Shown here in pieces: positions 1-64,000 of a DNA stretch of 64,000 nucleotides. The number at the start of each line of letters is the position of its first letter. Position 1 is the first letter of the stretch. The notes below the pieces were generated by a model. The model worked only from the letters and a program-made list of their open reading frames with translations. It was not told where the DNA came from and ran no database searches. Origin of the DNA: Actinomycetota bacterium (GTDB lineage Bacteria; Actinomycetota; Actinomycetes; Mycobacteriales; JACQDL01); NCBI GenBank assembly GCA_016201065.1, contig JACQDL010000057.1:1-64000 (forward strand), written 5' to 3'. A program made the position numbers and the translations under genes.

Positions 1-409
1 CTCCCGGTGAAGATGATCTTTCGTAGGACCACCTTCATACCGGGGGTTCCGCGTCTTTTGTCGCACCCGCCCCGGCGTGTCGCACCACCACCCCAACAAT
101 CACACACAGTCACAACCGGTTACGCGGAATGCCTCATTGGGTACAGACGATGGCCGGTTCGCCGTCAGGTGCGGTCATGACTCATGCGCCTCCGGAAATC
201 GTGGGAAACGCGCCGGGTGAGGTGTCCCGCGTCGAGTCGCCCGAACTTGTCGCGACATGTTCGCAGACGGTTGTCGAGATCGGCGGGCAGATGCGGACCG
301 GCGGCTGAGCTGTCCGGGTCTCGTAACGCACCGGTAGGGTCCGACCACCTGCTGTCGATCAGTGCAGGTGAGGACGACACCGTGGAGCTGGGCGCGTCGG
401 TCGGTGGCC
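1..409. other. No gene seen; imperfect inverted repeat at the left edge
   Basis: I see no convincing coding signal before the helicase remnant. The first 45 bases hold an imperfect inverted repeat, GGTGAAG at about 6-12 against CTTCATACC at about 33-41, with the right arm carrying one extra base. It could be a weak hairpin or the end of something lying outside the window. Nothing else is supported. Confidence 0.3.
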
Positions 410-630
410 GTGTTCACGATCCACGAGCAGCTCATTGCGGACTACCGGGCGTTCACCTGCGGGTTCGTTCAGGTCCGCGACCCGCGGTTCCGGGCGCACG
501 TGGCGCGGGAGCTCGCCGAGGGCGCGCAGATCTTTCGGGTCGAGCGGGACCAGTGCGACGCGGAGCGGCCGCCGCTGACCTTGCGCGCGCGAACCAGCGG
601 GCCGCCGTGGAGGTGGCCCGCGGCAGCCGG
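410..630 (+). pseudogene. Remnant of a DEAD/DEAH-box helicase N-terminus (internal deletion, frameshift)
   Basis: From the GTG at 410 the frame reads a helicase-like N-terminus (VFTIHEQLIADYRAFTCGF, then QVRDPRFRAHVARELAEGAQ). It then jumps directly to IFRVERDQ, skipping roughly 40 residues that are present in the sister fragment at 9418-9609 (starting WPDPWLSLNPSF). A further frame change is needed to reach NQRAAVEVARGS at about 597-630. The helicase core (Walker A onward) is absent. The family assignment is from recalled actinobacterial helicases with this N-terminus; the deletion and frameshift are read directly. This is a decayed fragment and not expected to make a working protein. Confidence 0.6.
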
Positions 631-890
631 GGGTGTGCCGAGGAGCCACTGCACGACGACCCGTTGACACACGAGCGCGATTCGGTCGAGCCCCACCGGA
701 GCCACCTCATTGCCTGAACCGATCGCGCGGGCCGGGATGCCGGCGCAGTCGCTCCTCGGCGACATGGAGGCCGGAGGGGTCGCTGCCGGGTCACATTCGT
801 CGGCTAGTCTCGCGTGACGCGCATTGGCTCATACCGTGACACATACCGTCCCTGCGGCAATCGCGGTTGCGGTATTGGCAGGAGGGCGCA

Positions 891-1477
891 GTGAAGGCAA
901 GATACGAAAGACGTGTGTATCAGTCCGCCACCGGGCTGATGCAACCCGGCGAGCAGGTCCAGATCATTGCCGGGCGAGGCTGGGCTAGGTGGCGGCGACG
1001 GCACGGCGCTCACTCGCCGTCAGCGCCAATATCGGCGCGGCCTTCGCGGCGGCGACCGGCGGTACGGCGTTCGTCGGGTACGCCAACCGCGAGGCCTACG
1101 TCGTGCTGACCGACCGACAGCTTATCCTCTTCGAGGCGAACCCGAGTACCGGCTCACCTGGCAAGCATCTGACCAGCATTCCCCGATCGGCGGTGGCGGT
1201 GCATACGATCAAGGACGGACGGTTCTTGGTCAAGGTCCAGCTCGCCATCCGTGGCTCGAACGAGATCCTGCAGCTGACCTTCGCACCGCTTCCGCCATCA
1301 GCTCGCGTCCGTGGTCGGGCGCTGGCCGCACTGGAAGGGAGCACCCCGCCAAGGACCACACAGCCGGCACCACCACCACGACTGGCACCGCAGTCACGAC
1401 CTGCGCCGCAGCCATGGCTGGCTCAGCGTCCCGGAGATCCATACCAGCGTCCAGGCGACTACTACCGTGGACCTTGA
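891..1477 (+). pseudogene. PH-like (YdjP/GRAM-type) protein gene with a frameshift
   Basis: A GTG at 891 follows a good ribosome site (GGAGGG, 881-886). It opens a frame for an N-terminus (KARYERRVYQSATGLMQPGE) that ends its sensible part at about 985. The continuation lies in another frame starting at GTG 989 (VAATARRSLAVSANIGAAF), with a TAG directly upstream in that frame. The second part includes a hydrophobic stretch, the typical YVVLTDRQLILFEA and PGKHL segments, and a proline-rich tail up to 1477. Together they look like one actinobacterial protein of about 190 residues split by a single-base-class shift. Two overlapping genes or a sequencing error are alternatives. The molecular role is unknown. 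Confidence 0.55.
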
Positions 1478-1496
1478 TCCAGCTGTCACGCAGCAC

Positions 1497-2084
1497 ATGA
1501 GCAGATCGCTGGAGGAATGGGCCGGCGCCTACGTCGGCGGCCCGCCACTGCTGACCGGACCGGTCCGGGTGGTGGACTACGACCCCCAGTGGCCGCTGCT
1601 CTTCGGCCGCGAGGAGCAACGCATCCGGGCAGTGCTCGGCGACACCGTCATCTCCGTCGCACATGTGGGGTCGACATCCGTGCCCGGCCTGGCCGCAAAG
1701 CCGGTCATCGACATCGACCTGATCGTGCCCAGCTCGGCCGACGAGGACTCCTACGCTCCGCAGCTGGCCGCGTCCGGCTACCGGCTCGTCATCCGCGAGC
1801 CCGACTGGCACGAGCACCGCTGCCTGAAGGGTCCGGACACCGACATCAACCTGCACGTCTTCTCACCGGGAAGCCCGGAGGTGGTCCGGCACCAGATCTT
1901 CCGGGACTGGCTGCGGGCGCACCCGGAAGACCGGGAGCTGTACGGCCGGATGAAGAAGGATGTCGCCACCAGGGGGTGGCGCTTCATCCAGGAGTACAAC
2001 AACGCAAAGGAGCCGGTCATCCACGAGATCTACGCGCGCGCCTTCGCCGCGCTCGGCTCACCGTCGTCGCCGCGCCACCCGTAG
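1497..2084 (+). CDS. GrpB family protein (nucleotidyltransferase-fold)
   Basis: The protein is 195 residues. It shows the GrpB hallmarks: a start of domain at VRVVDYDPQWPLLF, the strand-turn HVGSTSVPGLAAKPVIDID resembling the nucleotidyltransferase GS...DxD site, and a C-terminal FIQEYNNAKEPVIHEI helix. GrpB proteins are UPF0157 members related to nucleotidyltransferases; the substrate is not known. I chose ATG 1497; a GTG at 1467 in frame would add ten residues, and no strong ribosome site distinguishes them. It follows the frameshifted gene by 19 bases and stands alone functionally. Confidence 0.85.
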   Translation: MSRSLEEWAGAYVGGPPLLTGPVRVVDYDPQWPLLFGREEQRIRAVLGDTVISVAHVGSTSVPGLAAKPVIDIDLIVPSSADEDSYAPQLAASGYRLVIREPDWHEHRCLKGPDTDINLHVFSPGSPEVVRHQIFRDWLRAHPEDRELYGRMKKDVATRGWRFIQEYNNAKEPVIHEIYARAFAALGSPSSPRHP

Positions 2085-2344
2085 CGGCGGACACGCTGCT
2101 GGCCCTGTCACCCGGACCGTTCACGGATGAACCCCGCATTTCGTACCAACAGGTTCCGTGGATGGCCTGTGGTCAAGCACGCACGGTGCGGACTCGCCTT
2201 GCGCGCCATGCCAGCCTTCAGCGCCTCGACGGCGAAGAATGACCGCGGGCCCGAGCCGAACCTCCTGCGGGGATGTCGAGAACCAGACGTCCGCTCCGAC
2301 CAGTGGGCGAGCGCCCACCCGGAGCGCCGTACGAAGGGACCGAG

Positions 2345-2707
2345 ATGAAGTACATGATCATGTTGTTTGGTGGTTTGGGAGCCACGATGGCGACCCGGAC
2401 ACCCGAATGGGTCGCGGGCATGCAGGAGCTGATGATGACGCTCGACGGCGAGCTGAGGGAGGCTGGTGAGTGGATCGCCGGAGACGGGCTGATGGACCCC
2501 AGCCAGGCGACGACGGTCCGCTTCCAGAACGGGTCCCCGGTGCCGACCGACGGGCCGTTCGCCGAGGTCAAGGAGTCGCTGGCCGGCTACTGGATCGTCG
2601 AGGTGAGCAAGGAACGGGCGCTGGAGATCGCCTCCCAGGTGGTTGCCTACACCGAGTACCCGATGGAGGTCCGGCAGATGATGGACAACGTGCCGCCAGA
2701 GATGTGA
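2345..2707 (+). CDS. YCII/DGPF family protein (DGPFAEVKE motif)
   Basis: This 120-residue protein begins MKYMIMLFGG and carries the signature TDGPFAEVKESLAGYWIVEV at about residues 63-82, which defines the DGPF subgroup of the YCII fold. A ribosome site (AAGGGA) precedes ATG 2345. The next gene, an ECF42 sigma factor, starts 40 bases downstream on the same strand. Genes of this family are known to accompany ECF42 factors and to be their usual target. The biochemical role is not established; YCII relatives include small-molecule enzymes. The pairing makes it a likely part of a stress or secondary-metabolism regulon. Confidence 0.88.
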   Translation: MKYMIMLFGGLGATMATRTPEWVAGMQELMMTLDGELREAGEWIAGDGLMDPSQATTVRFQNGSPVPTDGPFAEVKESLAGYWIVEVSKERALEIASQVVAYTEYPMEVRQMMDNVPPEM

Positions 2708-2747
2708 CCAGGCGGAGCTGCCCGGTCCTGGCACTGGCATTGGTGCG

Positions 2748-4010
2748 GTGAACGGGGAGCACCAGATCGATGACCTGCTGCGCGAGCTTGCGCCGCAGGT
2801 CATCGGCACGCTGGTGCGCCGGCACGGGCAGTTCGACGCGTGCGAGGACGCCGTACAGGAGGCGCTGCTCGCGGCGGCGCTGCGGTGGCCGGCCGATGGG
2901 GTGCCGGACCGACCTCGGGGCTGGCTGCTGACCGTCGCCAGCCATTCGCTGGTCGACGGGTGGCGCAGCGAGAGTGCCCGACGTCGCCGCGAGGAAGGCG
3001 TCGCGGCGCTTGAGCCGGTCGGCGATCCTCAGGACGCCGGCCGCCGTGGCGCCGACCAGGACGACACGCTCGTGCTGCTCTTCCTGTGCTGCCATCCCGC
3101 GCTGTCGCCCCCGTCCCAGCTCGCGCTCACGTTGCGGGCCGTCGGCGGCCTCACGACCACCGAGATCGCGGCCGCGTTCCTCGTGTCCGAGACCACGATG
3201 GCGCAACGCATCAGCCGGGCCAAGCAGCGCATCAGGAGCGCTGGCGCCCGGTTCGAGCTGCCGCCGGAGCCGGATCGGGCCGAGCGGCTCGGCGTGGTCC
3301 TGCACGTGCTCTACCTCGTCTTCAACGAGGGATACACCACCAGCTCGGGGCCGTCGCTGCACCGGGCCGACCTGACCGCCGAGGCCATCCGGCTCACCCG
3401 CCTGCTGCACCGTCTGCTGCCGGGCGAGGGCGAGGTCGCCGGGCTGCTCGCGCTGATGCTGCTGACCGACGCCCGCCGCGCGGCCAGGACCAGCACCGAC
3501 GGGTCGATCGTGCCGCTCGCCGAGCAACGCCGGGAGCTCTGGGACGCCGCCGGGATCGCCGACGGCCTGGCGCTGGTCAGCAGGACCCTGGGCACCGTCC
3601 CGGTCGGTCCCTACCAGCTCCAGGCGGCGATCGCCGCGGTGCACGACGAGGCCCCGACTGCCGAGGAAACCGACTGGCCGCAGATCCTCGCGCTGTATGA
3701 GGTGCTCGGCCGGGTGGCACCGGGACCGGTGGTCACGCTCAGCCGCGCGGTCGCCCTGGCGATGGTGCACGGCCCGCTGGCCGGGCTCGCCCTGCTCGGT
3801 ACGCTCGACGCGGACGGCCGGATGACACACACCCACCGCCTTGAGGCGGTGCGGGGGCACCTGCTGGAACGTGCCGGTGACACGGTCGCGGCGCGCGAGT
3901 CGTACCTGCGGGCGGCGAGGATGACCGCGAGCCTGCCCGAGCAGCGGTACCTCGCCCTGCGCGCAGCTCAGCTGCACCAGCTCGCCCCACCTGCCGACCC
4001 GGCGGGCTGA
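2748..4010 (+). CDS. ECF42-type RNA polymerase sigma factor with C-terminal TPR-like extension
   Basis: The 420-residue protein starts at GTG 2748. Residues about 10-80 match sigma region 2 (DACEDAVQEALLAA, PRGWLLTVASHSLVDGWR). Residues about 120-165 match region 4 with the helix-turn-helix TTTEIAAAFLVSETTMAQRI. The remainder is the long DUF6596/TPR-like extension characteristic of ECF42 (LHVLYLVFNEGYTTSSG, later PYQLQAAIAAVHDEA). No anti-sigma gene is adjacent, as usual in this group, where the extension is thought to control activity. It sits 40 bases after the DGPF gene and is probably co-transcribed with it. Confidence 0.92.
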   Translation: MNGEHQIDDLLRELAPQVIGTLVRRHGQFDACEDAVQEALLAAALRWPADGVPDRPRGWLLTVASHSLVDGWRSESARRRREEGVAALEPVGDPQDAGRRGADQDDTLVLLFLCCHPALSPPSQLALTLRAVGGLTTTEIAAAFLVSETTMAQRISRAKQRIRSAGARFELPPEPDRAERLGVVLHVLYLVFNEGYTTSSGPSLHRADLTAEAIRLTRLLHRLLPGEGEVAGLLALMLLTDARRAARTSTDGSIVPLAEQRRELWDAAGIADGLALVSRTLGTVPVGPYQLQAAIAAVHDEAPTAEETDWPQILALYEVLGRVAPGPVVTLSRAVALAMVHGPLAGLALLGTLDADGRMTHTHRLEAVRGHLLERAGDTVAARESYLRAARMTASLPEQRYLALRAAQLHQLAPPADPAG

Positions 4011-4019
4011 CCCTGCGCT

Positions 4020-4095
4020 CCATGGCCAGCGCGGGCACGTACAGGCCGGCGTTGCTGTGTGGCACCAGGATCAGATCCCGGTCAGCCGGCGGCAC
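4020..4095 (-). pseudogene. Short remnant of an alpha/beta hydrolase
   Basis: On the minus strand the stretch reads DRDLILVPHSNAGLYVPALA, which resembles the strand plus nucleophile elbow (PHSNAG in place of GxSxG) of an actinobacterial alpha/beta-fold hydrolase family. Nothing recognisable precedes or follows it. It lies in the convergent gap between the sigma factor and the trkA-like genes. This is a guess from a single motif. Confidence 0.35.
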
Positions 4096-4152
4096 GGCGG
4101 GTGGTCGCGCCCCGCGAGGAGTTCCTCCGGCTCCGCAACGCCAGGTATCGGT

Positions 4153-4809
4153 TCACTGGAAGGCGGCGTGGATGTCGCCTTCGGTGGCGGCCTCGGAGAC
4201 GATCAGTACCTCGTCGCCGGGTTGGAGGCGGAACTGTGGGCCGGGGACGGTGGGCTGGCCATCGCGGATCACGGCGGCGACCACGGTGCCGGCCGGCAGG
4301 GGGATCTCGGCCAGGGTGTGCCCGGCGGCGTGGGAGTGTGGGGTCAGGGCGGTCTCGATCACGCTGACCCCGGCCCGGCTCAGCCGCAGCAGGGCCACGG
4401 TGTCCGCGGCGCCGGTCGCCTCCTCGATCAGGGTGATCAACGGTGTCGCGGCCGGCACGGCGACGTCGACACCCCAGTGATGATCGAACAGCCAGGCATT
4501 GTCGGAGTCGTTGACCCGGGCGACCACCCTGGGTACCGCGAACTGGCGCTTGGCGAGCAGGCTGATGACGAGGTTGTCCTCGTCCTCGCCGGTGGCGGCC
4601 ACGAGCAGGTCGATGGTCAGCGCGCCGGCCTCCTCCAAGGCGGAGGGTTCGCAGGCGTCGCCGACCAACACCCGGGCGGAAAGCTGCGGCTGGAGTCCGG
4701 CCACCCGGTCGTCGTCCCGTTCGATGATGGTGACCTCGCCGCCGGTGGCGAGGAAGACCTTGGCTATCTGGACGCCGAGCCGGCCGGCGCCGGCGATGAG
4801 GACCTTCAT
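4153..4809 (-). CDS. trkA: TrkA/RCK-type potassium-uptake regulatory protein (second of pair)
   Basis: The 218-residue protein has an N-terminal NAD-binding Rossmann domain (VLIAGAGRLGVQIAKVFL, acidic residue after strand 2 in IIERDDDR). Around residue 137 begins a C-terminal RCK_C domain (ending GDEVLIVSEAATEGDIHAAF). Such proteins are cytosolic gating subunits of Trk/Ktr potassium transporters, switching on NAD(H) or nucleotide binding. ATG 4809 overlaps the TGA of the preceding gene by four bases, so the two are translationally coupled. No channel subunit is visible in the window, so the membrane partner is either elsewhere or the downstream-linked P-type ATPase is functionally related. 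Confidence 0.88.
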   Translation of the reverse strand: MKVLIAGAGRLGVQIAKVFLATGGEVTIIERDDDRVAGLQPQLSARVLVGDACEPSALEEAGALTIDLLVAATGEDEDNLVISLLAKRQFAVPRVVARVNDSDNAWLFDHHWGVDVAVPAATPLITLIEEATGAADTVALLRLSRAGVSVIETALTPHSHAAGHTLAEIPLPAGTVVAAVIRDGQPTVPGPQFRLQPGDEVLIVSEAATEGDIHAAFQ

Positions 4810-5465
4810 GTCCCGAGCTCCTTACCCAGGAAACCCCGGAGCCGGCCCAGGGCTGTGGCGGCGACGGCGAAGGTGACCAGATCGTCGGGTTCGGCCGGGT
4901 CCGCGTGGCCGGGTACGAAGGAACGGCCGCCACGGGTGACCTCGACCACGCGGATCTCGCCGTCCACCTCCAGCTCGGTCAGCCGCCTGCCGGTGAGGTA
5001 TGCCGGCAGCTGGGAGCGGACCAGGAGGGTTTCGCCGTTGCCGAAGCTGCACTCGGGGGTCAGGTGGCGGTGCAGCAGCATCAGGTGGATCTGCTGCACC
5101 GTCCACCGCACGCTCGCCACCGTGGGGATCCCCAGGTCGCGGTAGATGTCGGCGCGGCGAGGGTCGTAGATGCGGGCGAGAACCAACGGCACCCGGTAGG
5201 TCTCCCTGGCGGTGCGCGCCACCACGATGTTGGTGTTGTCACCGGAGGTGACCGCGACCATGGCGTCGGCGGATCGAATCCCGGCGGCATCCAGGACCGT
5301 GCGGCTGTAGCCGTTGCCGACGTGGAACTGGCCCGGGAAGTTCTTCGGCAACAACCGGCGCGCCTTGGAGTCACGATCGATCGCCACGACGTCGTGTCCT
5401 TCCACCGTGAGCGTGCCGGCCAGCCCGGAACCGACCCGCCCGCAGCCCACCACGATGACCCTCAT
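4806..5465 (-). CDS. TrkA/RCK-type potassium-uptake regulatory protein (first of pair)
   Basis: This 219-residue protein has a Rossmann motif VIVVGCGRVGSGLAG at residues 3-17, the acidic end of strand 2 (AIDRD), and a C-terminal RCK_C-like domain (VEVTRGGRSFVPGH...DLVTFAV). It differs enough from its partner to suggest a heteromeric pair, as seen in actinobacterial CeoB/CeoC. It overlaps the P-type ATPase gene upstream by four bases and the second TrkA gene downstream by four bases, giving a three-gene operon. The link of two RCK proteins with an ion-pumping ATPase points to cation homeostasis. Confidence 0.87.
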   Translation of the reverse strand: MRVIVVGCGRVGSGLAGTLTVEGHDVVAIDRDSKARRLLPKNFPGQFHVGNGYSRTVLDAAGIRSADAMVAVTSGDNTNIVVARTARETYRVPLVLARIYDPRRADIYRDLGIPTVASVRWTVQQIHLMLLHRHLTPECSFGNGETLLVRSQLPAYLTGRRLTELEVDGEIRVVEVTRGGRSFVPGHADPAEPDDLVTFAVAATALGRLRGFLGKELGT

Positions 5466-8314
5466 CGACTGCTCCTCTCCGCTCCGGTCCTCTCCGCTCC
5501 GGCCGACCGCTCGCCTGGCCGCTCACCACGCGGCCGCCACACCTGTGGCCCAGCGCCGCGTCGCGCCTGGCCGCGGCGCAGTACCCACTTGCGGGTCTCC
5601 TCGGCCAGCAGCAACAGCAACCCGAAGGCGGTCAGGACGGCCCAGTCGACGGGACGCAGCGGCGCGGTGTGGAAGACGGCCTGCAACAGCGGGAGGTAGC
5701 TGATTGCGGCCATCAATCCCAGGCTGAGGCACTCGGCAATGATCAACCGCGGGTTGGACAGCAGCCCGACCCGGAAGATGCTCTGCCGGTCGGTGCGCAC
5801 CGCGAGCCCATTGAAGAATTGACTGATCACGATGCCCGCCTGGGTCGTGGTGAGCGCCTCCCGGTACACCGGATTGTCGGCGGTGAAGGCGGCGTACGGA
5901 ATGCCCGCGGAGTGGATGTGCCAGAAGAACGCCGCACACACGCCGAGCGCCTGGATGCTGCCGAGGAAGAGGAACCGGCCGACGACGGCCGTGGAGAACA
6001 GCGGCTCCCTCGGAGAGCGCGGTGGGCGGTCCATGACGTCCGGCTCGGGTGGTTCCGCGCCAAGAGCGAGCGCGGGCAGCACGTCCGAGCCCAGGTCGAT
6101 GGCCAGCACCTGGACGGCCGTGATCGGTACCAGCGGGAAGCCGGCGACAGTGGCGGCCAGGATGGGTGCCAGCTCGGCGATGTTGTGGCTGAACAGGTAG
6201 ATCAGGAACTTGCGGATGTTCTGGTACACCGAGCGGCCCATCCGCACCGCGGTCGCGATCGACGCGAACGAGTCGTCCAGCAGCACCATCGCCGCGGCCT
6301 CGCGAGCGACATCGGTGCCCGAGGCTCCCATGGCGACACCGATGTCGGCGTGCTTGAGCGCGGGCGCGTCGTTGGCGCCGTCGCCGGTGACCGCCACCAC
6401 CTCACCGCGACCCTGCAGGGCGGCCACCACCCGCATCTTGTGCTCCGGGCTCACCCGGCACAGCAGCAGCTCCGCCGGCTCACCGAGGAGCCCCACCAGC
6501 GCCGCGTCGTCCATCCGGTCCAGCTGCGATCCGGTCACCACCCGCGGCTGGTCCCGCACGATGCCCACCCTGCGGGCGATCGCCTCCGCGGTCAGCGGAT
6601 GGTCGCCGGTCACCATCACGATCCTGATCCCGGCACCCCGGCAGGCCCGGACCGCGTCGGCGACCTCCGGGCGCGGCGGGTCGAGCATCCCGGCCATGCC
6701 TATCAGGCTGAGTTGTGACTCGGTGACCTCCTGGGTCGCCGAGGGTGGTACGGCCCGCCAGGCCACCGCCAGCACCCGCAGCCCCTCGGCGGCCATCGCG
6801 TCCACGGCGGCGTTCACCATCGACGCGAGCTGCCCGGTCAGCGGACGGCGCGCGCCGTCCCACTCGATGTGGGTGCACCGGGCGAGCACCTCAGCCGGGG
6901 CGCCCTTGACGTAGGCGTGGAAGCCGGTCCCGACCCGGTGCACGGTGCTCATCAGCTTGCGGGTCGAATCGAACGGGAACTCCGTCACCCGCGGAGCCGC
7001 GGCCTCCTCGTCAGCCAACTCCACCCCTGCCTTGGCGGCCGCAGCCAGCAGCGCGCCCTCGGTCGTGTCACCGAGCACCCGCCACCCCTGCCCTTCGGCT
7101 GGTGGGACCAGGCGGGCGTTGCTGCACAGGGCGGCCGCCCGCAACGCACCACGCACCGCCACCGCGTCGCTGACCTGCCCCACGGGTGCGTACCCCACGC
7201 CGGACACGGGATACGCGGTGCCGTCCGCCCACACCCGGGTCACCGTCATCTCGGCCTGGGTGAGCGTGCCGGTCTTGTCCGTGCACACCACGGTGGTCGA
7301 CCCCAGCGCCTCCACCGCCAGCAACCGCTTGATCAGCGCGTGCTGGCGGGCCATCCGGCGTACCCCGATCGCCAACGACACCGACAACGTCGCCGGCAGG
7401 CCTTCGGGCACCAGCGCCACCATCACCCCCAGCGCGAACACGAAGGACGCCACCAGCGACTGCCCGGCCGGCGCCCGGATCGCGAACACCACCACGCCGG
7501 TGGCCAGCGCCACCCCGGCGACCCGCCGGGCCATCGAGGCGACCTGCCGCTGCAACGGCGTCTTCTGCTGCGGGGCCTGCGCCGCGAGCCGGAAGATCCG
7601 ACCGAACTCGGTGGCAGCGCCGGTGGCGAACACCACCGCCTTGCCGGAGCCGGCGGCCATCGTCGTGCCCATGAAGACGCAGTTGCGGGACTGAAGCGGC
7701 TGGGTGTCGGCGGCCACCGGATCAGCGGTGCGCGCGACCGGTTCGCTCTCCCCGGTCAGCGCGGCGTTGTTCGCCGCCGCCTCGTGCACCTCGATCAGGC
7801 GGCAGTCGGCCGGCACCGCGTCACCGGCCTCCAGCACCACCAGGTCCCCCGGCACCAGCTCACGCACCGGCAGCTCGCGCCGTTCACCGTCCCGAAGCAC
7901 CCGGCAGGTGCGCGGCACCATCGCCTGCAACGCCTGCGCGGTGCGTTCCGCCGAGTACTCCTGGGCGAACCCGATCACCGCGTTCAGCCACACCACGCAC
8001 AGCACGGCGACCGCCAGCTGCACGGTGCCCACGTCCCTGGGTTGCTGCAGGGCGTACGCGAGGAAGGTGATCGCCGAAGCCACCAGGAGCACGACGGCGA
8101 ACAGGTCGGTGAACTGCGTCGCGAAGCGGCGTCCCAGGTGACGGCCGCGTGGCCGGGGCAGCTCGTTGAAGCCGAAACGGGCGAGCCGCGCGGCCGCCTC
8201 CCGCGACGACAACCCACGCACGCCGCCACCCAGCAAGGCCAGCACCGCCACGCCGGACCGCGTCCGCACCGACGGACCGGTCGGCCCGCCCGTGGCGCCA
8301 CCCTCGCCGGTCAT
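5462..8314 (-). CDS. Cation-transporting P-type ATPase (P2A-like)
   Basis: About 950 residues. In order: an N-terminal cation-ATPase domain (RLARFGFNELP), actuator loop ALTGESEPV, the membrane motif PEGLPATLSVSLAIG, phosphorylation motif DKTGTLT with the catalytic Asp near residue 346, hinge MVTGDHPLTAEAIARRVGI, the GDGANDAPAL loop, and a C-terminal block of membrane helices. PEGLPA is typical of the calcium/sodium/proton type II branch, so Ca2+ or Na+ is a likely substrate. I prefer ATG 8314; GTG 8341 in frame would add nine residues but has its ribosome site too close. It heads an operon with two TrkA-like proteins. Confidence 0.9.
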   Translation of the reverse strand: MTGEGGATGGPTGPSVRTRSGVAVLALLGGGVRGLSSREAAARLARFGFNELPRPRGRHLGRRFATQFTDLFAVVLLVASAITFLAYALQQPRDVGTVQLAVAVLCVVWLNAVIGFAQEYSAERTAQALQAMVPRTCRVLRDGERRELPVRELVPGDLVVLEAGDAVPADCRLIEVHEAAANNAALTGESEPVARTADPVAADTQPLQSRNCVFMGTTMAAGSGKAVVFATGAATEFGRIFRLAAQAPQQKTPLQRQVASMARRVAGVALATGVVVFAIRAPAGQSLVASFVFALGVMVALVPEGLPATLSVSLAIGVRRMARQHALIKRLLAVEALGSTTVVCTDKTGTLTQAEMTVTRVWADGTAYPVSGVGYAPVGQVSDAVAVRGALRAAALCSNARLVPPAEGQGWRVLGDTTEGALLAAAAKAGVELADEEAAAPRVTEFPFDSTRKLMSTVHRVGTGFHAYVKGAPAEVLARCTHIEWDGARRPLTGQLASMVNAAVDAMAAEGLRVLAVAWRAVPPSATQEVTESQLSLIGMAGMLDPPRPEVADAVRACRGAGIRIVMVTGDHPLTAEAIARRVGIVRDQPRVVTGSQLDRMDDAALVGLLGEPAELLLCRVSPEHKMRVVAALQGRGEVVAVTGDGANDAPALKHADIGVAMGASGTDVAREAAAMVLLDDSFASIATAVRMGRSVYQNIRKFLIYLFSHNIAELAPILAATVAGFPLVPITAVQVLAIDLGSDVLPALALGAEPPEPDVMDRPPRSPREPLFSTAVVGRFLFLGSIQALGVCAAFFWHIHSAGIPYAAFTADNPVYREALTTTQAGIVISQFFNGLAVRTDRQSIFRVGLLSNPRLIIAECLSLGLMAAISYLPLLQAVFHTAPLRPVDWAVLTAFGLLLLLAEETRKWVLRRGQARRGAGPQVWRPRGERPGERSAGAERTGAERSSR

Positions 8315-8523
8315 CCACGGGTCCCCACCGCCGCTGACCACCCTCCCACGGTAGGGGCGGTCACCCTCACCGCGTAGAGGCCGAACGGCCCGCGCGGAGG
8401 AGAGTTGGTTCGGCCTGGGTCAACGTAGCCTCGTGGTGCAGTTCATGGTGGACCAGCCCGCGGTCACTACGCGGATGAACGTTGACGATCTCGCCGAACC
8501 GGGGCCGGAGACGGCGTGTGCCG

Positions 8524-9039
8524 CTACCGGGTGCGGCGCCGGCCGTGCCGGCGCATCCCGTCCACCCTCGCCACGAACTGCCCGGCGCGCAGGATCGGCA
8601 CACCCCGCCACGGCGACATTCCGGTCACGTCGGCATCCTCGGAGACGATCAGCAGCGCACCCACCTCGGCAGCCAGGTCGAGGACCAGGTTGTCCTCATG
8701 GTCCGGGCAGTCGTGCACCGTTCTGGGTGGGTCCAGCACCCCGCCCCCGGAGGCGTCCGCCATCTCGATGAGGATCTCCTGGTAGGCGCTGGTGTCCTCC
8801 TTGGGCGTGCCGACGACCGCGCCCAGCACCCGGGTCGTGTTGCCCAGGATATGCGGGGACAGCCACAGCGCGAACTCGGCCGCGTCGTTGATCACGCCCA
8901 GGCAGTCCGCGAACGGGTTACCCGAGGTGGGCGGCGGGGACGGCCAGGACACGTACGGGCTGTTGCCCGAGGCGATGGCCTGAACCAGAACGTTGACGTC
9001 GAAGACGACCGGTATGGCCACCGGCCCCGGCAAGGTCAC
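8524..9039 (-). CDS. PIN-domain ribonuclease toxin (VapC-like)
   Basis: The 171-residue protein has the PIN layout: N-terminal VVFDVNVLVQAI with the first acidic residue, a central CPDHEDNLVLDLA with the second acidic group, and IVSEDADVTG with the third. PIN toxins cleave RNA and are neutralised by a DNA-binding antitoxin. GTG 9039 overlaps the stop of the antitoxin gene by four bases (GTGA), the usual coupled antitoxin-toxin order. An alternative GTG seven codons in would remove the loose N-terminus. Confidence 0.85.
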   Translation of the reverse strand: MTLPGPVAIPVVFDVNVLVQAIASGNSPYVSWPSPPPTSGNPFADCLGVINDAAEFALWLSPHILGNTTRVLGAVVGTPKEDTSAYQEILIEMADASGGGVLDPPRTVHDCPDHEDNLVLDLAAEVGALLIVSEDADVTGMSPWRGVPILRAGQFVARVDGMRRHGRRRTR

Positions 9040-9290
9040 TGCCCGGCACCCTTGTATGCCTCCTGGATCAACCCCGGCAGCTCCTCGGCCGCGATCCCCC
9101 GCTCGGCCAGCCTGTGGTGGTTCGCCACCTGCAACTCCCGCAACCGCTCCGCCCGACGCAGCGATTCCATGACCTTCAACGTGGCCCGCAGGTACGCCGA
9201 CCGGTTGCCCCCACCGAAGTGCTCAGCCAACCGGTCCAGTCGCTCCCGGTCCTCATCAGAGATCGCGAAACCCACGGTCTGTGACGCCAT
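9036..9290 (-). CDS. Antitoxin of the PIN toxin (ribbon-helix-helix-like)
   Basis: An 84-residue protein beginning MASQTVGFAISDEDRERLDR, with a short predicted strand followed by helices around GNRSAYLRATLKVMESLRR, fitting a ribbon-helix-helix DNA-binding fold. The C-terminal half (LAERGIAAEELPGLIQEAY) would bind the toxin. ATG 9290 is preceded directly by an in-frame GTG; the ATG has the better spacing from GAGG. It would repress its own operon. Confidence 0.75.
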   Translation of the reverse strand: MASQTVGFAISDEDRERLDRLAEHFGGGNRSAYLRATLKVMESLRRAERLRELQVANHHRLAERGIAAEELPGLIQEAYKGAGQ

Positions 9291-9417
9291 CACGCCTCAC
9301 CCCCTCACCACCGGCCTCGATCCTACGTTCGGTTGCACACAAGATGCAAGAGGTTGCCTACAGCCATCATGCCGCGAGCGGATCGCCGCTGACCGGATGG
9401 CATTCCTGCACGACGTC

Positions 9418-9609
9418 GTGCAGTGGCCCGACCCGTGGCTGAGCCTGAACCCGAGCTTCGCCAGCGGCGGCACGATCCCGGAGCTGGTCGGCGCCGGCCT
9501 GCTGGAGCCGGAGTGCGAGCGGATCTTCCGGATCAAGACCGGCCCGCAGGACCCCGGGCGGCTGCCGCTGACCCTGCACGCCCACCAGCGGGCGGCGGTG
9601 GAGGTGTAG
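9418..9609 (+). pseudogene. Second remnant of the helicase family (internal N-terminal segment)
   Basis: The frame reads VQWPDPWLSLNPSFASGGT, then PECERIFRIKTG, then LTLHAHQRAAVEV before a TAG at 9607. This is exactly the segment missing from the remnant at 410-630, followed by the same Q-motif-like HQRAAVEV. The reading frame stops three bases before the left inverted repeat of the IS66-type element, so the insertion appears to have truncated the gene. Helicase motifs downstream are not found beyond the element. Confidence 0.6.
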
Positions 9610-9611
9610 CC

Positions 9612-9628
9612 ATTCAGCCTGAGTGGGC
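9612..9628 (+). repeat. Left terminal inverted repeat
   Basis: ATTCAGCCTGAGTGGGC. Its exact reverse complement is at 10340-10356. It lies 64 bases beyond the transposase stop codon, as expected for an insertion-sequence end. Confidence 0.75.
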
Positions 9629-9691
9629 TGGGGCGTGTGATCAGCGGTCGTGGATCGGCTGATAGGTGATGGGCTGGCGCGGTGGGGCTGG

Positions 9692-10345
9692 TCAGCCGGG
9701 TCTGATGGCGGCGGGTAGCCAGGGTCCGTCGGTGAAGAGCTGGGTGAGCGCGTCGAGCTGGTCGATGCCCCATTTTGCGGCGGTGGACAGGTATGACTGC
9801 ACTATGGCGAAGTCGGCGAGTCCTTCGAGGGTGCGCCAGCAGCCGCCTGAGGTGCGCATCTGTACTTTGACGGGGCGGATGTCACGTTCGGCTTGGTTGC
9901 TGGTGAAACCGACGGCGAGGTCGGTGGTGAACCGCAGGATCATGTCCTGGTGGTCGCGGAACCGGCGGGCCAGGCGGAGGCCGTCTTTGCCGGCCTTGCC
10001 GCGGTGGTTCTGGTTGTCCGAGATGCCCTTAGCGACCGCGCCGCGGTACCAGGAGCCGATCTCGGCGAGCGCCGCGTCGTCGAGGCGGGGCTTCCCGGCG
10101 GTGCGGGCGGCGGTGGCCTTCGCGTTCGCGGTAATGAGCAGGTCGGCCATGGACCTGGCCCACACCTGCCCGTCGGGATCAGTTTCATAGACGGCGCGCA
10201 GGTCGCGCAGGCCGTGAGCTCCGCACCAGGCGTGCACCGCGCCGGCGAGGTGGGCGTACCCGGCGTAGCCGTCGCGGACGATCGTGCCGGCGTAGCCAGG
10301 GCCGAAGATCAGCCGACCCGCGTCCGCAGACCAACCCGGGCCCAC
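9692..10345 (-). pseudogene. IS66-family transposase, C-terminal half only
   Basis: The 217-residue frame matches the IS66 catalytic region and C-terminal tail: TIVRDGYAGYAHLAGAVHAW, CGAHGLRDL, RDHQDMILRF, then FTSNQAERDIRPVKVQMRTSG with the final catalytic Glu region, and QLFTDGPWLPAAI near the end. Intact IS66 transposases are usually close to 450-550 residues, so the zinc-finger and first catalytic part are gone. A TGA lies in frame directly before the GTG at 10345, inside the right inverted repeat, so no longer product can be made. Confidence 0.8.
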
Positions 10346-10356
10346 TCAGGCTGAAT
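10340..10356 (-). repeat. Right terminal inverted repeat
   Basis: GCCCACTCAGGCTGAAT, the exact reverse complement of 9612-9628. About 28 bases separate it from the point where transposase similarity begins, so a short piece of the original IS end has been kept. Confidence 0.75.
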
Positions 10357-10378
10357 AGGTACCGGTCTCCCTGCGGGT

Positions 10379-10807
10379 TCACCCGTTCCAGCCGCGCCAG
10401 AATGGGGTGTGGTCGGTGTCGGCGGCGAGCAGGGCGTTCTTCAGTGCGGTGGGCCGGACGTCGGTGTCGGGCAGGTCGGCCAGCGGGAGCCAGTGGAACT
10501 CGAGGTGGTCTTCCTGGCTGGTGGGGTCGTCGGTGGCCAGCGCGATCTCGAACACGAGGTTGAGTTCGTGGTGGGTGGCGCCGTCCTCCACATAGCCGTG
10601 TTCGACGACGCCGACGAATCCGGCGATCTTGGCTTCGGTGCCGAGTTCCTCGGCGATCTCTCGGACGAGGGCGGGCTCGACCCGCTCGCCGGGTTCGACG
10701 TGGCCGCCGGGGAGGAAGAACCAGGATTTGCCGAGCTGGCGGGCCAGGAGGAGGTGCTGGTCGCGGCGGATCACGGCCCTGGCGATGATCTCGGTGGTCT
10801 CGGTCAT
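10379..10807 (-). CDS. NUDIX hydrolase
   Basis: A 142-residue protein starting at ATG 10807. Residues about 37-59 hold a complete NUDIX box (GHVEPGE, seven residues, then REIAEELG), the metal site that cleaves nucleoside diphosphates linked to another group. The rest of the fold (FVGVVEHGYVEDGATHHELN, LEFHWLPLADLPDTDVRP) resembles ADP-ribose or 8-oxo-dGTP pyrophosphatases; the substrate cannot be told. The gene faces away from the chimeric gene at 10840, leaving only 32 bases for promoters. Confidence 0.9.
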   Translation of the reverse strand: MTETTEIIARAVIRRDQHLLLARQLGKSWFFLPGGHVEPGERVEPALVREIAEELGTEAKIAGFVGVVEHGYVEDGATHHELNLVFEIALATDDPTSQEDHLEFHWLPLADLPDTDVRPTALKNALLAADTDHTPFWRGWNG

Positions 10808-10839
10808 GGGGTTGCCCTTCGTGTCGGTCGGTAGTCCTA

Positions 10840-11931
10840 GTGTCGCAGTTTGTGAATGTTGACGAACTGACGGCCGAGCGTGTCGCGACCGCGGTGGAAC
10901 AACTGTTGCCGGACTCCGCTCCTGTTCGCCCGGTGGCGGTCCTGCGGAAGGGCCGCAGCCACGCGTCCTGGGTGTTGGACTCGGCGGCGGGTCTGCTGGT
11001 GGGCAAGGTGCTGCTGCGCGGTGATCGGGATGTGGTGCGGCGGCGGATCGCCGAGCACCAACAACAGGGGGGCGGCACATCGATCGGCATGGCCGCTCCG
11101 GCTGGTGCACACTTCGGCCCACCGCTCAGCGCCTCCCGCTCCAACCGGTGGGTCGGTGGGATCGGGGAGGTCGACGACCTCGGGCGGATCGACGCGGTCC
11201 AGCAACGACCGTCCAGGCTGGATGCCGGCACCGTCGAGTTGCTGACCCGACTACTGGCCGGCCAGCGGCGGCTGGAGGACGCACTGGGTCCGGCCGCCGT
11301 GCTCGGACCGATGGCGCGGCAACTGGAGGAGCTGGACGTGATGCTGCGGGAGGCCACCGGCCGGAGCCGGGACGCGCTGGCCCGCGTGGTCGCCGAGTGG
11401 ACCTGCTACGTCGGTTGGCTTCATGCCGCGCTCCGCCACGACCACCAGGCACTCGCCTTGTGCGCCCGGGCCACGGAGCTGGCCGACGATGTGGGCGACG
11501 GCACCGTCGCGTCAACGGCGACAAGCTTCCAGGGCTACGTGGCCCGCCAGCAGGGTCGGCCGCGTGCGGTCATTCGCGCGGCGGCTGCGGCGCTGGAGGT
11601 GCCCGGAGCCGACCAAACGCAGCGCACCTTCGATCTGTTGCAGGCCGCACAAGGCTATGCGGCTCTGGGCGATGCGGGCGAGGCATGCCGGTACCTCGGC
11701 CGGGCGGCCGACCTCGCCACCCGTGCCGGCGCACCGCCGCCGAGCGTCTACTGGTACACGGAGCCCTTCTTCCGGCTCAACATCGGCCTCGTGCAGCTGG
11801 GCATCTCGCGACACCGGGACGCGGTGGACTCGCTGCGCGCCGGCCTGAAGGATCTGCCAGCCGACCAGCGGGACGCCCGATGGACCGACGAGTACCGGGA
11901 GGCCCTGGCCGCCGCCTCGGAGCACCGGTGA
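10840..11931 (+). pseudogene. In-frame chimera: phosphotransferase N-terminus joined to a TPR regulator C-terminus
   Basis: The open frame encodes 363 residues but appears to be built from two unrelated pieces. Residues about 5-75 resemble the N-terminal lobe of an aminoglycoside-phosphotransferase-type kinase (VAVLRKGRSHASWVLDSAAG, LLVGKVLLRGD). The kinase catalytic HGD/DxD part is missing. From about residue 105 the protein is an alpha-helical TPR-like domain (LAGQRRLEDALGP, ARVVAEWTCYVGWLHAAL, FRLNIGLVQLGISRHRDAV) like the C-terminus of actinobacterial XRE-TPR regulators. A deletion joining two genes is the simplest reading. It may still be translated. GTG 10840 or 10852 could start it. 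Confidence 0.55.
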
Positions 11932-13064
11932 CCCGGCGCGACCGCCAGCCGATCACGGTGATTCCGGGAGCGGCCACCGTGCCCTGGGAACATCTGTCGC
12001 AGTTCTTCGCCGACGAGCGCGCCGTGAGCGCCGAGACCGTCCTGCGGTTGTCATGCGACTGGCGCACCACCGACCCACCCCAGATCCAGCAACCGGCCAC
12101 CGGGCGACGGGTCGGCCTGCACATGGCCCGGACCACTACCGAACGGACCGATGCGCTCCGGCGGATGGATGACTTCCTCGGCGGCGGTGACCTGCACGAC
12201 CTGGTTCGCCGGGAGCTACGGGCCACCGTCGAGGTGGTCCGGGATGCCTCCTACTCGGAGCAGACCGGCCGGGCGCTGCTAGCAGCGGTCGGCGAACTGG
12301 CGCAGCTGGCCGGATGGGTGACCAGCGACCACGGTCTGCACGCTGCCGCCAGCCGCTACTACCTCGGTGGCGTCATCGCCGCACACGCGGCACGCGACGC
12401 GCCGCTCGCCGGGAATCTCCTCTCCTCCCTCGCGTACCAGGTGGCGAACGTCGGCGACCCGAGGGATGCGGTGCTGCTGGCCTCCACCGCGTTCCGTGGG
12501 GCGCAGGCCACCGCGACACATGCCACCCGCGCCGTGCTGCTCGAACGGCTCGCCTGGGCCAACGCCCGTCTCGGTGATCACCAGATGACCATCCGCCTCC
12601 TCGGCGAGGTGGACGAGGTCTTCGCCAGCAGTACTCCGGTCAACGAGCCGCAGTGGCTCTACTGGCTCAACCGCGACGAGATCGACATCATGGCAGGGCG
12701 CTGCCTGGTCCAGCTTCGAGCGCCCCGCCGGGCCGTCGAGCTTCTGACCGCCGCCCTCGACCGCTACGACGACGCACATGCCCGCGAGAAATCGCTCTAC
12801 CTGTCCTGGCTGGCTGAGGCGCACCTGCACGACCGCAACGTCGAGGCATCCGCCGACGTCGCGCTCCGTGCCCTGCGTCTTGGTGCCAGCGTGGCGAGCT
12901 CCCAAAGCCTGGATCGCATCCGGCACCTCCGGTGCCTCCTCCGGCCCCACCGTGACAACAAGACCGCCGCCGCCTTCGACGCCGAATCCTCGGCGGTCCT
13001 CCGCGCGGAGCACGGCAAGCGCGACACTCCGCCACCAGCGCCGGTTGGATGCGGGTGCCGCTGA
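11928..13064 (+). CDS. TPR-type regulator-like protein lacking its HTH domain
   Basis: A 378-residue protein whose GTG 11928 overlaps the stop of the previous gene by four bases. Residues from about 75 onward match the helical TPR region of Streptomyces-type XRE regulators (GELAQLAGWVTSDHGLHAAA, YYLGGVIAAHAARDA, ERLAWANARLGDHQM, YDDAHAREKSLYLSWLAEA). The usual N-terminal XRE helix-turn-helix is not seen; the first 70 residues (FADERAVSAETVLRLSCDWR) are only partly like the linker. It may be truncated at its 5' end like its neighbour, or be a sensor without DNA binding. The coupling to the chimeric gene makes its expression uncertain. Confidence 0.6.
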   Translation: MTRRDRQPITVIPGAATVPWEHLSQFFADERAVSAETVLRLSCDWRTTDPPQIQQPATGRRVGLHMARTTTERTDALRRMDDFLGGGDLHDLVRRELRATVEVVRDASYSEQTGRALLAAVGELAQLAGWVTSDHGLHAAASRYYLGGVIAAHAARDAPLAGNLLSSLAYQVANVGDPRDAVLLASTAFRGAQATATHATRAVLLERLAWANARLGDHQMTIRLLGEVDEVFASSTPVNEPQWLYWLNRDEIDIMAGRCLVQLRAPRRAVELLTAALDRYDDAHAREKSLYLSWLAEAHLHDRNVEASADVALRALRLGASVASSQSLDRIRHLRCLLRPHRDNKTAAAFDAESSAVLRAEHGKRDTPPPAPVGCGCR

Positions 13065-13121
13065 CGGACCACGTACGGATGCCGTGCGCGCATCGCATGC
13101 TCTCGCTGCGGGCACAGTCCG

Positions 13122-13826
13122 TCACTCATGGCGTCGGGACATCCGCCCAGCCCGCCACTCGCCTACCGCCTGCCAAACCGATGGCGGCAGACGCTTCGGT
13201 TTCGGAGGGTTGGCGTCCGCGAACGCCCGATCCACCTCCGCGGTGAAGAAATCCTCGGCTTCGTCCCCAGCCGTGACCCCGGCCCGAGCGGCCCGCGCCT
13301 TGCTCCAGAACAAATAGACGTCACGGCTCGTCATGAGGTACGTGAGAGCGCCACGCAATTCAGCCAGCTCGATCGCATGAGTCTCGTAGGCGATTTTCTG
13401 CAGATTGAGGATCAGGTTGCAGTAGTGGTCCTTCTTTGTTTCGGCGACACCAGCCGAAATCGGAGGCCAAACCTGACGTAACCCGCGGTCCCCGATTGCC
13501 ATCTTGATAAGATCGGTATGCAGTTGCCGAATCGCGATCTCGCCGCTCCGCTGCTGCTCCTCTCTGCTGATGGCGAGTTCGTCTCGTTGGTTCTGGAGCT
13601 CACGGCTCTGGAGAAAGAGGGGCAGGGCGATCCCAATGAAGGCGACGCCTGAGAAGAGCACGCCGATCGGTTCGAGTGCCTGCCCGATCTGGGACCAGCG
13701 ACTCAACGTCCTCTCGTCCACGCGGAGGAGAAGAAGCGCCGGCACGATGACGCTCGCCGCAACCAACGCGAAGCCGACCAGCAGGGAGGCACCGACCGCG
13801 ACGGTCCGCGACCATCGATGGCTCAC
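13122..13826 (-). CDS. DUF6082-like membrane protein
   Basis: A 234-residue protein from GTG 13826. Two membrane segments lie near the N-terminus (VAVGASLLVGFALVAASVIV and IGVLFSGVAFIGIALPLFL). They are followed by a charged coiled-coil helix (LQSRELQNQRDELAISREEQ) and a cytoplasmic helical domain containing VWPPISAGVAETKKDHYCNL. This is the layout of actinobacterial DUF6082 proteins, whose role is unknown. The gene is followed by 84 bases, then the DUF6879 pair in the same orientation. Confidence 0.75.
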   Translation of the reverse strand: MSHRWSRTVAVGASLLVGFALVAASVIVPALLLLRVDERTLSRWSQIGQALEPIGVLFSGVAFIGIALPLFLQSRELQNQRDELAISREEQQRSGEIAIRQLHTDLIKMAIGDRGLRQVWPPISAGVAETKKDHYCNLILNLQKIAYETHAIELAELRGALTYLMTSRDVYLFWSKARAARAGVTAGDEAEDFFTAEVDRAFADANPPKPKRLPPSVWQAVGEWRAGRMSRRHE

Positions 13827-13910
13827 GGCACGCCCCTCGCGGCGAAGCGTGGTGCGGCAGGCACGTCGTCGACCGCTTGATGGGTTGCCGCAGCACGGGC
13901 CGATGGCAGG

Positions 13911-14495
13911 TCACACTGTGGCAAGGAACCGAATGAGCGGCACGGCACGCCGGCGAAGCTCGGTGATCGTTTCCTCCATCGCGACGAGAGCATCACGATC
14001 GTGGGTGAGCCATCCGCCGGTTTGCCGCCCGACGTCGCCAGAGCCGTAGTCGTGGACAAGCGCGGTATGCCCGTCAAACAGCAGGAAATCGAAGTACCGT
14101 TCATCCGGAAGTTTCGCGATCGGTTCAGCGACGATCTCGATGTGCTCGCCCATCTCCGAACGAATGCGGTAGCTGAGCATCTCGTATTCGAGGTAGGGCG
14201 TCAGCGGTTCACCGACGATCCGTACCCGGGCGTACTCGATCTTCCTCCGCTGTACGTCCAGGTAGAGCGGGCGGTCCGCCTCCGCCTCGCGCCGGAGAAG
14301 GTCCCTGGCGCCCTCGATATCGCCGCGATCGTAGCGAACCTGCGATTCGTTGGCAGCGACCTCCCGATATGCTTGCCACGATTCAAGTTTCAGGAATCGC
14401 GAGACGGTTCGCGACCACGCGTTCGCGAAGGCGGCGGAGAACTCGTCGAGATCGAGACGAGTGCTGTGCGCGAGAGCCCAGGCCGGTGGGTACAT
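13911..14495 (-). CDS. DUF6879 family protein
   Basis: A 194-residue soluble protein. It has the family features LDEFSAAFANAWSRTVSRFL near the N-terminus, WLxxxA-like spacing in ESWQAYREVAANES, the VRIVGEPLTPYLEYEM core, and FLLFDGHTALVHDYGSG toward the C-terminus. The function is not known; family members often sit beside small regulators in actinomycetes. ATG 14495 directly follows the TAG of the small gene upstream, so the two form an operon. Confidence 0.78.
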   Translation of the reverse strand: MYPPAWALAHSTRLDLDEFSAAFANAWSRTVSRFLKLESWQAYREVAANESQVRYDRGDIEGARDLLRREAEADRPLYLDVQRRKIEYARVRIVGEPLTPYLEYEMLSYRIRSEMGEHIEIVAEPIAKLPDERYFDFLLFDGHTALVHDYGSGDVGRQTGGWLTHDRDALVAMEETITELRRRAVPLIRFLATV

Positions 14496-14735
14496 CTATT
14501 CCTCCGGGAAGTCGCCCTTCGCCGCAATGAACACATTTCTGGGTACCCGCACGACACGTTCGTTCGGTGCGCACCGTGCGTCGATGAGCGCCAGATCGTC
14601 GACCTGCGCCGTGATGTCCACACCGATCACCGCGAATGCGCCGTCATCCAGCTCTAGAATGTCCGGCGAGCCACTGACGCCAGTGGCATTGCCTAGCTCG
14701 ATCGGCGTCTTTCCGAGGCTGCGGATTACTTTCAC
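14496..14735 (-). CDS. Small conserved protein upstream of DUF6879
   Basis: A 79-residue protein starting at GTG 14735, with a GGAG ribosome site about eight bases upstream. It reads VKVIRSLGKTPIELGNATGV, then a beta-rich middle (ILELDDGAFAVIGVDITAQ) and VVRVPRNVFIAAKGD at the end. Small partners of this kind commonly precede DUF6879 genes. No DNA-binding motif is evident. Role unknown. Confidence 0.7.
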   Translation of the reverse strand: MKVIRSLGKTPIELGNATGVSGSPDILELDDGAFAVIGVDITAQVDDLALIDARCAPNERVVRVPRNVFIAAKGDFPEE

Positions 14736-15007
14736 TCGACACGCTCCAAAATGGCAGCCGGCGGGTCTACCGAGCGTAACACGGAACAGTGTTCGCACGA
14801 GGCCGCCGGCAATGACCATTCCGGGCCTTTGGTCGTGATCCCGTTCCGTTTGGTGTTCCTGATCTTCTGTCCGCGCCGGGGCGTGGAGCGTTCACGAGCC
14901 TCCCGCCAGCGCGGGATCATGTCCGCACCGCCGGGCGGCGGGACGTGGCAGCGGCCGATGAGGCAAGGAAGGTTGGCGGCGGTGTCGTGGGCGCGGGCGT
15001 GGCCCCG

Positions 15008-15735
15008 GTGACCGGCGCCCCGGCGGGACCCCGCACCTGGCTGGTGCGCGGATCGGCGGTCTCGGGCGTCAACGTCGTCGGGGCGTGGCTCGACAAAGGG
15101 TTCGTCAGCCTCGCCGCCGCGTACCTGCGGCCCGTGGCGCCGGGGATCGGCCTGGACGAGCTGCGCGACGCGGTCGAGATCGACTACGCCCACCTCTCCT
15201 ACAACCAGCGCAAGGCGAAGGTCGCCGAACTGCACGCCTTCCTCAACCGGATGAACGTCGGCGACGCGATCGTCACCACCGCCGAGGGGCGGGTCCACGC
15301 CGGCCCCGGTGCCCGAGGCGACGCTGCCGGAGCTGCCGGCGGACCTCGTCAACGAGCTGCTGGCCGGCGAGGCGGCCAACGTCCGGCTCGTCCAGTTCCA
15401 CCCGGCGTACTCCTACGAGGATTTCTTCGAGGGTTTCCGGCCGACCGCCGTCGACGCGACCGGGCGGATCGGGTTCGGCCTGGTCCCCGGCCCGTTCCGG
15501 AAGATCGTGGACGACGCCCGGGCCGACCCCGGCCGGCCCTACATCCTGATCGTCGACGAGATCGACCGCGCCAACCTCGCGAAGGTCTTCGGTGAGCTGT
15601 ACTTCCTGCTGGAGTACCGCGACCGGGGCATCCGGCCGATGTACGCCGCCGACCTGCTGGAGGAGCTGAACAGCCGGATCGGCGACCGCGACGGCGCCGT
15701 CGGACCCTCCTACCTGATGCGCCCCGGGGCGGGCG
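15008..15735 (+). pseudogene. Decayed McrB-type AAA+ restriction subunit
   Basis: The frame from GTG 15008 reads an N-terminal recognition-like segment (RTWLVRGSAVSGVNVVGAWL, LSYNQRKAKVAELHAFLNRM). A frame change near 15300-15310 then leads to the McrB GTPase region. There NELLAGEAANVRLVQFHPAY joins the sequence before the P-loop directly to the strand after it, so the Walker A motif is deleted. Walker B (YILIVDEIDRANLAKVFGEL) and EYRDRGI remain. A second deletion follows SRIGDRDGAVG. McrB normally couples GTP hydrolysis to cleavage of modified DNA; this copy cannot. Confidence 0.75.
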
Positions 15736-15819
15736 GCCGTGCGCCGCGCCGCCGCGCAGGCGGACGACTCCGGCGCCACCACCCACCGCCCCGGTCACCG
15801 ATTCGGGCGGCACCGGTCC

Positions 15820-16419
15820 GTGACCCCACAGCGGGTCGACCTCGTCGAGAGCGGCCCCGACGTCGCGGTGACGCTCGCCGCCGAGGTCGGTGTCGCGCTC
15901 GCCGGCACCGGGTTCGTGGACGCCCGGCCGGTGCCCGGCACACCACTGTGGTCGCTGCGACCGCTGTCGAAGGTCGGCGCCGTGTCGGTGCGCACCAGCG
16001 CGGGCGGCGGCGTCGAGGTCCATGTCGCGCCGAAGATCCCCATCGCCAGGATCATGGTCCTGCTGGAACACTCGCCGGCCGGCGTCCGCTGGCAGACCCC
16101 GACCGTCGATGTGGGGCGCCACGGCGAGCTGCTGGGCGCGGTGGTGGAGGTGTTCGAACGGCTTGCCACCCGCGCCCTCGCCGGTGGCCTGCAACACGGG
16201 TACCGCACCGTGGAGGAGGCGCTGCCGGTCGTGCGGGGACGGGTCAGGGAGGCCGAGCAGCTCCGCCGCCGGTTCGTGCTCCCGCTGCCGGTGGAGGTGC
16301 GCTACGACGACTTCACCGTCGACACCGCCGAGAACCGGTTGCTACGGTCCGCGGTCACCCGCGCCCGCCGCCTGGTGCCCGCGCTGCGCCTCGCCCAGGT
16401 CATCGTTGACGGTTCGTAG
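15820..16419 (+). pseudogene. McrC-type restriction subunit, truncated before the nuclease domain
   Basis: From GTG 15820 a 199-residue frame covers the N-terminal half of McrC (VEVHVAPKIPIARIMVLLEH, LATRALAGGLQHGYRTVEE, LPVEVRYDDFTVDTAENRLL). McrC proteins usually continue for about as long again and end with a PD-(D/E)xK endonuclease; here a TAG follows VIVDGS at 16417. With the damaged mcrB just upstream, the whole McrBC locus is a relic. Confidence 0.72.
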
Positions 16420-16447
16420 TTCGAACCGGTCGGTGCCGGGTTCACCG

Positions 16448-16579
16448 TCACCTGATGATGGCCAGACCCACGATCGCGAAGGCCAGACCGAAACCGCGCG
16501 CTCCCCGGCCGGTGTAGCAGACGCGAGCGCTCTGATTGCCGGTGGTGACCTCGCGCCAGTCTTCGTCGTTGCCGGACAT
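16448..16579 (-). CDS. 43-residue membrane peptide
   Basis: A strong ribosome site (GGAGAGG) lies five to six bases before ATG 16579. The product is a charged N-terminus (MSGNDEDWREVTTGNQ) followed by one hydrophobic C-terminal helix (GFGLAFAIVGLAIIR). Single-span small proteins of this kind are common in actinomycetes, and nothing more can be assigned. It sits between relic genes on the opposite strand. Confidence 0.5.
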   Translation of the reverse strand: MSGNDEDWREVTTGNQSARVCYTGRGARGFGLAFAIVGLAIIR

Positions 16580-16675
16580 GAATACCTCTCCAAGGACTGG
16601 ACGATCCCGCAGCGCACAAGCCCGCACCGTGGCGCACGGCAGGGGTTCCGCACGGTCCATGCCTAGGATGGCGTG

Positions 16676-16945
16676 ATGTCCGACGACGATCGCCCGTGGG
16701 AGCCGCCCCTCGCCGGTACCGAGGCCGAGCACCTCACCGGCGCGCTCGATCGCCTGCGCACAACCTTCCGACGGCGGACTCGACCAGCTCGTCCACATCT
16801 CCTGGCCCGATGGCCGCCAACTCAGCCTGCGGCGCATCGTGCGCGACCTGATCGAGGAGTACGGGCGGCACCGGGCACGCCGACCTGCTCCGCGAGACCG
16901 TGGACGGACTGGTCGGCGAGGACCCTCCGGCCGGATGGCACGCAA
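16676..16945 (+). pseudogene. DinB/DUF664 family remnant with deletion and frameshifts
   Basis: ATG 16676 opens a typical DUF664 N-terminus (SDDDRPWEPPLAGTEAEHLT, then LDRLRTTFR). The frame then changes: the next frame reads LVHISWPDGRQLSLRRIVRD and LIEEYGRH, and a third reads GHADLLRETVDGLVGEDPP. The middle of the gene is missing. DUF664 proteins are metal-binding DinB-like enzymes involved in thiol-dependent reactions; this copy is dead. Confidence 0.7.
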
Positions 16946-17053
16946 GATCTAACCGGCCGCACCCGGGTGCCGGGCGTGCCGCTGGACGCTCCCGATGACC
17001 GTCCCCTTGGGTAGGCTTCGCGCCGGTTCCGATTCCGCTGACGGGAGGGCCCG

Positions 17054-17338
17054 ATGGATGGCTGGACGTTCCACGCGGAGCTGGTCACCAAGACGTTCGG
17101 GGAGTTCCGCGCGAACGACGAGATCTCGCTGGAGGTCCGGCCCGGGGAGGTAGGCGGCCTGCTCGGACCGAACGGCGCCGGCAAGACCACTCTCGTCAAG
17201 CAGATCATCGGCCTGCTCAAGCCCACCTCCGGCGGCCTTCGGCTGGGGCCCTACGACCTGGTCGAGGACCCGGCCGCGGCCCGCCAGCTGCGCTCCTACT
17301 CGATGATGATGCGGTCCCTGGACGCGCTGCGGGACTGA
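17054..17338 (+). pseudogene. ABC transporter ATPase stump
   Basis: From ATG 17054 the frame gives an ABC ATPase N-terminus with a Walker A motif (LLGPNGAGKTTLVKQIIGLL) near residues 36-55. It then continues to SYSMMMRSLDALRD and stops after 94 residues, well before the signature and Walker B motifs. A terminator-like hairpin follows directly. It is a truncated gene. Confidence 0.75.
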
Positions 17339-17363
17339 AGCTGGCCGGTCGCCCCGGCCAGGT

Positions 17364-17396
17364 GTCGGGGCGGGCATACGCCGCGCCCGCCCCGAC
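17364..17396. terminator. Perfect 12-bp hairpin between convergent genes
   Basis: GTCGGGGCGGGC at 17364-17375 pairs perfectly with GCCCGCCCCGAC at 17385-17396 across a nine-base loop. It lies between the end of the ABC stump on the plus strand and the end of the lipoprotein gene on the minus strand, where a bidirectional terminator is expected. There is no U tract, as is common in high-GC actinomycetes. Confidence 0.75.
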
Positions 17397-17402
17397 CGGC
17401 CG

Positions 17403-18173
17403 CTACCGGGTCGCTCTGTCGTAGGCGACCTTCAGCAACGAGGCGGCGTTGACCGCGGGGCCACTCGGGCCGCCCGGGATCTCCGGCTGAGTGACGACCA
17501 GCATCAACAGCAGATCGCCCTTCCGCACCCCCAGCATGTCCACGTTGAACGTGACCGGTGACTGGGCGACCGTACCGGCGAGCCGCACCCCCACCTGGTC
17601 GTCGCCGAGCGCCGGGAGCTTGAACGTGGAGATCTTGAACGTGATCTTCATGTCTGACTCGGTCGTCGTGAACTGCTTGCACTTGCCGAAGACCGTATTG
17701 AATGCCGCGATCTCCTGACGGGCCGATTCCGCGCTCGGCGCGCTGGTCAGCGACTCGTCCACGACACTGCCGCTGGTCCCGTGGGTGAAGCTGATGCTGG
17801 CCTCGGTCGCCCCCTCGACGGTGGTGTCACCCTGCATCGCCTGGCCGAACAGGGCGCAGTCCTTGCCACCCTCAACCGGCGGCTCGGCGGTAGCCGAGCC
17901 CGTCGCCGAGCCCGTCGCCGAACTTGACGGGGTGGACTCGTGGACCGTGGTAAAGCCGGACGGCAGGTCGGAGTTGGTCAGCAGCACTGCCTTCAGCTCG
18001 GCCTCGGTCCGCGTCGATGCTGTGGGGGTCGAACTCGGAGCTGGGCCGGTGCTCCCGGCTGGCTTGCCGGCGTCGGTGCCGGACGTGCCGGAGCTGCAGG
18101 CGGCCAGCGCCAGTGTCGCCGCCACGGTCAGCCCCGCGACCCTGGCCCATCGGGATGTCTTGTCCACAACCAT
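17403..18173 (-). CDS. Secreted lipoprotein of unknown function
   Basis: ATG 18173 has a close GGAAGAG ribosome site. The 256-residue product has a signal peptide with a lipobox (VAATLALAACSSG, Cys near residue 23). A low-complexity linker rich in Ser/Thr/Ala/Gly follows, including a repeated SATG unit. A mature domain comes next with EAELKAVLLTNSDLPSGF, a pair of Cys (KDCALFGQ and GKCKQFTT), and a beta-rich end (QVGVRLAGTVAQSPVTFNVD). It resembles actinobacterial sensor-domain-like lipoproteins (PknH-type fold), but this is only an impression. It would be anchored to the outer face of the membrane. Confidence 0.8.
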   Translation of the reverse strand: MVVDKTSRWARVAGLTVAATLALAACSSGTSGTDAGKPAGSTGPAPSSTPTASTRTEAELKAVLLTNSDLPSGFTTVHESTPSSSATGSATGSATAEPPVEGGKDCALFGQAMQGDTTVEGATEASISFTHGTSGSVVDESLTSAPSAESARQEIAAFNTVFGKCKQFTTTESDMKITFKISTFKLPALGDDQVGVRLAGTVAQSPVTFNVDMLGVRKGDLLLMLVVTQPEIPGGPSGPAVNAASLLKVAYDRATR

Positions 18174-18540
18174 CTCTTCCTTCGTCCGTCGAGACCAGCG
18201 ACCGATCAGCCGCCCGCTGGCGGTTCGTGCCCGCACCGCGTCACCACCGCTGTCCGGCCGGCAACCACGGTCGGGGCGACACGTACCCGACTGGTGACCC
18301 ACTTTGTCATCCACTCAGACACGAGTCGCGCGGACTATACAAGTGATCCTTGGTTGCGACGGTTCTGGAGGTTAAGTCGAGTTCTGGTGACGATCCACCC
18401 TGCGCGCACTGGGTGACGAGCGTCGATCGTGATCATGCTCGATCCGGTCGGCTGCCAGCTCACGTAGGCCGCCGTCTGCCCGCGCTCCGGCTGGACCGAC
18501 AACGACGGGACCACGCCAGTGGGCGGGGGTCGTGCACGAC
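18174..18540. other. No gene seen
   Basis: About 370 bases upstream of the lipoprotein gene. They presumably hold its promoter on the minus strand. I see no coding pattern, hairpin or repeat that stands out. Confidence 0.3.
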
Positions 18541-18759
18541 CCGATCGCGCGAATCGCGAGCCTGGAGATGGTCAGTTCCGGCGCGGTGGCCGCAGACCAT
18601 GCGCGCGCGAGCCCGTTCGTGCAGTTCGGGTCGTCGGTCGAGGAGGTCTGCGACCAGCTCGTTGACCTGCGCGATCGCCACGGGGTGTCCTACGTGACGG
18701 TCTTCGACGGACGGTCGGAGGGATTCGACGACGTCGTCGTGAGGCTTTCCGGCTCGTAG
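18541..18759 (+). pseudogene. 3' end of a luciferase-like (LLM) F420-type oxidoreductase
   Basis: The frame reads RIASLEMVSSGAVA, then SPFVQFGSSVEEVCDQLVDL and RDRHGVSYVTVFDGRSEGFD before the stop. This is the conserved C-terminus of an actinobacterial LLM-class oxidoreductase. The rest of the TIM barrel is absent upstream, so only the last 60-70 codons survive. A GTG at 18532 allows a short product, but it would lack any active site. Confidence 0.6.
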
Positions 18760-18797
18760 CGGTAGGCGCCTCGGCGCCGAATGTTCCGGGGTGTCGG

Positions 18798-18962
18798 TCA
18801 TCGCTCGGCGACGATGATCCGCGCCTGCCAGGTGCGCTGGGGCGGGCCGTGCGGGTCTCCGGCGAACGGGGCGGTCGTCGTGCTGACACCAGCGACACCA
18901 GGACCGACCGCTGTGCAGCCATTCGTCAGATCGATCTGGCCGACCAGCCAGGATTGGCCGAC
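18798..18962 (-). pseudogene. Possible 3' gene fragment
   Basis: On the minus strand, an open frame without a usable start reads SWLVGQIDLTNGCTAVGPGV, then APFAGDPHGPPQRTWQARII before TGA at 18798-18800. The composition looks protein-like and non-random, but I do not recognise the family. It lies between the LLM 3' end and the TetR gene. Confidence 0.25.
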
Positions 18963-18974
18963 CGGACGCGACCA

Positions 18975-19655
18975 TCAGCGCGGTACGGCCACCAGGCGGT
19001 CCACGAGATCGTCGACCTGCTCGTCGAGGTCGGACCACGGCCTGCGGCGCGGCATGCTGCGCAGCCCCACCGTGCCGTGCAGGGACGTCCACAGGTGGAC
19101 GGCGACCAGCCTGGCCCGTTCGGGTGTCTCGGCCCGGCCTCCGGCGGCGAACGCGGCGGTGACGTCGGTCGTCAGGTCCTCGAACGCGGCCGCCACGATG
19201 GGCTGGTCGGCCGCCGTGCCACGCAGGTCGATCCGGGCGCTGAACATGACGGCGTACTCCCCGGGATGCTCCTGCCCGTAGCGCACATAGGCGTGCGCGC
19301 GCGCCCGCACCCGGGCGACCGGGTCGTCACCGGCCGCGTCCGCCGCCCGCGACAGCGCGGCGCCGAGCTCGTCCAGGCGAACCCGCTTCACCTCCGCGAT
19401 GATCTCCTCGACCGTCTCGAAGTGCAGGTAGATCGATGTCGCGGCGACCCCGACCTCGCGTGCCAGGGCGCGGAGCGTGACCGTCGAGGCATCGCCGGTT
19501 CGGGCGATCATGGTGCTGGCGGCCTCGACGATGGCCGCTCTCAGCGTCTGGCCCTCGCCCCGGCGGGCCGGGGCGCGGCGCCGCCGTACGACGTCCGGGT
19601 GAGCGACGGCCTTGACGGCTCCGCTCGACGCAGCTGTGGATACCCGAGCCGGCAT
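18975..19655 (-). CDS. TetR-family transcriptional regulator
   Basis: The 226-residue protein has a TetR helix-turn-helix at about residues 60-85 (VTLRALAREVGVAATSIYLH, then FETVEEIIAEV). A TetR_C-type ligand domain follows (ARAHAYVRYGQEHPGEYAVM, VAVHLWTSLHGTVGLRSMP). ATG 19655 has a GGAAGGGA ribosome site. It is divergent from the MFS exporter gene at 19804 and probably represses it. The first 30 residues are Arg/Ala-rich and poorly conserved; a later start is possible. Confidence 0.88.
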   Translation of the reverse strand: MPARVSTAASSGAVKAVAHPDVVRRRRAPARRGEGQTLRAAIVEAASTMIARTGDASTVTLRALAREVGVAATSIYLHFETVEEIIAEVKRVRLDELGAALSRAADAAGDDPVARVRARAHAYVRYGQEHPGEYAVMFSARIDLRGTAADQPIVAAAFEDLTTDVTAAFAAGGRAETPERARLVAVHLWTSLHGTVGLRSMPRRRPWSDLDEQVDDLVDRLVAVPR

Positions 19656-19735
19656 GATCGCCGTCCCTTCCGGCGCACCGAGGAGCGACTTTTCGATCCC
19701 CGGCGACACCAATCGGTTGACAACTGTAGCCCTAC

Positions 19736-19753
19736 CGGCGTTCACTAACGCCG
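19736..19753. promoter_or_regulatory. Palindrome in the TetR/MFS divergent promoter region
   Basis: CGGCGTT-CACT-AACGCCG has perfect 7-bp arms and is centred 60 bases before the MFS start. A TTGACA hexamer lies just upstream at 19717-19722 on the plus strand. This position suits a TetR operator that blocks the exporter promoter. Confidence 0.5.
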
Positions 19754-19803
19754 TTCCACACGCTACACGCGTAGCCCGATCACCGGCTGACGATGAGGTT
19801 GCG

Positions 19804-21366
19804 ATGTCCACCGTGTCCACCACCAGCACGCCAACCGTATCGTCACCCGCCGCCTCCGGCCGGGACGCCGCCTGGACGCTCGGTGTCGTCTGCACCGCCG
19901 TCTTCATGCTGCTGCTGGACGTGACGATCGTCGCGGTCGCCTTGGCCGACATGAGGTCCGACCTGTCCGCCAGCCTGCCGTCACTTCAGTGGGTGGTCGA
20001 CGCCTACACGCTCACCTTGGCCGGGCTCCTGCTCACCGCCGCCACCCTCGGTGACCGCATCGGCCGCAAACGGGTCTTCGTCGCGGGGCTGGCTCTGTTC
20101 ACCGTCTCGTCCCTGGCCTGCGCCCTCGCGGCCGACGCCACGGTCCTTGACGCGTTCCGCGCCATCCAAGGCATCGGCGCGGCGCTGCTGTTCGGAACGG
20201 CGGTACCGCTGCTCGGTGCCGCCTTCCCCACGCCGGCCGGCCGGGCACGTGCCATCGGCGTCTTCGGCGCCACCCTCGCGGGCGCCACGGCGATCGGCCC
20301 ACTCGTCGGGGGAGCGCTCGTCAGCGGGCCAGGCTGGCGCTGGATCTTCCTCATCAACGTGCCGATCGGCGTGCTGACGCTCCTGGCGTGCCTCAGGCTC
20401 CGCGAGTCACGCACGCCGAGGGTGCAGCCCGCCGACTGGCCCGGCACCTTCCTGCTCACTGCCGGCCTGTTCACCCTTCTCCTGGCGCTCATCCGGGGGA
20501 ACGACGCCGGCTGGACCAGTCCCGCGATCGTCGGTCTCCTCGTCGCGACGGTGGCCCTGCTCGGCGGTTTCGTCGCCCGCGAGCTCGCCGCCGACCACCC
20601 CATGCTCGACCTCCGCATGTTCGCCCGGCCTGCCTTCAGCGGGGTGTCGCTCTCGGTCGCAGCGATCGCGGGAACCCTCGTCGCGGCCACCTACTACATC
20701 GCGCTCTACCTGCAAAACGGCGTCGGGCTGACTCCCTTCGAGACCGGTGTGCGGGTGTTGCCCCTGACCGTCGCGTCCTTCGTGGCGGCCCCGGTGACGG
20801 CGGTCCTCCTGCGCCGCACGGGAACCGCCGCCCCCAACGTTGTGGCCCTCGTGCTTGCCGGCAGCGGCCTGCTGCTGGCGGCCCGGGTCGACGCGACTGC
20901 CCCGTGGGCGGTCCTGGTGCCTGGCTTTGTCGTGGCGGGCGTGGGGCTCGGCATCGGCTCTGCGGCCTCGATCACCGCCGCGTTGGCCTCGGTGGAACCC
21001 GACCGAGCCGGCATGGCGACCGGCTCGGTGAACACCGCCCGGCAGGTCGGCACCGCCGCTGGGGTGGCCGCGCTCGGTGCGCTCTTCCAACACACCGCGA
21101 CCGCGCGGGCCGGCTCCGCGCTCGCCGCGTTGCCCCTGCCCGCACCGATGAGAACCGCGCTCGCCGACGGTGTGGGATCCGGCGGAGGCCGGCTCGTCGC
21201 CGACGCGCTGCCGGCCTCCGCCGGAGTTGACGCGCACGCCGCGGTCACCACAGCGGCGGTCGGTGCCACCGCTGACGCACTCGCCACGGTGCTCACCGTC
21301 GGCGGCGTCACCGCGCTCGCGCTCGCGGCGGTCTGCGCGGTGCTGCTCTGGCCCCGCGCCAGCTGA
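19804..21366 (+). CDS. MFS drug exporter, DHA2 (14-TM) family
   Basis: A 520-residue protein from ATG 19804 (ribosome site GAGG). It carries the DHA2 motif A (GDRIGRKRVFVAGLALFTVS), motif C-like glycines (GATLAGATAIGPLVGGALV), and WRWIFLINVPIGVL at the end of helix 6. About fourteen hydrophobic segments follow the pattern of EmrB/QacA proton-drug antiporters. Substrate unknown. The divergent TetR gene is the likely regulator. Confidence 0.9.
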   Translation: MSTVSTTSTPTVSSPAASGRDAAWTLGVVCTAVFMLLLDVTIVAVALADMRSDLSASLPSLQWVVDAYTLTLAGLLLTAATLGDRIGRKRVFVAGLALFTVSSLACALAADATVLDAFRAIQGIGAALLFGTAVPLLGAAFPTPAGRARAIGVFGATLAGATAIGPLVGGALVSGPGWRWIFLINVPIGVLTLLACLRLRESRTPRVQPADWPGTFLLTAGLFTLLLALIRGNDAGWTSPAIVGLLVATVALLGGFVARELAADHPMLDLRMFARPAFSGVSLSVAAIAGTLVAATYYIALYLQNGVGLTPFETGVRVLPLTVASFVAAPVTAVLLRRTGTAAPNVVALVLAGSGLLLAARVDATAPWAVLVPGFVVAGVGLGIGSAASITAALASVEPDRAGMATGSVNTARQVGTAAGVAALGALFQHTATARAGSALAALPLPAPMRTALADGVGSGGGRLVADALPASAGVDAHAAVTTAAVGATADALATVLTVGGVTALALAAVCAVLLWPRAS

Positions 21367-21453
21367 CCCGCGCATACCACGCGGCGATCGCGTACCTTCC
21401 GGCACCTTCGGTAAAGGTTGCCTTCTCGAACTATCTAGTTGTATCGTCGAACC

Positions 21454-21903
21454 ATGTCCCAACAGACGCCCTCACCCGACGTGACGGCATTGCAGACCCA
21501 GATCACGGCGTTTGTCCGGGCGTTCGGCCTGCACCAGCCCGACCAGACCCCGTGTGGTCGCCCGATCCCGGTGTCCGAGGCGCACGCGCTGATGGAGATC
21601 GAACGCGACGGACCGCTTCCCCAGCACGAGCTCGCCACCCGGCTGCGGCTGGAGAAGAGCACCGTCAGCCGGCTGGTGAGCCAGCTGCATGGGCGGGGCT
21701 GGATCGAGCGGGGCAAGCGGGACGGGGACGCCCGGGTGATCTGGCTGAAGCTCACCGACGCCGGCCGCACCGCCGCCACACAGCTCGCCACCGCTCGGAC
21801 GGCGACGTTCGCTGCCCTGCTCGACGCGATCCCCGCCGACAAACGCGACACCGTCCTGGACAGCATCACCACACTCGTGGAGGCCCTTCGTGACCACCGT
21901 TGA
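21454..21903 (+). CDS. MarR-family transcriptional regulator
   Basis: A 149-residue protein with a winged helix at about residues 55-100 (LPQHELATRLRLEKSTVSRL, then VSQLHGRGWIERG and DARVIWLKLTDAG). A Cys-Pro-Xaa near DQTPCGRPIP in the N-terminus might sense oxidants, though that is speculative. The gene overlaps the next by 14 bases, so the secreted protein downstream is co-translated and probably co-regulated. Confidence 0.88.
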   Translation: MSQQTPSPDVTALQTQITAFVRAFGLHQPDQTPCGRPIPVSEAHALMEIERDGPLPQHELATRLRLEKSTVSRLVSQLHGRGWIERGKRDGDARVIWLKLTDAGRTAATQLATARTATFAALLDAIPADKRDTVLDSITTLVEALRDHR

Positions 21904-22465
21904 ACCCGTCGCACCCACCACGCCAACTCCGCCGGCAAGGCGACGCAGGATGCCGCTGATCGTGGCCGTCGTCGTCGGGCTCGTCGTCGTGGCCGGGTTG
22001 TTCGTCAGCGGGTACGCCACCCGGGGCGGAGCACACAACACCGCCGGGGATGACACTCTCGCCGCGATCACCGCCCGAGCAGCGGCGGTGATGCCGTTCG
22101 ATCTCAACGCCACGGTGCACACCTTCACCATGAATGACCGCGGCGGCGTCGAGCTCGTTGTCGCCAAGGACCCCGCCGACCAGCGCAACACCAACCTGAT
22201 CCGCGACCACCTGCGACACGAGGCGACCGAGTTCGGCAAGGGCAACTTCGCCGCGTCGGCCGCGATCCACGGCGCGGACATGCCCGGCCTGCGGAAGCTG
22301 CAGGCGGCTACCGGCCGCCTCTCGGTGGTCTACGAGGTGGCGCCCGCCGGTGCCCGCATCATCTACAGCGGCAACGACGCCGACGTGGTTGCCGCGATCC
22401 ACGAGTGGTTCGGCGCACAGACCAGCGACCACTCGATGCCCGGCATGGGCGGCATGGGCGGGTGA
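21890..22465 (+). CDS. Membrane-anchored protein with MPFDLN/HTF motif
   Basis: A 191-residue protein from GTG 21890. It has one N-terminal membrane helix (MPLIVAVVVGLVVVAGLFVS) after a proline-rich head. An outside domain follows with MPFDLNATVHTFTMNDRGGV, a repeated theme of AKDPADQRNTNLIRDHLRHE, IHGADMPGLRKLQA and a Met/Gly/His-rich tail (HSMPGMGGMGG). Homologues are often mislabelled aspartate carbamoyltransferase; no catalytic features of that enzyme are present. The His/Met-rich end could bind copper, which is inference. It is coupled to the MarR gene. Confidence 0.7.
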   Translation: MTTVEPVAPTTPTPPARRRRMPLIVAVVVGLVVVAGLFVSGYATRGGAHNTAGDDTLAAITARAAAVMPFDLNATVHTFTMNDRGGVELVVAKDPADQRNTNLIRDHLRHEATEFGKGNFAASAAIHGADMPGLRKLQAATGRLSVVYEVAPAGARIIYSGNDADVVAAIHEWFGAQTSDHSMPGMGGMGG

Positions 22466-22474
22466 CCTTCCCCG

Positions 22475-24058
22475 TCAGCGAGGACCGGGCGAGTCGAGAA
22501 GGAACGGGGTGAGCAGGCCGGGCAGGAGTGCATCGGCGACGCACACCGCGGTGCCCAGCTCCACATCGGGCACCGCGTAGTGCTGGGCACCGGCGGCGGT
22601 GGTCGCCGTCAGGGTGGCGAGGCCGGCCCGGCGCTGGAAGAACGACTCGCGCACGGTCCAGCCGACGATGCCCTCCCGCGACAGCATGGTGCGGCGCCGC
22701 ACCAGCGAACCGGCGCTGCGGACCAGGTACTCCCCCACCACGGCATGGCCCAGGTTCCGGTACCGGTCCCAGGCCAGGACCGCCACGAACGGCATCGCGA
22801 CGACGCCGAGCAGCCAGGCACCGGCCGGTCCGGCGACCAGCCGACCCAGCGGGAGCAGCGCCACGGCACCCAGCACGCACGGCAGCAGCGCCCGGCCGTA
22901 CCTGCGCTGCCGCGCCCGTCGGCCGTGCCGAGCCAGCGGTGTGGTGACCGGACGGTCAGTGCCGAGCACAGCGGCGGCGACCCGGTCGGCGTCGGCACGC
23001 GGTGCCGGCGGCAGCAGCATGGCCGCGGTGTCGGACGAGTCGTGGCCGGTCCGGAGTCCGGTGGTCACCGCGCTGCAGCGGGCACCGCCGACGATCCGCA
23101 GCAGCATCGGTTCGCTGATCTCGACCCCCCGGACCCGGCTCAGCTCGATGGTCACCGCCCGCCGGGCGATCAGCCCGCGCACCACGTGCAGGGTGCCGCC
23201 GGAGTGCCGGGTCAGCCGGTACCCACCGAAGGCGAGCAGGTAGCCGGCGGTCGAGACGAGCGCGACCACGACCACAAAGGCGAGGGCGACCTCAACGACC
23301 GCCCGCCACAGCGGCGCCGCGCCGAGGTGAGTGGCAACCGCGTGCAGCGGCCGGTACCGGCTCAGGTCGACCTCGGCCTCGGAGGTCACCCGCGACAGCA
23401 GTCCGGTCACGACGCCGACGGCGACCAGGCCGGAGAGCGTGAACGGCCCGAACCGCAGCCAGCTCGGCCGAACCGCGGCCAGCGTGACCTCCGCGGCCCG
23501 CTGCGGGCCAACGGCATGGTCGAGACCCGGCGCCGCCATGACGGCGGTGCCGGTCGCTGCCTGACGGCGGCGTACCAGCTCCTCCCGGAGCCGGGCGGCG
23601 GCGGCCGCGTCGAGGGCATCCAGCCGCAGACCCTCGTGGCCGGCGCCCACGGCGGCCCCGGTCCCGAGGGTGACCCGCTCCAGCCGCAGCACCCGGTGCA
23701 ACGCACCGGCCGACAGGTCGACGGTGCGGACCCGGTCCAGCGGTGCCACGAGCAGCCGGCGGCGCAGCAGCCCGCGGCGGACCTGCACCTGGTCGCCGGT
23801 CACGCGGTACGTCGTGGTGAACCAGCGCAGCGCACCGACCAGGACGGCGACCCCAGTGGCGGCCAGACCCCACGCCACACCCTGACCGTTGCGGTGCCCC
23901 GCGAGGACGATCCCGATCAGGGCCGGTGCCAACCGGACCAGCTCCTGGACCGGATGCACCAGCAGCATCCGCCGGCTCAACCGGCGCCACTCGCCGCCGA
24001 CCGCAGGCTCAGCTCCAGTCGGGTCGGCGGCGTGGCGGCGGTCACGGCCGGCGGTCAT
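22475..24058 (-). CDS. YdbT-like membrane protein with bacterial PH domains
   Basis: A 527-residue protein with three pairs of hydrophobic segments, each followed by a bacterial PH (DUF304) domain. Segments such as YRVTGDQVQVRRGLLRRRLL with PLDRVRTVDL, YRLTRHSGGTLHVVRGLIAR with LSRVRGVEIS, and MLSREGIVGWTVRESFFQRR mark the repeats. ATG 24058 overlaps the stop of the YdbS-like gene by four bases. The pair is widespread in Gram-positive bacteria; in Bacillus YdbST is linked to resistance to bacteriocins. The function here is unproven. Confidence 0.82.
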   Translation of the reverse strand: MTAGRDRRHAADPTGAEPAVGGEWRRLSRRMLLVHPVQELVRLAPALIGIVLAGHRNGQGVAWGLAATGVAVLVGALRWFTTTYRVTGDQVQVRRGLLRRRLLVAPLDRVRTVDLSAGALHRVLRLERVTLGTGAAVGAGHEGLRLDALDAAAAARLREELVRRRQAATGTAVMAAPGLDHAVGPQRAAEVTLAAVRPSWLRFGPFTLSGLVAVGVVTGLLSRVTSEAEVDLSRYRPLHAVATHLGAAPLWRAVVEVALAFVVVVALVSTAGYLLAFGGYRLTRHSGGTLHVVRGLIARRAVTIELSRVRGVEISEPMLLRIVGGARCSAVTTGLRTGHDSSDTAAMLLPPAPRADADRVAAAVLGTDRPVTTPLARHGRRARQRRYGRALLPCVLGAVALLPLGRLVAGPAGAWLLGVVAMPFVAVLAWDRYRNLGHAVVGEYLVRSAGSLVRRRTMLSREGIVGWTVRESFFQRRAGLATLTATTAAGAQHYAVPDVELGTAVCVADALLPGLLTPFLLDSPGPR

Positions 24059-24588
24059 GTCGCGTCACCGTGAGTGGCCTGCACGGCCTGGGTGAGCTCC
24101 GCCACGAGCTGTTCGGCAACGACCCGATCCAGGCTGTTGATCTCGATCGGCCCGGCTGCCGACCCGGTCGTCACCGTGACCGTGGTCAGGTCGAAGATCC
24201 GCTGCAGCAGCCGGCGCTCGCTGTCCACCGTCTGGATCCGGGAGACCGGCGCGATCCGCTTCTCCTGGTTGAGCCACCCCGACTGGGAGTACACGGCCTG
24301 CGGTGTGACCTCCCACCGGTGCACCCGGTGGCGCCACCGCGGCATGACCACGAGGTGGGCGACGGCGACCAACCCCGTCCCGGCGAGCACCACACCCACC
24401 AGCCCGGATGGTGCGGCGCCGGCGCCCAACCCGAACGTCTCCACCGCCAGGACCAGCGCCCAGCCGGCGGCCGCCCGCAGGGTCCAGTACCCGATCGCGC
24501 GGCGGCACACCAGGTACCGCGGCGGGCGCAGGTACGCCGCGGTCGCCGTCACGCTCCGCTGACCCGGGCTCTCCTGAGGGGTGGTCAC
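24055..24588 (-). CDS. YdbS-like PH-domain membrane protein
   Basis: A 177-residue protein with two membrane segments (AAAGWALVLAVETFGLGAGA and LVGVVLAGTGLVAVAHLVV) and a single PH domain (HRWEVTPQAVYSQSGWLNQE, KRIAPVSRIQTVDS). It is the standard small partner of the YdbT-like protein encoded next to it. GTG 24588 is the start. Confidence 0.82.
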   Translation of the reverse strand: MTTPQESPGQRSVTATAAYLRPPRYLVCRRAIGYWTLRAAAGWALVLAVETFGLGAGAAPSGLVGVVLAGTGLVAVAHLVVMPRWRHRVHRWEVTPQAVYSQSGWLNQEKRIAPVSRIQTVDSERRLLQRIFDLTTVTVTTGSAAGPIEINSLDRVVAEQLVAELTQAVQATHGDAT

Positions 24589-24704
24589 CCACCTATGCTC
24601 CCCCGACCGATCGGTCAGAGCAGCCCCTCGGGCGGGTTGGTATCACCGATCCCGACGACGAGGGCGCCCGCCGGACGCCCAACCCGGTGGTGGGTCAAAG
24701 ATAC

Positions 24705-24733
24705 TTGACGTAGTGTCAATGTTGTCTTACGCT
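24705..24733 (+). promoter_or_regulatory. Promoter with overlapping palindromic operator
   Basis: TTGACG at 24705-24710 and TACGCT at 24728-24733 are spaced by 17 bases, a good vegetative promoter for the gene starting at 24769. The -35 box is embedded in the palindrome TTGACGTAGTGTCAA (24705-24719; arms TTGAC and GTCAA). This is the likely binding site of the small XRE regulator encoded second in the operon, giving autoregulation. Confidence 0.65.
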
Positions 24734-24768
24734 CTCGCGGGTCAGGTTGTCGTACGTCGGGAGCGGGC

Positions 24769-25188
24769 ATGTCCTACGAAGAAAAGGGTGCCTGGGTCTA
24801 CCTCGTGGCCAGCGTCGGCACCCTCGCGACCTACCTCGCCATCATTCTCGGACGGACCAGACACACTCCCGTCACCGAGGTGGCCTACGTGTCGACGATG
24901 CTGTGGACCATCGGGATCTCCGTCACCCTGTCGATCGTCGGCCGGGTAGCGGTCGAGATTGCGAGACCCAGCGACAACCACAAGAGCGACGTCCGGGACA
25001 AGGACATCAACCGGTTCGGCGAATACGTCGGCGGGGTTGTCCTCGCCATCGGCATGCTGGTGCCGTTCGGCCTCACGCTGGCGAGTTCCGAGCACTTCTG
25101 GATCGCCCATGCGATGTTCGCGGCGTTCTACCTGTCGGCGCTTGTCAGTACACCTATAAAGCTCGTCGCCTACCGCCGAGGCCTGTAG
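24769..25188 (+). CDS. Four-helix membrane protein (DUF2178-like)
   Basis: A 139-residue protein with four hydrophobic segments, including VYLVASVGTLATYLAIILG, MLWTIGISVTLSIVGRVAVE, VVLAIGMLVPFGLTLASSEH and HAMFAAFYLSALVSTPIKLV. Between helices 2 and 3 is a charged loop (SDNHKSDVRDKDINRFGEYV) typical of DUF2178 proteins found beside small XRE regulators. It starts at ATG 24769 after GGGAGCGGG. The stop lies two bases before the regulator start. Function unknown. Confidence 0.78.
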   Translation: MSYEEKGAWVYLVASVGTLATYLAIILGRTRHTPVTEVAYVSTMLWTIGISVTLSIVGRVAVEIARPSDNHKSDVRDKDINRFGEYVGGVVLAIGMLVPFGLTLASSEHFWIAHAMFAAFYLSALVSTPIKLVAYRRGL

Positions 25189-25190
25189 CA

Positions 25191-25415
25191 ATGGGCAAAC
25201 CCACAAAGGTCACCAACACGATCCGTGCGCTCCGGTTCGCCAACGGCGAGATGACGCAGGCGGAACTCGCCAAACGGGTCGACGTCACTCGCCAGACCAT
25301 CATCGCCATCGAACAGGGTCGCTACTCGCCCTCCCTGGAAATGGCGTTCCAGATCGCCAGGGTGTTCTGCGTCCCGCTCGACGACGTGTTCCGGTACCCC
25401 GACGCCGAAGACTAG
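25191..25415 (+). CDS. Small XRE-family regulator
   Basis: A 74-residue protein that is almost entirely a Cro/CI helix-turn-helix (MTQAELAKRVDVTRQTIIAI, then EQGRYSPSLEMAFQIARVF and PLDDVFRYPD). This is the YvaO/YozG-like group that regulates the membrane protein gene it accompanies. It is two bases downstream of that gene and shares its promoter and operator at 24705-24733. Confidence 0.88.
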   Translation: MGKPTKVTNTIRALRFANGEMTQAELAKRVDVTRQTIIAIEQGRYSPSLEMAFQIARVFCVPLDDVFRYPDAED

Positions 25416-25496
25416 TCCCCCACACATACACACACCACCTGGCACGCGAGGAGTCTCGCGGCCCCCGTTCGGCATACCCAAGATCAAGGAGCAGTC

Positions 25497-26189
25497 GTGA
25501 CATCACCCAAGTCCCTCGCGAGGGTCACGGGAGTCCTCTATCTCCTCCTCGCCGTGCTCGGGATGTTCTCAGCGACCGTGCTGGACTCCGTCGTCGTGCC
25601 TGGTGACGCCGCGGCCACCGCCGGCAGCGTCCTGGGCTCGCGGTGGTTGTTCGCGAGCAGCCTCCTGACCTGGATCGGGATCGTCGTCGTCGACATCGCC
25701 GTCGCTGTCACGTTCTACGTTCTCCTGCGGCCGGTCAGCCGGACGTTGTCGCTGCTCGCGGCGGGCATCCGGCTGGTCTACTCGGCCATGCTCGCCGCCA
25801 TCCTGCCCAACCTCTACGACGCCTTCCTGCTGCTGACCGATGCCGAACGAGGAGCGGGGCTGGACGATCGGCAGGTTCGGACCATGGCGTTGTCGGCCCT
25901 CACCACCTTCAGCACGGGGTTCCTCCTGGCCATCGTCTTCTTCGGCGTCCATCTGGTGGTGCTCGGTTCCCTGCTCTACCGATCACGGTATGTCCCGCGA
26001 GCTCTTGGGATCCTCGTCGCCGCCGCCGGTGCCGGGTACATCGGTGACAGCCTCGCCAATCTCTTCGTCGCCGCCTATGGCGGTCCGGCGAGTGCGTTCT
26101 TCCTCGTACCCGCCCTCGTTGGCGAGCTCGGGCTGACCGGGTGGTTGCTGGTGAAGGGCGTCAGGACCGCCCAGCCGGACCGATCGTGA
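25497..26189 (+). CDS. DUF4386 family membrane protein
   Basis: A 230-residue protein from GTG 25497 with an AAGGAG ribosome site. It begins LARVTGVLYLLLAVLGMFSA, the family's typical first helix. About six membrane segments follow, including TWIGIVVVDIAVAVTFYVLL and LLAIVFFGVHLVVLGSLLYR, with the family motif AxRLVYSAM-like in AGIRLVYSAMLAAILP. Function unknown. It ends 96 bases before the convergent recombinase gene. Confidence 0.82.
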   Translation: MTSPKSLARVTGVLYLLLAVLGMFSATVLDSVVVPGDAAATAGSVLGSRWLFASSLLTWIGIVVVDIAVAVTFYVLLRPVSRTLSLLAAGIRLVYSAMLAAILPNLYDAFLLLTDAERGAGLDDRQVRTMALSALTTFSTGFLLAIVFFGVHLVVLGSLLYRSRYVPRALGILVAAAGAGYIGDSLANLFVAAYGGPASAFFLVPALVGELGLTGWLLVKGVRTAQPDRS

Positions 26190-26285
26190 CCGGCATCAAC
26201 GAAAGCGCCTGCCGCCACCTCACAACGGGTGACACGTTGTCCGGTCAAAATCCACTTGCTGCTGCCGGCGTTGAGCTGGCGGCAC

Positions 26286-27422
26286 CTACAGCAGCCCCTT
26301 GGTCGGATTCGAGTCGCCGAACCCGTGCGCCTCCTCGATGTAGCCGGCGAACGAGCGGGACCCGTCCGCCCACCGGCCGTGCCGGGAGACCTCCAGCGGC
26401 GCGGCGCCGGTGGCCAGCATCGTCGTCGCCCCGCCCCGGCGCAGGCTGTGTCCGGTGTACGCGCGGGCACCGTCGGCCGGCACCGCGTCGTCGAGTCCGG
26501 CCCGGCGGGCGGCGGCGCTGATGAGGTCACCGATGGCCTGCGGCCGCAGCCGCCCGTCCCGGGTATCGGCGCCGTACCGGCCACCGCAGCGGGCGCCGGC
26601 GTGCCCCCACCGGTCGACCCGGGTGAACAACGGCCCGGCGTGGATCTCCTGCCCGGTGAGGTAGCCCGACCACTCCAGCACCGCCCGAACCGGGCACAGC
26701 GCCGGGTCGGCGGCGGTGTGCACGTACCGGACCACCCCCCGGGCGCCCTGGTCGGTCTTCGAGCTGCGGATCACCACGACGAGCCCCTGGCCCGGCGCGT
26801 GGTGCACGTCCGTCAGGTTCAACGCCGCCAGCTCCGCACGGCGGGCGAGCAACGCGAAGCCGAGCAGCAGCACCGCCCGATCCCGGAGGCCGGCGCCGGT
26901 GGCCAGGTCGCAGCCGTCGACGATCGCCCGCAGCTGGGCGACCGTCAGCGGTAGTGCCTTGCGTGGACCGTGCGCGCGGGTCGGGTCCGCGGCCTGCTCG
27001 CGGGCCCGGTCGACGATCACCTTCCGCGCGTAGATCGGGTCCGGTGGGGGGTGCCCGGCCGCCCGGTGCAATGTCCGGACCGTGGCGAGATGCGCGTCCA
27101 GCGTGGCTGCCGAGCAGCCGCGCGTGGTGGCCAGGTGGTCCAGGTAGACCGCGACCGTCTGGGCCGTCGCCGGCAGCGCCACCCGCCCCGACTCGCCGCA
27201 CCACGCCTCGAACGAGCGCCACCGCGAGCCGTAGGCGGTGCGGGTGTTCGTCGGCACGCTCCGCTCGATCCGCGCCGCGGCCGGCTCCGGCACGTCGAAG
27301 TCGGTCTCCGTGTACGACGCCGTTCCCGCATCCCGCACCGGGTGGGCGGCCGTCCCCTCGGGTCGCGCGGCCACCACACCGGTCATCGGATCCCCGCCGT
27401 TCCCATCAGGCTTCTCAGTCAC
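26286..27422 (-). CDS. Tyrosine recombinase/integrase
   Basis: A 378-residue protein from GTG 27422. The N-terminal core-binding domain is at about 60-150 (TRTAYGSRWRSFEAWC, VAVYLDHLATTRGCSAATLD). The catalytic domain has Arg in GFALLARRAELAALNL, HxxR in YTGHSLRRGGATTML, the second His in VSRHGRWADGS and the nucleophile Tyr in FAGYIEEAHGFG. All active-site residues are present. It faces a KfrA-like protein gene across a short AT-richer gap. There is no prophage or conjugation gene around it, so its role could be local site-specific recombination or leftover from a mobile element. Confidence 0.9.
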   Translation of the reverse strand: MTEKPDGNGGDPMTGVVAARPEGTAAHPVRDAGTASYTETDFDVPEPAAARIERSVPTNTRTAYGSRWRSFEAWCGESGRVALPATAQTVAVYLDHLATTRGCSAATLDAHLATVRTLHRAAGHPPPDPIYARKVIVDRAREQAADPTRAHGPRKALPLTVAQLRAIVDGCDLATGAGLRDRAVLLLGFALLARRAELAALNLTDVHHAPGQGLVVVIRSSKTDQGARGVVRYVHTAADPALCPVRAVLEWSGYLTGQEIHAGPLFTRVDRWGHAGARCGGRYGADTRDGRLRPQAIGDLISAAARRAGLDDAVPADGARAYTGHSLRRGGATTMLATGAAPLEVSRHGRWADGSRSFAGYIEEAHGFGDSNPTKGLL

Positions 27423-27480
27423 GATATGGAACAGTACCGGGACCGAGGTCGAAAAATCGAGTCGAGAATCGTTCTTTTTG

Positions 27481-27532
27481 ATCTATCTTTCTTTGAAACA
27501 CTCCAATCATCCATCCAATAGGAGTGATAGAT
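27481..27532. promoter_or_regulatory. Nested inverted repeats in an AT-rich divergent gap
   Basis: ATCTATC (27481-27487) and CACTCC (27499-27504) recur as reverse complements in GGAGTGATAGAT (27521-27532). The gap between the recombinase and the KfrA-like gene is strikingly richer in A+T than its surroundings. The site may be an operator for the KfrA-like protein, a recombination site, or both. Confidence 0.4.
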
Positions 27533-27539
27533 TGCATCC

Positions 27540-28721
27540 ATGATGCGCACGCCGGACGCCGAGCCGGTTCCCGACCAACCGGGCAAGGACCCGCAGGCCT
27601 GCATCTGGCCGGGGTGCTCCCGATCGAAGGCGGCGGGAAAGGCGGCGGGCTCCGGGCGCCGGCCCGACTACTGCGAGCAGTCCGACGAACCTGGCGGGAC
27701 CGTCCACAACCCCCGCAACCGGTGGGCTGCCAAGCGCTCCGGGCGGTTACCCGAGGAGGAGCCGGTCGGCTGGCGCGCCACCGACCCCCGCCGCCCGGTC
27801 TCCGCGACCAGGCTGCACGCCCGGGACCTGCTGGACGGAGCCCGCAGCTCCACCGCCGACGCGGTCACCTCGATCACCAGAGCCACCGAGAGCCTCCGGG
27901 GCGTCCTGGAGCAGTTCACGGCCCTCACCGACGTCGACTCCGTCGAGGCGGAGATTGCCGCCGTGACCTCCGACGCCGATCAACGGATCGCCGCCGCCCG
28001 CGCCGACGCCGTCGCCGCCGACCAGCGCCGCCTGGCGGCCGAGCGCGCCCGCGACGACGCACAGCGCGAGCGGGACGAGGCCAACGCCGCTGCTGAGCAG
28101 CTGGCGGCCGACACCGCGGCTGCCGAGCAGGTCCGCGACGACGCGATCACGGAGTCGGATGCCGCTCGTGCCGAAGCCGCTGCGGCAGTCGCGACCGCCC
28201 GCCGGGAGGTCGCCGCCGCCCGCCAGGAGGTCGATGCGGCGCACACCGAGCTCGCCGCCGCGAACGAGCGCGCCACCCGGGTGGAGGCCGAGGCCCGCTC
28301 GCACGTCGCCGAGGTGGAGGCCGCCACCGCGAAGCGGCTCGCCGCGGCTGAGCAACGCGCTGCGGCCGAGGTTGCCGCGGCTCGCGACACAGCGGAGCGT
28401 GAGGTCGCCGCGGCTCGCGACACAGCGGAGCGTGAGGTCGCCGCGGCTCGGGAGCGCGCCCGGTTGGCCGAGACCGAGGCCACCCGGGCCGAGGCGCGCG
28501 CCACCGCCGCGACCGAGGATGTGGCGCACCTGCGCGGCGAGCACAGGGCAGAGCTGGCCCGGATGGAGCGTGCGCACCACGACGAGATCGAGGCGCTGCG
28601 CGACGCCGTCACGGAAGCCCGGAAGCGTGCCAGCCGCGCCGAGACGGACGCCGACGCCCTCCGTGCCGCACTCGGGCGGCTCGACCGGGCCGCCACCACG
28701 CCAGCGGCGACGGGGGCGTGA
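27540..28721 (+). CDS. KfrA-like coiled-coil DNA-binding protein
   Basis: A 393-residue protein. The N-terminal 60 residues contain a Cys-rich patch (ACIWPGCSRSK and YCEQSDEPGG) like a small zinc-binding segment. The rest, from about residue 120 to 385, is a nearly continuous coiled coil rich in Ala, Glu and Arg (AAARADAVAADQRRLAAERA). It includes an exact repeat of VAAARDTAERE. KfrA proteins are plasmid-type DNA-binding scaffolds with this shape, but the classical N-terminal KfrA_N HTH is not clear here. Divergent pairing with a tyrosine recombinase suggests an accessory function in recombination. ATG 27540 or 27543 may be used. Confidence 0.65.
   Translation: MMRTPDAEPVPDQPGKDPQACIWPGCSRSKAAGKAAGSGRRPDYCEQSDEPGGTVHNPRNRWAAKRSGRLPEEEPVGWRATDPRRPVSATRLHARDLLDGARSSTADAVTSITRATESLRGVLEQFTALTDVDSVEAEIAAVTSDADQRIAAARADAVAADQRRLAAERARDDAQRERDEANAAAEQLAADTAAAEQVRDDAITESDAARAEAAAAVATARREVAAARQEVDAAHTELAAANERATRVEAEARSHVAEVEAATAKRLAAAEQRAAAEVAAARDTAEREVAAARDTAEREVAAARERARLAETEATRAEARATAATEDVAHLRGEHRAELARMERAHHDEIEALRDAVTEARKRASRAETDADALRAALGRLDRAATTPAATGA
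28368..28450 (+). repeat. 33-bp tandem repeat inside the coiled-coil gene
   Basis: A 33-base unit occurs at 28368-28400 and 28401-28433 with one base difference, followed by a half copy to 28450. Each unit encodes eleven residues (EVAAARDTAER). Its length of exactly eleven codons matches a hendecad coiled-coil period, so it probably arose by slippage and is tolerated structurally. Confidence 0.85.
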
Positions 28722-28764
28722 CCTCCGGACCGCCGTCTCTCGTCCCGCCCGCGACACGCCCGCG

Positions 28765-29574
28765 TCAGGCCGCGACGTCACGTCGCCGGAAGCCGAGCAC
28801 GGCGAGGAGGACCAGGACCGTCACCGTGCCGACCGCCACCGCCACTCCGGTCAGGGACACCCCGGTGACCAGCGGGTCATGGCCGGCGTACTGGTAGAAG
28901 GGCGAGAGTTTCTGTAGCGGCTCCAGCCAGGAGACGACCGGACCGAGCCCGTTGACGATGTACGCCAGCACGGCGACCACCGCGGGCACGGCCCGGCTCA
29001 ACCCCGGACGCCCGCTGGTCGCTCCGATGGCCAGCGCGAACGCGCCGAAGACCAGCGCGAGCAACGCCATGTGCAGCATGGCCGCCAGCACCGCGCCGAC
29101 CGGCAACCCCATGTCCGCCAGCGATCCCTCGGCGATCATGGCCACGCCCATGACGGCGGCGAGCAGCGCGGTGCCCAGCGCCATCGCCGCGAGCTTGTGC
29201 AAGACCAGCCGGGTCCGGCTGATCGGGTTGGCCAGCAGCAGGTCGAGGGTGTGCCGATCCTCCTCGCCAGCGACCGCAGCCGCGCCCGCCGCGATGGTGT
29301 AGATGAGCAGGAGCATCGGTCCCATGAAGGACAGCAGCTCGATCTTCACGTAACCGGTCGGGGTGGACATGTCCGCGCCGGACATCGCGAACAGCGAACG
29401 CATCGCCTCGGGCATCCTGTCGAGAAGGTCGCTCATTGACGGCTGCCCCCGGATGCTGGGCCAGATCGCGACGTACATGGCCACCAGCAGCGCCAGGCTC
29501 ATCGACCAGGCGAGCAGGGCGCGTCGCTGGTCGAACAGGGTCTTGCCGGTGACGCTACGCAGCACCGCCCTCAC
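28765..29574 (-). CDS. ABC-2 type transporter permease
   Basis: A 269-residue protein with six membrane segments (LLAWSMSLALLVAMYVAIWP, MGPMLLLIYTIAAGAAAVAG, GTALLAAVMGVAMIAEGSL, and a last one VTVLVLLAVLGFRRRD). EEDRHTLDLLLANPISRTRL is the typical cytosolic coupling segment of ABC-2 exporters. GTG 29574 lies within the end of the ATPase gene (20-base overlap). Together they form an exporter of unknown substrate, of the kind often found for lipids, peptides or drugs. Confidence 0.87.
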   Translation of the reverse strand: MRAVLRSVTGKTLFDQRRALLAWSMSLALLVAMYVAIWPSIRGQPSMSDLLDRMPEAMRSLFAMSGADMSTPTGYVKIELLSFMGPMLLLIYTIAAGAAAVAGEEDRHTLDLLLANPISRTRLVLHKLAAMALGTALLAAVMGVAMIAEGSLADMGLPVGAVLAAMLHMALLALVFGAFALAIGATSGRPGLSRAVPAVVAVLAYIVNGLGPVVSWLEPLQKLSPFYQYAGHDPLVTGVSLTGVAVAVGTVTVLVLLAVLGFRRRDVAA

Positions 29575-30466
29575 CCGCTCCGTAGAAGGCCATGAACGTC
29601 TCCTCCAGCTCGGCCTCGGCGCACTCGAAGTCGACCACCCGGTGCTGGCTGACCTGTTTCAGCAGCGTGTCGAGGGCGAGCTGGGGGGCGCTGCAGGTCA
29701 GCGCGTGGTCGGTGACCACGACGTCCCGGACGCCCGGCACGGCGGCGAAGTCCGCCGCGGTCACCTCGTTCTCGAACCGGGCGGTCACGTGGTGCAGCGA
29801 CTTGCCCCGCAGCTCGTCGAGGCGTTCGACGGCGATCAGCCGCCCGGCCCGCAGGATGCCGATCCGATCGGCGGTCCGCTGCACCTCGGCAAGCAGGTGC
29901 GAGGAGAGCAGGACCGTGCCGCCGGCGGCGGTGTGCTCGCGCAGCACGGCGTTGTACTCCTGCTGCACCAGCGGGTCGAGACCGCTGGTCGGCTCGTCGA
30001 GGATGAGCAGCTCCGGCCCGGCCATCAGGGCCAGCACCACGGCCAGCTTCTGCCGGTTGCCCTTGGACAGGGCACGGACCGGGCGGTCCAGCTCCAGGTC
30101 GAGCCGGTCCGCGAGGGTGCGAATCCGGTCCCGGTCGGGCGTGCCGCACAGGTACCCGATGTAGGTCGCGTGCTGGTACCCGGTCATCCGGTCGTACAGC
30201 GCCGGCTCGCCGGAGAGGTACCCCACCCGGCGGTGGACCGCCACCGAGTCCCGCCAGGCGTCCAGCCCCAACACCTCGGCCCGCCCCGCCGTCGGGCGCA
30301 GGAAACCCATCAACAGCCGCAGGGTAGTCGTCTTGCCGGCACCGTTCGGCCCGAGGTAGCCGAAGACCTCGCCCCGTTCGATGGTGAGGTCGACGTCACG
30401 GAGGGCGACGGTACGTCCGTACGCCTTCGTCAGCCCTTCGGTGCGAACAACCAGGTCCGCCGCCAT
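29555..30466 (-). CDS. ABC transporter ATP-binding protein
   Basis: A 303-residue ATPase. Walker A is YLGPNGAGKTTTLRLLMGF near residues 37-55, the signature is ALSKGNRQKLAVVLALMAG, Walker B is LLILDEPTSGLDP, and the switch His is in LLSSHLLAEV. A C-terminal extension of about 90 residues (HHVTARFENEVTAADFAAV) is typical of drug-exporter types such as DrrA. It overlaps the permease gene by 20 bases and is translated first. Confidence 0.92.
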   Translation of the reverse strand: MAADLVVRTEGLTKAYGRTVALRDVDLTIERGEVFGYLGPNGAGKTTTLRLLMGFLRPTAGRAEVLGLDAWRDSVAVHRRVGYLSGEPALYDRMTGYQHATYIGYLCGTPDRDRIRTLADRLDLELDRPVRALSKGNRQKLAVVLALMAGPELLILDEPTSGLDPLVQQEYNAVLREHTAAGGTVLLSSHLLAEVQRTADRIGILRAGRLIAVERLDELRGKSLHHVTARFENEVTAADFAAVPGVRDVVVTDHALTCSAPQLALDTLLKQVSQHRVVDFECAEAELEETFMAFYGAGEGGAA

Positions 30467-30792
30467 ACGACCAGCCTTACCACGGAACGCCGACCAGGCA
30501 AGGGACCCAAGGCCCCATCCTTGCTGCCGCCGCCACCAGTGGACCCGTGTCGCAGATGATCACTGCAGACGGCCCAATCCCTCTACCAGCAGATCCTCAT
30601 GGTGCCGACCGCGATCGGCGCGATCCGCGCCGATCGTGCCCACCCACGGTGGCGGCCATGCACCGACGGCCGCGAACCCGCATGGCGCCGCAGCTCATCT
30701 CGTTCGGCACTCACATCAAGAACGATACCGGTGCTCGGACCCGACAACCCGGCAACCCGGCGACTCCACGCTTCAGCGCCTATCCTTCGGTT
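30467..30792. other. No gene recognised
   Basis: This 326-base stretch separates the ATPase start (minus strand) from the DUF6247 remnant. Short open frames on the plus strand have no recognisable content. It presumably holds the ATPase promoter. Confidence 0.3.
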
Positions 30793-31200
30793 GTGTCCCT
30801 GCCCGACCTCGGCTTGCCGCCTGCCGCTGGCGGTGACCTCACGCCCAGATCGATCCGCGCGTCTGCTGCCTGAGGAAGCCGGTGACTTCGACCGGGAGTT
30901 CCGCGAGGCGATGACTGTAGCAACCGAGTCCCTGGACCTGACCGGAGTCTTGGAACTCCTGCCACGGTGGCGCCGGGTGGCGTGGTCCTCAGGTGACAGG
31001 CAGGCGCACCGGCGCATGCTTGAGCACGCCGAACGACTCAACACAGGCGTGGGCGTGGCGACCGAGTCGTGGCAGCAGACGAAGGCCCGGCTGGGCCTGC
31101 AGGTGTACATCGTCGAGACCGACTCCGACGCCGTCGACCAGGTCGACGCTTTGCCCGCCTCAGCGTTACCCGCATACGCCGAACTGATGACGCTGCTCGA
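30793..31200 (+). pseudogene. DUF6247 antitoxin-like gene, frameshifted and run into a RelE-like toxin stump
   Basis: GTG 30793 starts a DUF6247-type N-terminus (LPDLGLPPAAGGDLTPRSIR). Near 30860-30866, in a CGCGCG run, two bases seem to be missing, and the family sequence continues in another frame (RLLPEEAGDFDREFREAM, VLELLPRWRRVAWSSGDRQA, EHAERLNTGVGVATES). The second frame then runs on, without a stop, into VYIVETDSDAVDQVDALPAS and LPAYAELMTLLDLV. That is the start of the RelE-like partner usually encoded next. The toxin is cut off next to the recD2 gene. Confidence 0.6.
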
Positions 31201-31212
31201 CCTGGTCGGCGC

Positions 31213-33426
31213 TCAGCCGAGGAGGCGGTGGTCCAGCCCGGTATGCCGGCGGCCGCTGCCGACGGTGCGGACCGCCTGCCCGATCGCCTTGCGGGAGCCG
31301 ACGAGCACGACCAGCCGCTTGGCCCGGGTGACCGCGGTGTAGAGCAGGTTGCGTTGCAGCATCATCCACGAGCTGGTCGTCAGCGGGATGACCACCGCCG
31401 GGTACTCGCTGCCCTGGGAGCGGTGGATGGTCACCGCATAGGCGTGCGAGAGCTCGTCCAACTCGGCAAAGTCGTACGGCACCTCCTCCTCATCGTCGGT
31501 GCGCACCACGAGCCGCTGCTCGACCGGGTCCAGGCCGATCACCACTCCCCCGGTGCCGTTGAACACGCCGTTGCGACCCTTGTCGTAGTTGTTGCGGATC
31601 TGGGTCACCTTGTCGCCGACCCGGAACACCCGGCCACCGATCCGCCGTTCGGGGGTCCCCGGCCGCTCCGGCGTCAGCGCCTCCTGCAGCAGGGTGTTGA
31701 GGGCACCGGCGCCGGCCGGGCCGCGGTGCATCGGGGTGAGCACCTGCACCTCGCGGCGCGGGTCCAGCCCGAACTTCCGGGGCACCCGGTGGGCGACCAC
31801 GTCGACGGTGATCCGGGCCGCATCCTCCGCCTCGTCGGTGGCGAAGAGGAAGAAGTCCGCCAGACCGTCGGTGACCGGTGGGGTGCCGGCGTTGATCCGG
31901 TGCGCGTTGGTCACCACGCCGGACCGCTGCGCCTGCCGGAAGACCTGGGTGAGGCGGACGTTCGGGATCGGGCTGGTCGGCGTGAGCAGGTCACGCAGCA
32001 CCTCCCCGGCGCCGACCGACGGAAGCTGGTCGACGTCCCCCACGAACAGCAGGTGCGCGCCGGGCGGCACCGCCTTGGCGAGCTTGTTCGCCAGCAGCAG
32101 GTCCAGCATCGATGCCTCGTCGACGACCACCAGGTCCGCGTCCAGCGGGCGGTCCCGGTCGTAGGCGGCGTCGCCGCCGGGCCGCAGCTCCAGCAGCCGG
32201 TGCACGGTCAGCGCCTCGCAGCCGGTCAGCTCGGCCAACCGCTTCGCGGCCCGCCCGGTCGGCGCGACCAGCACGACCTTCGCCTTCTTCGCCGCCGCGA
32301 GGCTGACCACGGAGCGGACGGTGAAGCTCTTCCCGCACCCCGGACCCCCGGTCAGCACCGACACCTTCTCGGTCAGCGCCAGCCGCACCGCGTGTTCCTG
32401 CTCGGGGGCCAGGTCGGTGCCGGTGCGGCCGCGCAGCCACGCCAGCGCGGCGCGGAAGTCCACACCCTGGAACACCGACAGCCGGTCGACGTCGGCCCGC
32501 AGCAGCCGCAGCAGCTGGTTGGCGAGGGAGATCTCGGCCCGGTGGAACGGCACCAGGTACACCGCCGGCACCGGCCGCTGCGGGTCGTCCCCGGGTAGCT
32601 CGTCGCGGACCACGCCACCGGCCTCCACCAGCTCGGCCAGACACTCGATCACCAGCCCGGTGTCCACCCCGAGCAGCTTCACCGCCTCGCTGGTCAGCCG
32701 CGGCTCCGGGAGGTAGCAGTCCCCGCCGTCGGCGGCCTCCGAGAGCGCGAACTGGAGCCCCGCCTGGACCCGCTGCGGGCTGTCGAACGGGATGCCGACC
32801 GACTGGGCGATCCGGTCCGCGGTGAGGAAGCCGATCCCCCACACGTCGCTGGCCAGCCGGTACGGCTCGGTCCGGACGACGCCGATCGACGCGTCGCCGT
32901 AGTTCTTGAAGATCCGAACCGCCAGCGAGGTGGACACCCCCACGCCCTGGAGGAAGACCATCACCTCCTTGATCGCCTTCTGCTCCTGCCAGGCGTCGGC
33001 GATGAGGGCGGTCCGTTTCGGACCGAGGTTGGGGACCTCGACGAGCCGCTTCGGCTCGGTCTCGATGACCTCCAGTGTCTGCACGCCGAAGTGCTCGACG
33101 ATCCGCTCGGCCAGCCGCGGACCGATACCCTTGATCAGCCCGGAACCGAGGTACCGGCGGATCCCCTGGATGGTGGCCGGCAGCACGGTGATGTAGTTCT
33201 CGACGCTGAACTGCTTGCCGTACTGCGGGTGCGAGGTCCACCGGCCCTGCATCCGGATGGACTCCCCGGGCTGCGCGCCCAGCAACGCGCCGACGACGGT
33301 GAGCAGGTCACCACCACGCCCGGTGTCCACCCGGGCCACCGTGTACCCGGTCTCCTCGTTGGCGTAGGTGATCCGCTCCAGTACACCCTCGACCGTCGCC
33401 AGCTTGACCGGTGCCGCCGCTGCCAC
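31213..33426 (-). CDS. recD2: RecD2-type ATP-dependent DNA helicase
   Basis: About 737 residues. An OB-like N-terminal domain (VEGVLERITYANEETGYTVA) comes first. Helix-hairpin-helix repeats follow (GLIKGIGPRLAERIVEHFG, VPNLGPKRTALIADAWQE). The superfamily 1B core has Walker A (LTGGPGCGKSFTVRSVVSL), Walker B (LVVVDEASMLD), motif III (HLLFVGDVDQLPSVGAGEVL), and motif VI (LLYTAVTRAKRLVVLVG). RecD2 unwinds DNA 5' to 3' in repair of organisms without RecBCD. GTG 33426 has a GGGAGA site; GTG 33441 is also possible. Confidence 0.92.
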   Translation of the reverse strand: MAAAAPVKLATVEGVLERITYANEETGYTVARVDTGRGGDLLTVVGALLGAQPGESIRMQGRWTSHPQYGKQFSVENYITVLPATIQGIRRYLGSGLIKGIGPRLAERIVEHFGVQTLEVIETEPKRLVEVPNLGPKRTALIADAWQEQKAIKEVMVFLQGVGVSTSLAVRIFKNYGDASIGVVRTEPYRLASDVWGIGFLTADRIAQSVGIPFDSPQRVQAGLQFALSEAADGGDCYLPEPRLTSEAVKLLGVDTGLVIECLAELVEAGGVVRDELPGDDPQRPVPAVYLVPFHRAEISLANQLLRLLRADVDRLSVFQGVDFRAALAWLRGRTGTDLAPEQEHAVRLALTEKVSVLTGGPGCGKSFTVRSVVSLAAAKKAKVVLVAPTGRAAKRLAELTGCEALTVHRLLELRPGGDAAYDRDRPLDADLVVVDEASMLDLLLANKLAKAVPPGAHLLFVGDVDQLPSVGAGEVLRDLLTPTSPIPNVRLTQVFRQAQRSGVVTNAHRINAGTPPVTDGLADFFLFATDEAEDAARITVDVVAHRVPRKFGLDPRREVQVLTPMHRGPAGAGALNTLLQEALTPERPGTPERRIGGRVFRVGDKVTQIRNNYDKGRNGVFNGTGGVVIGLDPVEQRLVVRTDDEEEVPYDFAELDELSHAYAVTIHRSQGSEYPAVVIPLTTSSWMMLQRNLLYTAVTRAKRLVVLVGSRKAIGQAVRTVGSGRRHTGLDHRLLG

Positions 33427-33583
33427 CCGACCGTCTCCCACCCGCTGAGGCTCCCACCCGTGAGGTGAGCGCAGGGTATCGACTCCCTGCGGAGGTCCGT
33501 CACCCACGCGGCGGCACCGCGGCCGCGGCCGCGACCGGCTAGCCTCCAGGATGGCAGAGATCCAGTGATCCCCGGAGGCACCG

Positions 33584-34372
33584 ATGGCCCGCCCGATCCG
33601 GATCGGCGTCCAGATCCAGCCCCAGCACGCCGACTACGCCGAGATCAGGCGTGCCGTCGCCGCCGCCGAGGAGGCCGGGGTCGACGTCGTGTTCAACTGG
33701 GACCACTTCTTCCCGCTCTACGGCGAGCCGGACGGCGCGCACTTCGAGTGCTGGACGATGCTCGGCGCCTGGGCGGAGGCCACGTCCCGGGTCGAGATCG
33801 GCGCGTTGGTGACCTGCAACAGCTACCGCAACCCGGAGCTGCTGGCGGACATGGCCCGCACCGTCGACCACATCAGCGACGGCCGGCTGATCCTCGGCCT
33901 CGGCGCCGGCTGGTTCGAACGGGACTACACCGAGTACGGCTATGACTTCGGTACGGCGGGCGACCGGCTGGCGGCGTTGGAGCGCGCGCTGCCCCGGATC
34001 GAGGCCCGCCTGCGCAAGGTCAACCCGGCTCCGACCCGGAAGATCCCGGTGTTGATCGGGGGCGGCGGCGAGAAGAAGACCCTCCGGTACACGGCGCGGT
34101 ACGCCGATATCTGGCACGGCTTCGGCGAGCCCGCCGAGCTCACCGCCAAGCACGCGATCCTGGACACCTGGTGTGCCACCGAGGGACGGGACCCGGCCGA
34201 CATCGAGCGGTCCGCAAACGTGAGCACCGGTCCGGACGCCGTTGGCGCCGAGTTGGTCGCGGCCGGCACCACGCTGGTCACCATCGGCCTGACCGGTCCC
34301 CGGTACGACCTGGGACGGGTCACCGACTGGGTCGCCTGGCGGGACGAGCAGAACGCCGCCAGCGCCCGCTGA
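33584..34372 (+). CDS. LLM-class F420-dependent oxidoreductase
   Basis: A 262-residue TIM-barrel protein from ATG 33584 (GGAGG site). Features: IRIGVQIQPQHADYAEIRRA at the N-terminus, DHFFPLYGEPDGAHFECWTM, the conserved ALVTCNSYRNPELLADMART and RLILGLGAGWFERDYTEYG segments, and IPVLIGGGGEKKTLRYTARY. These match actinobacterial F420-dependent members of the luciferase-like family. The substrate is not predictable. It appears monocistronic. Confidence 0.88.
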   Translation: MARPIRIGVQIQPQHADYAEIRRAVAAAEEAGVDVVFNWDHFFPLYGEPDGAHFECWTMLGAWAEATSRVEIGALVTCNSYRNPELLADMARTVDHISDGRLILGLGAGWFERDYTEYGYDFGTAGDRLAALERALPRIEARLRKVNPAPTRKIPVLIGGGGEKKTLRYTARYADIWHGFGEPAELTAKHAILDTWCATEGRDPADIERSANVSTGPDAVGAELVAAGTTLVTIGLTGPRYDLGRVTDWVAWRDEQNAASAR

Positions 34373-34498
34373 GTCCGGAGTTGGCCGTTTCGCGCGGTCT
34401 GGGTCAGTAGACGATCACCGGCCCCGTTCCTACACTCCCACCAGTCAGCACGGACAGCCGTGCCGGAGGGGGACGCCTGCCGGAAGGGACGGGCTGTG

Positions 34499-35911
34499 AT
34501 GGCGGAGGAGCTCTGGCGCAAGGACGCGTCGACGCTGGCCACGATGATCCGCGCGAGGGACGTCTCCAGCGCGGAGGTGGTCGAGGCGCACCTGGCGCGG
34601 ATCGACGCGGTGAACCCGGCGCTCAACGCGGTCGTGCGGGTCTTGGCCGAGCCGGCCCGCGAGTCGGCGGCAGCGGCGGACCGCGCCCTCGCGGCCGGTG
34701 AGAAGGTCGGCCCGCTGCATGGCGTGCCGTTCACGGTCAAGGAGAACGTCGATCTCGCCGGCACGCCCACGACGTGGGGGGTTCCCGCGCTCGCCGAGGC
34801 GGTCGCGCCGATCGACGCGCCGATCGTGGCCCGGCTGCGCGCCGCCGGAGCCATCCCGATCGGGCGGACCAACCTGCCGGACATGGCGCTTCGCGTGCAC
34901 ACCGACTCCTCCCTGCACGGTCTGACCCGCAACCCGTGGCGGGCGGACCGCACCACCGGTGGATCCAGCGGTGGCGAGGCGGTCGCGCTGGCCACCGGGA
35001 TGAGTCCGTTGGGGCTCGGCAACGACCTCGGCGGGTCGCTGCGCAACCCCGCGCACTGCTGCGGGATCTCCGCCCTGAAGCCCACCACCAACCGGCTGCC
35101 GATGGCGACGGTGATTCCGCCGGAGGACCCCACCCTCGCCGCCCAGCTGATGTCGGTTGACGGTCCGATGGCCCGCCGGGTCGCCGACCTGCGGCTGGCT
35201 CTGGCCCTGATGGCCGGCCCGGACCCGCGGGACCCGTTCTGCGTGCCGGCGCCACTGGAGCAGCCGGAACAGCCGGGCGCTGGGCCACTGCGGGTGGCGC
35301 TGGTGGCGGAACCACCAGGAGGCCCGACCGACCCGGGCATCGCTGCCGCCGTCCGGCTGGCCGGCGCGCACCTCGCCGCCGCCGGCTACGAGGTCGTCGA
35401 GGTCACCCCGCCGGCGTACGAACAGGCCGTGGACTGCTGGGGACGCACCCTGATCACGGACCTGCGGGCGATGATGCCGGTGCTGACCCAGATCATGGGT
35501 GCCGACGCGGTGACGTTCCTCAGCCACGCCGAGTCGGCGTACCCGACGCTGGACACCGCGGCGATCGCGATGATGTACGTCGAGCGGCACGGCATCGCCC
35601 GCGCCTGGTCGGCGTTCATGGCCGAGCACCCCATCGTGGTGTCGCCGGTCTGGACCCAGCCGGCGTTCGAGGTCGGCTTCGATGTCGCCTCCCCGGACGC
35701 GCCGATGGCCACGCTCAGCCTGATGCGGCCGGTGCTGCCGGCGAACCTGCTCGGGCTGCCGTCGGCGGTGGTGCCGTGCGGCATGGCCGACGGGATGCCG
35801 GTGGGGGTGCAGTGCATCGGCCGCCGGTTCCGCGAGGACCAGTGCCTGGCCGCCGCGGAGGCGATCGAACGCGCCACCGGTGGCACGACGCCGATCGATC
35901 CCACCTGGTGA
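34499..35911 (+). CDS. Amidase signature family enzyme
   Basis: A 470-residue protein. The Ser-Ser-Lys triad is visible: Lys in GVPFTVKENVDLAGTPTTWG, the cis-Ser in DRTTGGSSGGEAVALATGM and the nucleophile Ser in GLGNDLGGSLRNPAHCCGIS, where the usual GSD is GND. The C-terminal part (LLGLPSAVVPCGMADGMPVG) is typical. Members hydrolyse amides, nitrile-derived amides or carbamates; the substrate is unknown. GTG ATG occurs at 34496-34501, and I take the ATG. Confidence 0.9.
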   Translation: MAEELWRKDASTLATMIRARDVSSAEVVEAHLARIDAVNPALNAVVRVLAEPARESAAAADRALAAGEKVGPLHGVPFTVKENVDLAGTPTTWGVPALAEAVAPIDAPIVARLRAAGAIPIGRTNLPDMALRVHTDSSLHGLTRNPWRADRTTGGSSGGEAVALATGMSPLGLGNDLGGSLRNPAHCCGISALKPTTNRLPMATVIPPEDPTLAAQLMSVDGPMARRVADLRLALALMAGPDPRDPFCVPAPLEQPEQPGAGPLRVALVAEPPGGPTDPGIAAAVRLAGAHLAAAGYEVVEVTPPAYEQAVDCWGRTLITDLRAMMPVLTQIMGADAVTFLSHAESAYPTLDTAAIAMMYVERHGIARAWSAFMAEHPIVVSPVWTQPAFEVGFDVASPDAPMATLSLMRPVLPANLLGLPSAVVPCGMADGMPVGVQCIGRRFREDQCLAAAEAIERATGGTTPIDPTW

Positions 35912-35929
35912 ACGTGCGGCACCGGACGG

Positions 35930-36022
35930 GTGCCACTGCTGTCCGGCCGGTTCGCGGTGCTCAACGACCCGCACGGCGCGGTCTTCAGCGTGATCGCGGT
36001 GAACCCGGAAGTGGCAGGGTGA
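35930..36022 (+). pseudogene. 3' remnant of a glyoxalase/VOC-family gene
   Basis: The frame reads GRFAVLNDPHGAVFSVIAVN before a TGA at 36020-36022, which matches the final strand pair of actinobacterial VOC proteins. Nothing else of the gene is left; the amidase stops 18 bases upstream. It overlaps the last codons of the convergent winged-helix gene by 38 bases. Confidence 0.5.
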
Positions 36023-37097
36023 GCCCGAGGAAGCGCCCCACGTCGTCGGCGTCGCGCCGCAGCCCGTCAAGGTCCGGCGCGGGGAGCGGGCCGAAGGGTT
36101 CGAGGACGACCCGCCGCAGGTTTCGCCCGCCGTCAAGCCGCCAGCTCCCGACCACCCGCCCACCGACGATCGCCGCCGGACGGATGTACCCGCCACCGGC
36201 CTGGATCCGCGTTGCGTGGACCGGGTCGACGAACAGGTCACGGCCACGGTAGCCGAGCAGCAGCGAGTCGAAATGGCCCAACAACCGGGGTGGGCACACC
36301 GGGTCGGCGTCCAGCTCCAGCGACCGCGGCGCGCACAGCACGGTGCCGGCCACCTCGACCTCGACGAGCTCGTCGGCCAGCAGCGTGAACGCCCGCCTGC
36401 CGTCGCGCACCGGGAGGCCCGACCAGGCCACGAAGTCGGCGACCCCGGCGGGGCCGTAGCCGGCGAGGTACCGGCGAGCCAACTCCGCCAGCGCGCCGTC
36501 CCGGTCCCCCGCAGGCCCGGCCGCGACCCACTCGTCCAGCAGCACGTATGTCGGCTCGTCAGCGTCCACCTCGGGGCCCCGACAGATCAGGCCGCGCATC
36601 GCGGCGTAGCCAACGAGATGCGCCGGTGCCTGGCTCCTCAGGTCCAGGGCCAGCCCCTCGTCACCGAGCCGCCGGACCAGCTCGGCGCGGGTCAACGGCA
36701 CCGAACCACGCAGCACCCGCTCGATACCGGCCATGCCTCGACCACAGCTCACCTCGTCGAGACCGAGCTGCTCGCGGCGGCGCTGGTGGGCCCGGGCGAA
36801 CACCGGTCCGAGCAGTCCCACCATCCACCGGACGTCCGCTGCCGCGAGCATGTGTAGCGTGCCCCGCATCGCCCAGGTGCGGACCACCTCACCAACCGCG
36901 CAGGTACGGTTCACGTCCTCCACGCCGATCCCCGTGACGCGGGCGCGCAGCGCCAACCGTGCGGGTGCGGCAGCCTGTGCCTGCACTCCGACGACGCGGG
37001 TCACGGCGCCGACGATCCCCCCGGCCGGCTCGCCAGCCAGATGCTGCGCCGTCAGCCGCAGGACCCTCAGCTGGTCCGCGGTGAGCGCTCGCGCCAT
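35985..37097 (-). CDS. Winged-helix DNA-binding protein (HTH_42/AlkZ-like)
   Basis: A 370-residue protein starting at ATG 37097. It contains the HTH_42 features: VLRLTAQHLAGEP at the start, the QxQ motif in VVGVQAQAAAPARLALRARV, TWAMRGTLHMLAAADVRWM, and the middle YAAMRGLICRGPEVDADEPT. It ends with GHFDSLLLGYRGRDLFVDP and FGPLPAPDLDGLRRDADDVG. Relatives such as AlkZ and YcaQ are DNA glycosylases that unhook crosslinks. This subgroup is uncharacterised, so a DNA-repair role is only suggested. Confidence 0.85.
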   Translation of the reverse strand: MARALTADQLRVLRLTAQHLAGEPAGGIVGAVTRVVGVQAQAAAPARLALRARVTGIGVEDVNRTCAVGEVVRTWAMRGTLHMLAAADVRWMVGLLGPVFARAHQRRREQLGLDEVSCGRGMAGIERVLRGSVPLTRAELVRRLGDEGLALDLRSQAPAHLVGYAAMRGLICRGPEVDADEPTYVLLDEWVAAGPAGDRDGALAELARRYLAGYGPAGVADFVAWSGLPVRDGRRAFTLLADELVEVEVAGTVLCAPRSLELDADPVCPPRLLGHFDSLLLGYRGRDLFVDPVHATRIQAGGGYIRPAAIVGGRVVGSWRLDGGRNLRRVVLEPFGPLPAPDLDGLRRDADDVGRFLGLTLPLPGSPRSR

Positions 37098-37191
37098 GAT
37101 CCGGAGCGTAGCGGCACGGTTGCCGCGGACATCGCCGGGTGCGGATGACGCGATCTTCCCGTCGACAGGGCGGGTACCATCCGAGGTCACC

Positions 37192-37932
37192 ATGAACAGC
37201 ACCGCAGACCTGCACCCGCCAGCAGACCACACCCCCTACCGGTGGACCGGGGCCGGCGGACCGTTCACGCTGCTGCTGTCCCCGGAGGTGTTCACGCCGA
37301 GCAGCACGAGCCGCGTGCTGGCAGACACCATCCGGGTCGCCCCCGGAGATACGGCGCTGGACCTCGGGTGCGGCTGCGGGGTGTTGAGCTTCGCGGCCCT
37401 GAACCTGGGTGCCGGCCGCGTCATCGGTTCGGACATCTCGACCGCCTCGATCCGCTGCGCCCTCGACAACGCCGACCGACTCGGCGTCACCGACCGCGCC
37501 GAGTTCCGGATCGGGCACCTCCTCGACGCGGTGCGGGATGAACGGGCCGATGTCATCATCGCCGACGTCAGTGGTGTCCCGGACGCACTCGCGGCGGCGA
37601 CCGGCTGGTTCCCGGACGGCCGGGGCGGTGGTCCCAGCGGCGCCGAACTTCCAAGCGCGATGCTCAGCGGGATCGACGAGCTGCTCACCCCGACCGGCCG
37701 CGTGTACCTGCCGACCGCCACGTTGCAGGCGGAGGAGGCGGTGCTCGACGCCGCCCATGCGGTGTTCGGCGACCGGATGTCCGAGGTGGCCCGGCGCGAG
37801 TTCCCGCTCCCCCAGTCGGTGACCGACGCTCCTGAGGTGGCGAAGCTGGTCGACACCGGCATGCTCCAGCTCACCCGCAGGGGCAGCCGGTTGACCTGGC
37901 GGCTGTCGGTCTGGGAGTGCCGCCGCCAGTAG
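37192..37932 (+). CDS. Class I SAM-dependent methyltransferase
   Basis: A 246-residue protein from ATG 37192 (GAGG site). It carries motif I (TALDLGCGCGVLSFAALNLG), the acidic residue of motif II (VIGSDISTASIRCALDNADR) and motif III (ADVIIADVSGVPD). The organisation is like small ribosomal-protein or N-methylating enzymes with an early PYRW segment and a late LTRRGSRLTWRLSVW strand. The target is unknown. It is divergent from the winged-helix gene. Confidence 0.85.
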   Translation: MNSTADLHPPADHTPYRWTGAGGPFTLLLSPEVFTPSSTSRVLADTIRVAPGDTALDLGCGCGVLSFAALNLGAGRVIGSDISTASIRCALDNADRLGVTDRAEFRIGHLLDAVRDERADVIIADVSGVPDALAAATGWFPDGRGGGPSGAELPSAMLSGIDELLTPTGRVYLPTATLQAEEAVLDAAHAVFGDRMSEVARREFPLPQSVTDAPEVAKLVDTGMLQLTRRGSRLTWRLSVWECRRQ

Positions 37933-37993
37933 ACCCCGGTCCGTGCCGGCGTCGGAGCGGTGCCTCCAGCAGCAGTGGCTCCAGCAGTTGGGG

Positions 37994-38713
37994 CTACAGC
38001 AGCAGCGCCCGGCCGCCGTCGATGGCCAACGTGGCCCCGGTGACCATCGTCGAGTCGGCCGAGGCCAGCCAGGACACGACCCGCGCCACGTCCTCGGCGG
38101 TGACGAGGCGACCCAGCGGGGTCCGGGCCAGGGCGTCGGAGCGGATGACCGGCCAGTCCGGTAGTCGCCGCGCCGCCCGCGTGTCGACCAGACCGGCGCT
38201 GACCGCGTTGACCCGGGTCTGCGGAGCCAGCTCGACGGCGAGGTAGCGGACCAGCGCCTCCAGCGCGGCCTTGCTCGCGCCGACCGCCGCGTAGGCGGGC
38301 ACGACCCGGTGCGAGCCGGGGCTGGTCAGCGCCACCACGGCGCGTGGTCGCCACGCCGTGGCGAGAGTCCGCAGCGGCCGGACGTTCACCGCGAAGGTCC
38401 AGTCGAGGTGACGGTCCGTGAGCTCGCCTACCGGTCGCAGCACACCCGAGGCAGCGTTGCTGACCAACACATCGACGGCCCCCACCCGCGCCGTCACCTC
38501 CGCGGCGAACTCCTCGGTACCGCTGGCGCCGGCGAAGTTCGCCTGGACGACCTCCGCCTGTCGGCCACACTCCCGCACCGATGCGGCCGTCCGTTCCGCG
38601 GCGTCGAGCCGACGGAACGTGTGCAGCACCAGGTCGTGGCCATCTTCGGCGAGGCGCTGCGCGATCAGCTGCCCGATGTCACCGGACGCCCCGGTCACCA
38701 CTGCCCAGGTCAC
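37994..38713 (-). CDS. Short-chain dehydrogenase/reductase (enoyl-reductase-like)
   Basis: A 239-residue protein with the cofactor motif VVTGASGDIGQLIAQRL and VLVSNAASGVLRP (NAG-like turn). The active site is Ser in LTSPGSHRVVP and Tyr-x6-Lys in AYAAVGASKAALEALV. The Tyr-x6-Lys spacing is that of FabI/FabL-type enoyl-ACP reductases and not the usual Tyr-x3-Lys. GATLAIDGGRALLL closes the fold. It probably reduces an acyl thioester with NADPH, but substrate evidence is lacking. Confidence 0.87.
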   Translation of the reverse strand: MTWAVVTGASGDIGQLIAQRLAEDGHDLVLHTFRRLDAAERTAASVRECGRQAEVVQANFAGASGTEEFAAEVTARVGAVDVLVSNAASGVLRPVGELTDRHLDWTFAVNVRPLRTLATAWRPRAVVALTSPGSHRVVPAYAAVGASKAALEALVRYLAVELAPQTRVNAVSAGLVDTRAARRLPDWPVIRSDALARTPLGRLVTAEDVARVVSWLASADSTMVTGATLAIDGGRALLL

Positions 38714-38975
38714 GCCCGCTCCTCCGCTGACCGCTGTGACACCGGACCGTCGGGGGTGGGACTCCGGACCGCTGCGCGCCGCCCGACTGGGGCGGCCGCG
38801 GTGAGCCTACTCGCCGCGGCAGGACTGGTCAGCGAGCCGACCAACGGACTATGGCCGCACCATGGCGGATTTCCGTCCCAGCCCATACCATCCCGACATC
38901 GACTCGACGCCGCGCTCCGCGTTCCTGCCCCGACACCGGCCGGTACCCCGTGCCGGAGGCAGGTCGGCGCGCCTG

Positions 38976-39368
38976 TTATGCCGTCGGCGCCTCCTCGGTC
39001 TGCAGGGGCAGCCGGAAGGCCTCCCGGTCGAACTTCGGCGCGACCGTACGCAGCTCGTTGAGCAGGTCCGCGGTATGCGGAGGGCACAGTCGCCACGGCT
39101 TCGGCGCGCCGACCCCACGCAGGTGGAGGCTCGCGTAGCGGCTCACCCGGGTACCGCAGACCGAGCAGTGGCCCTCGACCGGTTCACCCATCCGATCGTT
39201 CCAGATCTGCCAGCAGGCCCCACACAGGGTGCCCGAATCATCACGCATGTCGCGGTCGCCGGGGTGGTAGGCGAACCGGACGCCGGTCGTTGGCCCGCTG
39301 TCGCCGCTCCCGGCGAAGCCGGACAGGGGGCACCCACACCGGTCACACCGCAGGTCGGAGATCGTCAC
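38976..39368 (-). CDS. Zinc-ribbon protein divergent from the sHdr cluster
   Basis: A 130-residue protein from GTG 39368, with GGGAG seven bases upstream. Cys pairs occur at LRCDRCGCPL, LCGACWQIWN and GHCSVCGTRV, followed by CPPHTADLLNEL, so one or two zinc ribbons are expected. No enzyme domain is seen. Its start is 120 bases from tusA and it shares the regulatory gap with the sHdr cluster, so it may respond to the same ArsR control or act as a metal/thiol sensor. Confidence 0.65.
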   Translation of the reverse strand: MTISDLRCDRCGCPLSGFAGSGDSGPTTGVRFAYHPGDRDMRDDSGTLCGACWQIWNDRMGEPVEGHCSVCGTRVSRYASLHLRGVGAPKPWRLCPPHTADLLNELRTVAPKFDREAFRLPLQTEEAPTA

Positions 39369-39391
39369 AGAGCGCTCCCTACTTTCGCCTC

Positions 39392-39408
39392 TTGACACGT
39401 CGTGTAAA
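39392..39408. promoter_or_regulatory. Palindrome overlapping a promoter-like sequence upstream of tusA
   Basis: ACACG-T-CGTGT (39395-39405) is a perfect 5-bp-arm palindrome, extended by TT and AA at 39392-39393 and 39407-39408. A TTGACA box begins at 39392 and a TATAAA follows at 39411-39416. The spacing to TATAAA is short, so the exact -10 is uncertain. The region stands out as AT-rich. It is the best candidate for binding of the ArsR-type protein encoded at the end of the cluster. Confidence 0.45.
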
Positions 39409-39488
39409 CATATAAAGAAATTTGCATGTCCTGCCACAAGCCCCCATCTTCGGCCGCAAGGCCGCCATCTCGGGAAGGGTCCCCCGCC

Positions 39489-39725
39489 ATGGCCGATACC
39501 CCTGCACAAGTCCTCGACTGCACGGGCCTAGCGTGCCCACTGCCGGTCATCAAGAGCTCACAAGCGATCAAGACTATCGAGGTCGGCGAGGTGCTGGAAC
39601 TGCTGGCCACCGACCCCGGCGTCGAACCGGACATGGCCGCGTGGACGCGGCGGACCGGTAACGAGCTGGTGGGTATCAGCAAGGACGGCAGCGTCTTCCA
39701 CGTCCTCATCCGTCGGGGTCGGTGA
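39489..39725 (+). CDS. tusA: TusA-like sulfur carrier protein
   Basis: A 78-residue TusA fold with the active-site motif LDCTGLACPLPVIKSSQAI, where Cys16 of CPLP carries the persulfide. An extra Cys11 sits five residues earlier. TusA relays sulfane sulfur to DsrE-type proteins or to the sHdr complex. ATG 39489 is preceded by GAAGGG; an in-frame ATG at 39426 would add an unconserved head. It is the first gene of the co-oriented cluster and lies seven bases from the first DsrE gene. Confidence 0.93.
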   Translation: MADTPAQVLDCTGLACPLPVIKSSQAIKTIEVGEVLELLATDPGVEPDMAAWTRRTGNELVGISKDGSVFHVLIRRGR

Positions 39726-39731
39726 CGCGCT

Positions 39732-40115
39732 GTGTGGACCGGTGAGGGCGAGTCGAAAATCCTCTACGTCCAGACCCACGGGACCACGGACCCGGGTCGG
39801 TCGGCCACCCCGTTCTTCCTCGCCGCGACAGCCGCGGCAATGGAGTCCGAGGTCATGATCTACTTCACGATGTACGGGCCGACGCTGCTGCAGCGGGATG
39901 TCGTGGACAAGATCGGCCCCAAGGGCACGGTCGGGCAGCCGCTGCGCTACTTCATCGAGCAGGCGACCGGCCTCGGCGTGCGGTTGCTGGTGTGCCAGCC
40001 CTCGCTCGACCTCAACGACCTGGCCATCGAGGACCTGATCGACGGCGTCGACATGATCGGTGGCGCAGCGTTCAACGACCTGGCGATCCAGGCCGACGCC
40101 GTAATCAGCTTCTAG
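39732..40115 (+). CDS. DsrE-family sulfurtransferase (small, soluble)
   Basis: A 127-residue protein from GTG 39732, the only reasonable start in frame. It has the DsrE/YchN-like core: ILYVQTHGTTDPGRSATPFF, AAAMESEVMIYFTMYGPTLL and a Cys88 in GVRLLVCQPSLDLNDLAIED, which aligns with the sulfur-accepting Cys of DsrE3-type proteins. In bacteria with the sHdr pathway, DsrE3 exchanges sulfur with TusA. The neighbouring tusA makes that the likely role here. Confidence 0.85.
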   Translation: MWTGEGESKILYVQTHGTTDPGRSATPFFLAATAAAMESEVMIYFTMYGPTLLQRDVVDKIGPKGTVGQPLRYFIEQATGLGVRLLVCQPSLDLNDLAIEDLIDGVDMIGGAAFNDLAIQADAVISF

Positions 40116-40126
40116 AGGGGGCCGCC

Positions 40127-40840
40127 ATGACCCAGAGCTCGGCGATCTACAAGGTCCCCGACGTCGCCGGACACACCGACGTCTCGTACGAGGAGAAGGC
40201 ACGGCTGTTCGCCGAGGTCAAGAGCGACGTCCGGTTCTCCGACTACCTCTATGGCTGTTACGAGTGTGGGATCTGCGTGGCGGCCTGCCCCTCGGCACGG
40301 TTCTACGACTTCAGCCCACGGCGGATCGCCCAGGCAGCCGCCCGCGAAGACGTCGAGTTGATCTACCAGCAGATGCAGGAAGACATCTGGGAATGCTCCC
40401 AGTGCTTCTCCTGCCTGCGCTGCCCCCGGGGCAACAACCCGGGCGGGATCATCACGATCATGCGCGAGGTGTCCATCAACAACGGCCTGAACTCCGCGAA
40501 GGAGGCCCTCGGCGGGTACTCCCGGATCATCTACAAGATCATGTCGACTGGCACCCAGGTGTCCCCCGACATGCTCCAACCTGACGCGTTCCCCGACTGG
40601 GGCCCTGAGACCGGCGACGTGTCGAACAACCTCGACCTCTGGCGCCGCGCCCTGCCGTCGGACACCCTGCACACCACCTCCACGGGCTGGGACGTCAGCG
40701 AACGGACCCTGGTCGAACTCTACTTGATTTGGTTCCACACCGGGGCGCTCAGCATGATCAAGGATGTCGACAGCGGGCTGCACGCCATCCTCCAAGAAAT
40801 CATGGAAGAGCGCCTAGAGGACGAGGGGATTGAGCTGTGA
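40127..40840 (+). CDS. shdrC1: sHdrC1-like iron-sulfur subunit
   Basis: A 237-residue protein with two [4Fe-4S] motifs: CYECGICVAACP (Cys44, 47, 50, 54) and CSQCFSCLRCP (Cys90, 93, 96, 99), where the second set is spaced CX2CX2CX2C. This fits HdrC-type electron relay subunits of sHdr clusters. The C-terminus (WFHTGALSMIKDVDSGLHAI) is also conserved in that family as far as I recall. It overlaps sHdrB1 by four bases. It would pass electrons between the HdrB1 and HdrA subunits in the cytoplasm. Confidence 0.88.
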   Translation: MTQSSAIYKVPDVAGHTDVSYEEKARLFAEVKSDVRFSDYLYGCYECGICVAACPSARFYDFSPRRIAQAAAREDVELIYQQMQEDIWECSQCFSCLRCPRGNNPGGIITIMREVSINNGLNSAKEALGGYSRIIYKIMSTGTQVSPDMLQPDAFPDWGPETGDVSNNLDLWRRALPSDTLHTTSTGWDVSERTLVELYLIWFHTGALSMIKDVDSGLHAILQEIMEERLEDEGIEL

Positions 40841-42021
40841 CCATCCCGATGGAAGCCCTCATGCACAAGAAGGCGAACTTCGAGCGCGACACCGAGCGCT
40901 ACCACGATTTCCGCGAGGAGCTGCTCAATCTCGCGGACTCCGGCGAGATCATGCTGCAGCGCATCACCGGTGAGACCGCCGAGGTGCCGACCAAATACGG
41001 CCGGATGAAGCGGATCCAGAAGGGTCACCTCTGGCACCACAAGTCGTGCGGCCAGTGCGGGCACATCCCGGGCTACTCGACCTCGATCTTCTGGGTGATG
41101 CGGAAACTCGGCTACGACTCGCTCGACCCGAAGGACCAGACCTCCTGCACGGCGTGGAACTACTACGCCAGCGCGACGTCGAACGCCGCCGCCCAGGCGG
41201 CGGTCGCGGTCCGCAACTTCGCGGCGGCGCACGAGACCGGCTACTACCCCATGATCCACTGCGGCACCTCGTACGGGCACTACAAGGAGGTGCGGCATGA
41301 GCTGATGGCGCACCCCGAGCTGCGCCGCGAGGTCCGTGAGGTCATGAAGAAGCTCGGCAAGCAGCTGGTGCTGCCCGAGGAGATCGTCCACTACTCGGAA
41401 TGGTTCCACGCCATGCGGCACGAGATCGCCGCCAAGCAGACGCGGGACTTCTCCAACATCGCGGTGACCGTGCACCCGGCGTGCCACTACTACAAGCTCG
41501 TCGAGGGTGACGCGATCTACGACCCCGACGTGTACGGCGGGCAGCGCACCGCGGTCGTCACCGCGCTGGCGGAGTCCCTCGGCGCCGAGGTGCGCAACTA
41601 CTCGACCTGGTTCGACTGCTGTGGCTTCGGCTTCCGGCACATCCTCGTGCAGCGTGACTTCACCCGGTCCTTCGCCACCCTGCGGAAGATCGAGCGGATG
41701 AAGGAGGAGGCGGACCCGGACGTCGTGCTGACCCACGACACCGGCTGCGTCACCACCCTCGACAAGAGCCAGTTCGCGACCCAGGCCCACGGCCGCAACG
41801 TCGGTATCGCGGTGATGAGCGAGGCGCAGTTCGCCGCGCTCGCGATGGGTGCCCACCCCTACAAGGTCTGCCAGCTGCACTGGCACTCCGCGGACTACCG
41901 TCCGCTGCTGGAGAAGATGGGCATCGACCACGAGCAGGCATGGGCGGAGTTCCAGGCCGACCTGGCCCGACTGGAGCGCGGCGAGAAGCGTTACCTCGAC
42001 TGGGACGACGTCGACGCGTAG
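40837..42021 (+). CDS. shdrB1: sHdrB1-like CCG-domain subunit
   Basis: A 394-residue protein from GTG 40837. It has two CCG-type regions. The first contains HHKSCGQCGHIPGYS with a later Cys in DQTSCTAW. The second contains VHPACHYYKLV, STWFDCCGFGFRHILV and LTHDTGCVTTL. In methanogen HdrB, such motifs bind noncubane [4Fe-4S] clusters where a disulfide is reduced; in sHdr the same chemistry is thought to act on sulfur bound to a lipoyl carrier. A long charged N-terminus (KKANFERDTERYHDFREELL) precedes the domain. A strong hairpin follows the gene. Confidence 0.88.
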   Translation: MTIPMEALMHKKANFERDTERYHDFREELLNLADSGEIMLQRITGETAEVPTKYGRMKRIQKGHLWHHKSCGQCGHIPGYSTSIFWVMRKLGYDSLDPKDQTSCTAWNYYASATSNAAAQAAVAVRNFAAAHETGYYPMIHCGTSYGHYKEVRHELMAHPELRREVREVMKKLGKQLVLPEEIVHYSEWFHAMRHEIAAKQTRDFSNIAVTVHPACHYYKLVEGDAIYDPDVYGGQRTAVVTALAESLGAEVRNYSTWFDCCGFGFRHILVQRDFTRSFATLRKIERMKEEADPDVVLTHDTGCVTTLDKSQFATQAHGRNVGIAVMSEAQFAALAMGAHPYKVCQLHWHSADYRPLLEKMGIDHEQAWAEFQADLARLERGEKRYLDWDDVDA

Positions 42022-42035
42022 CACACCCGCCACGG

Positions 42036-42070
42036 CCGGCGGCGGCCCGCACGAAACGGTCCGCCGCCGG
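42036..42070 (+). terminator. Strong intra-cluster hairpin between hdrB1 and hdrA
   Basis: CCGGCGGCGG (42036-42045) pairs perfectly with CCGCCGCCGG (42061-42070) over a 15-base loop. It lies in the largest gap within the core genes (142 bases). It may lower read-through, stabilise the upstream mRNA, or mark processing, so that HdrC1/B1 and the downstream subunits are made in different amounts. There is no T tract. Confidence 0.55.
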
Positions 42071-42163
42071 GTCGGTTTCAGACAACACAGCAGCCATCTC
42101 CCGGCTGCGCCCGACCGGAGGGCGCGGCCGGTATGCCCCCACGTCGCCAGAACGAGGTAGAAG

Positions 42164-43249
42164 ATGCCATCCGACACCGTTGCTGTCATCGGCGGCGGAC
42201 CCGCGGGTCTGCGTGCCGCCCAGACCATCGCTGAGCTCGGTCACCGGGTCGTGCTGATCGAACAGCACCACGAGCTGGGCGGTCGGCCGATTCAGGAGAA
42301 CTACGCCGGGATCACACCGCACGGAGAGCCCGCCGAGCCGCTGCTGCGCCGGATGGCCGAGCTGGTCACCACCAACCCGCTCGCCGAGGTCCGGCTGTCC
42401 ACCGAGGTGATCGGCGTCCGCGGCGAGCCCGGGGACTTCACGCTGACCCTGGAGTCGGTGGCCGGCACCGAGACGCTCGATGTCGGCGCCGCGGTGCTGG
42501 CAACCGGTTTCCAGCACTTCGACCCGGGCCGGGAGACCCAGATGTACGGCTACTACGAGTTCCCCGACGTCATCGCGCTGCAGGACCTGGAGGGGATGCT
42601 CAAGGAACACAAGGTGGTGCGCCCCTCCAACGGCGAGACCCCGAAGAAGCTGTGTTTCGTCCAGTGCGTTGGCAGCCGTGACCGGCACATCGGCAACGAG
42701 TACTGCTCGAAGGTCTGCTGCGGTGTCGCCTCCAAGGAGGCGATCGAGGTCCGTCAGCTGCTGCCGGACTGCCAGGTCTACATCTTCTACATCGACATGC
42801 GGATGTACGGCTACTGGGAGAGCCAGATCTACTGGCCGGCCCAGGAGAAGCACCACGTGCAGTACGTCAAGGGGATCATCACCGAGGTGCTGCCCAAGGG
42901 CGACAAGCTGATCGTCCGCGGCGAGGACACCACCATGGGGCGGCCGATGGAGCTGGCGATGGACATGGTCGTGCTGTCGGTCGGGATGGAGCCGTCGGCC
43001 GGCACCCGCAAGATGTCCCGGCTGTTCGGGGTCGCCCAGAACAAGTACGGCTTCGTGCGTGCCGCCAGCAGCCCGCTGGACCCGGTCTCCACCAGCCGGG
43101 ACGGCATCTACGCCTGCGGCGCGGCGCTCGGCCCGGCCGACCTGGAGGACGCCGTCTCCTCCGGCTCGAACGCCGCGACCAAGGCGATCTCGTTCATCCG
43201 CACCCGCAACGCCGTGGCCGAGGGCCGCGACGCAGTGGTCACGGGCTGA
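42164..43249 (+). CDS. shdrA: sHdrA-like flavoprotein
   Basis: A 361-residue FAD protein. The dinucleotide fold starts at [20 protein letters not shown], and ATG 42164 has a GAGG site. An atypical iron-sulfur insert has Cys in KKLCFVQCVGSRDRHIG and EYCSKVCCGVASKEAIEV. The C-terminal FAD part is MVVLSVGMEPSAGTRKMSRL and DGIYACGAALGPADLEDAVS. Its length is that of the compact sHdrA and not the much longer methanogen HdrA. It would accept electrons from the Hdr subunits and hand them on. Confidence 0.9.
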   Translation: MPSDTVAVIGGGPAGLRAAQTIAELGHRVVLIEQHHELGGRPIQENYAGITPHGEPAEPLLRRMAELVTTNPLAEVRLSTEVIGVRGEPGDFTLTLESVAGTETLDVGAAVLATGFQHFDPGRETQMYGYYEFPDVIALQDLEGMLKEHKVVRPSNGETPKKLCFVQCVGSRDRHIGNEYCSKVCCGVASKEAIEVRQLLPDCQVYIFYIDMRMYGYWESQIYWPAQEKHHVQYVKGIITEVLPKGDKLIVRGEDTTMGRPMELAMDMVVLSVGMEPSAGTRKMSRLFGVAQNKYGFVRAASSPLDPVSTSRDGIYACGAALGPADLEDAVSSGSNAATKAISFIRTRNAVAEGRDAVVTG

Positions 43250-43262
43250 GCGGGGCCGCCTG

Positions 43263-43994
43263 ATGTCCCCCGGCCCCGTCGTCGACACCGTCACCGCGGA
43301 GGAGTTCCTCCGGGAGGTGACGACCCAGGTCGCCCCGGACGAGCTGCGTGCGGTCGCGGTCGACCTGACGCGCAAGTCCGCCGCGATGCGGGAGCTGGTC
43401 GGTGACGATCCGGCCGCGATGGACCGGGACGCCCTGCGCGGCCTGCTGCGCCGCTGCTTCTCCACCCGGCGGCACGCCGACAGCATCCTTGGCGCAATCG
43501 GCGTGCCGACCCTCGCCGCCGCCGTGGCCGACCTGCTCGACGGGCCGGCCGGGCTGGCGACCCGGTTCGATGCCTTCTCGTCCGTCGTCGCCCCGGCCCC
43601 GGCCGGCGGGTTCGACCTGCCCGGCGAGCTGCTGCACTTCCTGCAGCCCGACCGGTACTGGTTGTGGACCCGCTGGGTCTGGGACCCGGACAACGAGACC
43701 GGCGCGCTGCGGCTGGTCACGATGGACGAGGTCGACCTGTACGGCAGCGACCGGGGCGAGACCTATCTCCAGGTCGGTCAGGCCATGGCCTTCGTCGAAC
43801 AGACCGGGAAGGCCGCCGGATTCACCGGGATGGGGGCCGGCCTGTTCGGCGCCGATGTCTTTCTCGCCTCCGTATACGCGATCTACCTACATACCGTGCT
43901 GGGAATGCGCATGACACAGGAGTTCACTCGGCTCGCCCCCCCGGTGGGCGAGCTTGTCCGTCGGTTGCTCGGCGTCTACCACAGGGAGGACTGA
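43263..43994 (+). CDS. sHdr-associated 'Hyp' protein
   Basis: A 243-residue soluble protein from ATG 43263. It has no metal-binding Cys. The middle contains LLHFLQPDRYWLWTRWVWDP and LVTMDEVDLYGSDRGETYLQ, and the end AGLFGADVFLASVYAIYLHT. A conserved hypothetical gene in this position, between hdrA and hdrC2, is a standard member of sHdr core clusters, and its protein is regarded as part of the complex. The Trp/Tyr-rich core suggests a binding pocket, which is inference. The role is unknown. Confidence 0.75.
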   Translation: MSPGPVVDTVTAEEFLREVTTQVAPDELRAVAVDLTRKSAAMRELVGDDPAAMDRDALRGLLRRCFSTRRHADSILGAIGVPTLAAAVADLLDGPAGLATRFDAFSSVVAPAPAGGFDLPGELLHFLQPDRYWLWTRWVWDPDNETGALRLVTMDEVDLYGSDRGETYLQVGQAMAFVEQTGKAAGFTGMGAGLFGADVFLASVYAIYLHTVLGMRMTQEFTRLAPPVGELVRRLLGVYHRED

Positions 43995-43998
43995 CCTC

Positions 43999-45297
43999 AT
44001 GCCCATCTCCGGGAAGAAGGTCGACCCGACAGTCGTGGAGAAGGACGTCGCCACCGTCCGCTCCACCATCAGTGGCCGGGAGGTTGAGCTTCCGGCCATG
44101 TGGAACCGGATGTTCGAGCCCCGGGTGCTCACCGAGACCAGCGCCGAAGGCTTCGAGAAGCTCAACGCCCTTCCGGGGGCGGAGTCGCTGGAATGGTGCT
44201 ACGGCTGCGGTAAGTGCGTGCCGGTCTGCCCCGTCGACCTCGTCGGCGAGTACGGCCCGCGCAAGCTGCACCGCAAGGTGCAGACCGGCACCGACCTGCT
44301 CGCCGACCCCGGGACGTGGCTGTGCACCACGTGTGCGAACTGCCTGCGGGTGTGCCCGAAGGAGGTCGACATGATCCAGATCATGCCGGCCGTCCGGGAG
44401 GCGGCGATCCAGGAGGGGAACGTCCCGGCCGAGCTGCAGACCGTCTTCGAGAGCACCTTCCGGTACGGCAACGCGCTGGGCGCCAACCCGCGCCGCCGCG
44501 CCGCGTGGACCCGCGACTCCGGCATCCACGTCCGCGTGCTGGCCGACGACCCGCACCCGGTCGACGTTCTCTTCTACGTCGAGGACTACTGGAGCTACCA
44601 CCCCCGCGGCCAGCAGGCCGCGAAGGCGTTCGTCCGGATCATGCACTCCCTCGGCGTCGACTTCGCGATCCTCGGCGCCGAGGAGAAGACGATCGGCGAC
44701 TCGCAACGTCTCGCCGGCGAGCGCGGTCTGTTCGACTCCCTCGTCGAGCAGGTCAGCGCGACCCTGGAGCGGTACGAGTTCAACCGGATCGTCACCCCGG
44801 ACCCGCACGCCTACAACGCCCTGATCAAGGAGTACCCCAAGCGGGGCCACACCTACGACGTGCTGCACTACACCCAGCTCCTCGCACCGCTGATCCCCAA
44901 GATGCACTGGAGCGGCACGATCGAGGCCAAGGTCACCTTCCACGACCCCTGCTACCTGGGCCGGCACAACGGGGAGTACGACGCCCCCCGGAAGCTGCTG
45001 CAGGCCATCCCCGGCCTGGAGCTGGTCGAGATGGGGCGGTGCAAGGAGACCGCGTACTGCTGCGGCGGCGGTGGCGGCGGGATGTGGCTGGACAGCTTCA
45101 CCCGCGACTACACCTCCGAGCGGCTGTCCGAGCGGCGCGTGCGCGAGGCGGTGGAGTACGGCGCGGACATCCTCGCGGTCTGCTGCCCGTATGAGGTGTC
45201 GCGGTTCGAGGACGCAGCGAAGTCGACCGGCAACGAGGACCTCCTGGTCCGCGACATTGCCGAGCTCATCGACGCGGCGATGGGCCATGGCGAGTAG
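43999..45297 (+). CDS. Fused sHdrC2-B2-like iron-sulfur/CCG protein
   Basis: A 432-residue protein that joins an HdrC part to an HdrB part. Two ferredoxin motifs lie at about residues 72-125 (CYGCGKCVPVCP and CTTCANCLRVCP). A first CCG-like repeat at about 190-280 has lost its cysteines (VEDYWSYHPRGQ, EEKTIGD, TPDPHAYN). The second repeat is intact (FHDPCYLGRHNGEYD, CKETAYCCGGGGGGMW, AVCCPYEVSRF). In many sHdr clusters C2 and B2 are separate genes. ATG 43999 follows the Hyp gene by four bases, and the end overlaps the first ligase gene by 11 bases. Confidence 0.85.
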   Translation: MPISGKKVDPTVVEKDVATVRSTISGREVELPAMWNRMFEPRVLTETSAEGFEKLNALPGAESLEWCYGCGKCVPVCPVDLVGEYGPRKLHRKVQTGTDLLADPGTWLCTTCANCLRVCPKEVDMIQIMPAVREAAIQEGNVPAELQTVFESTFRYGNALGANPRRRAAWTRDSGIHVRVLADDPHPVDVLFYVEDYWSYHPRGQQAAKAFVRIMHSLGVDFAILGAEEKTIGDSQRLAGERGLFDSLVEQVSATLERYEFNRIVTPDPHAYNALIKEYPKRGHTYDVLHYTQLLAPLIPKMHWSGTIEAKVTFHDPCYLGRHNGEYDAPRKLLQAIPGLELVEMGRCKETAYCCGGGGGGMWLDSFTRDYTSERLSERRVREAVEYGADILAVCCPYEVSRFEDAAKSTGNEDLLVRDIAELIDAAMGHGE

Positions 45298-46300
45298 CCG
45301 CCCGCGGCTACGCGTGCTCGACTTCGGCACGGTCAGCCCGCTGCGCAGCCAGACCCTCTGGCACGCCTTGGGCTACGGCGAGACCGGGTCGGCGGCGACG
45401 CTGTCGTTCGCGCGGCCACAGTCGCCCTACGTCTGCCTGGGTCTCCACCGCAACGCGGAGGAGCTCGACAGCGTGGCGGTGGACCGGTACCAGCTGCCGG
45501 TCTACCGCCGGATGGTCGGGGGCGGGCCGGTGTACCTCGACCCCGACCAGCTCTTCTTCCAGATCTCGCTGCCCGTCTCGCAGGTACCGCCACGCCGCAG
45601 CCAGGCCCTTGCCGAGCTGCTCGCGCCCGCCGTCCGGGCGCTGGTCCGGCTCGGCGTGCCGGCGGTGCTCGACGAGCACGGGGAGATCAGCGTCGACGGC
45701 CGGAAGGTGTGCGGGCACGGTGCCGGGCAGATCGAGGACACCGTGCTCGTGGTCGGCAACCTGATCACCGGCTTCGACCACGAGCGTGCGGCGGCCGTGC
45801 TGCGAGTCTCCTCGCCCGCGACCCGGGCCGAGGTGCTGCGGTTGATGCGCCGGTACGTCGCCGCGACGCCCGTCGACCCGAACGCGTGGCGCCAGGCGAT
45901 GGTCGAGGAGTACGCGGCGCAGCTCGGCGCGGACACGCTGCCCGGCCGGCTGGACACCGACGAGCAGGCGGCAGTCCACCGGCTGGACGCGCTGTTCACC
46001 TCCGCGGAGTGGCTCCAGGGCACGCCACGGCCGGCCAAGCCGGTCCGCACCATCAAGATCCGGGCCGGCGTGTGGGTCCACGAATGGGACCACCCCGACG
46101 CGTGCACGGTGCTCAGCATCGCCGACGGCAAGGTCGACAACGTCCTCGTCGAGCCGCGCGGCGACCGCACCCCCACGCCCGCGTTGACCAGCCTGGTCGG
46201 CGCCGCCGTCGACGACGCACGAACCGCACTCAGCGCCGCCGCCACCGCCCCGCTGGCGGCGGCGCTGGCGGCCACCCAGCCAGGACAGGTGAGCGCATGA
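45287..46300 (+). CDS. Lipoate-protein ligase-like enzyme 1
   Basis: A 337-residue LplA/LipB-fold protein. It starts at ATG 45287 inside the end of the HdrC2-B2 gene. Motifs: PYVCLGLHRNAEELDSVAVD, YRRMVGGGPVYLDPDQLFFQ (the RRxxGGGxV lipoyl/AMP loop) and ISVDGRKVCGHGAGQIEDTV with the conserved Lys of the ligase active site. A C-terminal domain (RTIKIRAGVWVHEWDHPDAC, SIADGKVDNVLVEPR) resembles LplB. Clusters with LbpA carry dedicated ligases (sLpl type) for octanoyl or lipoyl transfer, and this is one candidate. Confidence 0.82.
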   Translation: MASSRPRLRVLDFGTVSPLRSQTLWHALGYGETGSAATLSFARPQSPYVCLGLHRNAEELDSVAVDRYQLPVYRRMVGGGPVYLDPDQLFFQISLPVSQVPPRRSQALAELLAPAVRALVRLGVPAVLDEHGEISVDGRKVCGHGAGQIEDTVLVVGNLITGFDHERAAAVLRVSSPATRAEVLRLMRRYVAATPVDPNAWRQAMVEEYAAQLGADTLPGRLDTDEQAAVHRLDALFTSAEWLQGTPRPAKPVRTIKIRAGVWVHEWDHPDACTVLSIADGKVDNVLVEPRGDRTPTPALTSLVGAAVDDARTALSAAATAPLAAALAATQPGQVSA

Positions 46301-46776
46301 CCAGCGAGAACACCCTCCACAACGACGAGCTGCTCGTTGCCGGGTTCCCGGTCCGGTCGGACCGGTACTACGACCGGGACAACCACGTCTGGTTGCTGCC
46401 GATGCCCGACGGGCGGGTCCGGATCGGCCTTGACGCACTGAACGTCGAGACGACCGGCACCCTGGCCGGCCTCGGCTTCCTGCCGGTCGGCAGCGTGCTG
46501 CGGCGCGGCGGGACCTACGGCAGCCTGGAGGCCGCGAAGTACGTCGGTCCGCTGCTGACCCCCATCTCGGGGATCTTCGCCGCCGGCAACGAGGCGGTGC
46601 TCGCCGAGCCGGGCCTGGTCACCGCCGATCCCTACGGTGCGGGCTGGCTTGCAGAGCTCGAGCCGACCGACTTCGACGCCGAGCTGCCGCTGCTGCTGCA
46701 CACCGAGGCCGAGCTGCGCAGCTGGTTCAGCGCGACGGTCACCGACTACCGGTCCCGGGGACTGATCGCCGAATGA
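46297..46776 (+). CDS. lbpA: Lipoate-binding protein 1 (GcvH-like LbpA)
   Basis: A 159-residue GcvH-fold protein with the modified-lysine hairpin GSLEAAKYVGPLLTPISG, Lys81 being the lipoylation site. The rest of the fold is RDNHVWLLPMPDGRVRIGLD and VTADPYGAGWLAELEPTDFD. LbpA proteins are distinct from glycine-cleavage H proteins and carry sulfur intermediates for sHdr. Here the site has LEAAK where the two paralogues at 54283 and 54722 have VESGK and VESAK. It overlaps both neighbours by four bases, between a ligase and a radical SAM gene. Confidence 0.9.
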   Translation: MTSENTLHNDELLVAGFPVRSDRYYDRDNHVWLLPMPDGRVRIGLDALNVETTGTLAGLGFLPVGSVLRRGGTYGSLEAAKYVGPLLTPISGIFAAGNEAVLAEPGLVTADPYGAGWLAELEPTDFDAELPLLLHTEAELRSWFSATVTDYRSRGLIAE

Positions 46777-47768
46777 CCACGGGCACCCAGGACGGGCTCA
46801 GCACGCACACGGCCGACCCCGCCGCGACCTACTTCGGGTACGACGTCATCGACTTCTACGCCCCCGGGCTGAAGCGGTGGCAGACCAGCGAGTGGACGCC
46901 GACCAACCCCAAGCGGTTCCTGCCGGTGTCGGTGACCGGTTCCGCGTGCGCGCTCAGCTGTGACCACTGCCAGTCCAACGTGCTGCACGGGATGGCCAGC
47001 GTGGGCACCGGCGAGGACCTGTTCACTGTCGCCAGCCGGCTGCACGCGCAGGGCAGCAAGGGGCTGCTGGTCTCCGGCGGTTCGACCCGGACCGGTGGCG
47101 TGCCGCTGCTGCCGCACCTGGCGCACGTGCCGCGCATCCGGGACGAGCTGGGCATGAGCGTCGTCGTGCACTCCGGCGTCGTCTCGCCGAAGCTCGCGAT
47201 GGCACTGGCCGACGCCGGCGTCGATGGCGTCATGCTCGACATCATCGGCGCCGAGGAGACGATCCGGGACGTCTACCACCTCGACCTCACGCCGGCCGAC
47301 TTCGACACCTCGCTGGGGTTGCTCGCCGACAACGGGCTGCGGATCATCCCGCACATCGTGCTCGGGCTGCACTACGGGAAGTTCCTCGGCGAGCACAACG
47401 CGCTGGAGATGCTGCTCAGGCACCCGGTGAGCACACTGATCCTGGTCGTGCTGGTGCCGCTGGTCGGCACCCCCATGGCCCACCTGCCCCCGCCGCCGAA
47501 CGACGAGGTCATCTCCTTCTTCGGCACCGCCCGGCAGGCCGCGCCGCAGCTGCCGATCAACCTCGGCTGCGCCCGCCCGATGGGCGAGGCAAAGCTGGAG
47601 CTGGACCACGCCGCCGTCGACCTCGGCCTCAACGGCATCGCCTACCCGGCCGACGGCGTGATCGAGTACGCCGCCACGAAGGGGCGCACGCCGCGCCTGT
47701 ACGAGTACTGCTGCTCGCTGACGTGGGCGGGCGACGAGAACGCCTACGACCGGGTCGAGGTGGGCTAG
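46773..47768 (+). CDS. Radical SAM protein, LipS1-like lipoyl synthase component
   Basis: A 331-residue radical SAM enzyme. The cluster motif is SACALSCDHCQSNVLHGM (CX3CX2C), followed by a GGS-type SAM turn in GLLVSGGSTRTGGVPLLPHL. Barrel segments include VDGVMLDIIGAEETIRDVYH and GLRIIPHIVLGLHYGKFLGE. Canonical LipA has extra N-terminal CX4CX5C ligands for an auxiliary cluster, which I do not see. It resembles instead the split LipS1/LipS2 type, which inserts two sulfurs into octanoyl-LbpA. It ends one base into the next gene. Confidence 0.8.
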   Translation: MTTGTQDGLSTHTADPAATYFGYDVIDFYAPGLKRWQTSEWTPTNPKRFLPVSVTGSACALSCDHCQSNVLHGMASVGTGEDLFTVASRLHAQGSKGLLVSGGSTRTGGVPLLPHLAHVPRIRDELGMSVVVHSGVVSPKLAMALADAGVDGVMLDIIGAEETIRDVYHLDLTPADFDTSLGLLADNGLRIIPHIVLGLHYGKFLGEHNALEMLLRHPVSTLILVVLVPLVGTPMAHLPPPPNDEVISFFGTARQAAPQLPINLGCARPMGEAKLELDHAAVDLGLNGIAYPADGVIEYAATKGRTPRLYEYCCSLTWAGDENAYDRVEVG

Positions 47769-48904
47769 TGGCCGACACGGTCGCCTTCCGGCTGCTCGTC
47801 GACGACGACGTCGACGCGGCGGCCGGCCTGGCCGTGGACGAGGCGCTGATGGCCGGCTGTGCCCGCGACGCCGACCCACCCCGCCCCACCCTGCGGCTGT
47901 ACACCTACCGCAGCCACAGCGCGCTCGTCGGGCGGTACCAGAGCCTCGCCGGCGAGCTGGATCTGGACCGGTGCCGGGAGACCGGCACCGGGGTCGGTCG
48001 GCGCCCGACCGGCGGCGGTGCCATCGTCATGGGGCGCGACCAGCTCGGCGTCGCGCTCATCGTGCCGGCACCACCGCGTCCGCCCCGGCAGCTGCTGCGT
48101 GAGCTGTCCGCCGGGGTGCTCGCCGGGCTCGCCGGGCTGGGGGTCCCCGCCGAGTTCGGCGGCAAGAACGACCTGCTCGTCAACGGACGCAAGATCGCCG
48201 GGCTCGGCATGTACACCGACGGCTCGGGTGCGGTGCTCTTCCACGCCAGCGTCCTGGCGGACCTGGACATCGACTTCATGCTCCAGGTGTTGAACATCCC
48301 GGCCGCCAAGCTCGCCAGGCACGGTGCGTCCGCCGTTGCCCAGCGGGTGACCACGGTGACCCGGGAGACCGGTCAGCGGCACTCCGGGGCGGGCATCCGC
48401 TCCGCCATCGCGGACGGGTTCACCGAAACGCTCGGCGTGCGGCTGGAGCGTGGGGAGCTCACCTCGGCGGAGACCGCCGAGGCGGAACGCCTCATCCACA
48501 CCCGCTACGCCGACCCGGAGTGGCTGTACCCCAAGGCTGCGGCACCCGACGGCACCGGCACCGCCCGGTTCCGTTCTCCCGACGGACCGGTGCGGGTCTT
48601 CGTCGCCGCCCAGGGGTCGTTGATCAAGAGCGTCCTGTTCACCGGAGACTTCACCGCACCGCCCGACGCGCTCACCCGGCTGGAGTCGACCCTGCGCTGG
48701 CAGCGGCTCGACCCGGCCGCGGTGGAGCGCGCGGTACGGGAGTCGACCGGCGGCACGGGCACGGACGGTTGGCACTCCCCAGCGGAGGTGGTGACGGCGG
48801 TGCTGACCGCCGGCGCCAGAGCGCTCGAACACGCCACGGCACACCCCCATCGAGCGACGGGCTCCTGCTACTTCCCCGACACCCCATCGCGAGACGCCGA
48901 ATGA
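47768..48904 (+). CDS. Lipoate-protein ligase-like enzyme 2 with C-terminal accessory domain
   Basis: A 378-residue protein from GTG 47768. The LplA-type catalytic domain has YTYRSHSALVGRYQSLAGEL, GVGRRPTGGGAIVMGRDQLG and GGKNDLLVNGRKIAGLGMYT with the active-site Lys. From about residue 275 an LplB-like domain follows (FRSPDGPVRVFVAAQGSLIK, FTGDFTAPPDALTRLESTLR). This matches the fused sLpl(AB) arrangement. It sits between the two radical SAM genes with one-base and four-base overlaps, so the four assembly genes form a tight unit. Confidence 0.85.
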   Translation: MADTVAFRLLVDDDVDAAAGLAVDEALMAGCARDADPPRPTLRLYTYRSHSALVGRYQSLAGELDLDRCRETGTGVGRRPTGGGAIVMGRDQLGVALIVPAPPRPPRQLLRELSAGVLAGLAGLGVPAEFGGKNDLLVNGRKIAGLGMYTDGSGAVLFHASVLADLDIDFMLQVLNIPAAKLARHGASAVAQRVTTVTRETGQRHSGAGIRSAIADGFTETLGVRLERGELTSAETAEAERLIHTRYADPEWLYPKAAAPDGTGTARFRSPDGPVRVFVAAQGSLIKSVLFTGDFTAPPDALTRLESTLRWQRLDPAAVERAVRESTGGTGTDGWHSPAEVVTAVLTAGARALEHATAHPHRATGSCYFPDTPSRDAE

Positions 48905-50016
48905 GAGACACGATGGCCAGGACAAGCTTGCCGCTGCTGTCGGCCCGCCCGGAGGCCGACCCGGAGACGGCACAGATCAGCCCGGACTGGGTCCGGATCT
49001 CCCTCGCCAGCGCCTACGCGCTGCGGTTCCAGTCCGGACGGTTCACCCGGGACTTCGACTTCGGCGGCATCAACCTGCTGCTGAGCTACGACAACGGGTG
49101 CCTGTCCGACTGCGGCTACTGCGGCCTGGCCCGGACCCGACCGGGCGAGTACGCGGACAAGTCGTTCATCCGCGTCGACTGGCCGCTGGTGCGCACCGAC
49201 GACCTCGTGGAGCGGATGGCGAAGTACGAGTCGAAGCTGACCCGGCTGTGCATCTCGATGGTGACCCACGGCCACGCCTACGCCGACACCTGCGACATCA
49301 CGGCGCGGATCGCGGCCCGGGTCCGCACCCCGCTGTCGATCCTGGTCGCGCCTCCGACGCTCAACCGGGAGCGGCTGGAGACGTTCCGGAAGCTCGGCGT
49401 CGACATGATCGGCATCGGGCTGGACGCGGTCACCGAGGACCTGTTCCGGGCGATCCGCACCGACGTGCCGGCCGGCGGCCTGAGCTGGGAGAAGTACTGG
49501 GAGGTGGTGGACGACGCCCGCGACATCTTCGGACCGTGGAAGGTCAACTGCCACACCCTGGTCGGGCTCGGTGAACGCGACACCGACATGATCGACATCT
49601 TTGTCCGGCTGCGCGACCGGGAGATCTTCTCCTACCTGTTCTGCTTCAACCCGGAGCCGGACTCCCGGATGGCCGACCACGAGAAGTCCACGGTGCAGCG
49701 CTGGCGGCGGATCCAGCTCGCCCGGCACCTCGTCGAGACCGAGGGGTACGGCCCTCACGACTTCAGCTTCGACGAGGATGGGATGCTCCTGGACGTTCAC
49801 GGCGAAGCGCCGCAGATCGACGCCGCGGTCGAGAGCGGGATCCCGTTCCTGACCAACGGCTGCCCGGGCGAGAACGGCGAGCCCGGTTGCACACGCCCCT
49901 ACGGGTCCTACCGACCCTCCGAGGGCTTCCGTGACTACCCCTTCCCCCCCAACGCCGCCGACCTCGTCGAGATCCGGGACCAGCTCGCGCTGCCCCGGCT
50001 GTCGACCGGCCGGTAA
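48901..50016 (+). CDS. Radical SAM protein, LipS2-like lipoyl synthase component
   Basis: A 371-residue radical SAM protein with CX3CX2C in NGCLSDCGYCGLARTRPG. The barrel continues through LTRLCISMVTHGHAYADTCD, VDMIGIGLDAVTEDLFRAIR and VNCHTLVGLGERDTDMIDIF. A C-terminal Cys pair in LTNGCPGENGEPGCTRPYGS could ligate an auxiliary cluster. BioB-like features are expected of LipS2. ATG 48901 overlaps the ligase stop. With the LipS1-like protein it would replace LipA for the LbpA carriers. Confidence 0.8.
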   Translation: MRDTMARTSLPLLSARPEADPETAQISPDWVRISLASAYALRFQSGRFTRDFDFGGINLLLSYDNGCLSDCGYCGLARTRPGEYADKSFIRVDWPLVRTDDLVERMAKYESKLTRLCISMVTHGHAYADTCDITARIAARVRTPLSILVAPPTLNRERLETFRKLGVDMIGIGLDAVTEDLFRAIRTDVPAGGLSWEKYWEVVDDARDIFGPWKVNCHTLVGLGERDTDMIDIFVRLRDREIFSYLFCFNPEPDSRMADHEKSTVQRWRRIQLARHLVETEGYGPHDFSFDEDGMLLDVHGEAPQIDAAVESGIPFLTNGCPGENGEPGCTRPYGSYRPSEGFRDYPFPPNAADLVEIRDQLALPRLSTGR

Positions 50017-50025
50017 GGAGACCCG

Positions 50026-50793
50026 ATGCGTATCGCTGTCATTCTCAAGGCGGTACCAGATCTCGTCGAGGAGATGGAGCTCACCTCCGACGGGACAGAC
50101 CTGGACCGCGAGTACCTGAAGTTCGTCACCAACGAGTGGGACGAGCAGGCGCTCGAGGAGGCGCTGCTGCTCAAGGACAGCGACGGTGCGGAGGTCGTGG
50201 CCGTCGGTATGGCCGACGATCCCGACATCGAGCAGGCGCTGTACTCGGCCGTCGCCAAGGGTGCCGACCGGGCGGTGACGATCGCCGGGGCGACCGGCGT
50301 CGACACCCGCAGCCGGGCCGCCGCCGTGGCCGCCTGGCTGAAGGACAACCCGGCCGACCTCGTGCTCAGCGGGGTCCAGGCACCCGACGACCTGGACGGC
50401 CAGCTCCCGGCGGCGCTCGGCGCCGCGCTCGGCCTGCCGCACGTGTCGGTCGTGGTCTCGGTGGCCCTGGACGGTGCAGCGGCGATCGTCCGGCAGGAGT
50501 TCAGCGGCGGCCGGGCCGCGGACCTGAACGTCACGCTCCCGGCCGTGCTCGGGATCCAGGTGGCCCGGCAGGCGCCGCGGTACGCCCCGGTCACCCGGGT
50601 CCGGCAGGTCATGCAGTCCACCACCATCGACGAGGCGTCGGTGGCGGTGGACGAGGCCGCCGCCGGGATCCGGGTACGCCGGATGTACCCGCCCGAGAAG
50701 ACAACGCATGCGGAGATGATCGACGGCAGCCCGGCCGAGGTCGCCGCGCGGATCGTCGAGCTGCTCCGCAGCCGCAGCCTGGTGAAGGGGTGA
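50026..50793 (+). CDS. etfB: Electron transfer flavoprotein beta subunit (EtfB)
   Basis: A 255-residue EtfB. Features: MRIAVILKAVPDLVEEMELT, the FVTNEWDEQALEEALLLKD loop, GVQAPDDLDGQLPAALGAAL (the AMP/FAD-binding DxxTxxV-like segment, here DDLDGQLP) and ATRVRQ-like end VTRVRQVMQSTTI. A strong AAGGAG site precedes ATG 50026. It pairs with EtfA five bases downstream. In this setting it would move electrons from the lipoyl-bound chemistry or from HdrA to the membrane protein encoded next. Confidence 0.9.
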   Translation: MRIAVILKAVPDLVEEMELTSDGTDLDREYLKFVTNEWDEQALEEALLLKDSDGAEVVAVGMADDPDIEQALYSAVAKGADRAVTIAGATGVDTRSRAAAVAAWLKDNPADLVLSGVQAPDDLDGQLPAALGAALGLPHVSVVVSVALDGAAAIVRQEFSGGRAADLNVTLPAVLGIQVARQAPRYAPVTRVRQVMQSTTIDEASVAVDEAAAGIRVRRMYPPEKTTHAEMIDGSPAEVAARIVELLRSRSLVKG

Positions 50794-50798
50794 TGGGC

Positions 50799-51761
50799 AT
50801 GAGCGGGAACGTTCTCGTGCTGGCCGAGCAGAGCGACGGCCAGGTCAGCGACGCGACCTACGAGCTGCTGGGCAAGGGGCGCGAGCTCGCCACGGCGTGG
50901 GGCGGCACCCTGGAGGTCGCGACCTTCGGCCCGACCGACGTCTCCGGGCAGCTCGGCATCGCCGACGCGGTCGTCCGGGTCGACCACCCGGCGCTGGCCA
51001 GCTACACCGCGGACGCCTACGAGCAGGTGCTGCTGCAGCTGCTCACCGAGCGGGCACCACGGCTGCTGCTGCTGTCCAACGACACCGTCGGGCTGGACCT
51101 TGGCACCGCGCTGGCGGTCTCCTGGGATGCCTCCCAGGTCGCCTACGTGATGGCGCTGGCGGTCGACGGCGACACGCCGGTGGCCACGGCGCAGATCCTC
51201 GGCGGCAAGATCCTCGCCGAGGTCGAGATCACCGCACCGCGCGGCATCTGCACGGTGATCGGCGGGTCGTTCCCGCTCGCCGCCGGCAAGGGCGACGGGA
51301 CGCCGGAGATCGTCACGGCGGCCGCCCCCGGCGGGCTGGACGCACCACGGATCAGTCTCCGCGCGATCGTCGAGCCGGACACCAGCGACGTCGACATCAC
51401 CGCCGCGGACCTGCTGGTGTCCGCGGGCCGGGGGGTGGGCTCCAAGGATGACCTGGAGGTCGTCCAGGAGCTTGCCGACGCGCTCGGCGCGCCGCTGTCG
51501 GCCTCCCGTCCGGTCATCGACGCCGGATGGATGCCGAAGACCCGGCAGGTCGGGAAGTCGGGGCTGAAGGTGAAGCCCAAGGCCTACCTGTCCTTCGGGA
51601 TCTCCGGCGCGCCGGAGCACCTGGAGGGCATGCGGGACGCGGAGCTGATCATCGCGTGCAACACCGACGCGAACGCGCCCATCTTCGACGTGGCCCACTA
51701 CGGCACCACCGTCGACCTGTTCGACCTGGTTCCGGCGATCGTGGAGGAGATCGGCGGGTGA
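50799..51761 (+). CDS. etfA: Electron transfer flavoprotein alpha subunit (EtfA)
   Basis: A 320-residue EtfA. The FAD domain is clear at residues about 205-295: DLLVSAGRGVGSKDDLEVVQ, LSASRPVIDAGWMPKTRQVG, KAYLSFGISGAPEHLEGM and IIACNTDANAPIFDVAHYGT. ATG 50799 has AAGGGG at good spacing; ATG 50793, overlapping the EtfB stop, is also possible. It overlaps the membrane oxidoreductase gene by four bases, so the three proteins should be made together. Confidence 0.92.
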   Translation: MSGNVLVLAEQSDGQVSDATYELLGKGRELATAWGGTLEVATFGPTDVSGQLGIADAVVRVDHPALASYTADAYEQVLLQLLTERAPRLLLLSNDTVGLDLGTALAVSWDASQVAYVMALAVDGDTPVATAQILGGKILAEVEITAPRGICTVIGGSFPLAAGKGDGTPEIVTAAAPGGLDAPRISLRAIVEPDTSDVDITAADLLVSAGRGVGSKDDLEVVQELADALGAPLSASRPVIDAGWMPKTRQVGKSGLKVKPKAYLSFGISGAPEHLEGMRDAELIIACNTDANAPIFDVAHYGTTVDLFDLVPAIVEEIGG

Positions 51762-53962
51762 GACACACGCTGGCCAGTGGGGAGACCCGGCAGGTCTTCG
51801 AGGGGATCGGCGCGGTCGGGACGGCGGCGTTCTACGTCCTGTCCATCGTGACCGTCGCGGCGTTCCTGATCGGATCATGGCGCCGGACGCAGAAGTACCG
51901 TCGAGGGCGACCGGCGGGTCGTGGTGGGACGATCCGCCGGGCCCTGCTGGTCAGCCCGCTCGCGTTGCGGCGACGGCCGGATACCGGCTCGGTGGCCCAG
52001 GTGGCGACCAACGCCACGATAGGGCGGCGCAACAGGGGCGTCGGTATCGCGCACTTCATGGTGTTCTGGGGCTTCATCACCCTTTTTATCGGCACCGTGA
52101 TCCTGACCATCGACTTCGACATCGTCCGGCACGTGAGCAAGTGGTTCTGGGGTCACGAGGACAGCTTCTTCACCGGCACCTTCTACCTGGGGTACTCGGT
52201 GGTGCTGGACACGATGGGCGTGGCCACCGTGCTCGGGCTCACCTACCTCGCGCTACGCCGCGGGGTCCGGCCGCCGGCCCGGCTGGACTACAGCCGGGCC
52301 GAGCAGCCGGCGGGTGGCTACTCCCGGAAGGCTCTGGTCCTCGGGGACTGGATGTTCATCGGCCTGTTCGCCGGCATCCTGATCACCGGCTTCCTGGGCG
52401 AAGCGGTCCGGATCGTCGCGAACAAGTTCCCGGAGTTCGAGATCTGGTCCCCGGCGGGGTGGCTGCTGGCCCGCGGTTTCGAGGCCGTCGGCCTGTCCGC
52501 GGGTGCGGCGGCGACCACGCACACGGTGGTCTGGTGGAGCCACGCGTTCCTCGCGCTCGGGTTCGTCATCTACATCCCGTACTCGAAGGCGATGCACATG
52601 CTCGTTGACGGGGTCAACCTGCTGGCCCACGACAAGAACGCCACCCGGGCACTGCCGGCCCCCCCGGCCGACGCCGACCACATCGGGTACCGGGAGCTGG
52701 CCGACTTCACCTGGAAGGAGCTGCTCGACTTCGACGCCTGCACGAAGTGCGGGCGCTGCCACGAGGTGTGCCCGGCGCGGACCGGCGGCGCTCCGCTGTC
52801 GCCCCGCGACCTCATCCTCGACCTGCGGCAGTGGGCCGACCTGCAGACCGGCGGGAAGACCCTGCTCGACCGGGAGCAGCGGCCGGACGCGACCGGTCCG
52901 CTGCAGAACGGGCAGGCTGCGGTCGCCGGCACGGTGATCCCGGCCAAGACGCTGTGGTCCTGCACCACCTGCATGGCCTGCGTCGAGGCGTGCCCGGTCG
53001 GGATCGAGCACGTGCCGACGATCGTCCAGATGCGACGCAGCCTGGTCGACGCCGGCACGATGGACCCGACCCTCCAGCAGGCGCTGCAGAACCTGGCCAG
53101 CCAGGGCAACTCCTTCGGCAAGTCCGCCCGGATGCGGGCCCGCTGGACGAAGGGGCTGGAGACCCCGATCAAGGACGCTCGCAAGGAGCCGGTGAAGTAC
53201 CTGTGGTTCGTGGGCGACTACGCGTCCTTCGACGAGCGGCTACAGGACAACTCGCGGCTGCTGGCCACCCTGCTCACCAAGGCGGGGGTGGACTTCGGGA
53301 TCCTCTACGAGGGCGAGCGCAACGCCGGCAACGACGTGCGGCGGGTCGGCGAGGAGGGGCTGTTCGAGATGCTCGCCGAGCAGAACATCAAGTCGCTGGA
53401 GGCGGCGCAGTTCGAGGAGATCTTCACGACCGACCCGCACTCGCTGAACACGCTGCGCAACGAGTACCCGGCGCTGGGCGCCACGTACAAGGTCTGGCAC
53501 TACACCGAGCTGCTGGTGCACCTGGTGGAGTCCGGCGCGTTGCCGGTGAAGCCGCTCAACCTCCGGGTGACCTACCACGACCCGTGCTACCTGTCGCGGT
53601 ACAACGGCGTCATCGAGGCGCCGCGGACGCTGCTGGCGGCGCTCGGCTGCGAGCTGGTCGAGATGCCGCGCAACAAGACCAACAGCTTCTGCTGCGGTGC
53701 CGGTGGCGGCCGGATCTGGATGGACGACAGCGTCCTGTCGGAGCGGCCGAGCGAGAACCGGATCAAGGAGGCGGCCGCGCTGGAGGACGTCGGGCACTTC
53801 GTGGTGTCCTGCCCGAAGGACATGACGATGTACTCCGACGCCGCCAAGACCACCGGCCACGACGGCACGCTGACCGTGCTCGACATCGTCCGGCTGGTCG
53901 ACCAGGCCCTGGTCCGGCCACCGGCGGAGCCCGCGACCGATGACGTGGCGGTGCCGGTGTGA
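51758..53962 (+). CDS. Membrane iron-sulfur/CCG protein (EMO-type EtfAB:menaquinone oxidoreductase)
   Basis: A 734-residue fusion. Five membrane segments in the first 300 residues resemble NarI/DUF3483 heme-b or quinone domains, with His in AHFMVFWGFITLFIG and TTHTVVWWSHAFLALGFVIY. Two ferredoxin motifs follow (CTKCGRCHEVCPA and CTTCMACVEACPV). Then come an HdrD-like pair of CCG repeats. The first is degenerate (FVGDYASF, GERNAGND, TTDPHS). The second is intact (YHDPCYLSRYNGVIE, SFCCGAGGGRIW, VVSCPKDMTMY). It would oxidise reduced EtfAB and pass electrons to menaquinone. GTG 51758 overlaps etfA by four bases. Confidence 0.87.
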   Translation: MRHTLASGETRQVFEGIGAVGTAAFYVLSIVTVAAFLIGSWRRTQKYRRGRPAGRGGTIRRALLVSPLALRRRPDTGSVAQVATNATIGRRNRGVGIAHFMVFWGFITLFIGTVILTIDFDIVRHVSKWFWGHEDSFFTGTFYLGYSVVLDTMGVATVLGLTYLALRRGVRPPARLDYSRAEQPAGGYSRKALVLGDWMFIGLFAGILITGFLGEAVRIVANKFPEFEIWSPAGWLLARGFEAVGLSAGAAATTHTVVWWSHAFLALGFVIYIPYSKAMHMLVDGVNLLAHDKNATRALPAPPADADHIGYRELADFTWKELLDFDACTKCGRCHEVCPARTGGAPLSPRDLILDLRQWADLQTGGKTLLDREQRPDATGPLQNGQAAVAGTVIPAKTLWSCTTCMACVEACPVGIEHVPTIVQMRRSLVDAGTMDPTLQQALQNLASQGNSFGKSARMRARWTKGLETPIKDARKEPVKYLWFVGDYASFDERLQDNSRLLATLLTKAGVDFGILYEGERNAGNDVRRVGEEGLFEMLAEQNIKSLEAAQFEEIFTTDPHSLNTLRNEYPALGATYKVWHYTELLVHLVESGALPVKPLNLRVTYHDPCYLSRYNGVIEAPRTLLAALGCELVEMPRNKTNSFCCGAGGGRIWMDDSVLSERPSENRIKEAAALEDVGHFVVSCPKDMTMYSDAAKTTGHDGTLTVLDIVRLVDQALVRPPAEPATDDVAVPV

Positions 53963-54279
53963 ACCGGCCCGCCACCTCGTCGGGTGGGACAGGTGCGGCG
54001 ATGACCTGTCCCTGGTGCGGGATCGAGGTACCCCTTCGGTCCCTGCACGCGCACCTGTCGGACGAGCACGGCGACGTGGTCGGCATCGTCGGGCAGGACG
54101 ACAGGCAGTTCTACGAGGTGCGCTGCCCGTCCTGCGACGCGGGGTACCGCAAGCCCATCAAGAAGAGCGGTCGTGACCCGGACTTCCTCGCCGAGTTCGA
54201 CCGCGAGGTGCGCATGGTCGCCCTGGACATGTTGGTCAATCATCTGTTGGCGGAACATCAGACCGCCGTGGAAGGGTGA
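53959..54279 (+). CDS. Small zinc-finger protein
   Basis: A 106-residue protein from GTG 53959; ATG 54001 is an alternative. It contains MTCPWCGIEVPLRSLHAHLS plus a further His in DEHG, a classic C2H2-like pattern. A second Cys pair lies in YEVRCPSCDAGYRKPIKKSG. The end is helical (MVALDMLVNHLLAEH). It is enclosed between the membrane oxidoreductase and lbpA2 with a four-base overlap, so it is a real member of the operon. Role unknown; it could be an adaptor or maturation factor. Confidence 0.7.
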   Translation: MNRPATSSGGTGAAMTCPWCGIEVPLRSLHAHLSDEHGDVVGIVGQDDRQFYEVRCPSCDAGYRKPIKKSGRDPDFLAEFDREVRMVALDMLVNHLLAEHQTAVEG

Positions 54280-54282
54280 AGG

Positions 54283-54720
54283 ATGGCAACGGCCCGAAAC
54301 TGCAACCTGCCGGACGACCTGCACTACGTGATCGAAAAGCACGTGTGGGCCCGCACCGACGGTGACCTGGTCACGGTAGGCATCACCGACGTCGCCCAGA
54401 ACCTGGCCAAGACGCTCATCGCGGTGACCCCGAAGAAGGTCGGGCGGGCGGTCCGCAAGGGCCAGAACGTCGCCACCGTCGAGAGCGGCAAGTTCGTCGG
54501 ACCCGTGCCGGCGCCGGTGAGCGGCGAGATCGTCGAGGTCAACCAGGCCGTCATCGACCGGCCCAGCGCGGTCAACGACGACCCGTACGGCGCCGGCTGG
54601 ATCGCCCGGCTGCGCCCGACGGACTGGGCGGGCGAGTCAGGCGACCTCGCCACCGGACCGGAGGGGCTGGCGGCATACGAGCAGTTCCTCGAGCGCGAGG
54701 GAATCTCCTGCGAGGGGTGA
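54283..54720 (+). CDS. Lipoate-binding protein 2 (GcvH-like LbpA)
   Basis: A 145-residue GcvH-fold protein with the lipoyl hairpin TVESGKFVGPVPAPVSGEIV, Lys70. Flanking segments DDLHYVIEKHVWARTDGDLV, ITDVAQNLAKTLIAVTPKKV and NDDPYGAGWIARLRPTDW match the H-protein/LbpA fold. The VESGKFVGP form is close to LbpA of sulfur oxidisers and unlike ESVKAVSD of glycine-cleavage H protein. It is one base from lbpA3. Confidence 0.9.
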   Translation: MATARNCNLPDDLHYVIEKHVWARTDGDLVTVGITDVAQNLAKTLIAVTPKKVGRAVRKGQNVATVESGKFVGPVPAPVSGEIVEVNQAVIDRPSAVNDDPYGAGWIARLRPTDWAGESGDLATGPEGLAAYEQFLEREGISCEG

Positions 54721-54721
54721 G

Positions 54722-55177
54722 ATGACCGACCGCGTCTGGAACGGGTGCGTCGTGCCGGATGACCGGCTCTACGACGTCGACATGCATGTCTGGGTCATGC
54801 TCGACGGCGACGAGGCTGTGCTCGGCATGACCGACGTGGCCCAGTCGATGGGCGGCCGGATCGTCCAGGTGACCTGGAAGCGCCCCGGGCGACAGCTCAC
54901 CCGGGGCCGGCCGGTGGCGGTCGTCGAGAGCGCGAAATGGGTCGGGCCGTTCCCCACCCCGCTGTCCGGAGAGCTCGTCGCGGTGAACACCGAAGGCTTC
55001 AACCGCGACCCGAACATCGCCAACCGGGATCCCTACCAGGCCGGCTGGATGGCGCGGATCCGGCCACGCCATCTCGACGAGGAGCGGACGCACCTGGTCG
55101 ACGGCGTCCAGGCATACCAGCGCTACCAGAGGTTCATCAACGACAACGACATCCGCTGCTACCGGTGCGCGGACTGA
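54722..55177 (+). CDS. Lipoate-binding protein 3 (GcvH-like LbpA)
   Basis: A 151-residue GcvH-fold protein with AVVESAKWVGPFPTPLSGEL, Lys72 being the expected lipoyl site. It also has DVDMHVWVMLDGDEAVLGMT, DVAQSMGGRIVQVTWKRPGR and RDPYQAGWMARIRPRHLDEE. It ends in a Cys pair (DNDIRCYRCAD) that the other two paralogues lack. The third copy in one cluster suggests carriers with separate partners. Confidence 0.88.
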   Translation: MTDRVWNGCVVPDDRLYDVDMHVWVMLDGDEAVLGMTDVAQSMGGRIVQVTWKRPGRQLTRGRPVAVVESAKWVGPFPTPLSGELVAVNTEGFNRDPNIANRDPYQAGWMARIRPRHLDEERTHLVDGVQAYQRYQRFINDNDIRCYRCAD

Positions 55178-55212
55178 CCCCAGCTGATCGACGGAACGAA
55201 GAGGAGGCCGGT

Positions 55213-55359
55213 ATGGACGGTGCCCCAGAAGGGACCCGACCCCCGTCCGGCACGTCCCGAATCCCACGACCGTGGTGGCTGCTGCTGATCGTGCTCTTCG
55301 GGGCCTACCTGCTATTCCGCCTGGGCCAGGCGGTCATCTGGCTCGCCCATCTCGCCTGA
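55213..55359 (+). CDS. 48-residue single-span membrane protein
   Basis: A strong GAGGAGG site precedes ATG 55213. The product has a proline-rich head (PEGTRPPSGTSRIPRPWW) and one membrane helix (LLLIVLFGAYLLFRLGQAVI). Position inside the cluster, directly after lbpA3 and just before a terminator-like hairpin, suggests it belongs to the system, perhaps recruiting soluble parts to the membrane. No homologue comes to mind. Confidence 0.6.
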   Translation: MDGAPEGTRPPSGTSRIPRPWWLLLIVLFGAYLLFRLGQAVIWLAHLA

Positions 55360-55387
55360 CCCCTGCCCGAACCAACGGGCAGGGTCA
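55357..55387 (+). terminator. Terminator-like hairpin after the small membrane protein
   Basis: TGACCCCTGCCCG (55357-55369) pairs with CGGGCAGGGTCA (55376-55387) over a six-base loop, with a single bulged C. It begins at the stop codon of the 48-residue gene. It should end or attenuate the long upstream transcript before the second DsrE gene. Confidence 0.7.
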
Positions 55388-55410
55388 CCCTCGTACAGCG
55401 GAGGTCTCCC

Positions 55411-55932
55411 ATGACAACGAACGACCGCAGCAACACCAGTCCCGGCGACCTGGATCGGGTCAAGCGGATGGCCATGGTCTGCTGGAGCAGCGACCTGGAC
55501 CGGGTCTGGCCGGTGCTCATCCTGGGCACGACCGCGGCAGCCTCCGGCATGGAGGTCGACATCTTCTTCACCTTCTGGGGCCTGCGCGTGCTGCAACGCA
55601 ACGACCGGCGCGTCACCGGCAGCAACTGGATGCAGAAGGCCGAGGCCCTCGTCGACCGGGGGGGCACCGACCACCTCAAGCTCGGCAAGATCCACTTCGG
55701 TGGTGCCGGCACCAAGATGATCCGGAAGCTGGCGGTGAACAACAAGGTCGCCTCCCCCACCGAGCTGCTCCAGATGGGGATGGACATCGGCGTCCGGCTG
55801 CATCCATGCCAGATGACCATGGACCTCTACGGGCTGACGCGGGAGGACTTCATCGACGGGGTGAACCCGTCGCTCGGTGCGGCGGCCTTCATGGAGATGG
55901 CTGCCGAGGCCGACGTCAGCTTCTTCATCTGA
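55411..55932 (+). CDS. DsrE/F/H-like sulfur-transfer protein (DrsE_2 type)
   Basis: A 173-residue protein of the second DsrE Pfam type. It has RMAMVCWSSDLDRVWPVLIL, GTTAAASGMEVDIFFTFWGL, the loop GGAGTKMIRKLAVNNKVASP and Cys133 in VRLHPCQMTMDLYGLTREDF, the position of the sulfur-binding Cys in DsrE2/DsrE4-like proteins. There is no membrane helix, unlike classical DsrE2. It differs strongly from the DsrE protein at 39732, so the cluster has two kinds of sulfur carriers besides TusA. Confidence 0.85.
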   Translation: MTTNDRSNTSPGDLDRVKRMAMVCWSSDLDRVWPVLILGTTAAASGMEVDIFFTFWGLRVLQRNDRRVTGSNWMQKAEALVDRGGTDHLKLGKIHFGGAGTKMIRKLAVNNKVASPTELLQMGMDIGVRLHPCQMTMDLYGLTREDFIDGVNPSLGAAAFMEMAAEADVSFFI

Positions 55933-55961
55933 ACCGCCACGACGGAGGGGTTGGGCCCACG

Positions 55962-56672
55962 GTGAGTGCGGCGACCGGCAACGACGAGCAGGCCATCGGT
56001 GTGCTCCTGACGGACGACCCGCTGGTCGTCCGTCAGCTCGGCACCGTGCTGGCGGGCGGGCGGCACCCGATCGACTGGGTCGGGTACGGCGTCGCGACCG
56101 CCCGGGGCCGCGATCCGCTGGTCGTGGTGGTCGACCTCGGTCGGGCCGACGGGATCGAGCTGGCGACGAGCGTGCGGCGGCAGTGGCCCCGGGCGCTCGT
56201 CGCCGGTTTCCTGGCGCTGCCCGACCAGGCGCTGTGGCTGTCCGGGCAGCGCGCCGGCTGTGACCTCGTGGTCAACCGCGGCGCGCTGGCCCGGCGGCTG
56301 CGGGAGCTGCTCGGCAGCCCGGATGGCCTGAGCCGGCGCACGTTCCCACTGCTGGCGGCGAACGACACGGCCGGGCGGCTCGGCTTCGTCGCCGCGGTGC
56401 CCGACACGCCCGTGGGGCCGGTCGCCGTCTACCAGATCGAAGGTCAGCTGTACGCCGCTGCCGACCGCTGCCCGCACGCGGGAGCCACGCTGTCAGCAGG
56501 TGTGCTTGACCACACGACCGTCACCTGCCCCCGGCACGGTAGTCAGTTCGACGTATGCTCAGGCCAGCGGCTGCGCGGCCCGGCGGACGACGACATCGCC
56601 GTCTACCCGGTGGTCGTCGAGGGCGGGCAGGTGCTGCTCGTCCTTGGTCAGAGCGTGGACCGAGAGGGTTGA
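55962..56672 (+). CDS. Rieske [2Fe-2S] protein with receiver-like N-terminal domain
   Basis: A 236-residue protein from GTG 55962. Residues about 8-120 look like a response-regulator receiver (IGVLLTDDPLVVRQLGTVLA, PLVVVVDLGRADGIELATSV), but the conserved Lys is not evident near CDLVVNRGALARR, so it may be a pseudo-receiver. Residues about 145-230 are a Rieske domain with CPHAGATLSAG and CPRHGSQFDVCSG, all four ligands present. Such ferredoxins supply or accept single electrons. The fusion is unusual. It is followed by the ArsR gene after five bases. Confidence 0.75.
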   Translation: MSAATGNDEQAIGVLLTDDPLVVRQLGTVLAGGRHPIDWVGYGVATARGRDPLVVVVDLGRADGIELATSVRRQWPRALVAGFLALPDQALWLSGQRAGCDLVVNRGALARRLRELLGSPDGLSRRTFPLLAANDTAGRLGFVAAVPDTPVGPVAVYQIEGQLYAAADRCPHAGATLSAGVLDHTTVTCPRHGSQFDVCSGQRLRGPADDDIAVYPVVVEGGQVLLVLGQSVDREG

Positions 56673-56677
56673 GGCGC

Positions 56678-57085
56678 ATGCCGAGCAAGACCAATGACAC
56701 ATCGGTCCAGCCCGCAGAGAGCCACCACGAGGACACGATCCGCGCACGCCCCGACGAACTGTACGAGCTGCACGCACGCATCTGCAAAGCCATCGCCGAC
56801 CCCAAGCGGCTGTGCATTCTCAACGAGCTGCGGGACGGTCCACGGTCGGTCGGTGAGATCGCCAGCGCACTGGGCTTCTCCCAGCCGAACACCAGCCAGC
56901 ATCTGGCCATCCTGCGCAGCCGCGGCATCCTGACCAGCTCCCGCTCCGGCCCGACGATCTACTACGCGCTGCGCACCACCAAGGTCATCGAAGCGGTGGA
57001 CCTGCTCCGGGAGTTCATGGCCGAGGTGCTCGGCGGAGGGGACAACCTCGACGCGGGCGTGCTCGAGGCGCGCGCCGGACGCTGA
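56678..57085 (+). CDS. ArsR-family repressor of the cluster
   Basis: A 135-residue winged-helix protein with the ArsR core: ICKAIADPKRLCILNELRDG, SVGEIASALGFSQPNTSQHL and ILTSSRSGPTIYYALRTTKV. Cys36 and Cys46 lie in the helix pair near the usual metal or persulfide sites. Persulfide sensors of the SqrR/BigR type pair one Cys here with a second near the C-terminus, which is absent. It ends the cluster and probably controls the promoter near 39392. Its own start has a GAGG site. Confidence 0.87.
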   Translation: MPSKTNDTSVQPAESHHEDTIRARPDELYELHARICKAIADPKRLCILNELRDGPRSVGEIASALGFSQPNTSQHLAILRSRGILTSSRSGPTIYYALRTTKVIEAVDLLREFMAEVLGGGDNLDAGVLEARAGR

Positions 57086-57120
57086 CCCTCGGCCCTCGGC
57101 CCGCGGCCGCCGGTGGACGC

Positions 57121-58047
57121 TCACCGCCCGAGCACCAGAGCGTCCACCGCCACCGCGAGGAACAGCAACGCCAGATAGCTGTTCGACAGGTGGAACAGGC
57201 GCATCGGCCGGACCGCGCCGCCCCGGCGGACACCCACCTCCAACCGGTGCGCCTCGGCGAGGAACGCCACGCCCGCGACCAGCGCGACCGCACCGTAGAT
57301 CCACCCCGTGGCCAGCGGCCACAGCAGCAACGAGGTGCCGACCGTCAGCCACCCGTAGACCAGGATCTGCCGGACCACGGTGGCGTCCGTGGCGACCACC
57401 GGCAGCATCGGCACACCAGCGCGGGCGTAGTCCTCCCGGAACCTCATTGCCAGCGGCCAGTAGTGCGCGGGAGTCCAGAAGAAGATCACCCCGAAGAGCA
57501 CCAACGGAGCCCAGCCCACCCGGCCGGTCACCACGGCCCACCCGATCAGCACCGGCATGCACCCCGCTGCGCCACCCCAGACGATGTTCTGCGGCGTGCG
57601 TCGCTTGAGACCGAGGGTGTAGACGACGACGTAGAACAGGATCGCCGACAGGGTCAGCGCGGTGGCGAGCAGGTTGGTCGTCAGCCACATCCAGCCGACC
57701 GCGAAGGCGCCCAGCAGGTTCCCGAACACCAGCGCACCGCGGGCACTGACGGTGTGCCGCACCAGCGGGCGCTGGCGGGTCCTTCCCATCAGCTCGTCGA
57801 TGTCGCGGTCGAAGTAGGAGTTCAGCGCGTTGGCGCTGCCCGCCGCCGTGGTGCCGCCGACCAGGGTGGCCAGCACGAGCCACCAGCCGGGCAGGCCGTG
57901 GGCCGCCAGCATCATGGTCGGGAAGGTGGTGACCAGCAGCAGCTCGATGATCCGCGGCTTGGTCAGCGCCAGGTAGGCCCGCACCGCGGTCGACACCGAC
58001 GAGGAGGTCCGGCCGCGCCCCACGCGCTCGACGACGACGGTCACCAC
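57121..58047 (-). CDS. ctaB: Protoheme IX farnesyltransferase (heme o synthase)
   Basis: About 308 residues and nine membrane helices of the UbiA superfamily. [20 protein letters not shown] starts the family region. The polyprenyl-diphosphate site is [20 protein letters not shown]. The second motif region is [20 protein letters not shown], followed by [20 protein letters not shown] with conserved His. It converts heme b to heme o for cytochrome oxidase. I take GTG 58047; GTG 58044 adjoins it. It is convergent with the ArsR gene and divergent from tkt, the usual actinobacterial position. Confidence 0.93.
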
Positions 58048-58407
58048 GCCGCCGGAACAAGTCGGGTCATCTGCGACACCTCGGATCGGTCGGGGTTCGA
58101 CGGGCGTCCGCGATGCGGGCCGGCGAGGGGAGGACGAACAATGGTGCCCAACTGTAGCTCCGGACGAGCCTCTACAGACTGTCGGGGTGCCGGAGTGGTT
58201 CGAGATCCCCTGGCCGCTCCCCCTGCGTCGGGAGTCGGTGGGGCGCTGGCCCGGGCTAGGGTGGCGCCGACCACGGCGGACGGCTCCGGTCGTGTCCCGC
58301 GGGACCGGAGCGCGGCCCGGCGTGGCACCCAGCTGGCTCGGGCTGGTCGCATCCGATCCGGTCCGGCCCCAGCTCACCGCCGATCGACCTTAGGAGCGCG
58401 AGCCTTG
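58048..58407. other. Divergent promoter region of ctaB and tkt
   Basis: About 360 bases between divergent genes. Open frames here, including a 68-codon one at 58187-58393 beginning [13 protein letters not shown], have no recognisable homology and no ribosome site that I trust. The gap presumably holds promoters for both genes; I could not pick out convincing -35/-10 pairs. Confidence 0.35.
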
Positions 58408-60543
<2,136 letters not shown>

Positions 60544-60575
60544 GCGCCCCAACACCAACAGGAAGGAGTCCGAAG

Positions 60576-61697
60576 ATGACCGACACCCTTGCCGAACTGT
60601 CCGCCGTGGGCGTAGCCGTGTGGTTGGACGACATCAGCCGGGACCGGCTGGTCACCGGGAACCTGGCGACGCTGGTCCGCGAGCAGCATGTGGTCGGCGT
60701 GACCAGCAACCCCACCATCTTCGCCAAGGCGTTGCAGCAGGGCGACGCCTACCGCGAGCAGCTGCGCGACCTCGGGGTGCGCGCCGTGGACCTCGGCGAG
60801 GCGGTGCGCGCGCTGACCGCCACCGACATCCGGTGGGCCTGCGACGTGCTCCGCCCCGCCTACGACGCCAGCGACGGCGTCGACGGTCGGGTCTCGCTGG
60901 AGGTCGACCCCCGGATCGCGCACGACACGGCGAAGACCGTGGCCGAGGCCAAGGCGCTGTGGTGGCTGGTGGACCGCCCCAACCTGTTCATCAAGATCCC
61001 GGCCACGCTCGCCGGGCTGCCGGCGATCACCGAGGTGCTCGCCGCCGGGATCAGCGTCAACGTGACCCTCATCTTCGGCCTGGACCGCTACGACGCCGTC
61101 ATGGACGCCTACCTCGCCGGCCTGGAGCGGGCCACGGCGGCGGGCCACGACCTGGCCCAGATCGGGTCGGTGGCGTCGTTCTTCATCTCCCGGGTCGACA
61201 CCGAGGTCGACGCGCGGCTGGACAAGCTGGACGGCGCCGGGGCCCGGGAGCTGCGCGGCCAGGCCGCCATCGCCAACGCCCGGCTGGCCTACGAGCGGTA
61301 CGAGCGAGCCTTCGGCACGCCGCGGTGGCAGACTCTCGCCGCCGCCGGCGCCCGACCGCAACGCCCGCTGTGGGCGTCCACGTCCACCAAGGATCCCGCC
61401 TACGACGACACCCGCTACGTTGTGGAGCTGGTGGCCGCAGGCACCGTCAACACGATGCCGGCGGCGACCATCGACGCGGTCGCCGACCACGGTGTGCTCC
61501 GCGGTGACACGATCACCGGCGGGTACGCCGAGGCCCGGCGGGTCTTCGAGCGGCTGGAGTCGCTGGGGATCGGCTACGACGACGTGGTTAGGGTCCTGGA
61601 GGAGGAAGGCGTCCAGAAGTTCATCGACTCCTGGACCGAGCTCCTGGACGCCGTCGCCGGCCAGCTCCGGGCGGCGCGGGACGACGGGACGAGCTGA
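60576..61697 (+). CDS. tal: Transaldolase
   Basis: A 373-residue long-type (actinobacterial/cyanobacterial) transaldolase. [20 protein letters not shown] and [20 protein letters not shown] mark the barrel start. The Schiff-base Lys is in [40 protein letters not shown] and [17 protein letters not shown] follow. An AGGAG site precedes ATG 60576. It interconverts sedoheptulose 7-phosphate and glyceraldehyde 3-phosphate with erythrose 4-phosphate and fructose 6-phosphate. Confidence 0.95.
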
Positions 61698-61708
61698 AAG
61701 GGGCAGAC

Positions 61709-63346
61709 GTGGGCACCACCGACGTGCAGGTCGTGATCACCGGTGGGCTCGCCGCCGCCGCCCGGGCGGTGGCGGACGAGCTGACCGGCGAGGACGTCCC
61801 GGCCCGGCTCGCCGGGCAGGACGCCACCCTGTGGGGCGAGGCGGCCGAGGCGGAGGCCTCGATCCGGCTCGGCTGGCTCGACCTGCCGGACACCTCCCGG
61901 GAGCTGGTGGACCGGCTCGCCACGCTGCGTGCCGAGCTCCTCGCCGACGGGCTGGACCACGTCGTGCTCGCCGGAATGGGTGGCTCCTCCCTTGCCCCGG
62001 AGGTGATCACCCGCGGCGCTGGGGTGCCGCTGACCGTGCTGGACACCACCGACCCCGGACAGGTGCGGTCCGCCATCGGTGATCGGCTGTCCCGCACCGT
62101 GGTGGTCGTCTCCAGCAAGTCCGGCGGGACGGTGGAGACCGACAGCCATCGCCGGGCGTACGCGCAGGCGTTCCGTGCCGCCGGGCTCGCGGACGACGAG
62201 GTCGGTCGGCGGTTCATCGTTGTCACCGATCCTGGCTCACCGCTGGAACGCACCGCCACGGAGCTCGGTGCCCGGGCGGTCTTCCTCGCCGCCCCGGATG
62301 TCGGTGGCCGGTACTCGGCGCTGTCCGCCTTCGGCCTGGTCCCCTCCGCCCTCGCTGGCGTGGACATCGCCGCACTGCTCGCCGAGGCGCAGGCGGTGGC
62401 CGGCCTGCTCGGCAAGAACGAGGCCAACCCGGGGCTCCAGCTCGGTGCCGCTCTCGGAGCCGCCTGGCGAACCGGCCACGACAAGGTCGCGATCGTCCAT
62501 ACCGGCGCCGACGTCGCAGGGTTCGGCGACTGGGCCGAACAGCTCGTCGCCGAGTCGACCGGCAAGCAGGGCAGGGGCCTCCTCCCGGTCGTGGTCGAGG
62601 GCGCCGGCGCGCCCGGCGGGTCCGGACCGGATGTCGCGACCGTGTTGGTCAGCGCCACCCCGACCACTCCGGCCACGCCGGCCGCTACCGGTGCGGACAG
62701 CGGTCCGCCCACGGCCACCGTGACCGGACCGGTGGGTGCGCAGTTCCTGGTCTGGGAGTACGCCACCGCCCTGGCCGGCCGGGTGATCGGGATCAACCCG
62801 TTCGACCAGCCGAACGTCGCCGAGTCGAAGGAGAACACGACCCGGATCCTCACCACGGGAGCCACGGTGGTCGCGCCGTCCTTCACCGACGGGCCCGTCG
62901 ACGGGTATGGCGACGCCGGGTTGCTCGCCGGCGTCGTCGACCTCACCGGCGCGATCCACGCCCTGCTGGCGGCGGCGCCGGGGCGCGGGTACCTCGCCGT
63001 GATGGCATACCTCGACCGGCACGCGGACGCCGCGGCCGCCGGGCTACGGCAGGCCCTGGCCAGCCGGACCGACCGCGCCGTCACCTTCGGCTGGGGGCCA
63101 CGGTTCCTGCACTCCACCGGTCAGTACCACAAGGGCGGCCCGGCCGGCGGCTGCTTCCTCCAGCTCACCGGCGCGACGGTCGTCGACCTGCCGGTGCCCG
63201 GCCGGCCGTTCACCTTCGGTGAGCTCCAGGCGGCCCAGGCGGCCGGCGACATCCAGGCACTGGCCTCCCGCGGCTACCCGGTGCTGCGGCTGCACCTCAA
63301 CGACCGGGCAGCCGGTATCGCCCGGCTGCTGGCGGCGGTGCAGTGA
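61709..63346 (+). CDS. pgi: Glucose-6-phosphate isomerase
   Basis: A 545-residue protein from GTG 61709. Two SIS-like sugar-isomerase domains are visible: VLAGMGGSSLAPEVITRGAG with VVVSSKSGGTVETDSHRRAY, and later GFGDWAEQLVAESTGKQGRG, then INPFDQPNVAESKENTTRIL. HSTGQYHKGGPAGGCFLQLT carries the C-terminal active-site His/Lys region. This is the actinobacterial form encoded in the pentose-phosphate operon. It ends in a four-base overlap with zwf. Confidence 0.92.
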   Translation: MGTTDVQVVITGGLAAAARAVADELTGEDVPARLAGQDATLWGEAAEAEASIRLGWLDLPDTSRELVDRLATLRAELLADGLDHVVLAGMGGSSLAPEVITRGAGVPLTVLDTTDPGQVRSAIGDRLSRTVVVVSSKSGGTVETDSHRRAYAQAFRAAGLADDEVGRRFIVVTDPGSPLERTATELGARAVFLAAPDVGGRYSALSAFGLVPSALAGVDIAALLAEAQAVAGLLGKNEANPGLQLGAALGAAWRTGHDKVAIVHTGADVAGFGDWAEQLVAESTGKQGRGLLPVVVEGAGAPGGSGPDVATVLVSATPTTPATPAATGADSGPPTATVTGPVGAQFLVWEYATALAGRVIGINPFDQPNVAESKENTTRILTTGATVVAPSFTDGPVDGYGDAGLLAGVVDLTGAIHALLAAAPGRGYLAVMAYLDRHADAAAAGLRQALASRTDRAVTFGWGPRFLHSTGQYHKGGPAGGCFLQLTGATVVDLPVPGRPFTFGELQAAQAAGDIQALASRGYPVLRLHLNDRAAGIARLLAAVQ

Positions 63347-64000
63347 ACCGGCAGCGGGCCGCGGACCTCCCGCACACCAACCCGCTCCGCGACCCCCGGG
63401 ACCGGCGGCTGCCCCGGGTCCCTGAACCATGCGCGCTGGTCGTCTTCGGGGTCACCGGAGACCTGGCCCGCAAGAAGCTCATCCCCGCGGTGTACGACCT
63501 GGCCAACCGTGGCCTGCTGCCGACCGACTTCGTGCTGCTGGGCTTCGCCCGCCGGGACTGGGACCACGGCGCCTTCGAGGACGTCGCGAAGAACGCCGCC
63601 CGGGAACACTCCCGGACGCCGTGGCGGCAGGACGTCTGGCGGCGGCTGATCGGCAACATCAAGTTCGTGCCGGGCGCCTTCGATGACGACGCCGCGTTCG
63701 ATCAGCTGGCGGCCACCCTCGGCCAGCTGCGGGACAGTCACGGCATCCGGGGCAACGCGGCGTTCTACCTGTCCGTGCCACCCACGATGTTCCCGGTCGT
63801 GCTCCGGCAGCTCGCCCGCACCGGGATGGCCGACAACGACAGGTCGGGCGGCTGGCGTCGGGTCGTCGTGGAGAAGCCGTTCGGCCACGACCTGGACTCC
63901 AGTCGGGAGCTGAACGCCCTGGTGGACGACGTGTTCACGGCACCTGACGTGTTCCGGATCGACCACTACCTCGGCAAGGAGACCGTCCAGAACCTGCTCG
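63343..64000 (+). CDS. zwf: Glucose-6-phosphate 1-dehydrogenase (5' part)
   Basis: GTG 63343 overlaps the pgi stop (GTGA). The 219 visible codons include the NADP-binding ALVVFGVTGDLARKKLIPAV, the catalytic-site approach VVVEKPFGHDLDSSRELN and the signature RIDHYLGKETVQNLL reaching the window end. Zwf usually has about 500 residues, so roughly the first two fifths are here. It supplies NADPH at the entry to the oxidative pentose phosphate pathway. Confidence 0.95.
   Translation, partial: MNRQRAADLPHTNPLRDPRDRRLPRVPEPCALVVFGVTGDLARKKLIPAVYDLANRGLLPTDFVLLGFARRDWDHGAFEDVAKNAAREHSRTPWRQDVWRRLIGNIKFVPGAFDDDAAFDQLAATLGQLRDSHGIRGNAAFYLSVPPTMFPVVLRQLARTGMADNDRSGGWRRVVVEKPFGHDLDSSRELNALVDDVFTAPDVFRIDHYLGKETVQNLL

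Follow-up and report, generated by a model that had tools for sequence, protein, structure and literature searches.

Gene content of the locus

The window, a 64,000-nucleotide stretch at the start of contig JACQDL010000057.1 from an Actinomycetota bacterium, carries a gene cluster in the region 39426 to 55932 that belongs to the type II sHdr loci for sulfur oxidation. Type II systems are defined by the arrangement shdrC1B1AHB3-etfAB (PMC11582611), and shdrC1, B1, A, H, a fused B3 and etfAB were found together, with H recognised by position only. All genes described here lie on the forward strand. The cluster begins with TusA (39426 to 39725) and a DsrE-like protein (39732 to 40115). These are followed by sHdrC1 (40127 to 40840), assigned from its position, ferredoxin-type cysteines and synteny with related loci, sHdrB1 (40837 to 42021), and sHdrA (42164 to 43249), a partial HdrA2-type match. 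The conserved protein encoded at the sHdrH position (43263 to 43994) matched no known family in family and profile searches. What had been read from the sequence as HdrC2-B2 is a single fused gene (43999 to 45297), corresponding to sHdrB3 of type II systems (PMC11582611).

Downstream lies a set of lipoate-assembly genes. The first encodes LplX (45287 to 46300), a second LplA-family protein (PF21948) and a paralogue of Lpl2. Its stop overlaps the start of the gene for the first lipoyl carrier, LbpA-a (46297 to 46776), the end of which in turn overlaps the lipS1 start (ATGA). The radical-SAM lipoyl synthase subunits LipS1 (46773 to 47768) and LipS2 (48901 to 50016) flank Lpl2 (47768 to 48904), an sLpl(AB)-like lipoate:protein ligase. 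The best profile matches of the two subunits were NF053742 and NF053743, respectively, both below cut-off (216 bits, slightly under 230, and 184 bits against 270). EtfB (50026 to 50793), EtfA (50793 to 51761) and an EMO-type membrane oxidoreductase (51758 to 53962) combining a membrane part with ferredoxin and CCG domains come next. The remaining lipoyl carriers, LbpA-b (54283 to 54720) and LbpA-c (54722 to 55177), precede a DsrE2-like protein (55411 to 55932). Between EMO and LbpA-b, a small protein is encoded (53959 to 54279) whose two CCHH motifs resemble zinc fingers; it was present wherever LbpA-c occurred among the loci scored.

The same gene set, including the fused HdrC2-B2, EtfBA and multiple LbpA, characterises the Group III clusters, whose members in Actinobacteria and Firmicutes were described in 2018 (PMC6067878). 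Cultured Amycolatopsis acididurans is among the relatives that carry this cluster. The presence of three LbpA copies is not new in itself, as "two or three" beside etfBA were known from that work. The sLpl(AB)-LipS1/S2 pathway likewise has LipS1, LipS2, an sLpl-like ligase and an acceptor in one operon (PMC10332631), but here the operon additionally holds LplX and a cysteine-free acceptor. No lipT-like gene was present at the lip module.

Three classes of lipoyl carrier

LbpA-a, LbpA-b and LbpA-c are 159, 145 and 151 amino acids long, respectively. All three match GCV_H/GcvH profiles, and each combines a GcvH-like domain with a lipoyl lysine, as expected of LbpA. The lysines, K81, K70 and K72, share one alignment column and lie in the motifs LEAAKYVGP, VESGKFVGP and VESAKWVGP. 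The two cysteines of LbpA, one near each terminus, are found in LbpA-b (Cys7 and Cys143) and LbpA-c (Cys9 and a C-terminal C146-x-x-C149 within the final residues IRCYRCAD); LbpA-a has no cysteine. These results bear out the sequence-only reading, which had reported three GcvH-like proteins, their lipoyl lysines, a CYRC pair in the third copy, the first copy among lipoate-assembly genes and the other two after the membrane oxidoreductase, with the refinement that the small zinc-finger-like open reading frame separates EMO from copy 2. Predicted models of LbpA-a and LbpA-c gave confident H-protein-type folds (pLDDT of 95.0 and 92.9, respectively), with low confidence in the tail of LbpA-c. Scores against TIGR00527 were 47.3, 83.9 and 67.2 bits for copies 1, 2 and 3, all below the equivalog cut-off of 115.85. 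The whole genome encodes five GcvH-like proteins: the three in the cluster, an LbpA-like protein at C21 and a canonical GcvH at C6.

A tree and alignment were built from 184 GcvH-like proteins, a set that excluded LbpA sequences of type I sHdr systems. Classes a, b and c formed separate clades with SH-aLRT values of 95, 97 and 99, respectively, and canonical GcvH, including the copy at C6, formed its own (SH-aLRT, 99). The lipoyl lysine was kept in all 184 proteins. An N-terminal cysteine occurred in every class b (41/41) and class c (35/35) protein and in none of class a (0/81) or GcvH (0/14), and a C-terminal CxxC was found in all 35 class c proteins but in none of the 122 of classes a and b. 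LbpA-a evolves faster than LbpA-b and LbpA-c in this set. On sequence grounds, the partition into classes is well supported: LbpA-a, -b and -c represent three old orthologous classes found in many phyla, with fixed differences in cysteines and gene linkage, and the copies are non-equivalent rather than interchangeable duplicates. LbpA-a was present in every type II genome examined, and class c was missing from many type II loci that retain a and b. All 14 genomes tested also encode LipA, LipB and a canonical GcvH; LbpA-a is therefore not the glycine-cleavage H protein. An apparent LbpA-b-LbpA-c fusion in Aciditerrimonas was dropped as proof of a pair, as the join is a run of undetermined residues (an assembly gap).

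The accessible text of the type II sHdr-LbpA literature gives the two cysteines as "strictly conserved" except in some archaea, whereas copy 1 and its 80 class a relatives lack the N-terminal one. In type I systems, LbpA1 and LbpA2 of Thioalkalivibrio and Hyphomicrobium are GcvH-like, lipoylated and carry two terminal cysteines, as do copies 2 and 3, and Hyphomicrobium cannot oxidise sulfur by sHdr without LbpA. Between LbpA1 and LbpA2, residues of obvious function are reported not to differ in any conserved way (PMC6067878), cysteines included; it is exactly in cysteines that classes a, b and c differ. No division of LbpA copies into classes appears in the portions of PMC6067878 and PMC11582611 that were available, and an earlier description is possible.

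Gene linkage, covariation and LplX

The gene order lplX-lbpA-a-lipS1-lpl2-lipS2 is conserved in Actinomycetota, and the module also occurs, rearranged, in Chloroflexota, Acidobacteriota, Bacteroidota and others. In four genomes (G370, G663, G665 and G666), the lip module and LbpA-a lie apart from the hdr locus, by ∼97 kb on the single contig of G370 and on other contigs in the remaining three, and LbpA-b/c remain beside hdr-etf-EMO. Judged by its neighbourhood, class a is tied to the genes for building lipoate, and classes b and c are tied to EtfBA-EMO. Seven loci that appeared to carry the LbpA-a module without hdr were rejected as cases of LbpA-a apart from sulfur oxidation, as sHdrB1 was found elsewhere in each genome.

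Mirror-tree partial correlations were calculated over 14 to 22 loci; genes that are linked or evolve fast can covary even if their products never touch. LbpA-a correlated with both LplX and Lpl2 at 0.48, and no positive link was found between it and Hdr, Etf or EMO, the Hdr and Etf subunits reaching at most 0.01. The highest partner of LbpA-b and LbpA-c was EtfB, at 0.28 and 0.30, respectively. When the split genomes were removed, the directions mostly persisted but were weaker. The suggestion made from the sequence that the copies serve different partners is supported by the three orthologous classes, their distinct cysteine sets, their neighbours (also where the locus is split) and this covariation. 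The assignment to HdrB1, HdrC2-B2 and EtfAB is not supported as it was proposed: copy 1 and HdrB1 gave a partial correlation of −0.29, and the neighbours of copy 1 are lipoate-assembly enzymes.

The ligase residues N134-D135 and K142 of Lpl2 are nearly invariant. LplX retains an intact GGG motif, but in the window its ligase motif is degenerate, reading HGEI where ligases have ND. Its Lys140 is present in 63 of 73 orthologues and replaced by Arg in the other 10, and no cysteine is strictly conserved among the 73; its activity thus cannot be read from these residues, and a LipL-type acyl-cysteine mechanism finds no support. LplX may be an amidotransferase, or a ligase dedicated to LbpA-a. In one set, all 23 LplX-bearing genomes had an LbpA-a without the terminal cysteine pair together with at least one cysteine-bearing LbpA, compared with 1 of 11 genomes without LplX. 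One genome (G301) has classes a and b but no LplX. LplX was rejected as a marker of sHdr alone, since f51 genomes contain relatives that have neither lipoate-assembly nor LbpA genes in their vicinity and a second copy is present in G370.

A proposed division of labour among the carriers

We favour a division of labour among the carriers with LbpA-a on the lipoate-assembly side, a reading to which we assign a probability of about 0.5. LbpA-b and LbpA-c would be the working sulfur- and electron-side carriers. Sulfane sulfur from TusA and DsrE would pass to their lipoyl arm and terminal cysteines and be oxidised at sHdr, and the reduced lipoyl arm would be re-oxidised through EtfAB-EMO to the quinone pool. 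The CxxC tail may mark LbpA-c as a specialised second carrier. LbpA-a, free of cysteine as in true GcvH and apparently co-translated with lplX, lipS1, lpl2 and lipS2, would have an assembly-side role, being octanoylated by Lpl2 and then made lipoyl by LipS1/S2. It would probably serve as the donor for LplX, which would hand the lipoyl group on to LbpA-b/c, though transfer by LplX specifically is doubtful.

Extending this, type II sulfur oxidisers may, tentatively, use a dedicated relay with LbpA-a as the hub and LplX as a new amidotransferase serving LbpA-b/c, separate from LipA, LipB and GcvH of the same cell. The principle of a lipoyl relay is established in other systems (PMC7253636). As in LipM-GcvH-LipL of Bacillus subtilis and LIPT2-GCSH-LIPT1 of humans, the locus has one candidate H-like hub, a loading enzyme, a lipoyl synthase and a further LplA-family member, with LbpA-a adjoining LplX. 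Unlike those, the relay would serve sulfur oxidation alone and work with LipS1/S2 and an ATP-dependent ligase; the transfer activity is putative. In type I organisms, a single sLpl ligase modifies LbpA directly, with no hub (PMC10332631); a hub is therefore not chemically necessary.

The gene linkage of LbpA-a could also reflect co-expression only, with LbpA-a acting as a cysteine-independent redox or sulfur carrier of sHdr, LplX being its ligase and Lpl2 serving LbpA-b/c. The LplA fold of LplX, its position beside LbpA-a, its intact GGG motif and its mostly retained Lys140 are consistent with two acceptor classes and two ligases, as are the covariation of LbpA-a with LplX and its occurrence in every type II genome examined. 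Nevertheless, LbpA-a covaries equally strongly with Lpl2 and shows no positive covariation with Hdr, Etf or EMO, the ligase motif of LplX is degenerate in the window, and the faster evolution of LbpA-a would be expected if it had few sulfur-side contacts; we regard two separate ligases as rather unlikely.

Taken as a chain in which the three copies pass sulfur or electrons between HdrB1, HdrC2-B2 and EtfAB, the relay suggested in the sequence-only reading is improbable. LbpA-b and LbpA-c do adjoin Etf/EMO and covary with EtfB, and lipoyl groups are known to be exchanged between E2 domains (discussed in PMC6067878), but class a lacks the conserved cysteines and a positive link to HdrB1 or HdrC2-B2, and many type II loci with a and b have no class c, so that a chain of three steps does not hold generally. 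A possible relay is better motivated as a transfer of the lipoyl group from copy 1 to copies 2 and 3 than as sulfur passing through every copy. Simple duplication, whether for dosage or a bigger complex, an idea raised for proteobacterial LbpA1 and LbpA2 (PMC6067878), would account for the common fold and lysine motif and for the adjacent, related copies b and c. Interchangeable copies are very improbable given deep, supported clades common to distant lineages and fixed cysteine differences.

The paper that defined LbpA in 2018 left the reason for two different LbpAs unexplained (PMC6067878). The type II copies do differ, in ways fixed across distant lineages, which turns that question into specific experiments. 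Were the relay real, a single cell would contain another lipoate system, independent of the first and built around its own hub, and the function of LplX would be explained. Some genes annotated as LbpA may not encode sulfur carriers. LbpA-b, in turn, exceeds the cut-off of the broader GcvH model NF002270 (127.8 against 117) and so can be annotated as GcvH.

The sHdr locus and its LbpA genes

The sHdr locus (39426 to 57085) begins with TusA and DsrE, followed by sHdrC1, sHdrB1 and sHdrA, a protein without a recognized family in the sHdrH position and a fused HdrC2-B2 (sHdrB3). After these come LplX (45287 to 46300), LbpA-a, LipS1, Lpl2 (47768 to 48904), LipS2, EtfB, EtfA and the membrane oxidoreductase (EMO). 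A small zinc-finger-like protein precedes LbpA-b and LbpA-c, and the locus ends with DsrE2, a Rieske protein and an ArsR-type regulator. Stop/start codon overlaps chain the genes from LplX through LipS2. The locus fits the published definition of a type II sHdr system (PMC11582611). As Group III clusters of Actinobacteria and Firmicutes were already described with two or three LbpA genes adjoining etfBA (PMC6067878), the copy number is not new; why two different LbpAs occur was left unexplained in that study.

The three GcvH-like open reading frames proposed by the sequence-only reading (46297 to 46776, 54283 to 54720 and 54722 to 55177, all forward strand) were present, and their lipoyl lysines, K81, K70 and K72, share one alignment column. 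Profile searches assigned LbpA-a, -b and -c to the glycine-cleavage H family, with gcvH equivalog scores of 47.3, 83.9 and 67.2 bits, respectively, below the 115.85 cut-off; LbpA-b scored above the threshold of NF002270, a broader GcvH model. LbpA-a and LbpA-c gave confident AlphaFold2 models (mean pLDDT, 95.0 and 92.9), and the latter protein matched solved H proteins (best, 1onl), its CxxC tail being the low-confidence end of its model. LbpA-a has no cysteines, LbpA-b has C7 and C143, and LbpA-c has C9, C146 and C149.

The protein at the sHdrH position (43263 to 43994) is conserved yet evolves quickly (median identity of 0.40 across 22 loci) and has no match in Pfam or NCBIfam. The Rieske ferredoxin-like domain of 55962 to 56672 is C-terminal, the first ∼150 residues having no family match. 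The small protein between EMO and LbpA-b (53959 to 54279) carries two CCHH zinc-finger-like motifs; across 36 scored loci it was found in 26/26 with LbpA-c and 1/10 without, and in some other phyla it is present where class c is absent (loci L111, L112 and L121).

Cysteine classes of LbpA

A tree of 184 proteins, built by a quick method with no bootstrap and with type I and archaeal LbpA sequences outside it, recovered clades a (75 assigned and 6 reassigned rows; SH-aLRT, 95), b (43 rows; 97), c (35 rows; 99) and GcvH (14 rows; 99), and it placed b and c in one group with related forms that carry cysteines (98). The lipoyl lysine was kept in all 184. The N-terminal cysteine column was filled in 0/81 a, 41/41 b, 35/35 c and 0/14 GcvH proteins. 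In being cysteine-free, LbpA-a resembles true GcvH. A cysteine lay within the last twelve residues in 5/81 a, 39/41 b and 35/35 c, and a C-terminal CxxC was found in all 35 c and in none of a or b. Class a evolves fastest: across the 29 loci that carry all three copies, its median pairwise identity is 0.42, compared with 0.60 (b) and 0.51 (c). Within class a, lineage f66 has its own cysteine pair at other positions near the ends, and no sHdrB1 match was found for it.

Five genomes (G554, G358, G649, G620 and G580; loci L035 and L037 to L040) that have LipS1/LipS2 and a b-like LbpA and no sHdrB1 match encode class-a relatives bearing a cysteine pair of their own, close to the two termini; these relatives are putative lipoyl carriers with another use. 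A fourth LbpA-like protein in the window's own genome (contig C21, 6423 to 6941; L132) has an N-terminal cysteine and a CVHC tail and lies upstream of a small thioredoxin-like protein (CSGC); the pair recurs beside a Nocardioidaceae sHdr locus (L051, ∼1033 to 1889, reverse strand).

Neighborhoods and covariation

A LipS1 alignment provided 80 named loci, each taken with flanks of at most 10 kb, and further genomes came from whole-genome searches; draft metagenome assemblies made up most of the comparison set. The closeness of LbpA-a to LipS1 is biased by design in loci fetched through LipS1, which the whole-genome searches corrected: in the genomes searched for every GcvH-like gene (n = 14), LbpA-a sits in the lip module, and LipA and LipB were also present in all 14. 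Both the lplX-lbpA-a-lipS1-lpl2-lipS2 order and the etfBA-EMO-zinc-finger-lbpA-b-lbpA-c block are found again and again across Actinomycetota; rearranged versions of the same parts, often lacking class c, occur in Chloroflexota, Acidobacteriota, Bacteroidota, KSB1 and others. In four genomes (G370, G663, G665 and G666), the lip module and LbpA-a lie away from the hdr cluster, with which LbpA-b and -c remain; in G370 the separated copies are ∼97 kb apart on one contig.

With shared phylogenetic signal regressed out over 22 loci, LbpA-a covaried with LplX (0.48), Lpl2 (0.48) and LipS1 (0.30) and showed no positive covariation with HdrB1, HdrC2B2, Etf or EMO. EtfB covaried with LbpA-b (0.28) and LbpA-c (0.30), and LbpA-b with LbpA-c (0.21). 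When the four split genomes were left out, LbpA-a with LplX and Lpl2 fell to 0.26 to 0.40, still top, and EtfB remained among the two strongest partners of both b and c. This is modest evidence, since some other pairs gave similar or higher values in the smallest subset (14 loci). At the level of sequence, the comparisons show a stable split: one cysteine-free class is linked to lipoate assembly, and one or two classes that bear cysteines are linked to hdr/etf. Copies of the latter kind are consistent with the sulfur-binding carrier role proposed for LbpA (PMC6067878).

Five Acidimicrobiaceae loci from bog and fen (L060, L091, L094, L097 and L114) keep a and b and lack LbpA-c between LbpA-b and dsrE; these are natural deletions of class c, and the zinc-finger gene is likewise missing in four. 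An apparent LbpA-b-LbpA-c fusion in Aciditerrimonas (L100, 17454 to 18311) was rejected, the join being a run of undetermined bases.

LplX and a putative lipoyl relay

Lipoate is made on a GcvH hub in Bacillus and humans, and an LplA-family amidotransferase then transfers it onward (PMC7253636). The predicted components of a relay of this GcvH-hub type are encoded side by side in the window, where LplX would carry out the lipoyl transfer. In the chief alternative, LplX would be a ligase for LbpA-a, and LbpA-a a working carrier. LplX and Lpl2 are paralogues (both PF21948). The ligase N-D and Lys residues are near-invariant in Lpl2; in LplX the RR..GGG region is retained alongside invariant residues specific to this paralogue, the site equivalent to N-D varies (HGEI in the window), and 10/73 proteins have Arg in place of the ligase Lys. 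Among 34 genomes, chosen rather than random, LplX scores fell at >240 bits in 23 and ≤162 bits in 11, a split noticed after the search. All 23 genomes with LplX combined an LbpA-a lacking the terminal cysteine pair with at least one cysteine-bearing LbpA, as did one (G301) of the 11 without LplX. Under the relay reading, LbpA-a would take the hub position.

No LbpA or lipoate-assembly genes were found in the fetched stretches near lone LplX-like proteins in G370 (C1:1023648; L248) and at L243, L244, L246 and L247. LplX relatives with no lipoate or LbpA gene nearby were also found in a broader phylum sample, and the LplX family is therefore wider than sHdr.
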